A stretch of 64,000 nt of DNA from Sphingorhabdus sp. EL138 (GTDB lineage Bacteria; Pseudomonadota; Alphaproteobacteria; Sphingomonadales; Sphingomonadaceae). The position numbers and the translations under genes are program-made. The DNA is taken from assembly GCF_945862485.1 (NCBI RefSeq), contig NZ_CAMAYF010000002.1, positions 1 through 64,000 of the forward strand, given 5' to 3'. This document shows positions 1 through 64,000 of the stretch, piece by piece. Below the pieces are notes generated by a model. It made no database searches and was not told where the DNA came from. It saw nothing but the letters and a program-made list of their open reading frames with translations. The first letter of the stretch is position 1, and each line of letters opens with the position of its first letter.

Positions 1-221
1 GTCGCAATCGTAATGGCAGCGGCACCGATCAAAACGACGTGCCCGATCAGATTGAAAGCAAAGAATGTATAGCTGCCGATTGCAAGGCTAAATGCGAGAA
101 CCCACATGGCGCCTAACGCTTGCAGAACATAGTGCCGCGTTGAGACATCAGGAATATGCCGGAGCGGACTAACATCGCTGTTAAATATGAAATTCCAGGC
201 GTTAACCAATAATTTTTTCAT
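1..221 (-). CDS. Partial small membrane protein, unknown function
   Basis: An open frame on the minus strand starts at the ATG at 221-219 and runs off the window edge, so only about 73 N-terminal residues are visible. The start is preceded by a purine-rich GGGAGAGA stretch at a plausible ribosome-binding distance. After about 35 mostly polar residues (beginning MKKLLVNAWNFIFNSD) there are two hydrophobic stretches (around residues 37-54 and 58-72), so it is probably an inner-membrane protein. I do not recognise the family. Its surroundings are AT-rich compared with the rest of the window. Confidence 0.5.
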   Translation of the reverse strand, partial: MKKLLVNAWNFIFNSDVSPLRHIPDVSTRHYVLQALGAMWVLAFSLAIGSYTFFAFNLIGHVVLIGAAAITIA

Positions 222-719
222 TTGTCTCTCCCTCAGCTCCAGAAATACTGAAGCCCAGCTGTCCTTTTATGGCGATCTGCCAAAAGAATTACCATCGGTA
301 TAGCTGGCCTCTGTGGACGTTGGAAGATGCCTTGTGCCTATTGCTGATATGAAGCGGGTACTGCCCGCAAAGCCAAAGGGCGTTCGCGGATTGCCGGCCT
401 GCGACTTCCTGTTGCCGTTTTGACGGGGGCTATTGGGTTTATACCTTTTTCTAACTGCGGACGAGCGAAGCTATCTAAGTGCGTGATATGCCAAAAATTC
501 GTAACCCCATCTATCATGGGACTGGTTGGTGAAAACTCACGCGGGTATCGGAGAATTTGACCAATTGAGAGCTTGCGGTGCGACATGTCACGAACTTAAC
601 CCTCGGTTGTAGTTCGTCCAGTAGTAAATTCCCGAAAACACCTTGAGCTGAATAATATTTAAGGAGGAACAGTGGGGGCCATCAACCAGAATAAGGCGAT
701 AGGACCTCAGCTTAGCAAA

Positions 720-740
720 AAGTGTATACAAAGTGTATAC
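720..740. repeat. Direct repeat of AAGTGTATAC, 11-bp period
   Basis: Two identical 10-bp copies, each containing the palindrome GTATAC, are separated by one base. An 11-bp period puts both on one face of the helix, which is typical of operator half-sites, but no gene with a clear promoter is next to it. It may also be chance in AT-rich DNA. Confidence 0.4.
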
Positions 741-756
741 CAAGAATCTGGAAACT

Positions 757-793
757 AATAATATTTATATTATTCAATGCCATGACAGGCATT
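757..793 (-). terminator. Possible hairpins at the 3' end of tRNA-Asn
   Basis: Directly after the encoded CCA of the minus-strand tRNA there is a 6-bp stem (AATGCC / GGCATT, 776-793), followed by an AT-only 7-bp stem with a 4-base loop (757-774). Neither is followed by a long U run, so this is a weak terminator call. Confidence 0.3.
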
Positions 794-795
794 AA

Positions 796-870
796 TGGCT
801 CCCCGGGAGGGATTCGAACCCCCGACCAATTGATTAACAGTCAACTGCTCTACCACTGAGCTACCAGGGA
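796..870 (-). tRNA. tRNA-Asn (GTT)
   Basis: The minus strand folds into a complete cloverleaf. The acceptor stem TCCCTGG pairs with CCGGGGA (one G-U), the discriminator is G and CCA is encoded at 796-798. The D arm starts TAGCTCAG, the anticodon loop reads CTGTTAA with anticodon GTT, and the T arm has GGTTCGAATCC. Length is 75 nt. The 3' end faces the AT-rich flank at 222-795, which is the side on which tRNA-targeting islands insert. Confidence 0.95.
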
Positions 871-944
871 ACAGCCCGATATTCTCGGGCAGAGGCGCGC
901 CTATAGCAGCGCTTTTTTGCTTTTGGCAAGCGCCCATTGCCCGT

Positions 945-1721
945 TCAGACAATAAATTGTTCCATCGCAATACGATCATCCAAAGCATGCTCTGGATCGA
1001 ACAATAAAGTCAGTGCACGGTTGCGGTCCAGGGCGACTTCGACCTGCGCAATGTCGCGAATTTCGCGTTGATCTGCGACGGCGCTCACCGGCCTTTTAAT
1101 GGCCTCCAATATTTTGATCCGGATGACATAACGGTCAGGTAAAATTGCGCCTTTCCAACGTCGCGGCCGAAAAGGGCTGATGGGCGTCAAAGCAAGCAAC
1201 GAGGAGTCCAAAGGTAGAATAGGGCCATTGGCGGATAAGTTATACGCGGTGGACCCCGCAGGTGTTGAAACCAATATGCCATCGCAGATCAGTTCGGGGA
1301 TGACGGCTCTGCCGTTGACCGAAATCTCTAGCTTGGCCGCCTGACGCGTCTCGCGCAGCAGCGACACTTCGTTAATCGCGGGCAATGTGAATTTTTGACC
1401 GCTGATTGTGGTTATCTCTGCCGTCAACGGATGGACAGAAAAGGACTTGGCGCGTTGCAAGCGTCTGGGAAGGTCATGCACATCCCAACCATTCATCAAA
1501 AAGCCAATTGTCCCGCGATTCATGCCATAAGCGGGAATGTCGCGACGGCTTTCCAGTAATTGGTGCAAGACCTGAAGCATGTGTCCGTCACCAGCAAGCA
1601 CGATGACCGCATCGGCGCTGTCGAGCGGCACAAATTCATGCACTTCGCGCAAAAGTGCTTCGGCTTCACGCGCTTGCGGTGTTGCCGACGAGATGATCGC
1701 AAGTTGCATATTCGGGTTCAT
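945..1721 (-). CDS. nadK: NAD kinase
   Basis: Phosphorylates NAD to NADP in the cytoplasm using ATP or polyphosphate. The 258-residue length fits the compact bacterial family. The nucleotide-binding glycine motif is at residues 43-49 (AGDGHML), the GTIGFL segment at 70-75, the NE pair of the second motif at 117-118, and the DGILVSTPAGSTAY segment that shapes the NAD pocket at 147-160. The first motif is usually GGDG; here its first glycine is alanine, which leaves the catalytic aspartate intact. The ATG overlaps the moaA stop (ATGA at 1721-1718), so the two genes should be translationally coupled. An in-frame ATG four codons later is an alternative start. Confidence 0.93.
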   Translation of the reverse strand: MNPNMQLAIISSATPQAREAEALLREVHEFVPLDSADAVIVLAGDGHMLQVLHQLLESRRDIPAYGMNRGTIGFLMNGWDVHDLPRRLQRAKSFSVHPLTAEITTISGQKFTLPAINEVSLLRETRQAAKLEISVNGRAVIPELICDGILVSTPAGSTAYNLSANGPILPLDSSLLALTPISPFRPRRWKGAILPDRYVIRIKILEAIKRPVSAVADQREIRDIAQVEVALDRNRALTLLFDPEHALDDRIAMEQFIV

Positions 1722-2704
1722 CCACCTGTTGCATTCATATGCCGCGCGAGCCGCAAATCGGGCTGCGCAAGCTGGGTTTCGAATTCATGGCGTTGGGGTT
1801 TAAGCCGCAAAGCCTTTTGAAGCAAATAATCGACATCGGCCAGCGTGTCTTCACGCAGCGCTTTGCGTAAATCGACGTGCAGTTCGGAGCCGAGGCACAT
1901 GTAAATCTTGCCATCGGTGGTCAGGCGGATCCGGTTGCAATGATCGCAAAAATTATGGCTCATGGGTGTGATGAGACCAAGGCGAAGGCCCAATGGTTCA
2001 ACGCGCCAATAGCGGGCAGGGCCGGCGCTCTTATGGGCTAAAGAATGGAGATCATAAAGCTCACGAAGCGGCACTGTGAAATCATCGAGCGATATGTAGC
2101 TCTCTTCGCGTTCCAAAACACCAGCGCCCAAGGGCATGGTTTCTATCAACGTAAGATCAAGCTTATGTTCGGCGCAGAAATGCGCCATCGGCAATAGCGC
2201 GTCTTCATTCTGCTGCTTCAGCGCGACCATGTTGATTTTGACATCCAAACCGTGCACGCGCGCCGCATGGATGCCGGCTAATACTGTGTCGAGGTCGCCG
2301 CCGCGGCTGATACGACGACAAGCATCTGCATCTAACGTATCGAGGCTGACATTTATTCTTTTCATGCCCGCCGATGCGAGCAACGGCGCAAATTGATCCA
2401 GTCTGCTGCCATTGGTCGTCATGGTCAGTTCGTCGAGCTTGCCGTTGCGGACATGCTGACCCAGCGCGTCGATCAAGATTTGGATATCGCGCCGCACAAG
2501 CGGTTCGCCGCCAGTAAGGCGGATTTTGCGGATGCCGTGCGCGATGAATCGTTCCACAAGAACCATGATTTCGTCATAGGTCAGTAGGTCGCTATGCGGC
2601 AGAAAGCTTTGCTTTTCCGGCATGCAATAGGTGCAACGAAAATTGCAACGGTCGGTCACCGATATCCGTAAATAGTCGATATTGCGTCCGAAACCGTCGA
2701 TCAT
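1718..2704 (-). CDS. moaA: GTP 3',8-cyclase, molybdenum cofactor synthesis
   Basis: Radical-SAM enzyme for the first step of molybdopterin synthesis, converting GTP to (8S)-3',8-cyclo-7,8-dihydro-GTP. The N-terminal 4Fe-4S motif CX3CX2C is at Cys20, Cys24 and Cys27. The C-terminal cluster motif is at Cys253, Cys256 and Cys270, and the chain ends in the double glycine known to be required for catalysis. At 328 residues it is full length. It overlaps nadK by 4 nt; no other moa or moe gene is in the window, so the rest of the pathway lies elsewhere. Confidence 0.96.
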   Translation of the reverse strand: MIDGFGRNIDYLRISVTDRCNFRCTYCMPEKQSFLPHSDLLTYDEIMVLVERFIAHGIRKIRLTGGEPLVRRDIQILIDALGQHVRNGKLDELTMTTNGSRLDQFAPLLASAGMKRINVSLDTLDADACRRISRGGDLDTVLAGIHAARVHGLDVKINMVALKQQNEDALLPMAHFCAEHKLDLTLIETMPLGAGVLEREESYISLDDFTVPLRELYDLHSLAHKSAGPARYWRVEPLGLRLGLITPMSHNFCDHCNRIRLTTDGKIYMCLGSELHVDLRKALREDTLADVDYLLQKALRLKPQRHEFETQLAQPDLRLARHMNATGG

Positions 2705-2832
2705 TTCTGCGATGTAAGCGCAAAAGCCTGCGGACGAAAGCTGAATCCAACAGCGGCCATATTGGGGGCAAGATTATTCGTTAGGCATGGAATTTACCGT
2801 CAAGTGTCTCGACGATTGACTCCACGCAAGGA

Positions 2833-5800
2833 TTAGCCCGATTTACGCGCCAGACTGGCGAGGCCGCGTGACAGTTGTAAACACCCGTTGAGCCGCGCCG
2901 CAGGGTCGCCCCAAACGCGGTTAATCACGAGCTTGCTATCGGGGCGCAACTTCGCCGTTTGGCCAAGCTTGTCGACATAAGCGAGTAAGCCCGCGACATT
3001 GGGCGGCGTATCCTGATGGAAGCTAACCAATGTCCCGCGCGCGCCGACCTCAATTTTGGCGACCTGCGCGATAAGGGCGTTTTGCTTAATCTGGATAAGT
3101 TTAAGCAGATTTTGCGTGGGTTCGGGAATTGGGCCAAAGCGATCCGTCATTTCCGCAGCGAAGCCTTCGACGTCTTGACCCTCTTCGAGATCGTTTAAGC
3201 GGCGATACAGCGCCATGCGGACCGACAGGTCGGGGACATAGTCGTCCGGAATGAGGATGGGCGCGTCGATGGTGATTTGCGGCGAGAATCCGCCCCGCGG
3301 TTTCGCCAGTCCTTGCGCGCCAGCGCGTGCTTCCAATATCGCTTCTTCCAGCATCGATTGATATAATTCAAAGCCGACTTCTTTGATATGGCCGGATTGC
3401 TCATCACCGACCAAATTGCCTGCGCCACGAATGTCGAGGTCATGGCTTGCAAGCTGGAAACCCGCGCCCAGGCTATCGAGGTCGCCTAGCACCTTCAGGC
3501 GCTTCTCCGCTGTCTCGGTAAGCACACGGTTCGGTTCATGAGTCAGATAGGCATAAGCACGCGTTTTGGAGCGCCCCACACGGCCGCGAAGTTGATATAA
3601 TTGTGCAAGGCCGAAACGGTCGGCGCGGTGGATGATCAAAGTATTGGCGCTTGGAATGTCGAGGCCGCTTTCGACAATGGTCGTTGAAAGCAGAACATCG
3701 TACCGCTTTTCATAGAAAGCGCTCATCCGTTCCTCGACTTGGGTGGGCGACATTTGACCATGCGCGGTGACAGATTTCACTTCGGGTATTTCGGTGCGCA
3801 GAAATTCTTCGATTTCGGTCAAATCGGTAATGCGCGGTACAACGAAGAAACTTTGCCCGCCGCGATAATGTTCGCGCAGCAAGGCTTCCCGCAGCACAAC
3901 GGGATCCCACGGCATGACATATGTCCGCACGGCCAGACGGTCGACGGGCGGGGTTTGAATGACCGACAGCTCACGCAAGCCCGACATCGCCATTTGCAAT
4001 GTGCGCGGGATGGGCGTCGCGGTGAGCGTGAGCATATGGACGTCTGTTTTGAGTGCCTTGAGTTGTTCCTTGTGATTAACGCCAAAGCGTTGTTCTTCGT
4101 CCACGATGACAAGGCCAAGGCGCTTGAATGCGAGCGATTTTGCCAACACGGCATGCGTCCCGATCACAATGTCCACGGTCCCATCGGCAAGGCCCTCACG
4201 CGTTTGCGTGGCCTCTGCCGCGGGCACAAGCCGCGACAGGCGACCCAGTTTCAAAGGCAAATCACGGAAACGTTCGGCAAAGTTCGCATAATGCTGCCGC
4301 GCCAGTAAGGTGGTTGGCGCAATGACCGCGACCTGAAGACCGGCCATGGCGGCGGCAAAGGCGGCACGCATGGCTACTTCGGTCTTGCCGAAACCAACAT
4401 CGCCGCAGACCAGACGGTCCATAGGCTTGCCCGCGGATAGGTCCTGCAGCACTTCTTCAATCACGCGAAGTTGATCTTCGGTTTCCTCATAAGGAAAGCG
4501 GTCGACAAAGCTCGCATAAGCAGGGCCATCAACTTCAATAACCGAACCCGCCCGCAATGCGCGTTCGGCGGCGGTTTTGAGCAACTCGCCAGCAATGGCA
4601 CGGATGCGATCTTTCAGCTTTGACTTGCGCCGCTGCCACGCTTCGCCGCCCAATTTGTCGAGCGCGACATGTTCGCTGTCCGAACCATAACGCGACAGCA
4701 CGTCGATATTTTCAACAGGGACATATAATTTGTCGCCGCCTGAATATGTCAGCGCCACACAGTCATGTGGGCTGTTACCGACAGGGATGGAAATCAAGCC
4801 ATCATAGCGTCCGATACCATGGTCTTGGTGCACCACAAGGTCACCGGGCGTTAGCGCCGCCAATTCGGCGAGGAATGCGTCCGCCGACTTGCGCCGTTTC
4901 TGACGCCGCACCAAACGGTCGCCAAGCATGTCCTGCTCGCTCAATACGACAAGATCTGGTGTCGTATAGCCATGGTCCAGAGGTAGGACGACAATGGCGG
5001 TCTGGCCGGCAGCGACGCCCAAGGCTTGCTGCCAACTGTCGACTGAGACAATCGTGGGCGCCTTATGATCCGCCAGCAAACTCTTCAGTCGGTCACGCGC
5101 GCCGCCGGAGTAGCTGGCGATGACCGTTTTGGTTTTGGCGGCATGCAGCGATTTAAGGTGCGCGGCTACCGCTTCATACACATTGGCCTTTAGTGCCCGT
5201 TCCGGTGCAAAATCGCGCGCGGCGCCAATGCCAAAGTCGATGATGTTTGCCGTGTCCGGCTGCGCGAACGGCGTGATCAGATGTGCTGCGTTATCCGCAA
5301 ATAATTGCTCAAGCTCATCGCTGCTGAGATACAACATTTCCGGCGGGAGCGGGCGATAGCTTCCCGGCTCCGCCGCTTGTGCTTTCAAGCGATTTTCATG
5401 ATAGTCGGTGATGGAATCGAGCCGCGACTGTCCCGCGGCGATTGCGCCGCTGTCGCGGATAACCAGTGCGTCTGCGCCAACATGGTCGAATATCGTCGCC
5501 ATGCGCTCTTCGAACAAAGGCAACCAATGGTCCATGCCGGACAGTCTGCGGCCTTCGGAGACCGCTTGATATATTGGGTCGCCTGTCGCGGTTACGCCAA
5601 AACGTTCGCGGTAACCGACACGGAAGCGCTTAATCGCCTCTTCATCCATTAAAGCTTCGACGGCAGGTAGGATGTCGAAATGTTCGACTTGATCAATGCT
5701 GCGCTGGTCTGCTGGATTAAAACGCCGGATGCTTTCAATTTCATCGCCAAAGAAATCGAGGCGAAGGCCGACTTCGCTACCAGCGGGAAACAGATCAACA

Positions 5801-6303
5801 ATGCTGCCGCGTATCGCGAATTCGCCAGCGTCGGCGACGGTCTCGACGCGGAAATAGCCGTTGGATTGCAGCAAAGACGCAAGCCGTTCGCGGCTAATCT
5901 CGCGGCCAGCAGTTAATCGCTCGCCTGTCTGGCGAATGCGAAAAGGCGTCACATATTTTTGAATAACCGCGCCGACGGTCGTAACCACAAGCTGCTTCTT
6001 TTTCGCAGGTTGCTGCAGCGCTTGCAGAGTCGACATACGCTGTGATGTGACCGCGACGGATGGCGAGGCGCGGTCATAAGGCAGGCAGTCCCAACTCGGC
6101 AGAATAAGGATTTCGATTTCCGGCGCAAAAAAAGGCACCGCATCGGCAATGGCGCGCATCGCCGATTTATCGGGCGCAATAAAGAGCGCGCGGGTTTTCG
6201 CCGCCCGCGTCAGGTCCGCCAGCAACAACGGCGCAAAGCCATTGGGAACCGACGCCAGCGTCATCGCTTGGCGGCTGCTAATGATGCGCTGCAGGTCAAT
6301 CAT
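2833..6303 (-). CDS. mfd: Transcription-repair coupling factor Mfd
   Basis: ATP-driven translocase that removes RNA polymerase stalled at DNA lesions and recruits UvrA. The 1156 residues match the family. The N-terminal part is UvrB-like. A CarD-like RNA polymerase interaction domain begins near residue 484 (LTPGDLVVHQDHGIGRYDG). Walker A GDVGFGKT is near 632 and the DEEQ box (DEEQRFG) near 733. A conserved SF2 motif VI/TRG segment and the C-terminal UvrA-masking domain follow. The ATG overlaps the TGA of sdhE (ATGA), so the two are in one operon reading leftwards. Confidence 0.97.
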   Translation of the reverse strand: MIDLQRIISSRQAMTLASVPNGFAPLLLADLTRAAKTRALFIAPDKSAMRAIADAVPFFAPEIEILILPSWDCLPYDRASPSVAVTSQRMSTLQALQQPAKKKQLVVTTVGAVIQKYVTPFRIRQTGERLTAGREISRERLASLLQSNGYFRVETVADAGEFAIRGSIVDLFPAGSEVGLRLDFFGDEIESIRRFNPADQRSIDQVEHFDILPAVEALMDEEAIKRFRVGYRERFGVTATGDPIYQAVSEGRRLSGMDHWLPLFEERMATIFDHVGADALVIRDSGAIAAGQSRLDSITDYHENRLKAQAAEPGSYRPLPPEMLYLSSDELEQLFADNAAHLITPFAQPDTANIIDFGIGAARDFAPERALKANVYEAVAAHLKSLHAAKTKTVIASYSGGARDRLKSLLADHKAPTIVSVDSWQQALGVAAGQTAIVVLPLDHGYTTPDLVVLSEQDMLGDRLVRRQKRRKSADAFLAELAALTPGDLVVHQDHGIGRYDGLISIPVGNSPHDCVALTYSGGDKLYVPVENIDVLSRYGSDSEHVALDKLGGEAWQRRKSKLKDRIRAIAGELLKTAAERALRAGSVIEVDGPAYASFVDRFPYEETEDQLRVIEEVLQDLSAGKPMDRLVCGDVGFGKTEVAMRAAFAAAMAGLQVAVIAPTTLLARQHYANFAERFRDLPLKLGRLSRLVPAAEATQTREGLADGTVDIVIGTHAVLAKSLAFKRLGLVIVDEEQRFGVNHKEQLKALKTDVHMLTLTATPIPRTLQMAMSGLRELSVIQTPPVDRLAVRTYVMPWDPVVLREALLREHYRGGQSFFVVPRITDLTEIEEFLRTEIPEVKSVTAHGQMSPTQVEERMSAFYEKRYDVLLSTTIVESGLDIPSANTLIIHRADRFGLAQLYQLRGRVGRSKTRAYAYLTHEPNRVLTETAEKRLKVLGDLDSLGAGFQLASHDLDIRGAGNLVGDEQSGHIKEVGFELYQSMLEEAILEARAGAQGLAKPRGGFSPQITIDAPILIPDDYVPDLSVRMALYRRLNDLEEGQDVEGFAAEMTDRFGPIPEPTQNLLKLIQIKQNALIAQVAKIEVGARGTLVSFHQDTPPNVAGLLAYVDKLGQTAKLRPDSKLVINRVWGDPAARLNGCLQLSRGLASLARKSG

Positions 6304-6587
6304 GACTTATGGGTGCTAAGCCCTTCCGGAAGCGTAATGAAATCCAGTTGCATCAACTGATCCATTAACGGGCCAGCAAAGGAGGGGTCGGGCTCCGCCG
6401 TGCCAAGCGCCCATGCCATGATGTCGACATCCTGTTCCTCCAGCAGACGCTCAAACCATGCATATTCCTCTTCGCCCCATTCGGCAGAACAATGATCGAA
6501 AAATCCACCGACCATAGCGTCGGCTTCACGCGTGCCACGGTGGTGCGCGCGATAATGCAATTTACGACGATAGGGGTCAGCGTCCAT
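6300..6587 (-). CDS. sdhE: Succinate dehydrogenase flavinylation factor SdhE
   Basis: Small cytoplasmic protein (95 residues, formerly DUF339/YgfY/CptB) that promotes covalent FAD attachment to SdhA. The diagnostic RGXXE motif is visible as RGTRE at residues 17-21, followed by the acidic helices typical of the fold (EEEYAWFERLLEEQDVDIM). It is the first gene of a two-gene unit with mfd, with a 4-nt overlap, and is divergent from recG 60 bp away. The sdh genes are not in the window. Confidence 0.92.
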   Translation of the reverse strand: MDADPYRRKLHYRAHHRGTREADAMVGGFFDHCSAEWGEEEYAWFERLLEEQDVDIMAWALGTAEPDPSFAGPLMDQLMQLDFITLPEGLSTHKS

Positions 6588-6647
6588 GGCGCGCGTCCTT
6601 TAAGCTTGTGGTGGAATATGATTATCGGGTTATAAGCGGCCCTAGTC

Positions 6648-8708
6648 ATGCGCCCCGATATACTCAATCCGTTATTTACAGACATACGTGCCCTAAAGGG
6701 GGTCGGTCCTGGTCTTGCCAAGCCGTTAGAGCGGCTTGGGTTGGAACGGGTGAAGGATGTTCTGTACCATTTTCCTAGCAGTTGGACCTATCGCAAGTCT
6801 GTGTCCTGTTTGGATGCGGCCGATGTGGGCCAAAACATCATTCTAACTGTTACAGTCATGGATCATCGGGGCGGGAATAGTCCGCGCGCGCCATTACGCA
6901 TCTTTGCGGCGGACGCGGGAGGCAATTACATTACGCTGACCTTTTTTGGCCGGAATGGCGGTTGGGCGCGAAAACAGCTTCCTGTTGGGGAAAAACGCAT
7001 CATATCGGGCAAATTGGACCGTTATGGGGACGAACTTCAGATGGTGCATCCCGACCATATTGTCCCCCTCGACAGTAACTCGTCGCCGGGGTTGGCCGAA
7101 CCAATTTATCCCTTGTCCGATGGGCTGACAAACAAGCGTATGGGCCAATTGGTGGCGACATCTTTACAAGCTGTGCCGGATTTGGCGGAGTGGATTGAAC
7201 CGACTTTGATATCCAGTCGGGGATGGTCAAGTTGGTCGAAGTCAATCAACCTACTACACAACAAGGATGACCAAGACGCGCGGGATAGGCTGGCTTATGA
7301 TGAGCTATTAAGCAACCAACTTGCGATGCGTTTAATCCGTGCGGCGATGGATAAACGCGCCGCGATGCCGATATGCGGCGACGGGTCTTTGGTGTCAAAA
7401 CTAGCATTGCCCTTTGCGCTTACAGGGGCGCAACAGCGCGCGATTGCGGAGATTGAGGGCGACATCGCGCAGTCTCGGCCCATGCTCCGCCTGTTGCAAG
7501 GTGATGTCGGCGCCGGCAAGACGATGGTCGCTTTAATGGCGCTTTTGCGCGGTGTTGAGGCAGGGATGCAGTCGGCAATGCTCGCCCCCACCGAAATTTT
7601 GGCGCGGCAACATTATGCTAGCCTGCAAAAATTACTTTCGGGGCTGCCAATCAACATCGCGATTCTTACCGGGCGCGAAAAAGGTAGCTTACGTGAGGCA
7701 ACTTTGATGGGGTTGGCCGATGGGTCGATCCATATCTTGGTCGGCACTCACGCCATCTTTCAAGAAGCTGTGACCTATAAGGCGCTGGCGATTGCGGTGA
7801 TTGATGAGCAGCACCGCTTCGGCGTGTCGCAACGTCTGATGCTTTCCCGCAAGGGCAAGGGCGTGCCGCATTTGTTGGTCATGACCGCAACCCCAATCCC
7901 GCGCAGCCTTGCGCTCGCGGCTTATGGCGAAATGGATAGCTCGATCCTCGACGAGCTTCCTCCAGGGCGAACGCCGGTTGAAACCCGCGTGATGTCGCAA
8001 AACCGTCTGGCGGAGTTGGTCGATGGCGTCGCGCGGCATCTTGCCGCTGGAAAACAAGCATTTTGGGTGTGCCCATTGGTGGAGGAAAGCGACAAAAGTG
8101 ACCTTGCCGCTGCCGAACAACGCGCTGAACATTTGCGTTTGCGCTTTGGTGATCAGGTCGCGTTGGTGCACGGACGGATGCGTGGGCCTGAAAAAGACGC
8201 GGTCATGGAACGTTTTGTGGCTGGAGAAACCCGCTTGTTGGTTGCCACAACGGTTATCGAAGTCGGTGTTGATGTGCCAAATGCGAGCCTCATGGTGATT
8301 GAGGCAGCAGACCGCTTTGGCCTCGCGCAGCTCCACCAATTGCGTGGACGCGTTGGCCGTGGATCGGAAAAATCCATCTGCATATTGGTGCGCAGCATGC
8401 AAATTGGGGAAACGGCGCGGGCGCGCTTGGCATTGATGCGTGAGACAAATGATGGTTTTCGCATCGCGGAGGAAGATTTGAAATTGCGCGGTGCGGGCGA
8501 ATTGCTGGGCACAAGACAGTCGGGCGAAAACCCGTTTCGCGTCGCGACACCCGAACAGGTGCGTGCGCTGATCGGCGTTGCCGCCGATGATGCGCGTCTA
8601 TTGCTTGACCGCGACGGCGGGCTTGATGGCGCACGCGGTCAAGCGGCGCGGGTGGCGCTATATTTGTTTGAACGAGACGCAGGCGTAGCGACGTTGCGCG
8701 GCGGTTAG
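6648..8708 (+). CDS. recG: ATP-dependent DNA helicase RecG
   Basis: SF2 branch-migration helicase that remodels stalled forks and Holliday junctions. It has 686 residues: an OB-fold wedge domain in the first ~180, Walker A GDVGAGKT near residue 286, a DEQH box (DEQHRFGVSQR) near 385, and the RGRVGRG motif VI followed by the TRG region. The promoter must lie in the 60-bp gap shared with divergent sdhE. It converges with tyrS, with a 10-bp gap. Confidence 0.97.
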   Translation: MRPDILNPLFTDIRALKGVGPGLAKPLERLGLERVKDVLYHFPSSWTYRKSVSCLDAADVGQNIILTVTVMDHRGGNSPRAPLRIFAADAGGNYITLTFFGRNGGWARKQLPVGEKRIISGKLDRYGDELQMVHPDHIVPLDSNSSPGLAEPIYPLSDGLTNKRMGQLVATSLQAVPDLAEWIEPTLISSRGWSSWSKSINLLHNKDDQDARDRLAYDELLSNQLAMRLIRAAMDKRAAMPICGDGSLVSKLALPFALTGAQQRAIAEIEGDIAQSRPMLRLLQGDVGAGKTMVALMALLRGVEAGMQSAMLAPTEILARQHYASLQKLLSGLPINIAILTGREKGSLREATLMGLADGSIHILVGTHAIFQEAVTYKALAIAVIDEQHRFGVSQRLMLSRKGKGVPHLLVMTATPIPRSLALAAYGEMDSSILDELPPGRTPVETRVMSQNRLAELVDGVARHLAAGKQAFWVCPLVEESDKSDLAAAEQRAEHLRLRFGDQVALVHGRMRGPEKDAVMERFVAGETRLLVATTVIEVGVDVPNASLMVIEAADRFGLAQLHQLRGRVGRGSEKSICILVRSMQIGETARARLALMRETNDGFRIAEEDLKLRGAGELLGTRQSGENPFRVATPEQVRALIGVAADDARLLLDRDGGLDGARGQAARVALYLFERDAGVATLRGG

Positions 8709-8718
8709 CCGCCGTGGC

Positions 8719-9945
8719 CTATACGAAGTTGATTAGCCCGTGTTTTTTCTTCCCCGCCGAGATTTTGACTGGGCCCGCCTGCGTCGCGATGACCGCGTCT
8801 TCGTTAGTTACCGCGTCACCATCAACCCGCGCGCCGCCGCCTTGAATCATACGACGCGCCTCTTTCTTTGACGCAACGAAGTTAAGGGCAACCAACACAT
8901 CAATGACGGAAATCTCACCCGATGCATCAATACTGGGCAAATCGCCGCCGGATGCGCCTTCTTCAAATGTTTTTCGCGCTGTTTCTGCAGCAAGTATAGC
9001 CGCATCGGCGCCACGGCACAACTCGGTCGCGGCGTTTGCCAATGCAATCTTCGCCGCATTGATTTCCGAACCGCCCAGCGATTCAAGCCGCGCAATTTCG
9101 TCCAAAGATATGTCAGTGAACAAGCGCAGGAACCGCCCAACGTCACGATCGTCCGTGTTCCGCCAAAATTGCCAATAGTCATAGTCAGGCAACTGATCAC
9201 GGTTCAACCAAATCGCGCCAGACACAGACTTGCCCATTTTTGAACCGTCGGCCTTGGTGATCAGCGGGGTTGTTAGGCCAAACACCTCCGCACCATCCAT
9301 TCTGCGGGCGAGTTCCATACCGTTAATGATGTTGCCCCATTGGTCCGACCCACCCATTTGCAGGCGAACGCCCATAGTCTTGCTCAGATGCCGGAAGTCA
9401 TAGCCTTGCAAGATCATATAGTTGAATTCGAGGAAGGTCATCGGCTGTTCGCGGTCAAGGCGGAGCTTCACCGAATCGAATGCCAGCATGCGGTTGATGG
9501 TGAAATGCGTACCAACCTGCTGCAGCAGTTCAATATATCCCAATTGCCCCAACCAATCATGGTTGTTGACCATCACGGCGTCCGTTGGGCCGTCGCCAAA
9601 TGTTAGAAATTTCTCGAATGCTGTTCGGATCGAAAGGATATTCGCTTCGATCGTGTCGTCGGTCAGCATCTTGCGGACTTCGTCTTTGCCCGTTGGATCA
9701 CCAATCCGGGTTGTTCCGCCGCCCATAACGACCACTGGCTTGTGGCCAGCTTGCTGCAGACGTCGCAGCAGCATGATCGAGACAAGGTTGCCGACATGAA
9801 GCGATGGCGCGGTCGCGTCGAAGCCTATATAGCCAGGCACAATCGCTTGTGATGCCAATGCGTCCAGCGCCGGAGCGTCGGTTGTTTGGTGAATATAACC
9901 ACGTGCATCGAGCAGGCGGAGGAGATCGGATTTATAAGCAGTCAT
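8719..9945 (-). CDS. tyrS: Tyrosyl-tRNA synthetase
   Basis: Class I aminoacyl-tRNA synthetase that charges tRNA-Tyr. The ATP-binding HIGH-type motif is HVGN at residues 50-53, the KMSKS-type loop is KMGKS near residue 236, and an S4 RNA-binding domain ends the protein ([15 protein letters not shown]). An upstream in-frame extension to 9993 exists, but the family begins close to [12 protein letters not shown], so I place the start at 9945, giving 408 residues. It is divergent from the DOMON-like gene. Confidence 0.95.
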
Positions 9946-9992
9946 AACGCGTTCGCGCCTAGCATGGAGTTTCGACATTGGCCAATATTTCA

Positions 9993-10538
9993 ATGACTGA
10001 AGTGCCGTTGATTTGTCACGCGCAGTCGGATTCGGGCGGCATTGAGGATATTGGTGTCACGTTTACGCGTGCGGAAAACGGCGAACATTTATTGGCCTAT
10101 CGCGTATCTGGCGAAGTCAGCGCACTTGAAATACCGGTCCAATCAAATCCGGATCGCATGGATGGATTATGGAAAAGCACTTGTTTTGAGGTATTTATCG
10201 GAAATTTTGAAGATGATAGTTATTTAGAATTTAATTTTTCGCCGTCGCGCCAATGGGCCGCATATCAATTTGCCAGCTATCGCTCTAAGATGGTTAATTT
10301 GGGCATAGATGCTCCAATCATCACAGTCGCGCAAGCGGCCGATGCGCTTACGCTTATGGCGACAATCATATTACCCGATGCGTGGCAGGGCCGCAGCCTG
10401 CGGGCAGGCATCAGCGCAGTTATTGCTACGAAAACTGGTGATATCTCATATTGGGCTGCAGCGCACCCTGCGGGCAAGCCGGATTTTCATCATAAGGATT
10501 GCTTTGCCGTGCAACTGGAGGCACGAAGCGCGGCATGA
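9993..10538 (+). CDS. DOMON-like domain protein
   Basis: A 181-residue protein with an all-beta composition and a DOMON-like signature ([14 protein letters not shown], then [17 protein letters not shown]). DOMON-type folds bind heme or sugars, but the ligand here is unknown. No signal peptide or membrane segment is visible, so it should be cytoplasmic. A TTG at 9978 is an upstream alternative; the ATG at 9993 fits the first conserved strand better. Its TGA overlaps the ATG of the DUF1343 gene (ATGA at 10535-10538), which suggests a joint function. Confidence 0.7.
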
Positions 10539-11734
10539 AATTTGGAATTGATCGCCTTTTGGCAGAACCCGAGCTGCGCGCGCCCTTGAAAGGCAAGCGC
10601 GTTGCTTTGTTGGCGCACCCCGCTTCCGTTACGGCGGACCTTACGCATTCGCTGGACGCACTCGCGGTATTGGAAGACGTAAATGTCACGGCCGCTTTTG
10701 GCCCCCAACACGGCCTGCGCGGTGACAAGCAGGACAATATGATGGAATCTCCAGATTTCATGGATCCCACGCACAACATACCCGTGTTCAGCCTGTATGG
10801 AGAAGTGCGTCGTCCAACCGCAGATTCTATGGAGACCTTCGATGTCCTCCTCATTGATCTGCAGGATCTGGGGTGCCGTATTTACACGTTCATCACCACG
10901 TTACTGTACATGCTGGAGGCTGCTGCTGCGCATGGAAAGTCGGTTTGGGTACTTGACCGCCCAAACCCCGCCGGACGCCCTGTAGAGGGCCTTACGCTGC
11001 GTTTGGGATGGGAAAGCTTTGTCGGAGCAGGGCCTATGCCTATGCGGCATGGCCTGACGCTGGGCGAGATGGGAAAATGGTTCATCGATTATTATAAGAT
11101 TGATGTCGATTATCACGTTATCGCGATGGAGGGCTATGCCCCGGACGCTGCTCCTGGGTTCGGTTGGCCGGCGGACCGGCTTTGGATCAACCCAAGCCCT
11201 AATGCTGCGAACGTCAATATGGCGCGGGCTTATGCGGGGACCGTTTTGCTGGAAGGCACGACCTTGTCCGAGGGCAGGGGCACAACGCGTCCGCTCGAGA
11301 TATTTGGTGCACCTGATATGGATGCGCGCGCCGTGATCGCTGAAATGCATAGCTTCGCACCTTCATGGCTGAGAGGCTGCAGCTTGCGCGAAATCTGGTT
11401 TGAACCAACATTCCACAAACATGTGCACCAGCTTTGCCATGGCGTGCATATCCATGCCGAAGGAACATGCTACGATCATGAGGCCTTCCGGCCTTGGCGC
11501 TTGCAGACATTGGCATTCAAGGCCATCCGGCGCTTGTATCCGGACTATGATCTTTGGCGCGATTTTCCATACGAGTATGAACTGGGCAAGCTAGCCATTG
11601 ATGTCATCAATGGCGGGCCAGCTTTGCGCGAATGGGTTGATGCTGTAGATAGTACACCAGAGGAATTTGATGACTTAACGTCTATCGATGAGCGTGATTG
11701 GATCGAAGAACGGCGCAAAAATTTGCTATATTAA
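10535..11734 (+). CDS. DUF1343 family protein (NamZ-type exo-N-acetylmuramidase, GH171)
   Basis: The 399 residues match the DUF1343 family, whose Bacillus member NamZ removes N-acetylmuramic acid from the ends of peptidoglycan chains. Conserved segments are FGPQHGLRGDKQ (residues 55-66), DLQDLGCRIYTF (108-119), the VLDRPNPAGRP loop (139-149), and a MRHGLTLGEMG segment. Characterised NamZ proteins carry a secretion signal; this one begins [13 protein letters not shown] with none, so it may act in the cytoplasm on imported muropeptides. It is coupled to the DOMON-like gene and converges with the VWA gene (stop codons overlap). The exact substrate is inferred from the family only. Confidence 0.8.
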   Translation: MKFGIDRLLAEPELRAPLKGKRVALLAHPASVTADLTHSLDALAVLEDVNVTAAFGPQHGLRGDKQDNMMESPDFMDPTHNIPVFSLYGEVRRPTADSMETFDVLLIDLQDLGCRIYTFITTLLYMLEAAAAHGKSVWVLDRPNPAGRPVEGLTLRLGWESFVGAGPMPMRHGLTLGEMGKWFIDYYKIDVDYHVIAMEGYAPDAAPGFGWPADRLWINPSPNAANVNMARAYAGTVLLEGTTLSEGRGTTRPLEIFGAPDMDARAVIAEMHSFAPSWLRGCSLREIWFEPTFHKHVHQLCHGVHIHAEGTCYDHEAFRPWRLQTLAFKAIRRLYPDYDLWRDFPYEYELGKLAIDVINGGPALREWVDAVDSTPEEFDDLTSIDERDWIEERRKNLLY

Positions 11735-12915
11735 TGCCCGTGCTTGCGGCTGAGTTCGCGCATTGCGTCATCCAGACCCTCTAGCGTCAGCGGATACATG
11801 CGGTCATTGACCAGTTCCTTGATGATCTTTGTCGACTGCGAATAGCCCCATTGCTTTTCCGGCACAGGATTCAGCCAAACCGTCGCAGGATAGGTGCTGG
11901 TGATACGGTTCATCCAAACCGCGCCCGATTCTTCATTGAAATGTTCAACCGAACCGCCCGGATGGGTGATCTCATAAGGGCTCATGGAGGCATCGCCAAC
12001 CATCACCACCTTATAATCGTGGGGGAATTTGTGGAGTACGTCCCACATTTGTGTGCGTTCGCTGAACCGGCGCTTATTGTCTTTCCAAACGCCTTCATAG
12101 GGGCAGTTGTGGAAATAGAAAAATTCTAAATTTTTGAATTCACTAGTGGCCGCACTGAATAATTCTTCGCAAAGCTTGATGAACGGATCCATCGACCCGC
12201 CAACGTCCAGCATCAGCAGCACTTTTATGGCATTGCGCCGTTCCGGACGCATTTTGATGTCCAGCCAGCCCTGCCGCGCTGTGCCGTTGATAGTGCCATC
12301 AATATCTAGCTCTTCTACCGCTCCATCGCGGGCAAATCGGCGCAGGCGGCGCATGGCAATTTTGATGTTTCGTGTCCCAAGCTCTCTAGTGTTGTCGAGA
12401 TTCTGAAACTCACGCTTGTCCCACACTTTGACCGCACGCTTATGCTTGGATTCGCCTCCAATCCGTACGCCCTCAGGGTGATAGCCTGAATTGCCGTAAG
12501 GTGATGTGCCGCCAGTGCCGACCCATTTATTACCACCCTGATGGCGCTTTTCCTGTTCTTCGAGCCGCTTTTTCAACGTCTCCATCAGCTCGTCCCAGCT
12601 GCCCATTTTCTCTATCTTCGCCATTTCTTCGGGCGAGAGATATTTTTCGGCAATAGCCTTTAACCAATCCGCAGGGACATCGACTGGATTTTGTCCATAT
12701 TCCGTAAAGACGCCCTTAAACACTTTGCCGAACACCTGGTCAAAACGGTCAAGCAACGCTTCGTCTTTCACAAGCGTCGCGCGCGCCAGATAGTAAAACT
12801 CTTCTGGGCTTTGGCCAATCACGTCAGCATCTAACGCCGCAAGCAGGGCCAGATGTTCCTTCAGTGATGCCGAGATGCCGGCAGACCGCAACTCTTCCAT
12901 AAATGAGAAAAACAT
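11731..12915 (-). CDS. VWA domain protein, CoxE-like
   Basis: A 394-residue protein with a C-terminal von Willebrand A domain. The MIDAS metal site is DVGGSMD beginning at Asp237, followed by FYFHNCPYEGVW and VVMVGDASMSP. Between residues 125 and 165 lies a glycine-rich linker. The family (CoxE/YehP-like) works as the partner of a MoxR AAA+ ATPase, and such a gene lies directly upstream in the same orientation (64 bp gap). MoxR-VWA pairs act as chaperones that insert metals or remodel client complexes; the client is not evident here. Confidence 0.87.
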   Translation of the reverse strand: MFFSFMEELRSAGISASLKEHLALLAALDADVIGQSPEEFYYLARATLVKDEALLDRFDQVFGKVFKGVFTEYGQNPVDVPADWLKAIAEKYLSPEEMAKIEKMGSWDELMETLKKRLEEQEKRHQGGNKWVGTGGTSPYGNSGYHPEGVRIGGESKHKRAVKVWDKREFQNLDNTRELGTRNIKIAMRRLRRFARDGAVEELDIDGTINGTARQGWLDIKMRPERRNAIKVLLMLDVGGSMDPFIKLCEELFSAATSEFKNLEFFYFHNCPYEGVWKDNKRRFSERTQMWDVLHKFPHDYKVVMVGDASMSPYEITHPGGSVEHFNEESGAVWMNRITSTYPATVWLNPVPEKQWGYSQSTKIIKELVNDRMYPLTLEGLDDAMRELSRKHGH

Positions 12916-12978
12916 CGGTTGGATCCTGTCTAAAGTGACCGATTAGGCTTTTGGCGAACGAGCGGCGCTAGCGGAATC

Positions 12979-13824
12979 CTAGTTGTTGGGGCGGCGGGCC
13001 ATGAATGCAAGCCGCTCAAACAACATGATATCTTGTTCATTTTTGAGCAGCGCACCGTGCAAAGGCGGGATTGCCTTGGTCGGGTCACGCGACTGAAGCA
13101 CATCCAATGGCATATCCTCATGCAGCAACAACTTCAGCCAGTCGAGTAATTCGCTTGTGCTTGGCTTCTTCTTGAGACCTGGCACATCCCGGACTTCGTA
13201 GAAAATGTCCATCGCCTTCGAAACGAGCATTTTTTGAATACCGGGAAAGTGGACGTCGATAATCGCCTGCATCGTCGTACGATCGGGGAATTTGATGTAA
13301 TGGAAGAAGCAGCGGCGCAGAAAAGCGTCCGGTAGCTCTTTTTCATTGTTGGATGTGATTATGACGATGGGGCGCTCGACCGCTTTGACGGTCTCTTGCG
13401 TTTCGTAAACGAAAAATTCCATGCGATCGAGTTCTTGCAACAAATCGTTTGGAAATTCGATGTCGGCCTTGTCGATTTCGTCGATCAACAACACGGGCAA
13501 TTGGGGAGCAGTAAAGGCCTCCCACAGTTTGCCTTTTTTGATGTAATTTTTGATGTCATGTACGCGCTCATCGCCCAATTGGCTGTCGCGTAGGCGGGCT
13601 ACGGCGTCATATTCATATAGGCCCTGATGCGCTTTGGTCGTGGACTTGATATTCCATTCGATGAGCGGGGCACCAAGCGCTGTCGCAATTTCCTGAGCTA
13701 GAACGGTTTTGCCGGTACCCGGCTCACCCTTGACTAGTAAAGGCCGACGCAATTTTGTGGCGGCGTTAACGGCGACCTTCAGATCATCGGTGGCGACGTA
13801 ATTATCGGTGCCTTCAAAGCGCAT
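12979..13824 (-). CDS. MoxR-family AAA+ ATPase
   Basis: A 281-residue AAA+ ATPase. Walker A is GEPGTGKT at residues 33-40 and Walker B is LLIDEIDK at 112-119. A sensor-1 asparagine lies in IITSNNEKELPDAFLRRC, which also holds the arginine finger. It is the first gene of a two-gene unit with the CoxE-like VWA protein. Membership of the MoxR group rests on sequence feel and on this pairing. Confidence 0.9.
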   Translation of the reverse strand: MRFEGTDNYVATDDLKVAVNAATKLRRPLLVKGEPGTGKTVLAQEIATALGAPLIEWNIKSTTKAHQGLYEYDAVARLRDSQLGDERVHDIKNYIKKGKLWEAFTAPQLPVLLIDEIDKADIEFPNDLLQELDRMEFFVYETQETVKAVERPIVIITSNNEKELPDAFLRRCFFHYIKFPDRTTMQAIIDVHFPGIQKMLVSKAMDIFYEVRDVPGLKKKPSTSELLDWLKLLLHEDMPLDVLQSRDPTKAIPPLHGALLKNEQDIMLFERLAFMARRPNN

Positions 13825-13948
13825 GGACGAACCCTTTTTGTTAATCGAACGGTTAATTCGTTAAGTGCGCCAATCGGGATATGCAACATTATATTACGCG
13901 ACACGGCACAAGATGTTGTAGCGGTGTGCACATGTTATTCGTCTATAG

Positions 13949-13983
13949 AAAAAGGGCCCCTTCCTGATTTTAAGAAGAGGCCC
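13949..13983 (-). terminator. Rho-independent terminator of rpoD
   Basis: On the minus-strand transcript, 24 bases after the rpoD stop, a 10-bp stem (arms at 13974-13983 and 13954-13963, one G-U pair) with a 10-base loop is followed by five U. On the plus strand the same stem would contain a C-A mismatch, which supports the minus-strand orientation. Confidence 0.85.
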
Positions 13984-14006
13984 ATTTCTAAAAATAAAAA
14001 TAGGTA

Positions 14007-16067
14007 TTATTGGTCTAGGAAGCTGCGCATTTTGCGGCTGCGGCTTGGATGCTTGAGTTTGCGCAAGGCTTTGGCTTCAATCTGGCGAATACGTTCACGC
14101 GTCACGCTGAATTGCTGCCCGACTTCCTCAAGCGTGTGGTCAGTGTTCATGCCAATGCCGAAACGCATACGCAGGACGCGTTCTTCGCGTGGGGTCAGAG
14201 ACGCCAGAACGCGTGTCACTGTTTCCTTCAAATTGGCTTGAATTGCCGCATCCACCGGAATGATCGCGTTTTTGTCTTCGATGAAATCGCCCAAATGGCT
14301 GTCCTCTTCGTCGCCAATTGGGGTTTCAAGGCTGATCGGTTCCTTGGCAATTTTCATCACCTTGCGTACCTTTTCAAGCGGCATGGAAAGACGTTCGGCC
14401 ATTTCTTCCGGAGTAGGCTCGCGGCCCTGTTCGTGCAGGAACTGGCGGCTTGTACGCACCAATTTGTTGATCGTTTCGATCATGTGCACTGGAATACGGA
14501 TCGTCCGTGCCTGATCCGCTATCGAACGCGTAATCGCCTGACGGATCCACCAGGTTGCATAAGTGCTGAACTTGTACCCACGGCGATATTCAAACTTGTC
14601 GACCGCCTTCATCAGACCGATATTGCCTTCCTGAATAAGGTCTAGGAACTGCAAACCACGGTTGGTATATTTCTTGGCAATGGAAATCACGAGGCGCAAA
14701 TTCGCCTCAACCATTTCCTTTTTCGCGATGCGTGCTTCGCGCTCACCCTTTTGCACCATGTTCACGATACGGCGGAACTCGCCAAGCGACATGCCAGTAT
14801 TGGCCGCGATGTCAGCTATTTCGCTGCGAATGCGCTCCACGCTTTCGGCTTCGTTCGTTGCGAAGGCTGTCCATTTTTTATCGATATTTGACACTTCGGC
14901 GAGCCAGTTCTCATCCAGCTCATGACCCATATAGCTGTCTAGGAACGCTTTGCGCGGAACCTTATGCCGTTCGGCCAAGCGCAGCATCTGACCGCCAAGG
15001 GCGGTCAGGCGGCGGTTGAAGGAGTATAATTGATCGACCAGATATTCGATCTTGTTTGCATGGAACTGAACACTTTCAACTTCGGCAGTCAGTTCTTCAC
15101 GCAATTTGTGATACTTGTTTTCCGAAGCTGTAGAAAAATCCTCCCCAGCGTTCAGTGCGCGCATACGCTCAAGCTGAATGTTCGAGAATTTCTTAAAAAG
15201 CGAGGTGATCTTGGCGAAGCGCTCAAGTGCAGCGGGCTTCAAGGCTTCTTCCATCTGCGCGAGGCTAAGGGTGTTATCTTCTTCTTCTTCCTCAACAGGA
15301 CGTGAGCGCCGCTCCGTCATGTTCTCATCATCGTCGTCGCTTGCCGCTTCGGGTTCGTCGTCGACTTCATCTTCCTCTTTATAGGTAGGACCAGCGGTTT
15401 TCTCGCTGATTTCGCCATCACCTTCTTCTTCGCCATCTTCGGTCAGCGATTCAGGGGCAGGCTCTTTCGAAAGCATGGCATCGAGGTCAAGAATTTCGCG
15501 TAACTGCATTTCGCCATCATTGAGCGCGTTAGACCAGTCAATGATCGCGTGGAATGTGATAGGGCTCTCACACAAGCCCAAAATCATGGTGTCGCGACCA
15601 GACTCGATCCTCTTGGCGATAGCGATTTCACCCTCGCGGGACAGCAATTCGACCGCGCCCATTTCCCGCAAATACATGCGGACGGGGTCATCAGTGCGTT
15701 CGCCAGTGCCCGTTTTCTTGGTAGTGTTTGTTAGCGAGCGGGGGTCATTTTCGGAAATATTGTCGATGGTTTCGACTTCTTCCTCAACATCGTCCTCATT
15801 ATCATCGCCAGCTTCATTATCATCGCCAGCTTCGTCATTCTCAACAATCTGTACGCCCATGTCGTTGATTGCGGACATAACATCTTCAATCTGTTCGGAT
15901 GACATCTGATCCTGCGGCAGCGCTGAATTCAGTTCATCATACGTCAGAAAGCCTCGGCGCTTCGCCTTAGCGAGCAGTTTTTTGACGGTCGCATCATTTA
16001 AATCAATCAGCGGAGTATCACCGTTTTCGCCAATATCTTCTTCGTTTTCATTCGCGCGACTTGCCAA
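14007..16067 (-). CDS. rpoD: RNA polymerase primary sigma factor RpoD
   Basis: Housekeeping sigma-70 of 686 residues. Region 1.1 is at the N-terminus. A very acidic insert at about 75-100 holds an internal tandem repeat (EAGDDN twice). Region 1.2 is near 125-150 ([12 protein letters not shown]), and an acidic non-conserved region precedes region 2. Region 2 starts near 452 ([13 protein letters not shown]) and contains the -10 recognition helix ([12 protein letters not shown]). Region 4.2 has the helix-turn-helix [17 protein letters not shown] near 654. It lies downstream of dnaG with an 18-bp gap, as part of yqeY-dnaG-rpoD, the alphaproteobacterial version of the macromolecular synthesis operon. 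Confidence 0.98.
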
Positions 16068-16085
16068 AATAATTCCCCGATGAAC

Positions 16086-17951
16086 TTACAAACTATCCGC
16101 ATCACGCCGAAAAAATTCGATGATACGATCGTCAAATGCCTTTTTTTCGTGTCGCAACCTTTGCTGTTCGGCAAAAGTCTCTTCAGTCATCTCCAAGCCC
16201 GCCAACTGCGTGGCGCGTTCCAGAGCTTCTTCCAGCGCCGGACGCTGCTTCATAAGCCTGATTGCTTCACCCAAATCTTTTGAAGCGTTGGAAAAACCGT
16301 CGCCCCCCGCACCAAACTCTGCACGGTTAAAGGCAAACACCATACCGTTGCTGTGGAGTAATGCAGATGCGACATTATACAACTTCTCACCCAATATGGT
16401 AATTAGGCCCTCGGTATCAAGCGTTTCTTTGCCGAAAGATTCGTTGAGCATCACGTTGAGCAAAGCCGCATGATTCGGATCGGGCGGGACGAAGTCGCTC
16501 AGCGCCTCATGATGTTGTGCAATAAGCGCAGGATGGCGTAACAGTGCCGCTAGCACACCTTGGACAAGAAAATCGGAACCCTTGGCGTTGAAACTCTTGG
16601 TCTCCGTGCCTGGTGGTAATGTTTGCGTCTTGTTCCATCCAGGCTTTCTTCCGCGCACAAAGGGGCCGGAGGGTATAAATGGAGCGCTGCGTCGCGGCGC
16701 GAATAGATTATCGATCCGTTCGCGAAAAGCATCGCCATAATGGCGACGAATTTCTCCGTCCGCAATATTTGCCATATGTGCTCCCAGACGCTGCCTAAGG
16801 CCCGCACGGTCCTCCGGCGTATCGAGTGGGGCAGCAGACACTTCCGCCCTCCATAGCCTCTCTACGAGCGGCTGAGAGGATTCTAGGAGCGCTGTAAGCG
16901 CAGCGGCTCCTGATGCCTTCACAAGATCGTCGGGGTCTTGTCCTTCGGGCAAGGTCACAAACTGAAGACTATGGCCGGGTTTCAACAATGGAAGGGCGCG
17001 TAAAGCTGCCCGCATGGCTGCTTTTTGCCCTGCAGAGTCTCCGTCAAAGCATAATAAAGGCCTTTCGGTCATCCGCCACAGCATCTGGATCTGCTGCTCG
17101 GTAAGCGCAGTGCCCAGCGGCGCGACGGCGTCGGCAAAGCCCGCCTGCGCAAGGGCAATGACGTCCATATAACCTTCGACCACAATTACGCGGCCTGTCC
17201 GACGCGACGCTGGCGAACATTTGTCGAGATTATAGAGCGTTCGGCCCTTGTCGAATAAGGGCGTGTCCGGTGAGTTGAGATATTTCGGCTCACCTTCGCC
17301 TAAAATCCGACCTCCAAATGCTATCACGCGGCCACGTGGATCGCGGATTGGGATCATTAATCGTCCACGAAACCGGTCATAGGCTGCCTTGCCATCGACC
17401 GAAATGAGCAATCCTGCCTCAATCAGCATCTGGTCGCCAAATTGCTTCAACGCGGTTTTTAAACCTGTGCGATTGTTGGGCGCGAGGCCGAAGCCAAAGT
17501 CGCGGATAGTTTGCTCCGTAAATCCGCGTTGCTTTAGATATCCGCGCGCAGCGGAACCCTCAACACAAAGCAATTGCGTTACAAACCAGTCCTGTGCTGC
17601 CGTCATTACATCATATAGGCTGTTTGCCTTTTCGGCACGCTGCGCTGCCTTCGGATCCGGGGCAGGGACTTCCATGCCGGCCTCTGCTGCCAGCTCCTTT
17701 ATCGCATCCATAAAAGACAGGCCGCGCTGGTCGGTCATCCAACGAATGGCATCACCATGCGCGGAACAGCCAAAACAATGGTAGAAACCTTTTTCGTCGT
17801 TGATCGTGAAACTGGGCGATTTTTCGTTATGGAACGGACAGCATGCCTTAAACTCGCGGCCAGCCTTTGTAACCTTGACCGTGCGTCCGATCAGCGCGGA
17901 GAGCGTGATCCGCGCTCGCAATTCGTCCAGCCATTGCGGGGTAAGTGCCAC
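16086..17951 (-). CDS. dnaG: DNA primase
   Basis: Makes RNA primers at the replication fork. The N-terminal CHC2 zinc finger is Cys38, His41, Cys59 and Cys62. The TOPRIM catalytic domain contains VVEGYMDVIAL near residue 259 and the DGDSAG acidic motif. The C-terminal part is the helicase-binding domain. At 621 residues it is full length. It lies 1 bp after the yqeY stop and 18 bp before rpoD, in the same direction. Confidence 0.97.
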   Translation of the reverse strand: MALTPQWLDELRARITLSALIGRTVKVTKAGREFKACCPFHNEKSPSFTINDEKGFYHCFGCSAHGDAIRWMTDQRGLSFMDAIKELAAEAGMEVPAPDPKAAQRAEKANSLYDVMTAAQDWFVTQLLCVEGSAARGYLKQRGFTEQTIRDFGFGLAPNNRTGLKTALKQFGDQMLIEAGLLISVDGKAAYDRFRGRLMIPIRDPRGRVIAFGGRILGEGEPKYLNSPDTPLFDKGRTLYNLDKCSPASRRTGRVIVVEGYMDVIALAQAGFADAVAPLGTALTEQQIQMLWRMTERPLLCFDGDSAGQKAAMRAALRALPLLKPGHSLQFVTLPEGQDPDDLVKASGAAALTALLESSQPLVERLWRAEVSAAPLDTPEDRAGLRQRLGAHMANIADGEIRRHYGDAFRERIDNLFAPRRSAPFIPSGPFVRGRKPGWNKTQTLPPGTETKSFNAKGSDFLVQGVLAALLRHPALIAQHHEALSDFVPPDPNHAALLNVMLNESFGKETLDTEGLITILGEKLYNVASALLHSNGMVFAFNRAEFGAGGDGFSNASKDLGEAIRLMKQRPALEEALERATQLAGLEMTEETFAEQQRLRHEKKAFDDRIIEFFRRDADSL

Positions 17952-17952
17952 C

Positions 17953-18405
17953 TTAACCCAACGCAGCCTTCACCAGAGCACTGGCCTTGCTCATGTCGAG
18001 TTGTGGGCCATGACGCTCTTTCAGGATAGCCATGACGCGGCCCATATCTTTCAAGGTTTCTGCGCCAAGCTCGGCTTTGATTCCCTCGATCGCCGCGCTG
18101 GTTTCCGCGTCGCTTAGTTGCGTAGGCAGAAAATCTTCGATGATTGCCAGTTCCGCCGCCTCAACTTCCGCAAGCTCAGCGCGGCCACCTTGCTCATATA
18201 AGACTATCGATTCGCGGCGTTGCTTGATCATTTTCTGCATCACCTCAACCACCATCGCGTCGTCATCGGGCTGCTGGGATGCGGTGCGAAGCTCTATGTC
18301 GCGGTCTTTGATCTTGGCGAGGATCAGGCGGACGGCGGCCAAACGGTCTTTATCGCCCGCTTTCATTGCGATGATTTGAGCAGCTTTAATGGTATCACGA
18401 ATCAT
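17953..18405 (-). CDS. GatB/YqeY domain protein
   Basis: A 150-residue YqeY-type protein, related to the tail domain of the amidotransferase subunit GatB and thought to bind tRNA. Typical segments are EVMQKMIKQRRESIVLYEQGGR in the middle and GRVMAILKERHG near the end. An upstream in-frame extension to 18453 is possible, but the family begins at MIRDTIKAAQ, so I use 18405. It is the first gene of the yqeY-dnaG-rpoD unit and is divergent from carA. Confidence 0.88.
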   Translation of the reverse strand: MIRDTIKAAQIIAMKAGDKDRLAAVRLILAKIKDRDIELRTASQQPDDDAMVVEVMQKMIKQRRESIVLYEQGGRAELAEVEAAELAIIEDFLPTQLSDAETSAAIEGIKAELGAETLKDMGRVMAILKERHGPQLDMSKASALVKAALG

Positions 18406-18461
18406 ATGTGTTTCCGATATTTTGAACTTAAATGTCGTTAGACGAACATCCAAATTCCGTC

Positions 18462-18480
18462 ACCCTGAAACAAGTTGGGT
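18462..18480 (-). repeat. Copy of a sphingomonad-type palindromic repeat
   Basis: The 14-mer CCCTGAAACAAGTT here is the exact reverse complement of part of the palindrome at 35010-35033. The second arm is degenerate here (GGGT instead of CAGGGT). I recall this palindrome as abundant between genes in sphingomonad genomes; I cannot count genome copies from here. Confidence 0.5.
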
Positions 18481-18615
18481 GTGGCAGTTGAAGACTTATC
18501 GTGCAAAAACATTCCACAGCTTTCTCGATTTCCGCATTGACGCTTAGGCGCGTCATCTCTAGGCGCGGTGCCTTAGCGACATTGCTGTAATCTGATTATC
18601 AGGAGCGACCCCATC

Positions 18616-19773
18616 ATGGCCGACCCCAACTCATCGCGCGCGCCTTCTGGAGCGACGGGGGTATTGGTTCTGGCGTCTGGGGAAGTCATCTGGGGCAGGG
18701 GCTTTGGTGCCGAGGGGCAAGCCGTTGGTGAAGTCTGCTTCAACACCGCGATGACGGGTTATCAGGAAGTGATGACTGACCCGTCATACGCTGGACAAAT
18801 TATCAACTTCACATTTCCTCATATTGGCAATGTTGGCACGAACCCAGAGGATGTCGAGGCGTTGAACCCGCATGCCTTGGGCGCGATTGTCCGGCAAGAT
18901 GTGACGGGCCCATCCAATTTCCGGAGCACGCAGCATTTCGACGCATGGATGAAGGCCAATGGCCGCATTGGTATCTCCGGCGTGGATACCCGCGCGCTGA
19001 CGCGGCTGATCCGCATTGCGGGCGCGCCAAACGCTGTGATCGCGCATTCCGCCAGTAGTGACTTTGATGTGCCCACCATGTTGGCGCAGGCAAAGGCTTG
19101 GGCCGGATTAGAAGGCATGGACCTCGCCAAGGATGTAACGACGTTGCAAACTTATGGTTGGGATCAAGGGCTTTGGAAGCTGGGTGCAGGCTATACAACA
19201 CCAGCCAAGAGCCGCAAAAAAGTTGTCGCCATTGATTATGGCATCAAACACAACATCCTACGCAACCTTGTTGACGTAGGTTGCGACGTGACCGTGGTGT
19301 CGGCCACCGCAACTTTCGAAGAAATCATGGCCCATGCGCCCGATGGCCTATTCTTGTCCAACGGCCCCGGCGACCCTGCCGCAACCGGCGTATATACCGT
19401 GCCGGTGATCCAAAAATGGTTGGAAACCAAAAAACCTTTGTTCGGCATCTGCCTTGGTCATCAAATGCTTGGTCTCGCGGTTGGCGCGAAGACCGAGAAG
19501 ATGCATCAGGGCCATCGTGGCGCGAACCATCCGGTAAAGCGCCTCAGCGACGGTGCGGTCGAAATCACCAGTATGAACCACGGTTTTGCGGTGGACGCAG
19601 CGACCTTACCCGCCAATGCGAAGGCAACGCATATCAGCCTATTTGACGGCAGCAATTGCGGCTTCGAACTCGCCGACCAGCCCGCATTTTCGGTACAATA
19701 CCACCCCGAAGCCTCACCCGGCCCTCAAGACAGCCATTATCTGTTCGAAAAATTCGCGGGGATGATGGGATGA
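18616..19773 (+). CDS. carA: Carbamoyl-phosphate synthase small subunit
   Basis: Glutaminase subunit that supplies ammonia to CarB for carbamoyl phosphate, used for pyrimidines and arginine. It has 385 residues: an N-terminal CPSase domain, then a class I amidotransferase domain with the nucleophile Cys279 in FGICLGHQM and the His/Glu pair in QYHPEASPGP near 362. A good ribosome-binding site (AGGAGCGA) precedes the ATG. Its TGA overlaps the ATG of a 37-codon ORF that in turn overlaps carB. Confidence 0.97.
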   Translation: MADPNSSRAPSGATGVLVLASGEVIWGRGFGAEGQAVGEVCFNTAMTGYQEVMTDPSYAGQIINFTFPHIGNVGTNPEDVEALNPHALGAIVRQDVTGPSNFRSTQHFDAWMKANGRIGISGVDTRALTRLIRIAGAPNAVIAHSASSDFDVPTMLAQAKAWAGLEGMDLAKDVTTLQTYGWDQGLWKLGAGYTTPAKSRKKVVAIDYGIKHNILRNLVDVGCDVTVVSATATFEEIMAHAPDGLFLSNGPGDPAATGVYTVPVIQKWLETKKPLFGICLGHQMLGLAVGAKTEKMHQGHRGANHPVKRLSDGAVEITSMNHGFAVDAATLPANAKATHISLFDGSNCGFELADQPAFSVQYHPEASPGPQDSHYLFEKFAGMMG

Positions 19774-19883
19774 CCGCTCCGAATGTTCCACAAAAATGGG
19801 AATATAAAGCTGTTCATCATGTGGGAATTTTATCGAATAGCATCTTGGCTGCGGCCTGTATTCTCAAGCGACAGGTAGCCTAA
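19770..19883 (+). CDS. 37-residue micro-ORF between carA and carB, DUF4177-like remnant
   Basis: The ATG overlaps the carA stop (ATGA) and its TAA overlaps the carB ATG (TAATG), so it fills the gap exactly. The peptide is 37 residues. Its first half (KWEYKAVHH, residues 9-17) looks like the opening strand of DUF4177 proteins, which often start with WEYKVV. Its end (ACILKRQVA) looks like their last strand (typically vlKRp). The central helix and the GWELV segment that normally lie between are absent. I read it as a DUF4177 gene with an internal in-frame deletion that still couples carA and carB translation. Function unknown; expression is inferred from the overlaps only. Confidence 0.55.
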
Positions 19884-22800
19884 TGCCCAAACGCACTGAC
19901 ATAAGATCCATCCTCATCATCGGCGCTGGCCCCATCATCATTGGGCAAGCGTGCGAATTTGATTATTCTGGGACGCAGGCGTGTAAGGCGCTGCGCGAGG
20001 AGGGCTACCGCATCATTCTCGTCAATTCCAATCCGGCGACGATCATGACCGATCCAGATATGGCGGATGCGACCTATGTCGAGCCGATTACGCCAGAAAT
20101 TGTCGCCAAAATCATCGAGAAAGAGCGCCCCGACGCGGTTTTGCCGACAATGGGTGGGCAGACAGCATTGAACGTGGCTTTGGCGTTGTTCAACGATGGC
20201 ACGCTGGCGAAATATGGGGTCAAGATGATCGGCGCCGATGCCGAAGCTATCGACAAGGCTGAGGATCGGATCAAGTTCCGCGACGCCATGACTAAGATTG
20301 GACTGGAATCGGCGCGTTCGGGTATCGCGCATTCGATGGATGAGGCGCTCGAAGTGCTGGAACGCACTGGCTTGCCGTCGATTATCCGCCCAAGCTTCAC
20401 CATGGGCGGCACCGGCGGCGGAATTGCATATAACCGCGATGAATTTATCAAGATCGTCACGGGCGGTTTGGATGCGTCGCCGACGACTGAAGTGTTGATT
20501 GAAGAATCGCTACTCGGGTGGAAAGAATATGAGATGGAGGTTGTCCGCGACCGCGCTGACAACGCCATCATCATCTGCTCGATTGAAAATGTTGACCCGA
20601 TGGGCGTGCATACAGGCGATTCCATTACCGTTGCTCCAGCATTGACGCTGACCGACAAAGAATATCAGATTATGCGCAATGCGAGCATCGCGTGCTTGCG
20701 TGAAATTGGTGTAGAAACAGGTGGTTCGAACGTACAGTTCGCAGTCAATCCGAAGGATGGCCGACTTATCGTCATCGAAATGAACCCGCGCGTGTCGCGT
20801 TCTTCAGCACTGGCGTCAAAGGCGACGGGTTTCCCCATCGCCAAGGTTGCGGCAAAGCTGGCCGTTGGGTTCACCCTTGATGAGATAACCAACGACATCA
20901 CTGGCGCAACACCGGCATCGTTTGAACCCACGATTGATTATGTTGTCACCAAAATCCCGCGCTTCGCCTTTGAAAAGTTCAAAGGGGCCGAACCATTGCT
21001 GCATACGGCTATGAAATCGGTAGGCGAAGTGATGGCGATTGGCCGCAATATCCACGAAAGCATGCAAAAGGCGCTTCGTGGTCTTGAGACCGGTTTGTCG
21101 GGCTTCAATTATATCGATGCTTTGCGCGGCGCATCTAAGGACGAGTTGTCCGCCGAACTCAGCCGTGCAACACCCGACCGGTTACTGGTCGCGGCGCAAG
21201 CCCTGCGTGAGGGCATGAGCGTCGCGGAAATCCATGCTATCGCCAAGTTTGACCCATGGTTCCTCGAACGGCTTGAGGAAATCATCGCCGCCGAGAATGA
21301 TGTTAAGACTAACGGTCTGCCCAATACCCAAGAGGCGCTGCGCCGTTTGAAGGCCATGGGCTTCTCCGACAAGCGACTTGCCTATCTGGCGGTGGAATCG
21401 GTCAATATGCGGCCCGGCATGGAAACGGCAGTTCGCCGTGGTTCGGGCATTGCGATGCAGGCTGCCCGCGCGATGGCGGGTGCCGTGACCGAAGACGAAG
21501 TGCGCGCGCTGCGTCACAAATTAGGCGTGCGTCCTGTGTTCAAGCGTATCGACACCTGTGCTGCCGAATTTGAAGCAAAAACGCCTTATATGTATTCCAC
21601 TTATGAGGCGCCAAGCATTGGTATGCCGGAGTGTGAGAGCGCGCCTACTAACCGCGAGAAAATCGTTATCCTGGGCGGTGGACCAAACCGTATTGGGCAG
21701 GGAATCGAGTTTGATTATTGCTGCGTCCATGCGTGCTTTGCGCTTGCGGATGCTGGCTATGAAACGATCATGATCAACTGCAACCCCGAAACGGTTTCGA
21801 CGGACTATGATACGTCCGATCGCTTGTATTTCGAACCGTTAACCGCCGAGGATGTCCTCGAAATCCTGCATGTTGAACAACAGAATGGCACGTTAAAAGG
21901 TGTTATCGTTCAGTTCGGCGGGCAAACGCCGCTGAATTTGGCGAAGGCGCTTGAGGCGGCGGGCATTCCAATATTGGGAACGTCACCCGATGCCATTGAT
22001 TTGGCCGAAGACCGTGAGCGTTTTGCCGCGCTGATCAATAAGTTGAAGCTCAAGCAGCCCGAAAACGGCATCGCGCGCAGCCGCGAAGAAGCGATCAAGG
22101 TTGCTGATAACATTGGGTACCCTGTACTGATGCGGCCGTCCTATGTTCTTGGTGGTCGCGCGATGGAAATCGTCGACACGCAAGCCCAACTGGAAAATTA
22201 TATCCAGACGGCGGTCATCGTATCCGGCGATTCGCCCGTGCTGATTGACAGCTATCTGCGCGATGCGATTGAGGTCGATGTTGATGCTTTATGCGATGGC
22301 GACGAAGTTGTTGTCGCGGGTATCTTGCAACATATTGAGGAAGCCGGCGTGCATAGCGGCGACTCTGCGTGCACTATCCCGCCATATAGCCTACCTGCCG
22401 ATATCATTGCGGAAATCCGCCGTCAGACGGAATTGCTGGCGATTAACCTACGTGTGCGCGGCTTGATGAACATCCAATTCGCCGTGAAAGACGGTGAAGT
22501 TTATCTGATTGAAGTCAATCCACGCGCAAGCCGCACCGTGCCCTTCGTCGCGAAAGCAATCGGCGCACCCATCGCCAAGATCGCGGCGCGCGTTATGGCA
22601 GGCGAAATGTTGAAAGACTTGCCGCCCATCAATCTTGATATTGACTATATTGCGGTGAAAGAGGCGGTATTCCCATTCGATCGGTTCCCCGGTGTTGATC
22701 CCGTGCTGTCGCCCGAAATGAAATCAACGGGCGAAGTCATGGGCATTGATCGCGACTTCGCGACGGCCTTTGCCAAATCGCAAATCGGTGCGCGTATGCC

Positions 22801-23203
22801 ACCGCCAATGAGCGGGAAGCTATTCGTGTCCGTGAAAGACACCGATAAGCCCGTGATTGTTCCTGCGGTCCGCCAAGCTATCGCATGCGGCTTTACAGTC
22901 TGCGCGACTGGCGGCACTGCCGACTATTTGCTGGCGCAGGGCATTGAGGTTGAGCGCGTTAACAAGGTCGCCCAAGGTCGGCCGCACATTGTCGACAAAA
23001 TTAAGGATGGTGAAATCCAGCTTATATTCAATACGACCGAAGGTTGGCAAAGCCTGAAAGACAGCGAAGAAATCCGCCGTTCCGCGCTTGCGGGCAAGGT
23101 TTCGCAATATACGACGGCTGCGGGAAGTGTGGCGGTTGCGCAGGCGATTGCCGCGCTGCAACAACGGCAACTTGAAGTTCGGCCACTTCAAGACTATTAT
23201 TAA
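19883..23203 (+). CDS. carB: Carbamoyl-phosphate synthase large subunit
   Basis: Synthetase subunit of 1106 residues with two homologous ATP-grasp halves. The first phosphorylates bicarbonate (opening [18 protein letters not shown]). The second, starting near residue 590 ([19 protein letters not shown]), phosphorylates carbamate. The C-terminal MGS-like allosteric domain follows ([18 protein letters not shown] near residue 1010). It is translationally coupled through the preceding micro-ORF. Confidence 0.98.
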
Positions 23204-23301
23204 CAAGAGCAGTATCTTTCCCCGACCATTGAACTGCATATCGGATGGGTGGTTAACGCGCGTCCGGTCGGGATATATTTGTGACGAAGGGTTTTTGCCT
23301 G

Positions 23302-23778
23302 ATGGCGAGTTTTGAGAAATATCCGATGTTGGCCGAAGGCTATGAAAAGCTTACGACCGACCTGAAGCGCCTTCGTGACGAGCGGCCTTTGATTGTGGAA
23401 GCAATCGAGGAAGCGCGCGCGCATGGCGATCTATCGGAAAACGCCGAATATCACGCCGCAAAAGAGCGTCAGGGGCAGGTTGAAGCAGCGATTTCGGAAA
23501 TTGAGGACAAGATCGGTCGTGCACAGATCATTGACCCTTCTACCCTGTCGGGCGACAAGATTGTCTTTGGTGCGACCGTTACCTTGCTAGATGAAAATGA
23601 TAAGTCCGTGCGCTATCAGCTTGTTGGCGAAACCGAAGCCGACGCAAAAGCTGGACGAATTTCGTACAATTCGCCATTAGGCCGCGCACTGATTGGGCGC
23701 GTTGTCGAAGACGAAGTCGAATTGACTGTGCCGTCCGGCGACAAATATTATCTCGTATCGAAAATCGAGTTTATCTGA
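23302..23778 (+). CDS. greA: Transcription elongation factor GreA
   Basis: Rescues backtracked RNA polymerase by stimulating transcript cleavage. The 158-residue protein has the N-terminal coiled coil with the acidic tip ([13 protein letters not shown]) and a C-terminal FKBP-like domain ([11 protein letters not shown]). A GTG at 23281 would add seven residues, but the family starts MxxFEKYPML, so I use 23302. It follows carB by 98 bp, perhaps with its own promoter. Confidence 0.95.
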
Positions 23779-23814
23779 TTGTGCGCTTCGGTGAGAAGCG
23801 TCTAACGGCCTGAC

Positions 23815-24477
23815 ATGCAGTTTCCCCGTGGCCCTGTTACCAATGCATTGGTTGCCATCAATTTGGTGATCGCTTCAATATTGTTGGTTCCGTCTTGGTG
23901 GCAAAATGCGGTGATATCGGGCGGACTATCCCCGATCCGCCTCAGTAGTTCTAGTGCTGCATTTCCCGACATCGGGTTCCTCGTGCCTGCGTTTTTAACG
24001 CCCCTTTCGGCGGCATTCCTGCATGGCGGCATCGCGCATGTCGTGATGAACATGCTGATGCTTTTGCTCATCGGTAAGATGGTGGAACGTGTTTTGGGCG
24101 GTGGGCTCTATCTCGCGCTTTACATCGGATCGGCATATGTCGCAGCAGCTATGGAGTGCCTTGCATCATTTATGGATTGGCCCATGTCTATGAACATGAT
24201 GGTCCCAGCCATTGGCGCAAGCGGCGCGATTTCTGGTGTTATTGGCACTTATGTATTACTCTTTCCGAACAAAAAGCCAAAAGCTTGGGGGCCAATTCCT
24301 GCAGAATATGCGCGGCCGTTGCAGTTAACCATTGCTTGGGCAGGGTTAAATCTTGCGCTTGGCTTTGTAGGGCCCGGTTTGGGAATATCTATCGCAATAT
24401 GGTCGCACATTGGTGGGTTTATCGCCGGATTATTGCTAGCGCGACCACTATTGCTGTGGCGGTATAGACAGTCTTAA
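23815..24477 (+). CDS. Rhomboid family intramembrane serine protease
   Basis: A 220-residue membrane protein with about six hydrophobic segments. The catalytic serine is Ser136 in the GASG motif and the catalytic histidine is His198 in WSHIGGFIAG. A HGGIAHVVMNM loop at residues 70-80 matches the L1/TM2 region of rhomboids. It cleaves transmembrane substrates in the inner membrane; its substrate is not predictable. It converges with the DUF4170 gene. Confidence 0.9.
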   Translation: MQFPRGPVTNALVAINLVIASILLVPSWWQNAVISGGLSPIRLSSSSAAFPDIGFLVPAFLTPLSAAFLHGGIAHVVMNMLMLLLIGKMVERVLGGGLYLALYIGSAYVAAAMECLASFMDWPMSMNMMVPAIGASGAISGVIGTYVLLFPNKKPKAWGPIPAEYARPLQLTIAWAGLNLALGFVGPGLGISIAIWSHIGGFIAGLLLARPLLLWRYRQS

Positions 24478-24496
24478 CTGCGTTTGCTTTTTGCTA

Positions 24497-24715
24497 TCAG
24501 CTATCGGGTTGCAAAAGCTTGTGCAAATGCACCACAACATATTTCATTTCAGCATCATCAACCGTGCGCTGCGCCGCTCCGCGCCAAGCTTCTTCAGCAC
24601 TTGCATAATCGGGAAACATCCCGACGATGTCTAAATTTTCGAGGTCGGTAAATTTTAACGTTTGTGGGTTGTCAACGCGTCCACCAAAAACGAGATGTAA
24701 TTTCGTATCGCTCAA
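24497..24715 (-). CDS. DUF4170 protein
   Basis: A 72-residue soluble protein with the DUF4170 pattern, beginning with a LVFGGRV strand, then a DIVGMFPDYASAEEAWRG helix and a YVVVHLHKLL end. The family is confined largely to alphaproteobacteria and has no known function. It lies 10 bp after the membrane-anchored protein upstream and is probably the last gene of that cluster. Confidence 0.75.
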   Translation of the reverse strand: MSDTKLHLVFGGRVDNPQTLKFTDLENLDIVGMFPDYASAEEAWRGAAQRTVDDAEMKYVVVHLHKLLQPDS

Positions 24716-24725
24716 ACCACTATCC

Positions 24726-25211
24726 TTAATTTTTTTCCTTAGCCGCCTCTGTAGCCGCCTGACCCGCGGCCTTTAGAGCGAGACCGGCCTTGCTGACAAG
24801 CTCTGTGAACTGCGCACGCATTGCTTCCCCATTTAGCCCAAGCGTGTCGACTTGGTTCATACCAGCAACTTTTGCAGCTTCTGCTATTTTACGGGCTCTC
24901 TTGTTCAATTTCTTACCTGCTTTACCCAACACTTTGGTCTCGCGTTCGGTGCGCGGCAAAAGTGCTCCGACTATCGCGCCGATGGCAATTCCACCTAATA
25001 TAATTGCCAAGGGGTTTTTATCCACACCCTCAATCGTTTTTGCTTTTGCCTGACGGGCAATCACCTTCGACTGCTCTACCTTAGTAACGGCGGCATCTTT
25101 GCCTACTTTAATCACCACCGAAGCTTTTTGACGCGCCATAGCGCTTGAACGTGATGTTTTATCTTTCGCATTATCAGCTGCGGATTTGATGCTGTCGCCA
25201 ATCTTGCTCAT
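24726..25211 (-). CDS. Membrane-anchored helical protein, unknown function
   Basis: 161 residues, rich in Lys and Ala. A soluble N-terminal helix region of about 65 residues is followed by one membrane segment (NPLAIILGGIAIGAIVGALL, near 67-86) and then a charged, possibly coiled-coil C-terminal helix. The layout resembles DUF883/YqjD-type proteins, but the membrane segment is central rather than terminal. A good ribosome-binding site (AGGAACG) precedes the ATG. It is third in line behind the YqjD/YqjE-like genes. Confidence 0.6.
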   Translation of the reverse strand: MSKIGDSIKSAADNAKDKTSRSSAMARQKASVVIKVGKDAAVTKVEQSKVIARQAKAKTIEGVDKNPLAIILGGIAIGAIVGALLPRTERETKVLGKAGKKLNKRARKIAEAAKVAGMNQVDTLGLNGEAMRAQFTELVSKAGLALKAAGQAATEAAKEKN

Positions 25212-25225
25212 ATATCGTTCCTATG

Positions 25226-25561
25226 TCATTTGCTGGAGGGCGTTTTAGTCTTACTGTGTCGTAGCGTTGAAATCCAACGCGAAATTGGACCGCGCGCCGC
25301 AATTAACAAGGCACTTACCCCTATAACACCAATGACGGGGGCATTGTTCTTCGCAATTTGAACTGTCCCGTCTGCGATCTGTTTGGCCTGTGTGGTTTGC
25401 CGTTCGACGAACCGTCGCAGTTGATTACGTGGGTCAAGGATGTCACGCGTGGCGGCTAAGCTGCTCTTGAGCTTACGCCGTAAATACCGCCGCTCAGCAT
25501 TGGACAAAATCACGCTTTGCCGGTCGGTGGCATCGGGTTCTTCAGGTAATATCGTCGACAT
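25226..25561 (-). CDS. Small membrane protein, YqjK/DUF3618-like position
   Basis: 111 residues with one hydrophobic segment (APVIGVIGVSALLIAARG, near 75-92). The region LKSSLAATRDILDPRNQLRRFVER resembles the helix of DUF3618 proteins, which often sit next to DUF1469 holin-like genes. I start it at MSTILPEEPD (25561), overlapping the end of the upstream gene by 20 nt; a longer frame to 25618 would overlap much further. Family assignment is tentative. Confidence 0.55.
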   Translation of the reverse strand: MSTILPEEPDATDRQSVILSNAERRYLRRKLKSSLAATRDILDPRNQLRRFVERQTTQAKQIADGTVQIAKNNAPVIGVIGVSALLIAARGPISRWISTLRHSKTKTPSSK

Positions 25562-25943
25562 TTTTCGGCATTTCCGGGAAGTAAACTTTCCGCATCCATC
25601 TTCGGGCAAATGCAGCAAAAACGATACCGATGGTCACAAAGCTTATAGTGACGAGCAAAGTTGCCGCCAATGGGCCAATTAACGGCGAAAGAGTAAGGAC
25701 CAACCCAAGTACCAGCGCAATCGATGCCCCACTAAATGCGAATGCCGCGACTGCTCCATAGCGAAATGACCAGCGGAATACGTGGCGTGTGTAATCAAGC
25801 CGCGACCGATGATAACGCATTTCTGCCTTCACCATCGCACGCAGGTCCTCTATCACCAACGCAATCTGTTCACTCGCGCTTGGTTCAATCGGTGGCGCTA
25901 GTTCTTCCAACGCTTCCACCTGTGGTTCTTCAATCTTCATCAT
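25542..25943 (-). CDS. Phage holin superfamily III (DUF1469/YqjE-like) membrane protein
   Basis: 133 residues with a soluble N-terminal helix (EQIALVIEDLRAMVKAEMRYHRSRLDY) and two membrane segments (near 62-83 and 88-110). This is the architecture of DUF1469/YqjE proteins. The name holin comes from a superfamily relation; this is a cellular envelope protein, not a phage gene. It follows the YqjD-like gene in the order seen in E. coli yqjD-yqjE-yqjK. Met2 (25940) is an equally possible start. Confidence 0.75.
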   Translation of the reverse strand: MMKIEEPQVEALEELAPPIEPSASEQIALVIEDLRAMVKAEMRYHRSRLDYTRHVFRWSFRYGAVAAFAFSGASIALVLGLVLTLSPLIGPLAATLLVTISFVTIGIVFAAFARRWMRKVYFPEMPKNVDDIT

Positions 25944-25994
25944 GCCCGCTTATCGGACATTGGCAGCATTTTGCAATGCTGCCTGTGTTACTAA

Positions 25995-26504
25995 TCAAGA
26001 GTCTTTCCCACCCGAACGGACTAGCCTTGCTAGTACAAAGCCGATTGCGGCGGCTGCACCAATAGCGACGGCAGGGCTTTTGCGGACAAATTGCCGTGCA
26101 TCTTCGGCTAACACATCGACATCCTTGGCGTTCATCTTGCCAGCGAAGCCTTCAACCATATCGGCTGCGCTGCGCGCATAGTCGCCATATTGCTTGCCGA
26201 CATTATCGTCTATGGTGCCAGCGCTATCGCGAATAAGTTTGCTGATGCTGCCAACTGCCTCGGTGGCACGATCCTTGCCCTTGGTGGCTGCCGCGCGGAC
26301 GGTGTCGGTGGCTTGGGCCTTAAAGTCGTTCATGTTGGATTTGACTTTTGATTTTGTATTATCAGTCGTGCCCTTGCTAGGTTGTGCCTTAGCTACAGCC
26401 CTTGGTGCCGCCGGCTTGGCCTTGGCAGGCTTGGAGGTTGGCTTTGCGGCAGGCCTTACTGCTGCTGGCTTAGGGGCGGCTGCGGGCTTTTTGGTCTCGG
26501 CCAT
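25995..26504 (-). CDS. DUF883/YqjD-like protein with histone-H1-like N-terminus
   Basis: 169 residues. The first ~60 are Lys/Ala/Pro-rich like eukaryotic H1 tails (MAETKKPAAAPKPAA...). A helical middle follows, and the C-terminal anchor is AEDARQFVRKSPAVAIGAAA followed by IGFVLARLVRSG, typical of DUF883. E. coli YqjD is an inner-membrane protein that binds ribosomes in stationary phase. The start at 26504 has a good AAGGAG site; the upstream extension to 26588 does not look coding. It is divergent from eno. Confidence 0.7.
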   Translation of the reverse strand: MAETKKPAAAPKPAAVRPAAKPTSKPAKAKPAAPRAVAKAQPSKGTTDNTKSKVKSNMNDFKAQATDTVRAAATKGKDRATEAVGSISKLIRDSAGTIDDNVGKQYGDYARSAADMVEGFAGKMNAKDVDVLAEDARQFVRKSPAVAIGAAAAIGFVLARLVRSGGKDS

Positions 26505-26594
26505 AAGAATGACTCCTTTTATACAACTGGGGGCGAAAGAAATTGTCTTGCTACACATCAATATTTGTACTGCGGGTGCCTTAGTCAACTATAG

Positions 26595-27980
<1,386 letters not shown>

Positions 27981-28026
27981 CCGCGATATCCTTGCCAAAT
28001 CTTGTAAAATATGATTCAGTTTGAAA

Positions 28027-28338
28027 ATGGTCAGAGGCGCTAAAAAACCGGAATACATGATGTTAGTCGTCGGGCCGACCCTGGGCCTTTTGGCTCTACT
28101 CGGTATCGCATCTTATGCTTTGCTCGGCCCGACGGGTATCATCGCATGGACAGACTATCGCGCGGCTTTGAGCGAACGCAAGATTGAATTGGCAAAGTTA
28201 CAGAAAGAACGGGACGCTTTGCGTAACCGGCAACTTCTTCTGGACCGAGACAATGTAGACCCGGATCTTGCAGGTGAACTTATGCGCAAAGAGTTGAACG
28301 TTGTTGCCCCTGACGAGGTTGTTGTTCCGCTTAAGTAA
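28027..28338 (+). CDS. FtsB/DivIC-like septum formation initiator
   Basis: 103 residues: a short cytoplasmic start, one membrane segment (near 13-35) and a periplasmic coiled coil (ALSERKIELAKLQKERDALRN). This is the layout of FtsB, which forms the FtsQLB divisome complex, and the gene follows eno as ftsB does in many proteobacteria. A TTG two codons upstream (28021) is an alternative start; neither has a clear ribosome-binding site. Confidence 0.85.
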   Translation: MVRGAKKPEYMMLVVGPTLGLLALLGIASYALLGPTGIIAWTDYRAALSERKIELAKLQKERDALRNRQLLLDRDNVDPDLAGELMRKELNVVAPDEVVVPLK

Positions 28339-28373
28339 AGCACTGGCCGAAAGATGAATAGCTATGCAGTGCT
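28336..28373 (+). terminator. Possible terminator hairpin after the ftsB-like gene
   Basis: An 8-bp stem AAGCACTG / CAGTGCTT with a 21-base loop is followed by a short TTTTC. It starts at the stop codon. The long loop makes it a weak call. Confidence 0.3.
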
Positions 28374-28457
28374 TTTCGTCACGGAAAAGCGCTTTTCAGC
28401 TTTGCCGAATTTGGGTAGGCGCCATTCAACGCGCATATAAAAATTCCACCAAAGGAA

Positions 28458-29534
28458 ATGATTTTGGCCACCACCCCAGAGAAAAAATCTGCTTCCAAGA
28501 AGTCAAGCGTCAGCGAAGACGCCACACGCGCCAATCGGGAGCGTCCCACCGAACCGGTGCCGTATAAAGCGACCAAAGAAGAACTTTTAAAGTTCTACCG
28601 CGACATGCTGCTAATCCGACGGTTTGAGGAGAAGGCGGGGCAGTTGTATGGTCTGGGTCTGATAGGTGGCTTTTGCCATTTGTATATCGGGCAAGAAGCC
28701 GTTGCGATTGGACTTCAATCTGCTCTGACACCGGGTAAGGATAGCGTAATTACCGGGTATCGGGACCATGGCCATATGCTGGCTTATGGTATTGATCCAA
28801 ATATCATCATGGCCGAACTGACGGGCCGTGCCGCGGGCATATCAAAGGGCAAGGGCGGGTCGATGCACATGTTTTCGACCGAGCATAAATTTTACGGCGG
28901 GCATGGTATTGTTGGCGCGCAGGTATCGCTCGGCGCTGGCCTCGCTTTCGGGCACAAATATGCGAACGATGGTGGCGTGTGTCTGGCCTATTTTGGCGAC
29001 GGCGCATCCAATCAGGGGCAAGTATATGAGAGCTTCAACATGGCGGAGCTTTGGAAACTGCCTATCATTTTCGTGATTGAAAATAACCAATATGCCATGG
29101 GCACAAGCGTCAACCGCGCATCTTCCGAAGACCAGCTTTACCGCCGCGGAGAAAGCTTCCGCATTCCCGGAATTCAGGTCGATGGCATGGATGTGCTCGC
29201 TGTACGCGGTGCGGCAGAAGTCGCGCTGGACTGGGTGCGCAGCGATAAGGGACCTGTATTGTTGGAAATGAAAACCTACCGTTATCGGGGGCATTCCATG
29301 TCCGACCCTGCTAAGTACCGTAGCCGTGATGAGGTCCAGTCGGTCCGCGACAACAGTGACCCGATTGAAGGTTGCAAGGCCTATCTCGCGGAAATGGGAG
29401 TAAGCGAAGACACGCTTAAAGTGATTGAAAAAGAGATCCGTAAAATTGTGAATGAGTCGACCGATTTTGCCGAAACATCGCAAGAGCCTGATCTTTCCGA
29501 GCTATATACTGACGTACTGGTGGAGCAATATTGA
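28458..29534 (+). CDS. pdhA: Pyruvate dehydrogenase E1 component, alpha subunit
   Basis: Thiamine-diphosphate-binding half of E1, which decarboxylates pyruvate for acetyl-CoA synthesis. It has 358 residues. The thiamine motif runs from GDGASNQG (near 181) to ENNQYAMG, and the regulatory-loop region is [15 protein letters not shown]. Start choice is uncertain: the ATG at 28458 sits only 2 nt after AAAGGA, while a TTG at 28464 (giving MATTPEKKS) has better spacing. The TGA overlaps the pdhB ATG (TGATG). Confidence 0.96.
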
Positions 29535-30892
29535 TGGCAATCGAACTGAAGATGCCCGCGCTTTCACCAACTATGGAAGAAGGCACCCTCGCTAAATGGC
29601 TTGTCAAGGAAGGTGATCATGTCAAATCTGGCGATATTCTGGCTGAGATCGAAACCGACAAGGCGACGATGGAATTTGAAGCCGTCGATGAAGGTGTGAT
29701 TTCGTCTATTGCGGTTGCCGAAGGGACCGATGGCGTCAAGGTGGGTACTGTGATTGCGTTGATTACAGGTGAGGGGGAGGAATCTGTGCCTATGCCTTCA
29801 CCCAAACCAGTAGCGCCGCACCCGGTTGAGACAAAGGCACCGAATGCACCAAATACCATCGTGCCGGAAACTAAGCCTAATCCGTCCATCTCTGTCGCCG
29901 CAAACGGCGCGATGCAAACTGTCACCTTACGCGAAGCTTTACGCGATGCGATGGCCGAGGAAATGCGCCGCGATGACCGCGTGTTTGTTATGGGTGAGGA
30001 AGTCGCCGAGTATCAAGGTGCCTATAAGGTCACACAGGGCCTGCTAGACGAATTCGGCGCACGCCGGGTCATCGATACGCCGATAACGGAATATGGATTT
30101 GCTGGCGTTGGTACCGGGGCCGCAATGGGCGGCTTACGACCCATCATCGAATTCATGACCTTTAACTTTGCCATGCAGGCAATTGACCATATCATCAACT
30201 CGGCAGCCAAGACGAACTACATGTCCGGCGGTCAAATGCGATGCCCAATTGTGTTCCGTGGTCCCAATGGTGCCGCGGCGCGCGTTGGCGCACAGCACAG
30301 CCAGAATTATGCGCCATGGTATGCCAGCGTGCCCGGTCTCATTGTGATTGCGCCTTATGACGCTGCCGATGCCAAAGGTCTGTTGAAAGCAGCCATCCGT
30401 TGCGAGGACCCTGTCGTATTTCTCGAAAACGAGTTACTGTATGGCCGCAGCTACGAAGTTCCCGTGGGCGACGATCATGTTCTGCCTATCGGCAAAGCGC
30501 GTATCATGCGTGAAGGAACCGACGTAACCATTATTAGCTACTCCATCGGCGTTGGCCTTTCGTTGGAGGCGGCGGATAGGCTGGACGAAGACGGAATTAG
30601 CGCCGAGGTCATTGACCTGCGCACCATTCGTCCCCTCGACAAGGCGACGGTTTTGGCGAGCCTTGCAAAAACCAATCGCTTGGTCGTTGCCGAAGAGGGC
30701 TGGCCAACCTGTTCGGTTGGTAGCGAAATTCTGGCGATATGTATGGAAGAAGGCTTCGACGATTTGGACGCACCCGTTTTGCGGATCACGAACGAAGACG
30801 TTCCGATGCCTTATGCTGCAAATCTGGAGAAGGCGATGCTTGTGAATGCGGACAAGATTGTGGCTGGCGTTCGACGAATACTCTGGGTCTAG
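29534..30892 (+). CDS. pdhB: Pyruvate dehydrogenase E1 component, beta subunit with lipoyl domain
   Basis: 452 residues. An N-terminal lipoyl domain ([17 protein letters not shown]) carries the lipoyl-lysine Lys43 in ETDKATME. A Pro/Ala-rich linker (about 85-125) leads to the E1-beta transketolase-like domain ([13 protein letters not shown] onwards). A lipoyl domain on E1 beta is a known alphaproteobacterial variant. E2 and E3 genes are not adjacent. The start at 29534 overlaps the pdhA stop. Confidence 0.96.
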
Positions 30893-30967
30893 TCCGGCTG
30901 TGTCCATATTGTCGCGGCGCTGGTTATTGGAAGCCGGTCATAGCTTTGCCTTACAAAAAGTGCGCAC

Positions 30968-31567
30968 ATGACTATGAACGCTGTTTTGGATTTGGATCCA
31001 CCCGCCCGGCTAGCAATTGCCTATGCGCGGTCAGACGTTCGGTCTGCATTTGCGCTGCTTCTGCAAATTGACAATCGTTTTGCCGATATATTGCGCAATG
31101 CGCGCGAGCCGATGATCGCGCAAATCAAAATGGCGTGGTGGCGTGAAGCTTTTGCAAGCGCAGTTGAGGCGCGGCCGAAGGGGGAGTCATTGCTGCAGGC
31201 GCTCAATGAAGCGGGGGACCGTATTCAGCTAAGCGCATTGGAGGCGTTGGCTTCGGCGTGGGAGCATCTGTTGGGCAATGAGCAGTTCAGCCAAGAGCTC
31301 ATCGACACCCATGCCGAGTTGCGCGCTGAAGCGATTTTTGTGACCTATGCGGGTTGGATAGGTTGTGCGCAGGATTTGCGACCTATTGGACGGAATTGGG
31401 CGATTGAAGCCTTGCGCATTGCGTTTCCCGAACGCGTTGCAGACTGCACTATGCCATCTACACCGTTGCCAAAGACGCGGGCCTTACGTCCATTGTCTAT
31501 TTTGACAATGTCGGTGCGGACGGGATCAGGTCTCAGGTTAATTTTACATGCATTAACAGGTATCTAG
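30968..31567 (+). CDS. Squalene/phytoene synthase-like protein (NDUFAF6-type)
   Basis: 199 residues of the squalene/phytoene synthase fold: IAQIKMAWWREAF near 51-63, a mid-region helix pair, and RALRPLSILTMSVR near the end. True synthases have two DXXXD motifs that bind magnesium and prenyl diphosphate; I see neither here. It is therefore more likely a non-catalytic relative such as the group containing the complex I assembly factor NDUFAF6. It follows pdhB by 75 bp. ATG 30974 is an alternative start. Confidence 0.7.
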   Translation: MTMNAVLDLDPPARLAIAYARSDVRSAFALLLQIDNRFADILRNAREPMIAQIKMAWWREAFASAVEARPKGESLLQALNEAGDRIQLSALEALASAWEHLLGNEQFSQELIDTHAELRAEAIFVTYAGWIGCAQDLRPIGRNWAIEALRIAFPERVADCTMPSTPLPKTRALRPLSILTMSVRTGSGLRLILHALTGI

Positions 31568-31610
31568 GTATACGATTTGCTCGGGAGGCATCCACAAGGA
31601 GGCGATTGCA

Positions 31611-32075
31611 ATGCAGCGTATGTTAATTGGCGGCGTTGCTGCCTTACTGATGGCGTGCGGCGGATTATTGGTCTGGCAAAGCATGGCTAATCAACCGTCG
31701 CTGATTCCTGCGCCGCCACCGCCCACAGTCCTGTCCGACAAGCTGCCTGAAGCCGCGGGTGATGCGCCTGCCTTTGGCCCCGCGCCACCTACGCCGCCCG
31801 AGGCACCTAAAGCCAGTCGCGAAGAAATGCGGTTCAACCGCTATGACCGCAATAGGGACGAACTCGTATCGCGGCTCGAAATGATGGGTAGCCGAACAAA
31901 GGCGTTTAAGGCGCTTGATGCCGATGGCAATAATTTGCTGACGTTTGAGGAATGGGCCGCCGCAACGGGGCAGCGCTTTGCGAGTGCCGATGGTAACAAA
32001 GATCTGCTTCTGACGCGCAAGGAGTTCGTCCGGACTCGGCCCAAGGCACCCCCAAAGCAGGGATGTCGTTGTTAG
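31611..32075 (+). CDS. EF-hand calcium-binding protein, membrane-anchored or exported
   Basis: 154 residues with an N-terminal hydrophobic segment ([19 protein letters not shown], near 4-22), a proline-rich stretch, then three EF-hand loops with acidic residues at the expected positions: [24 protein letters not shown] and [12 protein letters not shown]. It is probably periplasmic, and its role is unknown. A strong AAGGAGG site precedes the ATG. Its stop overlaps that of convergent trmFO. Confidence 0.8.
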
Positions 32076-33409
32076 GCTGCGATGGCTTGGCTCGCTATCC
32101 AACTGTTTAAATCTGTCCGCGCCCTGCCGGTCATCGCTGCTTTGCGCGATTTCTTATGCACTTTTTCATCCAACGGGGCGAATAGGCCAAAATTGATGTT
32201 CATCGGCTGATAATCCTCGGCCAGCGCGTCGCCCGTGATATGGCCAAGCAATGCGCCAAGCGCTGTAGTCGATGGTGGCGCCGTAACATTACGTCCAGCC
32301 AATTCCGCGGCTGTCATAATGCCTGCCATCAAACCAACTGCGCTGCTCTCCACATAGCCTTCGCAGCCGGTGATTTGCCCCGCAAAGCGGATATGCGGCG
32401 CAGATTTTAACCGAAGCTGACGGTCCAACAATATGGGCGAGCGGATGAAGGTGTTGCGGTGTAGCCCGCCAAGCCGCGCAAACTCCGCCTTTTCGAGGCC
32501 CGGTATAGTGCGGAGCAGTTCTACCTGTGCACCATGCTTCATCTTTGTTTGAAAGCCGACCATGTTCCACAGCGTGCCTTGCTTGTTATCCTGCCGCAAT
32601 TGCACGACAGCATGCGCCCAACGGCCCGTTTTGGGGTTGTCGAGACCAACAGGCTTCATAGGGCCAAAGCGCAGCGTGTCTAATCCACGCGATGCCATAA
32701 CCTCAATCGGCATGCAGCCTTCGAAATAGGGCGTGTTGGTTTCCCATTCCTTGAACTCCGCTTTATCCGAGTCCAGCAAACCTTGATGAAAGGCACGATA
32801 TTGCGCCTCATCCATCGGACAGTTGATATAATCCTTGCCATCGCCCTTGTCCCAGCGAGAGGCATACCATGCAATGTCCATGTCAATGCTGTCATGATAG
32901 ACAATGGGTGCAATTGCATCGAAGAAAGCCAAGCGGTCCTCACCGGTTTTCGCCATGATGCTTTCGGCGAGATTTGTCGCCGTCAGTGGACCAGTGGCGA
33001 TAATCACGGGCCGATCGGACGGAATGACGTCCACACGCTCACGCACGATTTCGATATTGCCGTTGTTCTCAAGATGCTTTGTGACGGTTTCAGAAAACAC
33101 ATCGCGATCGACGGCCAGGGCGGAGCCCGCTGGCACCTTGGCCACTTCAGCCGCCTGCATGATTAGTGAGCCCAGATCACGCATTTCCTGATGCAACAGG
33201 CCAACGGCATTATTTTCGGCGTCATCTGACCGGAAACTGTTGGAGCATACCAGTTCAGCCAAGCCATCGGTTTGATGGGCCGGCGTCATGTCCCCTGATC
33301 CACGCATTTCCGACAGCCGCACACGGACACCGCGCTGCGCCAATTGCCACGCGGCTTCGCAGCCCGCGAGGCCGCCACCGATAATCTGTACATCATAATT
33401 TTTGATCAT
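32072..33409 (-). CDS. trmFO: Methylenetetrahydrofolate-tRNA uracil-5-methyltransferase TrmFO
   Basis: Folate- and FAD-dependent enzyme that makes m5U54 in the tRNA T loop. It has 445 residues. The dinucleotide-binding [12 protein letters not shown] is at residues 9-20, and the conserved ELVCSNSFR cysteine is Cys55, matching the catalytic cysteine of the family. The frame stays open upstream to 34243, but that part is antisense to the dehydratase gene, so the start is MIKNYDVQ at 33409. No ribosome-binding site is visible. Its start codon overlaps that of the divergent dehydratase gene. Confidence 0.95.
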
Positions 33410-34307
33410 GATGGCGCGGCTATCAAAAATCTTTGGCGCTGCACAGGCCAAAGCGCCAAGATGGGCTATGGGATTTACACCTAACTCTTCAGGCGACGGG
33501 ACGATCTTGCGGCCATTACTGGTTCCGCCGACCTCTGACGCCCACAAATATAGTCGTGGGCACGCGATGGTGTGGAGCGGTCCGGTCCTGCATACGGGCG
33601 CGTCTAGGCTCACTGCGCAGGCAGCATTGTCTGTGGGGGCTGGTTTGGTAACTCTTATAGGCGAAAGGCCTGCGCTGTCTGAACACGCCGCGCATGTTAC
33701 CTCAATCATGTTGCGCGAAGCGGATATGTCCTTAGCCTGTGTCGATGATCGCGTTACTGCCTTTGCCATTGGTCCGGGGGCAGGGGCATCGGTTGGGCAG
33801 GCCGTCCTCAATGTTCTGAGCCTCAATATCCCCACTATACTCGATGCGGACGCGCTGACCGCCTTTGAAGGCGACCCCGCCACTTTGTTCGGTGCAACGG
33901 GGTCGACGGACGTTATGACGCCGCATATTGGAGAGTTCCGCCGCCTTTTCCAAAATATAACGATCGATAATCGTGCGGAGGCCGTGCGCCGAGCAGCCGA
34001 TCGCGCGCAATGCGTTGTGCTTCTTAAGGGGTCAGAAACATGGATAGCTGCACCCGACGGACGTATTTTGGTGAACCGCCATGCGTCGCCTTGGTTGGCA
34101 ACTGCTGGATCGGGTGATGTGCTCACCGGACTCATTTGTGGGTTGATGGCGCAGGGGGTGACGGCGTTTGACGCGGCCAGCATGGGTGCGTGGCTGCACG
34201 GCGATGTTGGTGTGCGCGGTGGACCAGGGCTAACCGCGGACAATATGATTGCTCATATTCCGCTTGTTTTGCGCGGGTGTTTGCACGATGCACAGGAACA
34301 TGGCTGA
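33408..34307 (+). CDS. NAD(P)H-hydrate dehydratase, ADP/ATP-dependent (epimerase domain absent)
   Basis: Repairs hydrated NAD(P)H. Of 299 residues, the kinase-like domain starts near [13 protein letters not shown] (residue 46). It contains GPGAG, the [10 protein letters not shown] motif near 170 and the nucleotide-binding [12 protein letters not shown] near 243. In most proteobacteria this domain is fused behind an epimerase (NnrE) domain; here nothing of that domain precedes it. ATGs at 33408, 33411 and 33468 are all possible starts, none with a clear ribosome-binding site. If 33468 is used, the overlap with trmFO disappears. Confidence 0.85.
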
Positions 34308-34983
34308 GGATCTCGCACATAAACGCCCTTATTTGCTCGGTAGCTTGATTGCCGGAATAAGCTTTCCTGCGACATGGTTGTTTCTACCGATTGATGGCGG
34401 GTTATACGCCATTATCTGGAAAATGGCGGCCGTCGGACTGCTGGTGCCATTTGCGTTGCGCCGTCACCATCAGGGCGAATTTATCCTGTTGGCTATAATG
34501 CTTGCATTTTATGCACTAGGGGACGGGTTGATTGAACTCGGCATGGTTGCAGGTGCCTTGGCATTTGCCGCCGGACATTTGGTGGCCTTGTTTATCTATT
34601 TCCGTCACCGGCGCGTCAAACCGGCATTCATTCAAAAGTTGCTTGCCGCGATAATATTCTTGGCCTCGCCCGTCATTGCATTTTTTCTTCCGCCTACCCA
34701 AGACGAGGGCATTCAGGTAGCTGCTTACAGCGTCATTCTCGCTGCTATGGCGGCCATGGCATGGAGCAGCAATTTTCCGCGTTACCGAGTCGGTTTGGGC
34801 GCGGTATTGTTTGTAGTTTCAGACATGCTGATCTTCGCAGAGCTTGGTCCGCTCTCGGGATCCACCATGACGGGCATCGCCATCTGGTATCTTTACTATT
34901 TCGGTGTGCTCATGATTACGGTAGGCGTAGCGCAGACATTGGTTAAGCGCGGACATTTTGCCGATGGTGAAGAGCGCGACTAA
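34300..34983 (+). CDS. YhhN family membrane protein (lysoplasmalogenase-like)
   Basis: 227 residues with seven or eight membrane segments. The pattern FYALGDGLIELG near 64-75, the LVALFIYFR segment and the VVSDMLIFAEL segment near 179-189 match the YhhN/TMEM86 family, whose members hydrolyse lysoplasmalogens. Whether that activity applies in bacteria without plasmalogens is unclear. The start at 34300 overlaps the dehydratase stop by 8 nt; 34288 is an alternative. Confidence 0.78.
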   Translation: MAEDLAHKRPYLLGSLIAGISFPATWLFLPIDGGLYAIIWKMAAVGLLVPFALRRHHQGEFILLAIMLAFYALGDGLIELGMVAGALAFAAGHLVALFIYFRHRRVKPAFIQKLLAAIIFLASPVIAFFLPPTQDEGIQVAAYSVILAAMAAMAWSSNFPRYRVGLGAVLFVVSDMLIFAELGPLSGSTMTGIAIWYLYYFGVLMITVGVAQTLVKRGHFADGEERD

Positions 34984-35009
34984 ATTGGCAAGGTCACCCT
35001 ACCTGACAT

Positions 35010-35033
35010 CAACCTGAACTTGTTTCAGGGTTA
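35010..35033. repeat. Palindromic repeat, REP-like, between convergent genes
   Basis: AACCTGAA and TTTCAGGGTT form an imperfect stem around CTTG. Part of it recurs inverted at 18462-18480. It sits between the ends of convergent genes, so it could serve as a terminator for gyrA, although U runs are lacking. Confidence 0.5.
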
Positions 35034-35066
35034 CGAAGCATCGATCAAAGATGACGGTGTCTTTGT

Positions 35067-37793
35067 TTACTCCGCTATCGGCGTATCTGTAACCGCGCCG
35101 TCGCCTTCGACACCGCTCTCAATGGAGATATCGGCGTCGTCCTCATCGCTTTCGTCAATCTTGGCCGCGCCAACCACATGTTCGTTGTCACCGACATTGA
35201 ACAAGCGCACGCCTGCCGTTCCGCGACCCAAAACGCGCAAGCTGTCGAGCGGCATGCGGATCAACTTTGCCTGATCGGTGACGAGCATCAACTGGTCGCC
35301 CTTCGTTGCGGGGAAGCTGGCCACGACCGGACCGTTACGCTCAATATTGTCGATATTTGTGATGCCTTGGCCGCCACGACCTGTGCGGCGATAGGCGTAG
35401 GCAGATGACAGTTTGCCATAGCCATTGGCGCAAACGGTCAGAATGAACTGTTCGCGCTCCGACATTTCCGTGATGCGTTCGGCAGAGATGGTTGGCTCGC
35501 CCTCCTTCTCCGGCTTCCAAGGGGCAAAGCGCAGATAATCCTCGCGCTCCTCTGGCAACGTACCGACGCGCTTGAGGATTGATAACGACATAACCTCGTC
35601 GCCTTTTGCCAATTTCATGGCGCGTACGCCAGTCGACGCGCGGCTTTGGAATTCACGGATGTCGTCGGCAGCAAAGCGGATCGCTTTACCATAGCGGCTC
35701 GCGAGCAAGACATCGTCCTCGGCGCTTAACAGTTCCACGCCAATCAACTTATCGTCGGCATCTTCGCCTTCAAACTTCATCGCGATTTTGCCATTGCTTG
35801 GGACATTGGCAAAAGCGTCCATGCTGTTGCGGCGGGCATAACCCTTGGATGTCGCAAATACGACGCTGAGGCCGCCCCATTCAGCCTCATCTTCCGGCAA
35901 GGTCAAAACGTTGGAAATGACTTCGCCTTCGCCCAATGGTAGCAAGTTGACCATGGGCCGACCGCGCGTTGACGGGCCGCCTTCGGGCAACTTCCACACC
36001 TTCAGGCGATAAACTTTACCGATGTTGGAGAAAAACAATACAGGCGTATGTGTACTGGTGACGAACAATTCGGTAACGGCGTCCTCATCTTTGGTCGCCA
36101 TACCCGCGCGGCCCTTGCCACCACGGTTTTGTGCACGGAATGTCGCCAAAGCGGTACGTTTGATGTAACCGCCATGGGTCACGGTGACGACCATTTCCTC
36201 ACGCTCCATAAGGTCTTCATCGTCTAGGCCATCCCAACTTGCGGTGATTTCGCAAAGCCGCGGGGTGGAAAATTCGGTGTCGATCGCGACCAGTTCTTCG
36301 CGCAGCACGGCATACAGCTTTACCCGGTCGCCCAAAATTGCGAGATACTCCGCGATACTTTCCGCAAGTGCTTGAAGTTCTTTGCCAATTTCGTCACGGC
36401 CAAGAGCGGTCAGGCGATGTAGGCGCAATTCAAGAATGGCGCGGACCTGCAACTCCGACAATTGGTAGCTGTCGCCGCTAATCTCGGTTTCGACGGCTTC
36501 CACCAATTTGATGTAGGACGCGATTTCGGCGATAGGCCATTTGCGCGCAATCAATGCTGCGCGCGCTTCTGCGGGGCTGGCGGAACCACGGATGATCCGC
36601 ACGACTTCGTCCAAATTGGTGACCGCGACAACAAGGCCAAGCAACAAATGCGCGCGTTCGCGGGCCTTGTTCAGTTCAAACTTCGTCCGACGGGTAATCA
36701 CCTCTTCACGGAAACGAATGAAGGATTCGATGATGTCGCGCAGGTTCAGGACTTCGGGGCGGCCGCCACGAATGGCGAGCATATTGGCAGGGAAGCTCGA
36801 TTGCGCCTGCGTGTGGCGCCACAATTGGTTAAGGACGACGTCGGTTGTCGCATCGCGCTTCAGATCGATGACGATGCGCACCCCCTTGCGGCTCGATTCA
36901 TCGCGAATATCAGACACGCCCTCAATCCGCTTGTCCTTCGCGGCTTCGGCGATTTTCTCAACAAGTGCGGATTTACCGACCTGAAATGGAATGCTGGTGA
37001 GGACGATGGAGCGGCGGTCGCCTTTCCCTTCCTCAATTTCATGCCGCGCGCGCTGCATGATGGAGCCCTTGCCCTCACGATAAGCCGCGCGTGCGCCGCC
37101 AGTGCCGAGTATGAGCGGGCCAGTTGGAAAATCGGGGGCAGGGACGATTTCGATCAGTTCATCAATCGTAATTGCGGGATTGTCGATATAGGCCAAGCAT
37201 GCCTTGATCACTTCGCCCAGATTATGCGGCGGGATGTTGGTCGCCATGCCAACGGCGATACCGCCCGCGCCATTGACCAACAGGTTCGGAAAACGCGCAG
37301 GCAAAACCTGGGGTTCTTCACGGCTGCCGTCATAATTGGGTTGGAAATCAACCGTGTCCTTGTCGAGATCATCCAAAAGTGCGTTGGCGACCTTGTTCAA
37401 CCGCGCCTCAGTATAGCGCATCGAGGCTGGTGGATCTGGGTCCATCGAACCGAAGTTACCCTGACCATCGATCAATGGCACGCGCATCGACCAATCTTGG
37501 GTCATACGCGCCAGCGCATCGTAAATCGCGCTGTCGCCATGCGGGTGATAGTTACCCATCACATCGCCTACGATTTTCGCCGATTTGCGATAGGGGCGCC
37601 CTGCCACAAAGCCACCTTCTTGACTGGCGAACAAAATCCGGCGGTGAACGGGCTTTAAACCGTCGCGCACATCGGGAAGGGCGCGCGATACAATGACCGA
37701 CATTGCATAGTCGAGATAGCTCGACTTCATTTCATCGACAATGTCGACAGGTGAAATGTCCGATGGGTCCAAGGTAACTGTGTCGTCGGTCAC
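35067..37793 (-). CDS. gyrA: DNA gyrase subunit A
   Basis: Breakage-reunion subunit of gyrase, which introduces negative supercoils. It has 908 residues. The catalytic tyrosine is Tyr128 in RYTEARL. The quinolone-resistance region reads [12 protein letters not shown] with the sensitive-type Ser88 and Asp92. The GyrA box RGGKGRAG opens the C-terminal beta-pinwheel, and the tail is acidic. I choose the GTG at 37793 ([12 protein letters not shown]) because it has AAGGA 10 nt upstream and fits relatives; an ATG at 37838 would add 15 residues. Confidence 0.96.
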
Positions 37794-37918
37794 GCCGCGA
37801 TAATCCTTATATTTATAATAACCAAACCCTAGACCCAATGGGCCTAAATGGCCACATGCGACTGCCCCAATTGCGCATTTTTCACCAGCTTATCCACAGA
37901 TTCACACCTTGGTGGCAC

Positions 37919-38614
37919 TTAGGGCGCGACCAAGCTTCCGTCATAGGCAAAAATTTGCCCGCTTTGCTCTGGTTTCAGGCCATGAAGCACATTGAGCATG
38001 TCTCCAGCTGCGCGGGCGGGGGTAAAGCGTTCATGCGCAGGATTGCCCTTGAACGGAGCGCTGAGCGCCGTCTCGACGGTGCCGGGATGTAGGCCGACAA
38101 CAACGGATTGCGGATTTTTGCGCTGCCATTCGATGGCGATGTTGCGAATGAGCATATTGAGCGCGGATTTTGATGAACGATAGCTGTGCCAACCACCCAA
38201 GCGATTGTCGGAGATGCTGCCCACCCGCGCCGACAAGGCCGCAAAGCAGATCGGGCCTTGCTTGGCCATGATCGGCAGGAAATATTTAGCGACAAGTGCA
38301 GGTCCGACTGCGTTAATGCGGAAGTTTTCCATCATCCAGTCAGGATCTAGCTCGCGAAGGCTCTTCTCTGGGCCTTTACGCGCAGAATGCAGCAGTCCGG
38401 TCGCCACAATGACTAGGCTTATGGGCGGATATGTACCCGATAGAGAATCGGCGGCAGCCGCAATGCTTGCCTCGTCCAATATATCCAGGGGGTGGGCGCT
38501 TTCACGATGAAGTCGGATAACCCGCGCATAATTTGGATCTTGTTCCAATGCATTTGCAAGCGCCGCGCCAATTCCACCACGCGCTCCAATGATTACTACA
38601 CTGCGTTCACCCAC
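37919..38614 (-). CDS. Short-chain dehydrogenase/reductase, CsgA-like
   Basis: 231 residues with the SDR cofactor motif GARGGIG at 10-16, a catalytic serine in FAALSARVGSIS and the YXXXK pair in SYRSSKSALN. Substrate unknown; it resembles the C-signal/sniffer-type SDR subgroup. It stands alone, divergent from the secreted repeat protein. Confidence 0.87.
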   Translation of the reverse strand: MGERSVVIIGARGGIGAALANALEQDPNYARVIRLHRESAHPLDILDEASIAAAADSLSGTYPPISLVIVATGLLHSARKGPEKSLRELDPDWMMENFRINAVGPALVAKYFLPIMAKQGPICFAALSARVGSISDNRLGGWHSYRSSKSALNMLIRNIAIEWQRKNPQSVVVGLHPGTVETALSAPFKGNPAHERFTPARAAGDMLNVLHGLKPEQSGQIFAYDGSLVAP

Positions 38615-38742
38615 TTGTTTTTTGCTCCGGTTCCTTCAACGGGAAAATCTGCAATCGCGCTATGGTAATTGCACAGACGATATCAAGGTCCTATAAACCA
38701 AGCTTTAGAAGGCCCAAGGCTTATTAATTTGCGGAGAGTTAC

Positions 38743-40071
38743 ATGAAACTAGTTTCAAAATTTGCCCTCGCTTTGTCGTTGGTTGCGGTTTCAGCCGCAC
38801 CTGCCGCGTATGCGCAGTCCAATGAAAAGCCCAAGAAGGAAAAAAATGGTAAGGAAGCGGCTGCCGCTCCCAAGAGAAATTATTCAAAACCTTTTATCGC
38901 GGCTTATATGCCTGTGTCGGATTTGTTGAACAAAGCAAAGAATGCCGAAGCCGCTAAGGCAGAATTTCCAAAGGTCGTTGCCGCCATTGGCAATGATGAT
39001 GACCGTTATGAAGCCGGCATATTGGCCATAAACATCGGCGCGCCGTTGAAGGATCTGGCGTTTCAGGAGCAGGGCATCGATTTGTTGATTGCATCGGCTA
39101 CCACCCCTGCCGATTTGAAGAAAGAATATACGTTCCGCAAGGGCGCTATTGCATATGATGGTAAGCGATTTGCGGATGCCGAAAAACATATGATCGACGC
39201 CTATAATCTAGGGCATCGCGCCAACAATATCGAATTCCTCATTTCCAACGCCATGTCGCAACAGAACAAAGATGCAGGCGCGGTCGCGTGGATTGGCAAG
39301 GCGATTGAGAGCAGCAAGACGACGGGTGTAGTGAACAAGACCTATCTCGTGCGTGCCGCCATCCTTTCGGCCAAGGCCAAGAATTACGAAGGCGCGGCCA
39401 ATTTTTACAAAGATCTGATCGTAGCGGAGAATAACCCGGATTATTGGCATGATGCGCTTGCTTTTTTTGATCGCTCGCGTGACTTCAATCCAGAAGAAAC
39501 GCTCGATATCATGCGCTTAATGCGCGCCACCGACGGTATTCGCTTTCAACAGGAATATGCGGCATATCTCGATAGCCTCAGCTATATTGGTGTGCGTTAC
39601 CCGGCCGAAGCCGTTTCTGTGCTGGACGAAGGTTTCACCAAGGGGTTAATTTCGCGCAACAATGTGACGTTTAGCGAGCGGTATAACGAAGCGAAGGCGC
39701 GCCTTGCAGAAGACACACGCACACTGGCTGGCACAGTTGCACCTGCAAAGGCCAGTCCAAAAGGTATGTTGGCTTCGCTGACCGGAGACTCCTTCTTCTC
39801 GCATAAGGATTACAAGACCGCGAAGGAACTGTATGAATCGGCGTTGAGCAAGGCACCTGTTGTGGACAAGGATGGCGGCGACCAGACAGACCGCACGCGT
39901 TTTCGCCTTGCGATGTCAAAGACGATGCTTGGCGATTATGCGGGCGCGAAGGCCGACTTTGGGATGATCACCGGCGCAAACAGAAAGGCAATGGCCGAAT
40001 ATTGGTTAATGTTTATTAACCATAAGGCAAATGCCGTGGTCACGCCGGTGGCGGCGGCGCAAACTACCTAA
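38743..40071 (+). CDS. Secreted tetratricopeptide-like repeat protein
   Basis: 442 residues. A clear Sec signal peptide ends at AYA-Q (near residue 24), followed by a Lys-rich stretch and then an all-helical body with TPR-like pairs (FADAEKHMIDAYNLGH, NYEGAANFYKDLIVAENN, DYKTAKELYESAL, DYAGAKADFGMI). It is probably periplasmic. I do not recognise a named family. The GGAGAG ribosome-binding site is good, and a strong terminator follows. Confidence 0.75.
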   Translation: MKLVSKFALALSLVAVSAAPAAYAQSNEKPKKEKNGKEAAAAPKRNYSKPFIAAYMPVSDLLNKAKNAEAAKAEFPKVVAAIGNDDDRYEAGILAINIGAPLKDLAFQEQGIDLLIASATTPADLKKEYTFRKGAIAYDGKRFADAEKHMIDAYNLGHRANNIEFLISNAMSQQNKDAGAVAWIGKAIESSKTTGVVNKTYLVRAAILSAKAKNYEGAANFYKDLIVAENNPDYWHDALAFFDRSRDFNPEETLDIMRLMRATDGIRFQQEYAAYLDSLSYIGVRYPAEAVSVLDEGFTKGLISRNNVTFSERYNEAKARLAEDTRTLAGTVAPAKASPKGMLASLTGDSFFSHKDYKTAKELYESALSKAPVVDKDGGDQTDRTRFRLAMSKTMLGDYAGAKADFGMITGANRKAMAEYWLMFINHKANAVVTPVAAAQTT

Positions 40072-40090
40072 GTTTCAGTAAAAAAGTTAA

Positions 40091-40120
40091 AAAAGGGCCC
40101 GCGCAATCGGGTCCTTTTTT
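40091..40120 (+). terminator. Rho-independent terminator
   Basis: A 7-bp stem GGGCCCG / CGGGTCC (one G-U) with a 6-base loop is followed by six T and preceded by an A run. The A run also allows it to work for the convergent Lrp/AsnC gene whose stop is at 40119. Confidence 0.85.
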
Positions 40121-40595
40121 ATACCTGGGAAATAGGGACGCCGGGTTCATCTTTGGCCGTGCGGATCGTCAATGATGTTTTGACGCTGCTCACATTGGGT
40201 GCGGATGTCAGTTTCGAGGTCAGAAATTCCTGAAATGACTGAAGGTCGCGCGCTACAATCTTCAGAATAAAGTCAATTTCGCCATTGAGCATGTGGCACT
40301 CACGCACATCGGGTAATGCCCGGACATGGTGTTCAAACGCTTTTAGATCATCCTCAGCCTGGCTTTTCAGACTAACCATGGCAAAAACGGTAATGGTGAA
40401 GCCCAACGCGCTGGCGTCTACATCGGCATGGTAGGATTTAATCGTACCCGATTGTTCGAGCGCACGCATACGGCGTAAACAAGGCGGTGCGGTAAGGCCG
40501 ACCTTGGTGGCGAGTTCCACATTGGTTATGCGACCGTCAGCCTGCAATTCAGCCAAAAGCTTCATATCTATCGCATCAAGGTTCGTATTAGCCAT
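40119..40595 (-). CDS. Lrp/AsnC family transcriptional regulator
   Basis: 158 residues. An N-terminal winged helix-turn-helix (LDAIDMKLLAELQADGR, then ELATKVGLTAPPCLRRMRAL) is followed by an AsnC/RAM effector domain. Such regulators sense amino acids; the target is unknown and no obvious partner gene is adjacent. The frame is open to 40691, but the family begins with the LDxIDxKLL helix, so I use 40595. Confidence 0.92.
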   Translation of the reverse strand: MANTNLDAIDMKLLAELQADGRITNVELATKVGLTAPPCLRRMRALEQSGTIKSYHADVDASALGFTITVFAMVSLKSQAEDDLKAFEHHVRALPDVRECHMLNGEIDFILKIVARDLQSFQEFLTSKLTSAPNVSSVKTSLTIRTAKDEPGVPISQV

Positions 40596-40873
40596 GATTT
40601 GGTAATTTCCATTTCTATTCTGCCCAATGCTTATAATATAATTATGCTGGTTTGCAATTGTCCCATGATCTCCCGCAAGCAATGGATACAAATATAGAGG
40701 CTGTAGCGCGCGGGAAGCTCGGAACTTTGACCGCCGTCTTGAAGCCTCGCTGCGGTTGGTACATTTTGGCGCTATGGTTTCCTTTTCAAATTTACCGCGT
40801 TTATGTCAGATAAAGGCTTGCGTATTCTCCTAAAGTTCGGCTATCGGCGCGCAGGTAGTTGGCGAGCCGGTTA

Positions 40874-40950
40874 GGGCCTGTAGCTCAGTTGGTTAGAGCT
40901 GGCCGCTCATAACGGCTAGGTCGGGGGTTCGAGTCCCTCCGGGCCCACCA
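40874..40950 (+). tRNA. tRNA-Ile2 (CAT, lysidine type)
   Basis: A 77-nt cloverleaf with encoded CCA. The acceptor GGGCCTG pairs with CGGGCCC and the anticodon loop has CAT. A CAT anticodon can be initiator Met, elongator Met or Ile2. The acceptor starts like tRNA-Ile(GAT) of alphaproteobacteria and carries the C4-G69 and C5-G68 pairs associated with recognition by the lysidine synthetase TilS. I therefore prefer Ile2; elongator Met is the alternative. Confidence 0.75.
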
Positions 40951-41015
40951 GCATCGCACAGCGAAGTTGGCAGGCAGCCAGCCGCGAGGACATTGTTATA
41001 CCAGTGATCCCATGT

Positions 41016-41092
<77 letters not shown>

Positions 41093-41169
41093 CTTTCTTA
41101 CTGTGAACTTAAATTTCTCGGCTTTAACCGGTCATTCCACCGAACAGGACCGCATTTTTTGCCATTTGC

Positions 41170-42228
41170 TTACGCGGCGAGTGCTCCTGAATTCCCTGCC
41201 TTTGTAATACCGTCCACAAATTGGTTCGTGCATTTTTCCCAGCAAAATTGGGCCCCATAATGTGCAGCATCGGCCCGATCAAGCGCCAGCGCCGCGATAA
41301 TTGCCTCTGCCAGATCGGGCTTAAGGCAGCCAATCGCTCGGTCTAACGTGCCATGCGGACCGCGACCCTCCGTCCCGATAATGTCCAATGGTCCCTGCAC
41401 GGGATAGCCGGCCACCGGTACGCCAGTTGCCAGCGCCTCAAGCATGACAAGTCCAAAAGTATCGGTCTTGCTTGGAAATACAAAAACATCAGCAGAGGCA
41501 TAAATGCTTGCCAATTCAGCGCCATGGCGAGTGCCTAGGAAGACGGCGTCGGGATAACGTGCTTGAAGATGCGCGCGCGCAGGACCGTCGCCGACAATGA
41601 CCTTTGTTCCCGGAACATCGGCGTCAAGAAAGGCCTCTAAATTTTTTTCCACGGCCACGCGTCCGACTGACAACAAAATTGGCTTGGGTAGATGCTTTAG
41701 ACTTGGATGATCGGCCTGATCTGGGTGGAATAGGGCATGATCAATTCCGCGCGACCAAAGCTGTGTTGGCTTAATGCCTCGGCTTTCCAGTTCGTCCCGC
41801 AGGCTTTGTGTCGCCGTTAGGACCGCGCGTGATCCGTTGTGGAATGTGCGCATAATGGGCCAGATGAAGTCCGGCGACAGCCGTGTGCGTGCGGCGACAT
41901 ATTCCGGAAACCGGGTATGAAAAGCCGTGGTGAAGGGAACATTATGCTTTATGCACCAAGCGCGTGCGCTCCAGCCAATGGGGCCTTCGGTTGAAATATG
42001 GACAATGTCGGGGCTAAATGTTCCCAGAGCCTTACGCACACCGAAGCGGGGTGCAAGCGCCAAACGGATTTCAGGATAACCGGGACAGGGAATGGTCATA
42101 AACCGGTCAGGTGCAACAACCTCGACCTCATGTTCGCGCGCTTTCAGGCGGCTTATTGTTTCTGTCAACGTGCGGACGACGCCGTTGACCTGCGGTGCCC
42201 AAGCGTCCGTCGCGATGGCCAGTCTCAT
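41170..42228 (-). CDS. Glycosyltransferase family 4
   Basis: 352 residues with the GT-B fold. It begins with a DAWAPQVNGVVRTL donor-fold signature, has the acceptor-side GWSARAWC segment, and the C-terminal EX7E-type motif appears as DTFGLVMLE (first Glu replaced by Asp). Relatives transfer mannose or uronic acid to lipids. It overlaps the preceding LpxH-like gene by 4 nt (ATGA), and this pairing suggests a lipid-linked product. The exact donor and acceptor are not predictable. Confidence 0.85.
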   Translation of the reverse strand: MRLAIATDAWAPQVNGVVRTLTETISRLKAREHEVEVVAPDRFMTIPCPGYPEIRLALAPRFGVRKALGTFSPDIVHISTEGPIGWSARAWCIKHNVPFTTAFHTRFPEYVAARTRLSPDFIWPIMRTFHNGSRAVLTATQSLRDELESRGIKPTQLWSRGIDHALFHPDQADHPSLKHLPKPILLSVGRVAVEKNLEAFLDADVPGTKVIVGDGPARAHLQARYPDAVFLGTRHGAELASIYASADVFVFPSKTDTFGLVMLEALATGVPVAGYPVQGPLDIIGTEGRGPHGTLDRAIGCLKPDLAEAIIAALALDRADAAHYGAQFCWEKCTNQFVDGITKAGNSGALAA

Positions 42229-43118
42229 GCTTCCGCTGCCACTCGTTGCGCGGCGCTATTGCGTACATGGGCTGCCCAGTCGATGATGGACATTGTACCA
42301 TCCTTGGCTTCGGTCAACGCGGTGCAGCTTTCAACCCAATCACCGTCATTATAGTAAGTAATGGATCCAAATTGGCGGATTTCCGCGCAGTGAATATGAC
42401 CGCATACTATACCTTCGACGCCGCGCTGCGATGCCTCACGCGCCACAACTTCTTCATATTGGCCAATATATTGGACTGCATTTTTAACACGTTTTTTGAG
42501 GTAAGACGAAAGCGACCAATATGGCATGTTGAACCTGCGCCGGACTGCATTGAGGACGATATTAGCCTTCAACAGTAATGTGTAAGCCTGATCACCCAAA
42601 AATGCGAGCCAGCGAGCATATAGGACAATACCATCAAAAGCGTCGCCATGCGTGACAAGCAAATTTCGCCCGTCAGCAGTGGTGTGAATTGCTTCCAACT
42701 GCACTTCAACGCCACCAAAGCTGAGGCCCGCATAATCGCGAAACATCTCGTCATGATTTCCAGGAATGTAGATGACACGGGTACCGCGATGCGCCATTTT
42801 CAACACCCGTCGAATGACCTCATTATGCTGGTCTGGCCAATACCAGCCCTTACGCAAGCGCCAACCGTCAACAATGTCTCCAACCAGATACAGCGTTTCG
42901 CACTCAACCGAATGAAGAAAATCGCTGAGCAATCCGGCCTGACATCCCGCCGTGCCAAGATGGACGTCCGATATCCAAACCGTGCGTAACTTCATCTTTG
43001 GCTGAAAGCTTCGCGGCTCAGGTTTGTCGAACCAGGTTGGCAGCTTTGGCGTTTTATTATCCGGCGCAAGGCGCGGCGCGTCAATCGTGACAGAATCGCT
43101 AAATGCAGTATGAGTCAT
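42225..43118 (-). CDS. LpxH-like metallophosphoesterase
   Basis: 297 residues with all motifs of calcineurin-type phosphoesterases: SDVHLG (near residue 50), GDIVDGW, GNHDE, THGD and GHIHCAE. Relatives are annotated as UDP-2,3-diacylglucosamine diphosphatase, but this group usually coexists with a true LpxH/LpxI and often pairs with a GT4 gene, so a phosphatidate-type or glycolipid precursor is also possible. It is the first gene of the two-gene unit. Confidence 0.8.
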   Translation of the reverse strand: MTHTAFSDSVTIDAPRLAPDNKTPKLPTWFDKPEPRSFQPKMKLRTVWISDVHLGTAGCQAGLLSDFLHSVECETLYLVGDIVDGWRLRKGWYWPDQHNEVIRRVLKMAHRGTRVIYIPGNHDEMFRDYAGLSFGGVEVQLEAIHTTADGRNLLVTHGDAFDGIVLYARWLAFLGDQAYTLLLKANIVLNAVRRRFNMPYWSLSSYLKKRVKNAVQYIGQYEEVVAREASQRGVEGIVCGHIHCAEIRQFGSITYYNDGDWVESCTALTEAKDGTMSIIDWAAHVRNSAAQRVAAEA

Positions 43119-43207
43119 CTGTTTATACCCCCATCAGATGTATTTTGGGTAGCTGTCCGATGGGTCAGGTGCGTTGCAGATCGATGACAGTTTTCTTGCC
43201 ATCGACC

Positions 43208-43247
43208 TTATATCAACGCAGTCAATTTTATATCAACGCAGTCAATT
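43208..43247. repeat. Perfect 20-bp tandem duplication at the 3' end of the phosphodiesterase gene
   Basis: Two identical adjacent 20-bp units (43208-43227 and 43228-43247). The copy nearest the gene contains its last codons and TGA stop, so the duplication added a spare copy of the gene end downstream and did not change the protein. It looks like a recent slippage event. Confidence 0.9.
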
Positions 43248-44576
43248 GATGGCTGGAACCTCTGCATCCGGAAGTGTCAACCCCATGGCTTTGGCAAGGG
43301 TAGGGGCAATCGCGCGCATGTCGATTTCGCCTAAATTGCGTCCTTTTTCAATGCCCGCGCCCATAATCATGAAACTTGACCGCATGAACGGCTTGTCAGG
43401 AAAATAACCATGCGTGCCTTTACTGGCTGACGGGCTGACTAAAGGTGCCGCTGCGCCTTTGAAACTGCCAGCATAGGCATTTGGAACAAAGCCGACGTAG
43501 AAGCTTGCCTGCTGATTCGCTCCGTACTCGGCGATTTTCGATTCGATGGCTATTTCGGCTATGCCGTTCTTAGGATCAGCCTTTAACTGTGCTAAAAGCC
43601 CTGAAACGCGTGCGCGTAACGATGGGTCGGATGGTCGCTTCAAAACGATCGCCGATGATCCGCCCGAATTCCATGGACTGGCTTCCCAATCTTTGATTTT
43701 GCCGTTGGCGTCGAGGACAATCAAACCCGCGTCAATGAATGCCCGATACAGATTTACCTCGGTATCCACCTTTGAAAAACCATGGTCGGAAACAATAGCA
43801 ATAACGCTATCAGGCTGGGTCGCAATTTGTGCTGCGATTATCTTTCCTACGATAGCGTCGATCCGCTCCAGTACCGCATGCGCAGCCGCCGTATCGGGAC
43901 CTTTTTCATGTTGCTCATGGTCAAGCGCCGTCAGATAAACGGTCGTGAAATACGGCTTTTCACGCGTAATGAGTGCCGTTGCAAAGCGGCCACGGGTCTC
44001 ATCTCCTTCTATACTTTCATCGATGCCGGGGGCGTAGTCGCCTAATTCGCTTTCCAACGATTCAATAAGACGCGGGGTTGCAAGTGACTTCATCAGCTTG
44101 GCATCATCCGAATGGCCGGTGCGCCAGATTTGCGGGATGTTCCATTTTATAGTGCTGGCGTTGACGCTGACAGGCCAATGCACATTAGCAGTGGTCAATT
44201 TTGCCTTTGCCGCGACATCCCATAAGGTCGGCACTTTATAATCGCTGGCATACCAATACCAACCGCCTTGGTTGATTTGCAGGGGGTCGAAACTGTTATT
44301 GGCGACAATTCCGTGCCGCGATGGGCTGACGCCCGTGAGCAATGTGGCGTGGCTTGGGTATGTTACCGTTGGCAGGACGCCGCGCACGCCTTGGGCATAG
44401 CTGCCTTGCGTGATGAAGCGTTTCAGGTTTGGAATATCGATCCCGCGCTTTTCCGCTTCAATGACATCATCTGGCTGTAGCCCGTCGATGGAGATCAGCA
44501 GCACGGGCTCAGCCAAAGCTGCTGACGGCAGCGCACCCATTAGGAGCGCGCTGCCGATCAACAAAGCTGATTTCAT
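43242..44576 (-). CDS. Secreted ectonucleotide pyrophosphatase/phosphodiesterase (NPP, alkaline phosphatase superfamily)
   Basis: 444 residues with a Sec signal peptide ending ALA-E (near 22). Metal ligands and nucleophile are in place: ISIDGLQPDD (first Asp), the nucleophilic Thr in LPTVTYPSHATLLTG, then ALDHEQH, VSDHGFSK and GTHGYFPD. NPP enzymes hydrolyse nucleotide or other phosphodiesters outside the cytoplasm. Its ATG overlaps the TAA of the TonB receptor gene (44576), so hydrolysis and outer-membrane uptake are co-produced. It could be periplasmic, or a cargo of the type II system encoded 9 kb away. Confidence 0.9.
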   Translation of the reverse strand: MKSALLIGSALLMGALPSAALAEPVLLISIDGLQPDDVIEAEKRGIDIPNLKRFITQGSYAQGVRGVLPTVTYPSHATLLTGVSPSRHGIVANNSFDPLQINQGGWYWYASDYKVPTLWDVAAKAKLTTANVHWPVSVNASTIKWNIPQIWRTGHSDDAKLMKSLATPRLIESLESELGDYAPGIDESIEGDETRGRFATALITREKPYFTTVYLTALDHEQHEKGPDTAAAHAVLERIDAIVGKIIAAQIATQPDSVIAIVSDHGFSKVDTEVNLYRAFIDAGLIVLDANGKIKDWEASPWNSGGSSAIVLKRPSDPSLRARVSGLLAQLKADPKNGIAEIAIESKIAEYGANQQASFYVGFVPNAYAGSFKGAAAPLVSPSASKGTHGYFPDKPFMRSSFMIMGAGIEKGRNLGEIDMRAIAPTLAKAMGLTLPDAEVPAIN

Positions 44577-46789
44577 TAGAAACCAGCCTTCAAGGTTACA
44601 AAGAATTGCTGCGGTGCGCCCGCCAGCAATGTTTGGTTATCGCCGCTATTGCCAAAACCGTTTGAACCAATGGTGGAGACATATTTTTTGTCGAGCAAGT
44701 TGGTTGCATTCAATTGCAGTTCAAGCGGAACGCGCATGCCAGCATCAAAGCGATAGCCCAATGTTGCATCAAACAGGACGCGTGCCGGCACCGATTGGTC
44801 ATTGAGATATGTAAAGTAACGCTTGCTCATATAATTGGCGCCGAGGCGACCAAAAAATGTGTCGCTGTCATAGGCAACTTCACTGCGTAGCAAATGCTTT
44901 GGCGTATCAACAACGTCCTTGCCCTTAATGGCGATGGTAGCCGTTGGCGTGACGACATTGTCTTGGTATGTTGCGCCGGTATAGCTGTATGACGCAAACA
45001 ATGTCATACCGCCACCAAGACGAACGTCACCAGCAGCTTCAAAACCGATGGACCGCACGCTGCCGACATTCTGCAAAATGGCAGGATTGCCCACGATACC
45101 TGCACCCGTTTGTACACCCAATAAACGGTTACGGAAATTGACATAATAAACCCCGATGACGCCGTTGAAGACATTGTCGTTATAACGGGCACCAAGTTCA
45201 AATGTGTCCGAACCTTCTGGCTTTAAACCGCGCGCGATAAGCGCATCAAATCCGGCTTGGGTCGTTGAAAAAGGGCCACTCGTGGCTGATGACACAAAGG
45301 CACGCGTGACTTGGGTAAAGCCACCAAAGACCTCTGCCTGATTGCTCAACTTAAAGGCGGCGCCGACATGCGGTTGGAACCAATCCTGTGACTTGATTGT
45401 GCCAGCGGACAGCGACCCTTTCACGCGAGGGTTTGCTTCATTATTGACCTGAAAGCCCTTCCAACCAAGATTGACGGTCAAATCGCCAAAACTGATCTTG
45501 TCCTGCACATAATATTGCAACGTGTCCGTGTTAAAATCGAATAGCCATTGCGTGAAGAATGGGTTGCGAAGGAACTTGCTGTGATCAAGCCCTGGCTTGG
45601 TGTTGCTTTCATAGGCATAAAAACGCCGCGCTTGGGTAAAATCATTATGCTCATACCAGCCGCCGACGGTAATCTCATGATCACCGACTTGGGCATTTAG
45701 CGAGCTGAATACGCCGCCGCGCTGAATATCGTATTCGGTGGTTCGTGCAGACATTGGAACGCCATTCGGGCTCGCAACATAGGGCGTGCCCCAGGTCCCT
45801 TGGCCGGTGTTATCATGATAATAAGCCTTAACCTTAAACGTCACGCCATCGGCCAGTGGAGTAGTTAAGCCGAAAGCACCAAGCGTATCCTTGCGAAGTC
45901 CCGATGCATCATAATAGCTGTCATCCAGATTGTTGATGGGGGCCACAAAGACGCCACGCGCCGCTGCGATTGCCTTGGCATAATCAGGGAAATAATTGTC
46001 ATGGTCGTAGCCAAGGCGCTTGATCATCGCGAGTGAGAGGTCCTGATAATCTTGCTCAGCGCGGTCAGAGTATGAAAAATACGCATCAAATTCTGCTTCG
46101 CCTACCGGGACGATCGCCTTGGCATTTAGATGCGTGCTGCGTTGGTCACCGCCACCCTTCCACTTTTCGGCATTATGATAGACGCCCGAGACAAAACCAC
46201 GGATACCGCCTGCTTCGCCAAAATTGACGCGGCCAAAGGCGCGCATTGTGTTCGACGAGCCATATGTCACGTTGCCGTCAACGCCAAAACCGTCACTGTT
46301 ATCTGCGGAGAAGAATTCAAGCGTACCACCAAGGTTATTTGTTGCTTGTGTTCCAATGGACCCCGAGCCCTGCGACACGCGAGTCACACCGATATTGTCC
46401 GAAATGATCGCACGGCCGATATGTAGACCGTTGTTGTTGCCGTACGACGAGTCACCCAATGGAATGCCGTCCAGAGTATACCCAAGCTGGTTCTGGTTGA
46501 ACCCGCGGATCGATACGCGGCTTGACCATTCATAGGTGCCGAAGGGATCAGCGGACTGAAAATTGACGCTGGGAAGTTTCTCAATTGCCTTCAACGGGCT
46601 TGTGCCAGGGGCGAGTATCAAAAGCTCTTTATTGCCAACTTCTTGTACCTGCCGTGTTTCACCTTTGCCGAATACAACAATCTCTGTTTCGTCCGAGTCG
46701 GCTGCAATGGGTGCAGTGGTTTGTTGTGCCATGGCGGGTACTGACCCAATGGCGACGCCTACCAAAAGAGTTACTGACAATTTACGCAT
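44576..46789 (-). CDS. TonB-dependent outer-membrane receptor (coupled to NPP)
   Basis: 737 residues. Signal peptide to about 22 (SVPAMAQQ), then a TonB-box-like ETEIVVFG, a plug domain (PLKAIEKLPSVNF, then SIRGFNQNQLGYTLDGIPLGD) and a 22-strand-type barrel ending in FVTLKAGF with the terminal aromatic residue used by the BAM machinery. Because it overlaps the NPP gene and a PHO-box-like site lies 145 bp upstream on its strand, I infer that it imports an organic phosphate or nucleotide product. The usual TonB substrates (siderophores, sugars, B12) cannot be excluded. Confidence 0.9.
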   Translation of the reverse strand: MRKLSVTLLVGVAIGSVPAMAQQTTAPIAADSDETEIVVFGKGETRQVQEVGNKELLILAPGTSPLKAIEKLPSVNFQSADPFGTYEWSSRVSIRGFNQNQLGYTLDGIPLGDSSYGNNNGLHIGRAIISDNIGVTRVSQGSGSIGTQATNNLGGTLEFFSADNSDGFGVDGNVTYGSSNTMRAFGRVNFGEAGGIRGFVSGVYHNAEKWKGGGDQRSTHLNAKAIVPVGEAEFDAYFSYSDRAEQDYQDLSLAMIKRLGYDHDNYFPDYAKAIAAARGVFVAPINNLDDSYYDASGLRKDTLGAFGLTTPLADGVTFKVKAYYHDNTGQGTWGTPYVASPNGVPMSARTTEYDIQRGGVFSSLNAQVGDHEITVGGWYEHNDFTQARRFYAYESNTKPGLDHSKFLRNPFFTQWLFDFNTDTLQYYVQDKISFGDLTVNLGWKGFQVNNEANPRVKGSLSAGTIKSQDWFQPHVGAAFKLSNQAEVFGGFTQVTRAFVSSATSGPFSTTQAGFDALIARGLKPEGSDTFELGARYNDNVFNGVIGVYYVNFRNRLLGVQTGAGIVGNPAILQNVGSVRSIGFEAAGDVRLGGGMTLFASYSYTGATYQDNVVTPTATIAIKGKDVVDTPKHLLRSEVAYDSDTFFGRLGANYMSKRYFTYLNDQSVPARVLFDATLGYRFDAGMRVPLELQLNATNLLDKKYVSTIGSNGFGNSGDNQTLLAGAPQQFFVTLKAGF

Positions 46790-46933
46790 GATATTTCCTT
46801 CCCTGATTGTGTTTGAACTGGCGCATTAGGGAAGCCGCGTGGCGTTTTGATGCGGTTATTATGTGGTTTTTGTAATAAATATATGTCTGAAATATTGCGG
46901 CTTTTTACAAATGATCCCGGCATTTTTTATTTC

Positions 46934-46951
46934 ATTACAATTTTATGACAT
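46934..46951 (-). promoter_or_regulatory. Candidate PHO box reading toward the TonB receptor-NPP operon
   Basis: On the minus strand the heptamers ATGTCAT and TTGTAAT are separated by AAAA, an 11-bp period as in PhoB sites (consensus CTGTCAT-N4-CTGTCAT). It lies 145 bp before the receptor start, which would imply a leader of roughly 100 nt. Confidence 0.5.
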
Positions 46952-46964
46952 TAATATAGCAAGA

Positions 46965-46982
46965 GTGTCATTAAAGTGTAAT
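46965..46982 (+). promoter_or_regulatory. Candidate PHO box reading toward the small repeat protein gene
   Basis: On the plus strand the heptamers GTGTCAT and GTGTAAT are separated by TAAA (11-bp period). It ends 27 bp before the ATG, which is close for a standard PhoB-activated promoter because the predicted transcript start would fall very near the ribosome-binding site. It may instead help regulate the divergent operon. Confidence 0.5.
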
Positions 46983-47009
46983 ATTGAATTCAGGATAAGG
47001 AGAGATGCT

Positions 47010-47390
47010 ATGAAAATGATGTTGTTGGGCGCATTAGTCGCAGGAACTATTTCAGTTACAGCACAGGCGGCGCCGGGCATTGCCGGCGAAATTTCATACC
47101 CTCGGGGCTCGATTGGATATGAGGCCCTGATGCGCGGTGATAATCAGCGGGCAATCTCTCAAATCATGGCAAGCGAGCAGGTTAGCAAGCATGACCCCGC
47201 AAAACTGCTCAATCTTGGACTCGCTTATGCACGGATGGGGCAAACCGATCAAGCCGCGGGATATTTCAAGGCCGCAATGCAGGCGCGTGAAAGCGTGGAA
47301 TTGGTTCTAGCCGATGGCCGCGTGATGAATTCCAAGGATGCTGCACGCGAGGCGTACGCAAATTTGCAAACGCGGGTGGCAACGCGCTAA
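47010..47390 (+). CDS. Small secreted TPR-like protein
   Basis: 126 residues with a signal peptide ending AQA-A (near 18) and a helical repeat region (YEALMRGDNQRAISQIMA, then KLLNLGLAYARMGQTDQAAGYF). It is probably periplasmic. A strong AAGGAGAG site decides the start at 47010. A frame extending upstream to 46863 crosses the PHO-box region and is not coding. It is followed by a terminator, so it forms its own transcript. Name and function unknown. Confidence 0.75.
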   Translation: MKMMLLGALVAGTISVTAQAAPGIAGEISYPRGSIGYEALMRGDNQRAISQIMASEQVSKHDPAKLLNLGLAYARMGQTDQAAGYFKAAMQARESVELVLADGRVMNSKDAAREAYANLQTRVATR

Positions 47391-47432
47391 GTTACCGTCG
47401 CTGTAATTTACAATTGTTAACACCAAAGATAG

Positions 47433-47458
47433 GCGAGCCATATTGGCTCGCTTTTTTT
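47433..47458 (+). terminator. Rho-independent terminator
   Basis: A perfect 8-bp stem GCGAGCCA / TGGCTCGC with a 3-base loop is followed by seven T. It separates the small repeat protein gene from the lipoprotein gene. Confidence 0.9.
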
Positions 47459-47635
47459 GTTATCTTAGCGCCATGGCCGAAATAATGGCCTTTTTACATT
47501 TTGTAATATTAAAGACGCAAAACTTTCTTCCAACTGCAATGCGATACGCACAGTCATGTCACAGGGGGCTTCTAACTCCCGCAGTGTCAACGGGTGGGGC
47601 CTATGTTGATTCGTCGCTGGTCCGTTGCATCTGCC

Positions 47636-47641
47636 TATAAT
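47636..47641 (+). promoter_or_regulatory. Possible -10 element of the lipoprotein gene
   Basis: A perfect TATAAT lies 33 bp before the ATG at 47674. No TTGACA-like sequence is found 15-19 bp upstream, which would suit an activator-dependent promoter. No convincing PHO box overlaps the -35 position. Confidence 0.4.
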
Positions 47642-47673
47642 CGGGCAAGTCATATTTGTTGCGGAGATTAAGA

Positions 47674-49254
47674 ATGTTAAACCCAAAATTGCGCGGGATC
47701 GTATATGCGACAGCAGCAGCCGTCCTTGTAACTGGTTGTGGCGCTGATGATATCGCGTCGCCAGGCACCGGTGGTAACATCACCATCAACAACCCAGCCG
47801 CTCCTCCTCCGCCCCCACCCCCACCGCCGCCACCAGCAGGTGTTACGGCTGCAACAGGTTGCCCCACGATTGGTAACACAGTTCAGTTGACTGACGATGG
47901 CACGATCACTGGCCCAACGGGCACATATCGTGTTTGCACGTTGCCCTCAGTTCTAACAGCAAGCTCCACGCTCACGAAGGTTCCAGGCCTGTTGTATCGC
48001 CTTGGCGGTCGCGTTGATGTCGGAACGGACCAAGGACCAACCGAAGAAACCACCGATCCAACCGATGTAGTGCTGACAATTGCACCCGGCGTAGTCGTTT
48101 ACGGCGGGACCGGCGTGTCATGGTTGAATGTAAACCGCGGCAACCGTATCAGTGCGGTTGGCACGGCTGCGCTCCCGATCGTTTTTACCAGTCGCGACAA
48201 CGTGCTTGGTCTCAACTCTGACAGTTCGATTGGTCAGTGGGGCGGCGTAGTTCTTAACGGTCGTGCTCCAATTACTGATTGTGCGGCTCCGGCTGCTACG
48301 CCCGGCACGATTGATTGCGAACGTCAAGTTGAGGGCGCAGTTGATCCTGCTCGCTACGGTGGTGCAACATCGACAGATAACAGCGGTCGGATGAGCTTTG
48401 TCCAAATTCGTTTCTCTGGATTTGTGCTTTCGGGTAACTCCGAACTTCAGTCGCTCACGACTGGTGGGACCGGCTCAGGTACCATTCTGAACAATATCCA
48501 GTCGTTCAACAGCTCCGACGATGGTGCCGAGTTCTTCGGTGGCACTGTGAACATGAAGTATTTCGTGTCTATTGGCGCTGACGATGACAATCTCGATACC
48601 GATGTTGGCGTTAAGGCGAACTTCCAATATGTGTTGGCCGTTCAACGTCAGGGTGCCGGCGACTCGATGATTGAAGCTGACTCAGACAACACGGTCGATG
48701 GGAATACGCCACGTCAGAACACACGCCTGTCGAACTTTACTTTCATTCAGCGCAACAACACCGGTAACGGGGTTTCAATGTTGCTTCGCGGTGGTACAGA
48801 TTACAGCATGTTCAATGGCGTTGTAGTCAGCCCATCGGTTACATGTTTGCGTATCAGTAGAGCTCAAACGGCCGCAACCACAGCCGATGCCTCGATTGAT
48901 GAGGCTGGCGCACCAGTGTTTCGTTCAGTGGTGATGCAATGCGGAACGCCTGCCTTTGCAGGGGCAAATACCGTAACTGAGGCTCAAGTCAGTGCTATCT
49001 TCGGTTCGGGTAGCAACGGCAATAACAGCGCGTTCACGCCAACTCTCACATCGTTGTTCATCAACGGTGCAAGTGAAACGGCAGTGGCGGCATTCAACGC
49101 AAGCACCATCGCATCTTATTTCGACGCTACAACCTATATTGGTGCTGTGAAAGATGCGAACGACACTTGGTACGCGGGTTGGACTTGCAACAGTGCTACC
49201 GCCTCTCTTGGTACCAGCGTCACTGGTCTTTGCACCTCGCTCCCTACCTTTTGA
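47674..49254 (+). CDS. Large surface lipoprotein, ElpS-like
   Basis: 526 residues. The signal peptide ends in a lipobox LVTGC (lipidated Cys22). The residue after the cysteine is Gly, so outer-membrane sorting is expected. A polyproline run (about 43-54) acts as a spacer. The body is beta-rich with motifs such as SIGQWGGVVLNGRAPI, DNSGRMSFVQIRFSG, SDDGAEFFGGTV and ADDDNLDTDVG, suggesting a beta-helix. The family recurs beside TonB receptors. In Caulobacter a lipoprotein of this kind, ElpS, is made on phosphate starvation, encoded next to a TonB receptor and a T2SS, and released in a T2SS-dependent way. Assignment as ElpS-like rests on context and recollection. Confidence 0.65.
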   Translation: MLNPKLRGIVYATAAAVLVTGCGADDIASPGTGGNITINNPAAPPPPPPPPPPPAGVTAATGCPTIGNTVQLTDDGTITGPTGTYRVCTLPSVLTASSTLTKVPGLLYRLGGRVDVGTDQGPTEETTDPTDVVLTIAPGVVVYGGTGVSWLNVNRGNRISAVGTAALPIVFTSRDNVLGLNSDSSIGQWGGVVLNGRAPITDCAAPAATPGTIDCERQVEGAVDPARYGGATSTDNSGRMSFVQIRFSGFVLSGNSELQSLTTGGTGSGTILNNIQSFNSSDDGAEFFGGTVNMKYFVSIGADDDNLDTDVGVKANFQYVLAVQRQGAGDSMIEADSDNTVDGNTPRQNTRLSNFTFIQRNNTGNGVSMLLRGGTDYSMFNGVVVSPSVTCLRISRAQTAATTADASIDEAGAPVFRSVVMQCGTPAFAGANTVTEAQVSAIFGSGSNGNNSAFTPTLTSLFINGASETAVAAFNASTIASYFDATTYIGAVKDANDTWYAGWTCNSATASLGTSVTGLCTSLPTF

Positions 49255-49269
49255 TAGGCAGTCATGGAT

Positions 49270-49312
49270 TGGGGTGGGGTGCAGGCTTGTCCAAGCACCC
49301 CACCCCATTTTT
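49270..49312 (+). terminator. Terminator or attenuator between lipoprotein and TonB receptor genes
   Basis: A perfect 13-bp stem (49270-49282 with 49295-49307, GGGGTGGGGTGC type) with a 12-base loop is followed by five T. The receptor gene starts only 17 bp later, so read-through must supply its transcription unless another promoter exists. It probably sets a high lipoprotein to receptor ratio. Confidence 0.85.
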
Positions 49313-49328
49313 ACATCATAAAAAGGGA

Positions 49329-52016
49329 ATGAAAATGTTGAAGCCATTCGGGGCAATCAGCCTGTTGCTTTTAACGTCCGCACTTGTTTCGCCATCGATG
49401 GCATTCGCGCAAAGCGCTGAGCCTGCGGCATCAGAACCAACGCCAGAAGGCGCAGCCACGGAAACCGCAGATGAGCCGGTGGAAGAAGAAGTTGATGTCT
49501 CCTTCGGTGGTGAGGAAATTGTTGTCCGTGGATATTTGGATCGCAATATCTCAAAAAATGCAGCGCAAGTTGTGTCGGTTCTGTCATCCGCAGATATTGA
49601 ACGGACGGGCGAAGGCGATATTGCCGGTGCTCTCTCCCGCGTAACCGGGCTGAGCGTCGTTGGCGGCGGTTTTGTTTATGTGCGTGGTTTGGGAGATCGC
49701 TACTCTTTGGCATTGCTGAACGGTTCGCCATTGCCGAGCCCTGAACCTCTGAAACGCGTTGTTCCCCTTGATCTGTTCCCGACCAGCGTAATTGCTTCGT
49801 CACTTGTGCAGAAAACCTATTCCGCCAACTTCCCTGGCGAATTTGGCGGTGGTGTTATCAACCTGACCACTAAGGCTATTCCGCGCGAAACATTTCTGAC
49901 GGTGAGTGCGGACGCTAGCGGCAACGGCGAAACAACCAATCAGCTCGGCTACACATATTATGGTAGCTCATCCGATTGGAGCGGCTTTGACAATGGGAAT
50001 CGTGATCTGAAGCCAGCCTTGGCGGGTTATCTCGCCAGCGGAAATCGCATCAGTACCGGCGGCGTGGATACGAAGGCCATCGCAGGCCAGTTGGTGACAG
50101 GACGCAATGCCGTAGTGCAGCGCGACAATAATCTGCCAGCTAATGGTTCTGCAAATATTACTGGTGGCACCAATTTCGAAATCGGTGACGATGCCACATT
50201 GGGTATCTTATTCAACGCAGGCTACAGTAACAAATGGCGCACACGCGACACGCTGCAGCAAACCGCGTCGACGGCTGATTTGAGCCAGAAAGAAGCTGAT
50301 TTTCAGAAAGTTATAACGGACAACCGCCTCGTTGTTAACGGTCTGGTTGGCTTTGGCATTGAAGCGGGCGAGCAAAAGGTCCGTTGGACCAATGTCTTTA
50401 TCCGCGACACGTTGAAACAAGCGCGGTTAGGGATTGGTACACGCCAGACGACATCGCCTACTGCTACATTGTTGCAGCAGGACACGGCATGGTATGAGCG
50501 GCAGTTGATTAATTCGCAACTTGTTGGCGAATTCAAGCTATCGCCTGAGGTGAACTTCAGCTTCCGTGCCGGCTTTGCCAATTCAAAGCGGGAAGCGCCT
50601 GATGAATTCAGTTTTGAATATTATCGCAGTAACCAAGCGTCAGATCCTTTTGGACAGGTTTTCATCAACCGGCTGAACAACGGACAGCAGGGTAGTGCTG
50701 AGGTAAGTTATTCTTACCTAGAAGAGGATCTTTGGTCGGGAAGTGCCGATTTGTCGTTCAAGATTACGCCTGATATGACTGGTACGGTTGGTTATGCTTA
50801 TGCTGATACCAAACGTCGGACCGAGCGTCGTGACTTTTTGTTTACTGCGCCAGGTGGGACACCAATCGTTTCGGCACTGTTCCGTCCGGATTTCTTGCTG
50901 CAGCCGGATGTGATAAATTTTTACAATATCGCACTGATCGACACCAACGAAGCAAACCCGGTATTTGATGCCGGATTGCTTACCCATGCTGGTTATGGCC
51001 AGATTCAGGCATTCATTACGCCTGAAATCAGCCTGAACATCGGTGTACGTTACGAAAAGGCGACGCAATCTGTTGCCCCGGTTCAGGTTTTCACTGTGCC
51101 TACGGCGTCGTTAGCCTCCACCAATCTTGACCGTGCATATTGGTTGCCCGCCGCGACATTGACGTGGGACATTAATGACCAAATGAAATTCCGTGTAAGC
51201 GGGTCAAAGACAATTGCCCGTCCGCAATTCCGCGAACTGATTTTCCAGAATTTCTATGACACCGATTCCAACCGCTTGTTCCGCGGGAACCCGTTTTTGA
51301 CTGACAGCCAATTGTATAACGCAGAAGCGCGGTACGAATGGTATTTCGATCGTGACCAACGCTTTACAGTTGCGGCATTCTTCAAACGAATTGACAGTCC
51401 CATCGAGTCCTTCTCTAGTTTTGATGATAACTCGGTCGTAACCAGCTTTGCCAATGCGCCAAAGGCTGATTTGTACGGTGTAGAAATCGAAACGCAGAAA
51501 TATTTCGACCTGTCAGGCTTAGGTGAAGAGGGTTTCTTCTCGACCCGCCGCGTTGTGGCTATCGCGAATTACACCTACACACAGTCAAAGCTGAGCGTGA
51601 AGACAGGCGACCCCGTTGCTGTGTTCAACTCAACCTCAACAAGCGCGCTCGACTACTTCACTGATGGTTCGCCGTTGACTGGCCAGTCAGATCATCTTGT
51701 CAATCTGCAATTTGGGTTGGAAGACACCGAACGTTTGTCACAGCAGACCATATTGTTAACATACGCAACCGACCGAGTCACCAGCCGAGGCGCATCGGGA
51801 CAACCCGACATCAAGGAACGCCCTGGCATCCAGTTAGATTTTGTTGCGCGTGAAGGCTTCAAGCTTGGTGGCAAGGAAGCCGAATTGAAGTTTGAACTGC
51901 GCAACCTAACCAACACAAGGTATCAGGAGCGGCAGGAAAGCGGTAAAAACGTGATTTTCTACAACCGCTACAAGCAGGGTATCAGTGCCTCAATTGGCGT
52001 CGAACTGAACTTTTAA
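49329..52016 (+). CDS. TonB-dependent receptor partnered with the surface lipoprotein
   Basis: 895 residues. Signal peptide to about 30 (SMAFAQS), a Glu/Ala/Pro-rich stretch, a TonB-box-like EEIVVRGY, then a plug of the type YVRGLGDRYSLALLNGSPLP...VVPLDLFPTS...YSANFPGEFGGGVINL, and a barrel ending in ASIGVELNF. The plug type is the one I associate with ElpS-like lipoprotein neighbours. Like SusC-SusD pairs, the lipoprotein could cap or feed this receptor. ATG 49335 has better spacing to AAGGG than 49329. Confidence 0.9.
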   Translation: MKMLKPFGAISLLLLTSALVSPSMAFAQSAEPAASEPTPEGAATETADEPVEEEVDVSFGGEEIVVRGYLDRNISKNAAQVVSVLSSADIERTGEGDIAGALSRVTGLSVVGGGFVYVRGLGDRYSLALLNGSPLPSPEPLKRVVPLDLFPTSVIASSLVQKTYSANFPGEFGGGVINLTTKAIPRETFLTVSADASGNGETTNQLGYTYYGSSSDWSGFDNGNRDLKPALAGYLASGNRISTGGVDTKAIAGQLVTGRNAVVQRDNNLPANGSANITGGTNFEIGDDATLGILFNAGYSNKWRTRDTLQQTASTADLSQKEADFQKVITDNRLVVNGLVGFGIEAGEQKVRWTNVFIRDTLKQARLGIGTRQTTSPTATLLQQDTAWYERQLINSQLVGEFKLSPEVNFSFRAGFANSKREAPDEFSFEYYRSNQASDPFGQVFINRLNNGQQGSAEVSYSYLEEDLWSGSADLSFKITPDMTGTVGYAYADTKRRTERRDFLFTAPGGTPIVSALFRPDFLLQPDVINFYNIALIDTNEANPVFDAGLLTHAGYGQIQAFITPEISLNIGVRYEKATQSVAPVQVFTVPTASLASTNLDRAYWLPAATLTWDINDQMKFRVSGSKTIARPQFRELIFQNFYDTDSNRLFRGNPFLTDSQLYNAEARYEWYFDRDQRFTVAAFFKRIDSPIESFSSFDDNSVVTSFANAPKADLYGVEIETQKYFDLSGLGEEGFFSTRRVVAIANYTYTQSKLSVKTGDPVAVFNSTSTSALDYFTDGSPLTGQSDHLVNLQFGLEDTERLSQQTILLTYATDRVTSRGASGQPDIKERPGIQLDFVAREGFKLGGKEAELKFELRNLTNTRYQERQESGKNVIFYNRYKQGISASIGVELNF

Positions 52017-52039
52017 GGGATTTACTGGCCCCTGATATT

Positions 52040-52076
52040 CGGCGGCATGTTGTATTCAACGTGCCGCCGTTGTTTT
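52040..52076 (+). terminator. Rho-independent terminator after the second TonB receptor
   Basis: A 13-bp stem (52040-52052 with 52057-52069, one G-U pair, TATT loop) is followed by TTGTTTT. It isolates the receptor transcript from the type II secretion operon, which therefore needs its own promoter. Confidence 0.85.
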
Positions 52077-52103
52077 ATGTATCGTACATGCTGTTGGGCT
52101 TGA

Positions 52104-52143
52104 GTGTCACGAAACTGTCATTTTAAATTCACTTTTAAGTCAC
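52104..52143 (+). promoter_or_regulatory. Four-repeat PHO box array in front of the gsp operon
   Basis: Four heptamers follow each other with four-base AT-rich spacers: GTGTCAC, CTGTCAT, AATTCAC, AAGTCAC, at 52104, 52115, 52126 and 52137 (11-bp period throughout). This is the arrangement of the double PHO box before E. coli pst genes, and the first pair is close to consensus (CTGTCAT-N4-CTGTCAT). The array ends 49 bp before the gspC start, leaving room for a -10 element (around 52150-52158), a short leader and the AAGGGGG ribosome-binding site. It sits after a terminator, exactly where a gsp promoter is needed. Confidence 0.8.
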
Positions 52144-52192
52144 AACGCCGTCTTAGTCCGACATCAAAGGGCGGAATCGCCAAGGGGGTTTT

Positions 52193-53011
52193 GTGGCTGG
52201 ATCATTGGCTGAAAGGGTAAGGGCGCAATCTCGTGCGTTTTCTCTGCCGCCAATCGGCAATGTGCTTATTGCACTTATGTTTATCCTTTTGGCTATTCAA
52301 GTCGCCCGTCTTTTTTGGGTCGTTGTTACACCGGTTGGTCCGCTTGCCGGATGGCGTGCGCCGTCGGTCAATATTGTTTCACAGTCCGGTCGACTTGCGC
52401 TTTTTAGCGGTTTTGATCCTTTTTACCGCAACGATACGTCCGCTGCGACCACGCAAAATGTCACATCGTTAAATCTGGTTTTGTTCGGCGTGCGCACCAA
52501 TGAAAGCTCGGGCGGCGGATCCGCCATTATTGCCGGTGAGGATGGTGTCCAGAATAGTTTTGCCATGGGTGAAGAAGTCGCGCCGGGCGTGACTTTGGAC
52601 GCTATTGCCTTTGACCATGTGATATTGTCGCGCGGCGGCGTGAAGGAATCGCTGTATTTGGATCAGTCTGTTCCAGCGGAAACGGTGAGCCCGTCTGAAG
52701 TAACGCCGCAGGCCGCACCCGCTGCGTCCGATACAGGAGGACTGAATGCCCAAACGCTGCAAAAAGCCATTGGCTTTGCGCCCCGTAACGAAGGGGGCAG
52801 GGTAACCGGCCTTGTTTTGAAAGCCCAGGATGATGGGACAATGCTTAAGCTCGCCGGATTTCAAGCTGGCGATATCGTTGTTGCCGTCAATGGTCGTCCC
52901 GTCTCATCCGCCACGGATGTCATCGCCCAATTTCGCCCCGGAGCGCGGATAAGCGTCGAAATCGAACGCGGCGGTTCAAAAGTCCCCATCGCTTTAAATC
53001 TGGAACAATAG
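52193..53011 (+). CDS. gspC: Type II secretion system protein GspC
   Basis: Inner-membrane clamp of the T2SS that links the inner platform to the secretin. 272 residues: one membrane segment (near 22-44), a periplasmic HR domain (FYRNDTSAATTQNVTSLNLVLFGVRTNE) and a C-terminal PDZ domain (LKLAGFQAGDIVVAVNGRPV). The start is GTG with AAGGGGG upstream. It is the first gene of the operon. Its TAG overlaps the GTG start of gspD. Confidence 0.9.
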   Translation: MAGSLAERVRAQSRAFSLPPIGNVLIALMFILLAIQVARLFWVVVTPVGPLAGWRAPSVNIVSQSGRLALFSGFDPFYRNDTSAATTQNVTSLNLVLFGVRTNESSGGGSAIIAGEDGVQNSFAMGEEVAPGVTLDAIAFDHVILSRGGVKESLYLDQSVPAETVSPSEVTPQAAPAASDTGGLNAQTLQKAIGFAPRNEGGRVTGLVLKAQDDGTMLKLAGFQAGDIVVAVNGRPVSSATDVIAQFRPGARISVEIERGGSKVPIALNLEQ

Positions 53012-55197
53012 TGATCCGTAAATTCTCCTTATGGTTGGCGTGCAGCACGCTTATTTTTACCACGCCAGTGGCCGCGCAGCAGACATTGAATGTCCGCGAC
53101 GCCGACATCCGCGCTTTTGTGCAAGACGCCGCGCGCGTCACTGGGCAAACGTTCATCGTCGATGGCCGCGTTACGGGTAAGGTTTCGGTTGTGACCGACC
53201 GTCCATTGTCGCGTTCGGAATATTTCGAAGTGTTTTTGTCGACTTTGCGTGCAAATGGCCTTGTCGCCATTCCCATGCGCGGGGGGGGATATCGCATTCA
53301 GCCGTCCGATGGCGCCGCAACGCAGCCAACGCGCGTAGGCAGCCGGGCCGAGTCTGCCAGCCAGTTTGTAACCGAAGTGTTCCGCTTGCGGTCGATTGAC
53401 GCGGCCACAGCCGTAGAAACGTTGCGTCCATTAATCAGCCGGGAAGGCTCGCTAACGGCGAACCGCAGCGCAAATAGCCTTGTGGTGGCGGATTATGCCG
53501 ACAATATCCGTCGGATCCGCGATCTTATCCGCCAAATTGACCGCGACAGTGCGGCCACCCAGATTGTGACGTTAGACAATGCAGGCGCACGCGAAATTGC
53601 GACGGCATTGCAAGGATTGGCTGGCCAAGGCGGCGGCGAAGGCGCGCGCACGTCTGTCTCCATCGCGGCTATCGACAGCAGTAACGCAATAGCGTTGCGC
53701 GGCGACCCGACATCCGTTGCTCGCTTTGCCGAGATGGCGAAGCAATTAGATGCCCGTGCGCAATCAGGGTCGGAAATTCGGGTGTACCGGCTTGAGCATG
53801 CGAACGCCGAAACTTTGCTAGAAACGGTCCAGTCACTGATTGGCGGACAAAGCGGTGGTGCGCGGGGCAGCGACATGCCGTCCGTGGCTGCACCTGCAAA
53901 TGGCGGAGCGCCAGCTGCTTCATCCGCACCAATCGTTGCGACATCCACGGGCGGTGGCACAAACAGCATTGGCGGACGCGGGCCTATTGTTGTGACGCGT
54001 TATGAAGGTACAAATGCCCTCATCGTCGCTGCCAATCCGGACGTGCAGCGAAGCTTGGGCGAATTGATCCGGCAATTGGACACACGGCCTGAACAGGTTC
54101 TGGTGGAAGCCATTGTGGTGGAAATCGGCAATGAGGCTGCCAAAAAGCTTGGCGTTCAATTCCTTGTAGGCGGCAAGGATGCCCCATTTGCGGCAACCAA
54201 TTACACGAATGCTACGCCCAACATCCTGACCATAGCAGGGGCCGTTGGAGCTGAGGAGCTGACGCGGACAACGACGACTATTAATGGCAATACCACCACC
54301 ACCGCTACTAACAGTGCATTGGGCGATGGTTTGCAGCAAGCCGCTGCAGCATCTATTTTGAACGCAACGGGCGGTTTTGGCGGCTTTGCGCTAGATATCG
54401 GTAAAAATGCGATTTTTGGCACAATCATCAACGCAATTGCAGCGGATACGGAATCCAACCTTTTGGCGACGCCGCATATTGTGACGTTGAACAATCAAAA
54501 GGCGAAGTTCCTGGTCGGTCAGGAAGTGCCAGTCAGCACGGGCGAACAATTGTCCGCCAACTTCGAAAATGCATTCCGCACCGTGCAGCGGCAGGAAGTC
54601 GGCATCAAGCTTGAGGTCACGCCACAGGTCAATGCGCAAGGCGATGTGAAGCTGTTCCTCAAGCAAGAAGTGTCCAGCGTTGCTGGACCTGTATCTTCGC
54701 GCTCTAACGACCTTGTCCTCAACAAACGCGAATTCGAGACGACATTGACTGTCGGCGACGGCCAATTGTTGGCGATAGGCGGGCTGCTTAACGATGACGA
54801 GCGCCGCACGATTGAGCGTATTCCATTGCTCAGCGACATTCCCCTTATTGGGGAGCTGTTTAAGTCGCGCAGCCGCAGCCGCAGCAAAACCAACCTAATG
54901 GTGTTCATTCGGCCTACAATCTTGCGGAGCCGGCAAGATGGTGATCGATTGACCGGGCGCCGTTATGATTATGTGCGCGACATGCAACGGCTGCGTAATC
55001 CGGATATGGAGCCGAGCATCGATGAGTTGCTGCGCGACTATATGGGCGCCACCCCGCCAACGGACCCAAATGCGCGGGCAAGCGACATTATGATCGGCGC
55101 AGACGGCAATCTGATGCGGCCGGCAGCAGATGGGCCGCTTAAACCCTCAGATGTGCCTGCGAGCGCCATATCGGCTAATATTGGGGATGGGCAATAA
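53011..55197 (+). CDS. gspD: Type II secretion system secretin GspD
   Basis: Outer-membrane channel. 728 residues: a signal peptide ending VAAQQ, the N0 domain (LNVRDADIRAFVQDAARVTGQ), N1-N3 domains with a Gly/Ser/Ala-rich loop near 280-320, and the secretin core (LLATPHIVTLNNQKAKFLVGQEVPV and VGIKLEVTPQVN). Near the end is the FKSRSRSRSKTNLMVFIRPTI segment. GTG start at 53011; the TAA overlaps the gspE ATG. Confidence 0.96.
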   Translation: MIRKFSLWLACSTLIFTTPVAAQQTLNVRDADIRAFVQDAARVTGQTFIVDGRVTGKVSVVTDRPLSRSEYFEVFLSTLRANGLVAIPMRGGGYRIQPSDGAATQPTRVGSRAESASQFVTEVFRLRSIDAATAVETLRPLISREGSLTANRSANSLVVADYADNIRRIRDLIRQIDRDSAATQIVTLDNAGAREIATALQGLAGQGGGEGARTSVSIAAIDSSNAIALRGDPTSVARFAEMAKQLDARAQSGSEIRVYRLEHANAETLLETVQSLIGGQSGGARGSDMPSVAAPANGGAPAASSAPIVATSTGGGTNSIGGRGPIVVTRYEGTNALIVAANPDVQRSLGELIRQLDTRPEQVLVEAIVVEIGNEAAKKLGVQFLVGGKDAPFAATNYTNATPNILTIAGAVGAEELTRTTTTINGNTTTTATNSALGDGLQQAAAASILNATGGFGGFALDIGKNAIFGTIINAIAADTESNLLATPHIVTLNNQKAKFLVGQEVPVSTGEQLSANFENAFRTVQRQEVGIKLEVTPQVNAQGDVKLFLKQEVSSVAGPVSSRSNDLVLNKREFETTLTVGDGQLLAIGGLLNDDERRTIERIPLLSDIPLIGELFKSRSRSRSKTNLMVFIRPTILRSRQDGDRLTGRRYDYVRDMQRLRNPDMEPSIDELLRDYMGATPPTDPNARASDIMIGADGNLMRPAADGPLKPSDVPASAISANIGDGQ

Positions 55198-56753
55198 TGA
55201 CAGGTTCGCAAGGAACGTTGGAACGACAGGGCGCGACTGGCGCCGAACCCAGCGCGCCCGTTACTGTTGCCCAAGTCACGCCGTTGCTGGACCTACCTTA
55301 TGCCTTTGCCAAGGCGTATGGCTTGGTTTTGCGTCATGAGAGCAATGACCGTTTAATCGTCGCGATGCGCGAAGGTGCAGATCCGGTCATGCTGCTCGAA
55401 GTGCGGCGCTATTTGGCCATGCCATTCGATGTTGAAATAGTCGATAACCAGACCTTTGACCGGTATCTGTCCGACCATTATGCCATGGACGGAAGCGCAG
55501 CGGCCATGGCTGGTTCGATCGGCCCTAACGACGGCGATCTTCTGTCCGATATGTTACCAAGTGTCGATGATTTGCTCGACAGCGCAGATGACGCCCCGGT
55601 TATTCGGCTGATTAACGGCGTCATTGCAGAGGCTGTACGGCAAGGTGTTTCGGATATTCATATCGAGCCGTATGAAACGGGCCTTGTGATACGCATGCGC
55701 GCCGATGGCGTGTTGCAGGAACGGCTTCGGCTCCCCGCCAATGTTGCGCCTGTGGTCGTCAGCCGCATCAAGGTCATGGCACGTTTGGACATTGCCGAAC
55801 GCCGCATTCCGCAAGACGGTCGTATTGGGCTGACGCTTGGCGGAAAGATGGTTGATGTGCGTGTGTCGACCTTACCCAGTCGCGCTGGCGAGCGCGTCGT
55901 CATGCGTATCTTGGATAATGAAAATGCCGGGATTTCGCTCGATTTGCTGGGCATGTCCGACGAGACCCTAAAAATCTTGCGCAAGGCATTGGCTGAACCC
56001 AATGGTATCATCTTGGTTACGGGCCCCACCGGATCGGGGAAGACTACCACGTTATATGCTGGCCTGAAGCGGCTCAATGACGGTTCCCGCAACATTTTGA
56101 CGGTCGAAGACCCGGTGGAGTATGCCGTTGAAGGCATTGGCCAGACGCAGGTGAATGCGAAAGTCGGTATGACCTTTGCCGCTGGTCTGCGGGCGATTTT
56201 GCGGCAGGATCCTGACGTCGTCATGGTCGGCGAAATCCGCGACCGTGAAACCGCCGATATTGCCGTGCAAGCGGCGCTTACCGGCCATTTGGTACTGACA
56301 ACGGTGCACACAAATGATGCGCTGGGTGCCATCACGCGTATGCGCGATATGAAGGTGGAGCCCTTCCTGCTGGCCTCGACCCTGCGTGCCGTCATCGCGC
56401 AGCGGCTTGTGCGCCGCCTGTGTCCGCATTGCCGCCAGACGGTTCAGGCAGATGGCAACGCAGCATCCTTGCTTGGTTTTGATAAGGGCACGGCTGTTTA
56501 CAAAGCAGTCGGTTGCCCTGAATGCAACAACACTGGCTTTTTGGGCCGCATCGGTGTGTTTGAGGCCGTTCGTGTAGACGACACCATCCGCCGGTTAATC
56601 AATGACGGCGGTGATGAAGCCATATTGGCGCGACATGCTTTTGTGAACCAACCCAATTTGAGTGCCGCCGCGCGCAAATTGGTGCGTAGCGGGGACACAA
56701 CCCCAGAGGAGGCTATCCGCATTTCCCGCCGTGAAGACATTGTTGATGCCTGA
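55197..56753 (+). CDS. gspE: Type II secretion ATPase GspE
   Basis: Cytoplasmic hexameric ATPase that powers pseudopilus assembly. 518 residues: an N-terminal GspL-binding domain, Walker A GPTGSGKTTTLY (near 277), the Asp box, Walker B RQDPDVVMVGEIRD and the His box GHLVLTTVHTND. A four-cysteine zinc module (CPHC ... CPEC) near 410-450 is typical of GspE. It overlaps gspD by one base and gspF by 8 nt. Confidence 0.97.
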   Translation: MTGSQGTLERQGATGAEPSAPVTVAQVTPLLDLPYAFAKAYGLVLRHESNDRLIVAMREGADPVMLLEVRRYLAMPFDVEIVDNQTFDRYLSDHYAMDGSAAAMAGSIGPNDGDLLSDMLPSVDDLLDSADDAPVIRLINGVIAEAVRQGVSDIHIEPYETGLVIRMRADGVLQERLRLPANVAPVVVSRIKVMARLDIAERRIPQDGRIGLTLGGKMVDVRVSTLPSRAGERVVMRILDNENAGISLDLLGMSDETLKILRKALAEPNGIILVTGPTGSGKTTTLYAGLKRLNDGSRNILTVEDPVEYAVEGIGQTQVNAKVGMTFAAGLRAILRQDPDVVMVGEIRDRETADIAVQAALTGHLVLTTVHTNDALGAITRMRDMKVEPFLLASTLRAVIAQRLVRRLCPHCRQTVQADGNAASLLGFDKGTAVYKAVGCPECNNTGFLGRIGVFEAVRVDDTIRRLINDGGDEAILARHAFVNQPNLSAAARKLVRSGDTTPEEAIRISRREDIVDA

Positions 56754-57963
56754 ATTTGCCTATCACGCTATTGATCCTGACGGGCGCGAGCGGCACGGAC
56801 GGATATCCGCCGCCAATGATGATCTGGCGCGCGAAGCCTTAGTGGCAAAAAAACTTTATATTGTTCATGTTGCGCCTGCCGAAGTGCGTGCGTCGGCCTT
56901 TGCTAGTCTGCCGCTGAAACGGCAGCCACGGTTGAACGCAAAGCAGCTAACGTTGTTCACGCGGCAATTGTCCTCATTGGCGCAAGTATCGCCCTTGGAA
57001 GAGGCGCTACGAACAATTAGCCGGCAAAGCGAACAACCCCATGTACGTCAAATATTGATCGGTGTTCACACGGGCGTGGTAGAAGGCCAGCGCTTGTCCG
57101 ACGCTATGCGACGCGAAAGCCACAGCTTTCCACCCTTGTATCGCGCAATGATCGCGGCAGGTGAGGGCGCTGGTACATTGCCGCTGATCACCGAACGGCT
57201 TGCTGTGTTGCTCGAACGGCAAGCGGAGATGCGCGGTAAGTTGATTGGCGCGCTTGCTTATCCGGCAATTTTGTCGCTCGTCGCGATGCTGGTGGTGATG
57301 GGGTTGATGGTGTCTGTCGTGCCGCGCGTGGTCGAACAATTCGACAATGTGGATCAACAACTGCCTTTGATCACGCGGGTGGTGATTGGCATTTCGGCAT
57401 TTTTGGCGAGCTATTATTGGGTGCTGATCATTGTCTTTGTGCTTGGTGCAATCGTCTTTGCGCAAGCGTTGAAGCAACCCGCTTTTCGTCTGGCGGTCGA
57501 CCGCAATATCCTGCGCATTCCGGTGCTTGGAAAGCTTTTGCGCAACCTGCATGCCGCGCGCATGGCGCGGACACTTGCCACAATGGTTGCAAGCCGCTTG
57601 CCCTTGTTGGAAGGCTTACGCCTGACAGGCGGCACCATTCGCAATAAAGTGTTATCTGCGGCCAATGACGGAATTGTGGAATCCGTGCGTAGCGGGGGCA
57701 GCCTTTCCGGCGCAATGCGCGCCAGCGGCGTTTTCCCGCCCTTGCTCGTGTATTTGGCGGCCAGTGGCGAGAGCGCAGGGCAGTTGGATATCATGCTGGA
57801 ACGTGCCGCAGAATATTTGGAACGCGAATTTGATACCTTTACCAGCACCGCTTTGTCGTTGCTTGAACCCTTGATCATTGTCGCCATGGGCGGCGTGGTC
57901 GCTGTCATCATATTGGCAATATTGCTGCCTATCCTTCAACTTCAAAACCTTACGGGACTGTAG
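56746..57963 (+). CDS. gspF: Type II secretion inner-membrane platform protein GspF
   Basis: 405 residues with three membrane segments and two repeated cytoplasmic GspF domains (LTLFTRQLSSLAQVSPLEEAL and MARTLATMVASRLPLLEGLRL, each followed by a GEGAGTLP/GESAGQLD signature). The start is MPEFAYHAIDPDGRERHG at 56746; a longer frame upstream lies inside gspE. It is the platform that contacts GspE, GspL and the pseudopilus. Confidence 0.96.
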   Translation: MPEFAYHAIDPDGRERHGRISAANDDLAREALVAKKLYIVHVAPAEVRASAFASLPLKRQPRLNAKQLTLFTRQLSSLAQVSPLEEALRTISRQSEQPHVRQILIGVHTGVVEGQRLSDAMRRESHSFPPLYRAMIAAGEGAGTLPLITERLAVLLERQAEMRGKLIGALAYPAILSLVAMLVVMGLMVSVVPRVVEQFDNVDQQLPLITRVVIGISAFLASYYWVLIIVFVLGAIVFAQALKQPAFRLAVDRNILRIPVLGKLLRNLHAARMARTLATMVASRLPLLEGLRLTGGTIRNKVLSAANDGIVESVRSGGSLSGAMRASGVFPPLLVYLAASGESAGQLDIMLERAAEYLEREFDTFTSTALSLLEPLIIVAMGGVVAVIILAILLPILQLQNLTGL

Positions 57964-57965
57964 AC

Positions 57966-58439
57966 ATGCGCCGCCTATTATTTAATCTTCTGACTGATAC
58001 CCGTCGTGCACCCGCCAGGTTCCGGCGAAAGGCGGTGAAAGTCGAACGCAATGGTTTCACCCTAGTTGAAATGATGGTGACTTTGTTCATTTTGGCGCTG
58101 TTGACAACGATAGTGGCCATCAACGTGCTCCCCAATCAGGACAAGGCCATGGTGCAAAAGGCACGGGCAGATATCGCCGTTTTGGGTCAAGCGATGGAAA
58201 CCTATCGCCTTGATAATTTGACCTACCCTGATGCAGGTGCTGGTTTGCAGGCGTTGGTCACGCCGCCGACGACCGGAGGGCGGAGTGAAGGCTATATCAA
58301 GAAACTGCCGACGGACCCTTGGAACCGACCATATCAGTATAGCCTGCCTGGAAAGAGCGGCGCCTTTGACATCTATTCGCTGGGTGCCGATGGTGCGCCT
58401 GGCGGTGAGAATGAAAATGCCGACATTTACGGCGACTAG
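57966..58439 (+). CDS. gspG: Major pseudopilin GspG
   Basis: 157 residues as annotated. The prepilin cleavage site is G|FTLVEMM with Glu at +5, then a long hydrophobic helix and the C-terminal calcium-site region (LPTDPWNRPYQY, then DIYSLGADGAPGGENENADI). From the ATG at 57966 the leader would be 30 residues, unusually long. A GTG at 58035 would give a 7-residue leader of normal size, but AAAGG is only 2 nt upstream of it. Mature protein is the same either way. Confidence 0.93.
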   Translation: MRRLLFNLLTDTRRAPARFRRKAVKVERNGFTLVEMMVTLFILALLTTIVAINVLPNQDKAMVQKARADIAVLGQAMETYRLDNLTYPDAGAGLQALVTPPTTGGRSEGYIKKLPTDPWNRPYQYSLPGKSGAFDIYSLGADGAPGGENENADIYGD

Positions 58440-58905
58440 GCCGTCCTTCCGTAAAATCGTTCCGGATAATGCGCGCGGCTTCAGCTTAGTGGAGCTGATG
58501 GTCGTATTGTTCATCATCGGTATTGCGAGCACGGCCGTTGTCATGACCGTTCGCTCGTCCGAGCGCGGTGTGCATGATGAAGCAGAGCAATTTGCCGCCC
58601 GCGTGGCCGCCTTGCGCGATAACGCCATATTGCAATCGCGTACCATGGCCGTCACTGTGCGTCCGTCGGGTTATGGCTTTGAAACACGCAATGATGGGAG
58701 CTGGGTGCCGATGTCCGAAGCCCCATTTTCAACAACCGAGTGGAAAAGTGGCACAAGAGTTCAGATGTCCGGCGCCCGTCAGATGCGGATAGCCTTTGAT
58801 AGCACTGGTCTGCCATCGAGCGCGGCCAGTATCGAGATCAAACATGACAATGAAACCGTCACGCTAAAGCTCGCAGCAACCGGGGACATTCGCGTTGTCC
58901 GTTAA
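58411..58905 (+). CDS. gspH: Minor pseudopilin GspH
   Basis: 164 residues. Prepilin site ARG|FSLVELMVVLF with Glu+5, then the globular GspH domain (RVAALRDNAILQSRTMAVTVRPSGYGFE). The start ATG at 58411 overlaps the end of gspG by 29 nt; ATG 58417 is equally possible. It overlaps the TTG start of gspI. Confidence 0.88.
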   Translation: MKMPTFTATRPSFRKIVPDNARGFSLVELMVVLFIIGIASTAVVMTVRSSERGVHDEAEQFAARVAALRDNAILQSRTMAVTVRPSGYGFETRNDGSWVPMSEAPFSTTEWKSGTRVQMSGARQMRIAFDSTGLPSSAASIEIKHDNETVTLKLAATGDIRVVR

Positions 58906-59278
58906 GTCCTCATTACCGCGCAATGGCTTCACGCTTTTGGAAATCATGGTTGCGCTGGCCATTTTCAGCCTCGCGGCATTGGCTATGGTGCGCTTGCAAG
59001 GATATTCGGTACGCTCGACATCAAATTTGGGCGATAGCAATATGGCGTGGCAAGTAGCCCGCAACGTGGCGGTGGATATATTATCCAACCCCACGCCGCC
59101 AACTCTCGGCGAAACGCGCGGCGAAGAATTAAACGGCGGCCAAAATTGGAAATGGACGGCCACAACGCGTTCCACTGATGACAGCCGTTTGGTGACAGTC
59201 GAGATCAATGTTGTCGGAGCCGGCAACGCTGCATTGCGCACGGCGCGGCTGACGATTGCAAGGCCTGTTGAGCAATGA
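58895..59278 (+). CDS. gspI: Minor pseudopilin GspI
   Basis: 127 residues. Prepilin site RNG|FTLLEIMVALAIF with Glu+5 and the conserved LSLAALAMVRLQ-type helix. The start appears to be TTG at 58895, inside the last codons of gspH (11-nt overlap); no ATG or GTG lies close before the cleavage site. The stop overlaps the gspJ ATG. GspI starts the pseudopilus tip complex with J and K. Confidence 0.87.
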   Translation: MSVKSSLPRNGFTLLEIMVALAIFSLAALAMVRLQGYSVRSTSNLGDSNMAWQVARNVAVDILSNPTPPTLGETRGEELNGGQNWKWTATTRSTDDSRLVTVEINVVGAGNAALRTARLTIARPVEQ

Positions 59279-59919
59279 CCAAATTACGAGATTCGGAGGC
59301 AGGGTTTACCCTTATCGAACTGCTCGTGGCGCTTGCGATTTTTGCGCTGATTTCGGTGGCCGGTGTCATGTTGCTGCGTTCCAGCAGCGATACCCAAATC
59401 GCCGTAAAGAAGCGTCTTGAAGAAATGGCATTGTCGCATCGCGTGGCCAATAGCCTTGAAGGTGACCTAGCGCAGGTGATCGCGCGGCCCGTGCGAGATC
59501 AATCCGGCCAGCCTATTCCTGCCTTCACCCAAGGAGAGGCAAGCGTTCCCGGTGCGCTATTTGGCTTTGTCCGGGCAGGGTGGTCCAACTTTGACACAAC
59601 ACCAAGGGCAGGGCTACAACGCGTCGCTTATGTGTTGGAGGGCGGCATGCTCAAGCGATTAAGTTGGCCCATGCTCGACGGAACATCCCCCATAGATGCC
59701 GCTGTCCTGTTGGAGGATGTAACGTCTGCAACGGTCGAATTTCGTGATGATACCGGTGTTTGGCGCGATGATTGGACTGCGACTGATGCGGATGCTTTGC
59801 CGCGCGCCATTGCCTTAAACGTTAATTCGGCGGGCAAAACCGAGCAACGTATGCTTTTCCTGGTTGGACCACAAACACGCGTTCCACCTCCGAGCATTGA
59901 AACGGACGTTGCGGAATGA
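59275..59919 (+). CDS. gspJ: Minor pseudopilin GspJ
   Basis: 214 residues. Prepilin site SEAG|FTLIELLVALAIF with Glu+5, then a beta-rich domain (FGFVRAGWSNFDTTPRAGLQRVAYVLE), as in GspJ. It overlaps gspI and gspK by 4 nt each. Confidence 0.9.
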   Translation: MTKLRDSEAGFTLIELLVALAIFALISVAGVMLLRSSSDTQIAVKKRLEEMALSHRVANSLEGDLAQVIARPVRDQSGQPIPAFTQGEASVPGALFGFVRAGWSNFDTTPRAGLQRVAYVLEGGMLKRLSWPMLDGTSPIDAAVLLEDVTSATVEFRDDTGVWRDDWTATDADALPRAIALNVNSAGKTEQRMLFLVGPQTRVPPPSIETDVAE

Positions 59920-60902
59920 TGCGGCAAAAGCCTTCAGAACGCGGCGCCGCCTTGCTGTCGGTCTTGCTTATGGTGGCGGTGCTGGCCGTGATTGCTGCAA
60001 CGACGCTTGACCGGTTGAGTTTATCGAGCAAATTGTCGGCCAACGGAAACGCGCTGGCGCAGGCACGGCTGTTTACATACGCGACCGAGGCGATTGCCGC
60101 TGCGCGTATTGAGGACCTGGTTGCACGCGATGCCGCGCAAACAACCTTATCGGGGGATTGGCTAGGCAAGCCGCAAACTATTCCCATTCCTATAGGGTCT
60201 GCTACCGCTTTCGTGCGCGATGCTGGCAATTGTTTCAATCTCAACAGTCTGGTGACCGAAAATGAAGGTCGATACTTGGCCAGTGCGACAGGCCAAGACC
60301 AGATGACGTCTTTATTGGTAGTGTTGGGCACGAATGAAAACACCGCGCGTGTTATTGTGGCGGCGGCAGCCGATTGGGCGGACAGCGACATTATGCCTTT
60401 ACCAAATGGCGTCGAGGATGATGGCTATCGTTCTGCGGCGACGCCGTATCTCGTGGCGAACAGGCCGTATGCCCATCCAAGCGAGCTGCGCGCGGTTAAG
60501 GGGGTAACTCCTGCTATCTATGCGAAGTTGCAGGATTGGATCTGCGCGCTCCCCGATCCGGTTTTATCGCCGTTGAACGTCAACACCTTGCTACCCGAAC
60601 AAGCACCATTGCTGGCAATGCTATTCCCACCCGGCAAGATGAATTTGACCGCCGCACGCAGCTATCTCGCCAAGCGGCCATCAAGTGGCTATGGCAGCCT
60701 CATTCGATTCTGGGCGGCGCCGGAAATTGCCGCGCTGGAACCGTCTCCTCTAGTTCAAGGGCAGGTAAAACTGACGAGCAATTACTTCCTTCTGAACACA
60801 AATGTGTCATTTGGCGAACTCAAGCTTGCCGGACAATCGATGATTGTCGCGTCACCTGCGCCTGCGCGTGTTGTCTGGCGCAGTTGGGGGGAAGAGGAAT
60901 GA
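59916..60902 (+). CDS. gspK: Minor pseudopilin GspK
   Basis: 328 residues, much larger than the other pseudopilins, as usual for GspK. Prepilin site SERG|AALLSVLLMVAVL without Glu at +5, a known feature of GspK, which caps the tip. The large domain contains AAADWADSDIMPLPNGVEDDGY and RPYAHPSELRAVKGV. A 4-nt overlap joins it to gspL. Confidence 0.93.
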   Translation: MMRQKPSERGAALLSVLLMVAVLAVIAATTLDRLSLSSKLSANGNALAQARLFTYATEAIAAARIEDLVARDAAQTTLSGDWLGKPQTIPIPIGSATAFVRDAGNCFNLNSLVTENEGRYLASATGQDQMTSLLVVLGTNENTARVIVAAAADWADSDIMPLPNGVEDDGYRSAATPYLVANRPYAHPSELRAVKGVTPAIYAKLQDWICALPDPVLSPLNVNTLLPEQAPLLAMLFPPGKMNLTAARSYLAKRPSSGYGSLIRFWAAPEIAALEPSPLVQGQVKLTSNYFLLNTNVSFGELKLAGQSMIVASPAPARVVWRSWGEEE

Positions 60903-61984
60903 CATTGGTCATTACGCGTTTCCCGATATCTGAGCGGGACGATCCGACGGTTTTTCGGGTGATTGAGGGCGTTTGGCAGGATGCAGGTGCGCTCTCCAAT
61001 TTCGTACCGATGGTTGACGATCTAACTGTGATGGCGCTTGTTGCACCGGAGGATGTCCGGTGTCAGTGGTTCATGCTGCCCGATGTGCAAGGGCGTCAGG
61101 CCGAAAGTGTGGCGAAACTGCGCGCAACCGAACAATCGCTTGGCCTTGTGCACTGCAGCGCTGGTACAGATTATGACGACGTGGTTGCTACAGCAACTAT
61201 CGCGTCAGAGGTTATGCAGGTTGGGTTGGATGCGCTAAGCGCGCGCGGTCTCAACCCCGACATCGTCCTGCCCTTTGCATTGTCACTGTCTGTTCATTCG
61301 GATGGCATATCCAAGGCGGAAATGGACGGCTTGTCCGTCCTGCGCGGCACGCAATTTGCAATACCTGACGACGCCGTGCTGCGCGATCTATTGATACGCG
61401 ACGCGCATATAGAAAATGTTGATGCCGACGCCCTTCGGTCTATGCTGATTTCCGCCAGCGCCGCGCCGTTGTTGAACTTGCGTGAGGGCAACTTCGCAAA
61501 ACGTGAGCGGGCGGTTTGGATAACCCCAGAGCAAAATATCTGGGTGCGACGGCTTTTGGCCGCACTCGTCATTGTGACAATGCTGGTTACGCTTGCGACC
61601 TTAGCGAAATATTGGACTGCAACCGCGTCGGAAAACAACGCCGCCTTGGCTGCGGCACAGAAGATTGATCCGGCTATCGAGGATATTGATCAGGCCGAAA
61701 GCATGCTGGCCGCGTCGCTGAATCGTCAGGGCAAAACACACGGCAGCTTCGCGCCGCTGTCCGCCGCCTTGTGGCGCAGTGTCAAGGCTTCACCGAATGT
61801 ATCCGTACGGGAATTGCGATATACGCCGGACGGCATATTGACCGTTGTTCTGGCGGCACCCACGGCGGATAATATTAACAAGGCTCTGGTGACCATTCAG
61901 CAGGACGGGTTCCGTATTACGGCAACTGCGCGGCAAGACACAACCGGTGCGACTTTGGTCGACATGACAGTGAGGATACCATGA
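60899..61984 (+). CDS. gspL: Type II secretion system protein GspL
   Basis: 361 residues. A cytoplasmic actin-like domain that binds GspE, one membrane segment (RRLLAALVIVTMLVTLATL, near 218-236) and a periplasmic ferredoxin-like domain. Sequence conservation is low in this family and the call leans on the operon position between gspK and gspM. The frame extends upstream to 60536 inside gspK; the ATG at 60899 overlapping the gspK stop is the natural start. Confidence 0.87.
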   Translation: MTLVITRFPISERDDPTVFRVIEGVWQDAGALSNFVPMVDDLTVMALVAPEDVRCQWFMLPDVQGRQAESVAKLRATEQSLGLVHCSAGTDYDDVVATATIASEVMQVGLDALSARGLNPDIVLPFALSLSVHSDGISKAEMDGLSVLRGTQFAIPDDAVLRDLLIRDAHIENVDADALRSMLISASAAPLLNLREGNFAKRERAVWITPEQNIWVRRLLAALVIVTMLVTLATLAKYWTATASENNAALAAAQKIDPAIEDIDQAESMLAASLNRQGKTHGSFAPLSAALWRSVKASPNVSVRELRYTPDGILTVVLAAPTADNINKALVTIQQDGFRITATARQDTTGATLVDMTVRIP

Positions 61985-62460
61985 TGGCGGCGATACGCTT
62001 ATGGTTTGCTGCCCTGACGCGACGGGAGCAATGTCTCGTTGGCATCGCCGGCGCACTGGCAGCAATTGTGGTGTCGATTTTCGGCATTTTACTTCCCATT
62101 GTTTCTGCCATTGAACAGGCAGGGATAGATCATGACGAGGCAGTTCAAAGGCGTGGGCGGATAATCGCTACGGTGGATGCCGCCCAGAAGCAGGAAACTA
62201 GGCCGCGTTCGACAGCAACTGCGGATATTGACCTGTTGATTACCCAAAGTGCCGCGGAAAAAGGATTTGATCTCGTCAAATCGGCCAATAGTGCACCAGG
62301 ACAAATCAGCTTCAAGATTGCTCAGGCACGGGCCCCAGCATTGCTCGCTTGGTTGACCGAGCTTGAGGGCCAGAATGTAGCTGTGCGCAGTGTCGCATTA
62401 CGACCCGGCGCAAACAGCACCGTAACGGTGGATGCCCAGTTGCAGATGAGCGCGCCATGA
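61981..62460 (+). CDS. gspM: Type II secretion system protein GspM
   Basis: 159 residues with a short cytoplasmic start (LTRREQCLVGIAGALA), a membrane segment near 20-43 and a periplasmic ferredoxin-like domain (ISFKIAQARAPALLAWLTELEGQNVAVRS). It partners GspL. 4-nt overlaps with gspL and gspN. Confidence 0.88.
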   Translation: MMAAIRLWFAALTRREQCLVGIAGALAAIVVSIFGILLPIVSAIEQAGIDHDEAVQRRGRIIATVDAAQKQETRPRSTATADIDLLITQSAAEKGFDLVKSANSAPGQISFKIAQARAPALLAWLTELEGQNVAVRSVALRPGANSTVTVDAQLQMSAP

Positions 62461-63152
62461 AGCGGCGCTTTGTTGTGACTTCGTTGGTAGCTCTGGCTGT
62501 TTCGGCTATTTTATTAATGCCCTTGCGAACGATCGTGGCTGGGGATGCGATAACCGCACGCAAGGTTGATGGTATCATTTGGGACGGGTCTATCCGTGAC
62601 TTGCGCCTTGGTAAAGTAGCCGTGGGCGACGTCAATGCACGTTTGTTGTTCTCGCCGCTGTTTATGGGCCGGGCGGAGATTTTGCTGTCGCGCGGTAACT
62701 CCCCATTTGTGCCAGGAATAAACGGGTCTGTATCCCGCGGTATAAGTGGTGTGTCGGTCAGCAATCTGTCTGCAACTTTGCCGGTGGGGGCGCTGTTCGC
62801 GCCGTTTCCTGCGGAGAATATCCAGCTTGAAGGCTTTTCTGCGCGTTTTGCCGATGGTAAGTGCATGAATGCTGGCGGGCAAGTCCGGTTGACTTTGTCC
62901 GACACTATACCGGGCCTTAACTTACAGAATGGTATGCTCGGTCAACCCCGCTGCGATGGCGCGCATTTATTACTGCCATTGGTCAGCCAATCCGCGATGG
63001 AGCGCGCGGACATCCGCTTGTTGGCAGATGGAAGTTACACCATGACCGTTATGCTTAATGCCGACCAAGGCGACCAAGCGGCGGCGTTGAGCCTCGCCGG
63101 CTTTCGTCCCGTAGATGGTGGCTACCGCTTAGTCCTAAAGGGCGGGTTCTGA
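62457..63152 (+). CDS. gspN: Type II secretion system protein GspN
   Basis: 231 residues with an N-terminal membrane segment (near 6-25) and a periplasmic beta-rich domain starting with the typical VDGIIWDGSIRDLRLGKV. GspN is present only in some T2SS and is not always essential. Its position after gspM supports the call. Confidence 0.85.
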   Translation: MKRRFVVTSLVALAVSAILLMPLRTIVAGDAITARKVDGIIWDGSIRDLRLGKVAVGDVNARLLFSPLFMGRAEILLSRGNSPFVPGINGSVSRGISGVSVSNLSATLPVGALFAPFPAENIQLEGFSARFADGKCMNAGGQVRLTLSDTIPGLNLQNGMLGQPRCDGAHLLLPLVSQSAMERADIRLLADGSYTMTVMLNADQGDQAAALSLAGFRPVDGGYRLVLKGGF

Positions 63153-63169
63153 TCGCGTTCCCACTGTCA

Positions 63170-63925
63170 TTGGACGATATGCTAAGCGCTTTGCCTTTTT
63201 GGTATCTGATCCTGCTCGCCATGATATTTGGCCTTATCTGGGGGAGCTTTATTGCGGCCCTGTGCAGTCGCTGGCCACGCGGCGAACGTGTGTCGGACGG
63301 TCGGTCGCATTGTGATCATTGCCAGACGAAACTTGGGGCAAAAGACCTCGTGCCCCTCATGTCTTATCTATGGCTGCGCGGCAAATGCCGACATTGTGGG
63401 CAATCCATAGGCATAAGTGTGCTCTATATTGAACTTGCTTCCGCCGCGATTGGTTTGTTTACAGTTTTATTCTTGTCGGGTTGTCAGGCACTGGCGTCGG
63501 CGGTGTTCGGTTGGCTATTACTTCCGCTCATCATTCTTGATTTTCAGAAGCTTTGGTTGCCGAATCGACTGGTTTTGACGCTGGCATTGGCGGGGGTATT
63601 CATTGGCCCATTTTTAACACCCGATGTTAACTGGCCTGACCGCATTTTGGGCGGGGTTTTCGGGTTTCTTGCATTGGAAGTGATCCGGCGGGCCTTTCGC
63701 AAGCTGCGTCACATAGAAGGCATGGGCGGGGGCGACCCAAAATTGTTCGGAGCCATTGGTCTCTGGCTCGGTTGGCAGGGATTGCCGATGACTTTGCTCT
63801 TGGCAACTCTAATTGGGTTTATGTGTATTGCGCTCGCCTTTGCGCTGTACAGAAACAGCCCCAAACAGCTCCCGTTCGGGGCATATATGGGAATGGCGGC
63901 CTTTGCGATTGTTTTGCTGGCTTAG
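63170..63925 (+). CDS. gspO: Prepilin peptidase GspO
   Basis: Membrane aspartic protease that cleaves and N-methylates the five pseudopilins upstream. 251 residues. The N-terminal cytoplasmic loop has two CXXC pairs (CDHC, CRHC). Catalytic aspartates lie in ILDFQKLWLPN and GMGGGDPKLFG. About seven membrane segments. The start is TTG 63170 or ATG 63179, with neither clearly better. It ends the gsp operon, 17 bp after gspN. Confidence 0.93.
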   Translation: MDDMLSALPFWYLILLAMIFGLIWGSFIAALCSRWPRGERVSDGRSHCDHCQTKLGAKDLVPLMSYLWLRGKCRHCGQSIGISVLYIELASAAIGLFTVLFLSGCQALASAVFGWLLLPLIILDFQKLWLPNRLVLTLALAGVFIGPFLTPDVNWPDRILGGVFGFLALEVIRRAFRKLRHIEGMGGGDPKLFGAIGLWLGWQGLPMTLLLATLIGFMCIALAFALYRNSPKQLPFGAYMGMAAFAIVLLA

Positions 63926-63967
63926 CTTTTTGGCGCGTGTAGGGAAAACCAGCCCTTAGATTTTAGA

Positions 63968-64000
63968 TCATTCTGCAGGCTGCATTGCAGCCTCGATTTC
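63968..64000 (-). CDS. Possible C-terminal end of a minus-strand gene
   Basis: The last 10 codons plus TGA of a minus-strand frame (EIEAAMQPAE) enter from the window edge. It is too short to judge and could be chance. Confidence 0.25.
   Translation of the reverse strand, partial: EIEAAMQPAE

Follow-up and report, generated by a model that had tools for sequence, protein, structure and literature searches.

A predicted four-repeat PhoB operator before the type II secretion operon of Sphingorhabdus sp. EL138

The gsp operon and the repeat array in front of it

The window, that is, the whole stretch of 64,000 nucleotides of Sphingorhabdus sp. EL138 that was analysed, holds a set of type II secretion genes (gspC-O) preceded on the same strand by genes for an ElpS-like putative lipoprotein and a TonB-dependent receptor (Table 1). 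The gspC-O genes overlap or are closely packed, and they are read as one operon, which would be transcribed as a single message. The products of gspD, E, F, G, I, J, K and L score above the NCBIfam cut-offs and that of gspH below, while GspC and GspO were assigned by Pfam; the two ORFs in the gspM and gspN positions gave no family match and were placed by position only. The window's GspE shares 97% identity with its counterpart in a Sphingorhabdus sp. MAG.

Directly in front of this operon lies an array of four heptamers, GTGTCAC (52104-52110), CTGTCAT (52115-52121), AATTCAC (52126-52132) and AAGTCAC (52137-52143), which are separated by the spacers gaaa, ttta and tttt, with exactly 11 bp between successive heptamer starts. 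The array is located between the stop of the TonB receptor gene (52016) with its terminator-like hairpin and the GTG start of gspC (52193), from which it is separated by 49 bp, and folding of positions 52017-52080 gives -28.6 kcal/mol with a z-score of -5.04. A rereading of the sequence thus agreed with the sequence-only reading, which had described four heptamers of this period with AT-rich 4-bp spacers, ending 49 bp before gspC and following the terminator of the preceding gene. The weak point of the array is the third repeat (AATTCAC), which scores -2.7 alone, although all 27 genus sequences keep its TCA.

The PHO boxes of E. coli are built in a similar manner, as CTGTCAT-N4 repeats at 11 bp, and four repeats in tandem are found before E. 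coli pstS. Nevertheless, what these boxes govern in E. coli is a phosphatase in the case of phoA and phosphate uptake in that of pstS, and not a secretion machine as proposed here.

Table 1. Features of the window discussed in the text, with strand and supporting detail
Feature	Position	Strand	Detail
PHO-like box before the PlcP-like phosphoesterase gene	43169..43190	-	72 bp before the gene; score 13.3
PHO box toward TonB receptor and phosphodiesterase genes	46930..46951	-	28.4, best two-repeat score of the window
Divergent PHO box toward the TPR gene	46965..46986	+	20.3; likely ATG of the TPR gene at 47010
PHO-like array before the elpS-like gene (TTGTAAT/AAGACGC/CTTTCTT/CTGCAAT)	47501..47540	+	12.2; stronger in close relatives
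ElpS-like putative lipoprotein	47656..49254	+	532 aa; likely ATG start 47674
TonB-dependent receptor	49332..52016	+	Counterpart of Caulobacter cc0171 by position and similarity
Terminator-like hairpin, 3' of the TonB receptor gene	52040..52069	+	13 pairs and T tail
Predicted four-repeat PHO operator of the gsp operon	52104..52143	+	11-bp period; pstS-matrix score; genus conservation
Predicted -10 (TAGTCC)	52154..52159	+	Begins 17 bp past the last-repeat start
gspC	52193..53011	+	PF11356 (T2SSC) and PDZ; GTG start
gspD-L, two ORFs in gspM/gspN positions, A24 prepilin peptidase (GspO)	53011..63925	+	

Likeness to pstS promoters and conservation of the array

GspC was searched for in 149 genomes of the family, including that of EL138, and 54 relatives with an E value of 6.2e-20 or better were kept. 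The loci dropped ahead of the counts given in this text are L120 and L121 (weak GspC matches), L191 (partial match) and L186 (upstream region cut). A matrix trained on 25 of the 29 pstS sites of relatives, from which the organism's own pstS was excluded, reaches a score of at least 10 upstream of gspC in 33 of these 54 relatives, in one of 54 when the sequences are reverse-complemented and in none when they are reversed. Within the 4 kb before gspC, the forward boxes form a single peak, at -200 to 0. The converse is also observed: a matrix trained on gspC sites, with the window left out, scores at least 10 at 26 of 30 pstS loci (the best 30 among 147 matching genomes, EL138 included), in comparison with 7 and 5 of 30 in the reverse-complemented and reversed controls. 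In the genome of EL138, this matrix places its top site (24.3) upstream of pstS in a 19-kb phoR-pstSCAB-phoU-phoB stretch, where an array of the same kind as that of gspC is found.

The period of the repeats can also be recovered from simple word pairs. In the 170 bp before gspC of the 54 relatives, GT[CA]A pairs occur 44 times at a lag of 11, 22 times at 22 and 8 times at 33, while all other lags from 4 to 45 show 0-3 pairs and the reversed or reverse-complemented sequences at most 2 at any lag. When a matrix trained on one half of the relatives was applied to the other half, p was 0.005 or lower in 42 of 54 (200 shuffles each); the pstS-trained test is the cleaner of the two, because these halves consist of related species.

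The pstS-trained matrix, with the own genome left out, assigns 22.4 to the site at 52104, a value exceeded in the 64 kb only by the site at 46951, and the array has the top four-repeat score among the 127,914 positions of both window strands. In the genome assembly of EL138 (2.18 Mb, 96.6% complete), the pattern TGTCAYN5TGTCAY has 36 matches with at most one mismatch, of which 35 carry one mismatch and the single perfect one is the gspC array; read backwards, the pattern gives 6 matches. Besides the gspC array, some candidate sites scoring 11-15 are found in the stretches of this genome scanned. The surroundings of the own phoD and phoX genes hold weak matches only (11.7 and 11.3), and the matrix scan finds no site of at least 10 around a second phoD.

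Two TonB receptor genes elsewhere in this genome also have such sites nearby. On contig C11 (L124:7425), a strong double box (20.7) precedes a large TonB receptor gene, whose product we take to be Oar-like, and on contig C9 (L123:12480), PHO-like sites of about 15 are located close to the beginning of a TonB receptor gene, adjoining a divergent polyphosphate kinase gene.

Since gspC and pstS have one operator type, PhoB is the likely regulator of the array. A PhoR-PhoB system is present in the genome, encoded in the phoR-pst-phoU-phoB locus. It might be argued that another member of the OmpR/PhoB family binds these 11-bp GTCA-type direct repeats and that the operon answers a different signal, as other regulators of this family also use tandem half-sites at 11 bp and the PhoB model finds 12 matches in the genome, one of them above the family cut-off. 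However, this alternative is set aside as very unlikely because the pstS and gspC promoters share one matrix, each set finding the other; the phase of the -10 described below is also common to both kinds of boxes, and the boxes of E. coli phoA and pstS score high (19.8 and 26.8) with the matrix trained on sphingomonad pstS sites. The PHO-box reading of the repeats is therefore sustained, with PhoB as the likely regulator.

Conservation was followed more closely within the genus, in which GspC is present in 35 of 45 genomes, own included. The set compared comprises 26 of the 34 GspC-bearing relatives, leaving out five without a locus identifier, G137 (read in separate comparisons) and two lacking the upstream region; L268 and L289 were dropped from it. 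In all 26, the top-scoring four-repeat site (18.7-31.3) is located at -78 to -93 relative to gspC, and a TA follows at 17 bp, counted from the first base of the last repeat, so that with the window this TA is invariant in 27 of 27 sequences. The reverse-complemented control gives scores from -17.6 to 5.4 and the reversed one from -22.9 to 13.0, each with the TA in 1 of 26. The T[CA]A core is kept in all four repeats by 17 of the 26 relatives, in three by 5 and in two by 4. The GTCA cores have a mean column identity of 0.885, compared with 0.499 at the remaining positions of the heptamers, 0.605 in the spacers, and 0.334 and 0.445 in the upstream and downstream flanks; as the sequences had been aligned on their best motif register, these values are biased toward the motif. 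When five sequences were aligned with MAFFT, without use of the motif register, a TCA or GTC core was likewise invariant in each of the four repeats.

The same phase is found outside the genus. Among 36 family gspC boxes, a TA is found 25 times at an offset of 17, 28 or 39, counted from the first base of the last repeat detected, and 10 times in the next phase; for 26 pstS boxes, the corresponding figures are 17 and 6. In E. coli phoA, the -10 is located at the same distance, TATAGT beginning 17 bp from the last-repeat start. As the TA, or -10, keeps a fixed phase behind the repeats, these would, by analogy with phoA, stand in the place of the -35 element of an activated promoter, and TAGTCC is on the same grounds the predicted -10.

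The abundance of double boxes with one mismatch and of sites scoring 11-15 in the genome might suggest that TGTCA words have simply come together by chance close to a promoter. Nevertheless, the conservation in the genus and the family is directional and locked in phase, and it disappears in the reversed and reverse-complemented controls. A chance origin of the repeats is refuted by this conservation and these orientation controls, and its probability is negligible. The absence of the repeats from relatives with the same operon had been named beforehand as an outcome that would count against a PHO operator; they are present in 26 of 26 genus relatives, and a box of at least two repeats is found in most of the family relatives examined. 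The assignment of the array as the promoter operator of the gsp operon likewise holds, given its position directly before gspC, its conservation and its pstS-like character.

The phosphate island and the distribution of the gspC box

The neighbourhood of the gsp operon is a phosphate island. Some 9 kb of it contain no fewer than five PHO-like sites, of which two have low scores (12.2 and 13.3) and one, the gspC array, had been noted in the sequence-only reading; in addition to gspC, PHO boxes precede the ElpS-like gene, the TonB receptor/TPR pair and the PlcP-like gene. Among relatives, a box of at least 10 is located before 40 of 55 elpS-like genes with a readable upstream region (controls, 4 and 3) and before 1 of 57 TonB genes, a distribution that fits an elpS-TonB operon. 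The ElpS-like protein and the TonB receptor are 39 and 41% identical to the pair encoded before gspC in the locus of a Caulobacter sp. MAG (L224), which has a box before gspC too (20.0). The lipoprotein-TonB receptor-gspC order resembles the elpS-cc0171-gspC-N order of Caulobacter, the comparison having been made with this MAG and not with C. crescentus.

The divergent pair of boxes between the TonB receptor/phosphodiesterase gene set and the TPR gene was scanned in 12 relatives with the TPR gene. Both boxes reach at least 22 in the four nearest (L065, L185, L187 and L188) and at least 14.8 in L084, and neither is found in 5 of the 12. By eye, these back-to-back boxes (46930-46986) show no evident -10 in the usual phase. 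The box of the PlcP-like gene scores 12.1-15.5 in 4 of 4 relatives scanned; L198 has the gene elsewhere in the locus.

The minus-strand stretch at 41170-43190 has a PHO-like box in front and encodes a calcineurin phosphoesterase of LpxH-like type and, after it, a GT4 glycosyltransferase. For the latter, the best match in NCBIfam is a glycolipid synthase, far below the cut-off. We take this pair to resemble the PlcP-Agt lipid-renovation pair of phosphate-starved bacteria.

The gspC PHO box is not universal in the family: 18 of the 54 relatives show no gspC box reaching 9 with the pstS matrix. A wider view was obtained from a scan of named genomes with GspE, in which 80 of 590 confirmed stretches, among the matches listed, were kept and 14 named loci without a GspC match were dropped. 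Because these named sets may hold duplicate organisms, some of them also among the 54, the counts of the 54 genomes are the ones relied on. Among the alphaproteobacterial loci listed, 26 of 47 reach at least 10 (controls, 5 and 4). Such gspC boxes are seen in Sphingorhabdus, Sphingobium, Sphingopyxis, Polymorphobacter, Phenylobacterium and the Caulobacter sp. MAG; Croceicoccus and Pseudokordiimonas, which score on both strands, are doubtful cases. Only 1 of 16 loci without an alphaproteobacterial label reaches 10, in a score that includes a -10 bonus and a set that omits L228 (Lysobacter) and has 3 of its 16 loci labelled to phylum only.

Lineages without the box are found inside and outside the order. 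Among the named Sphingomonadales loci scanned, Rhizorhapis suberifaciens (L197) and three Sphingomonas (L212, L213 and L215) lack it before gspC, as do Aquisalinus, Eilatimonas, two Maricaulis and two Hellea among those from outside the order. A class-wide search with a GspC alignment gave four non-family genomes with near full-length matches, and a gspC box of at least 10 is present in none of the four. In some Sphingomonas (for example, L208, L214 and L219), degenerate repeats with a TA in the usual phase can be recognized by eye.

Three further loci deserve mention. Rhizorhapis suberifaciens (L073/L197) has a good GspC match, but its fetched locus shows neither a gspC box nor an elpS-like gene, and it may have uncoupled secretion from phosphate. 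The gammaproteobacterium Lysobacter spongiae (L228) shows the elpS-TonB-gsp order with a borderline gspC box (11.2), a locus that is perhaps shared or transferred. The locus L200, labelled Microvirga sp. SRT01, has a GspE match of 70% and a GspC match, both sphingomonad-like, and its label may be wrong.

Phosphate starvation and type II secretion

As judged from the repeats and their relatives, the array is almost certainly a PhoB operator, and it is highly probable that it serves, with its four repeats, to raise gspC-O transcription at low phosphate. In this pathway, low external phosphate would cause PhoR to phosphorylate PhoB, and PhoB dimers would bind the 11-bp repeats head to tail, the repeats replacing the -35 element. 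RNA polymerase would then be recruited to the in-register -10, located 17 bp after the last repeat begins, so that PhoB would act by activation rather than repression and the transcription of the whole gspC-O operon would be raised. The secretion machine would in this manner be co-produced with phosphate scavenging and lipid renovation and with PhoB-driven exported proteins, the neighbouring ElpS-like lipoprotein first; the secreted substrates and the size of the induction are matters that we infer.

The connection between PhoB and type II secretion is not a new principle, since it has already been reported for Caulobacter, where transcriptomes assign to the PhoB regulon the type II system as well as phosphate-releasing enzymes and TonB receptors (PMC11208175). 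In C. crescentus, ElpS is made under phosphate starvation and its release depends on the type II system; the pair before gspC consists of cc0170 (ElpS) and cc0171, and the elpS-gsp gene order has also been noted in Sphingomonas alaskensis (PMC2996285). The gspO gene of C. crescentus is encoded on the opposite strand (PMC2996285), whereas here it follows gspN on the same strand. In addition, the sections consulted of PMC11208175 and PMC2996285 give no operator sequence for Caulobacter gspC, in contrast to the four-repeat array with a fixed -10 phase described here for Sphingomonadales. No report of a PhoB-type II link in sphingomonads appears among the matches listed from a largely open-licence literature.

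The sequence-only reading predicted that secretion is switched on by phosphate starvation, and "raised" is the safer word, because the gspE and gspL mRNAs of Caulobacter are present in rich medium and increase 1.7-fold in poor medium, while an mGFP-GspL protein is found at a similar level in both (PMC2996285). These data also speak for a rather unlikely alternative, compatible with a PhoB operator, in which PhoB only tunes a nearly constitutive operon and phosphate acts mostly through the supply of substrates. However, the forward boxes within the 4 kb before gspC peak only in the last 200 bp, the one sigma-70-like match in 51950-52250 (a scan for that promoter type) is on the minus strand, and the Caulobacter transcriptomes argue for membership of the PhoB regulon. 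A PhoB operator that raises transcription of the operon thus remains the preferred reading.

Pseudomonas offers further cases for comparison. The Hxc system resembles the one proposed here in being a type II system tied to phosphate-starvation exoproteins, and Xcp2 is another phosphate-linked type II system of this genus. In Pseudomonas fluorescens SBW25, which belongs to another lineage, the substrate gene psp is phosphate-regulated but hxcR is not induced by phosphate limitation (PMC2225411), unlike the reading favoured here and in the direction of the tuning alternative.

More broadly, it can be tentatively postulated, as a scenario that is quite possible while falling short of probable, that type II secretion in Sphingomonadales and Caulobacterales was ancestrally a phosphate-starvation machine. 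A single PhoB circuit would drive elpS-TonB and gsp and, in this genus, the scavenging and lipid-renovation genes of the island, from multi-repeat operators kept at a fixed 11-bp phase relative to the -10; the number of repeats may set the dose, and the lineages without boxes would have rewired secretion to other cues. A great age of the PhoB-gsp link is made less likely by the boxless loci of Maricaulis, Hellea, Aquisalinus and Eilatimonas.

The present analysis contributes the location of the operator, how widely it occurs and the constant phase of its -10, in a new order for a known link; as Caulobacter had already provided the principle, the gain is one of breadth and precision rather than of mechanism. 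Together, the operator and its phase constitute a ready predictor of Pho genes for the order. They also provide a testable rule, according to which many sphingomonads with a type II system should raise protein export when phosphate is low, and this rule predicts both the timing of enzyme release and which secreted proteins to seek.
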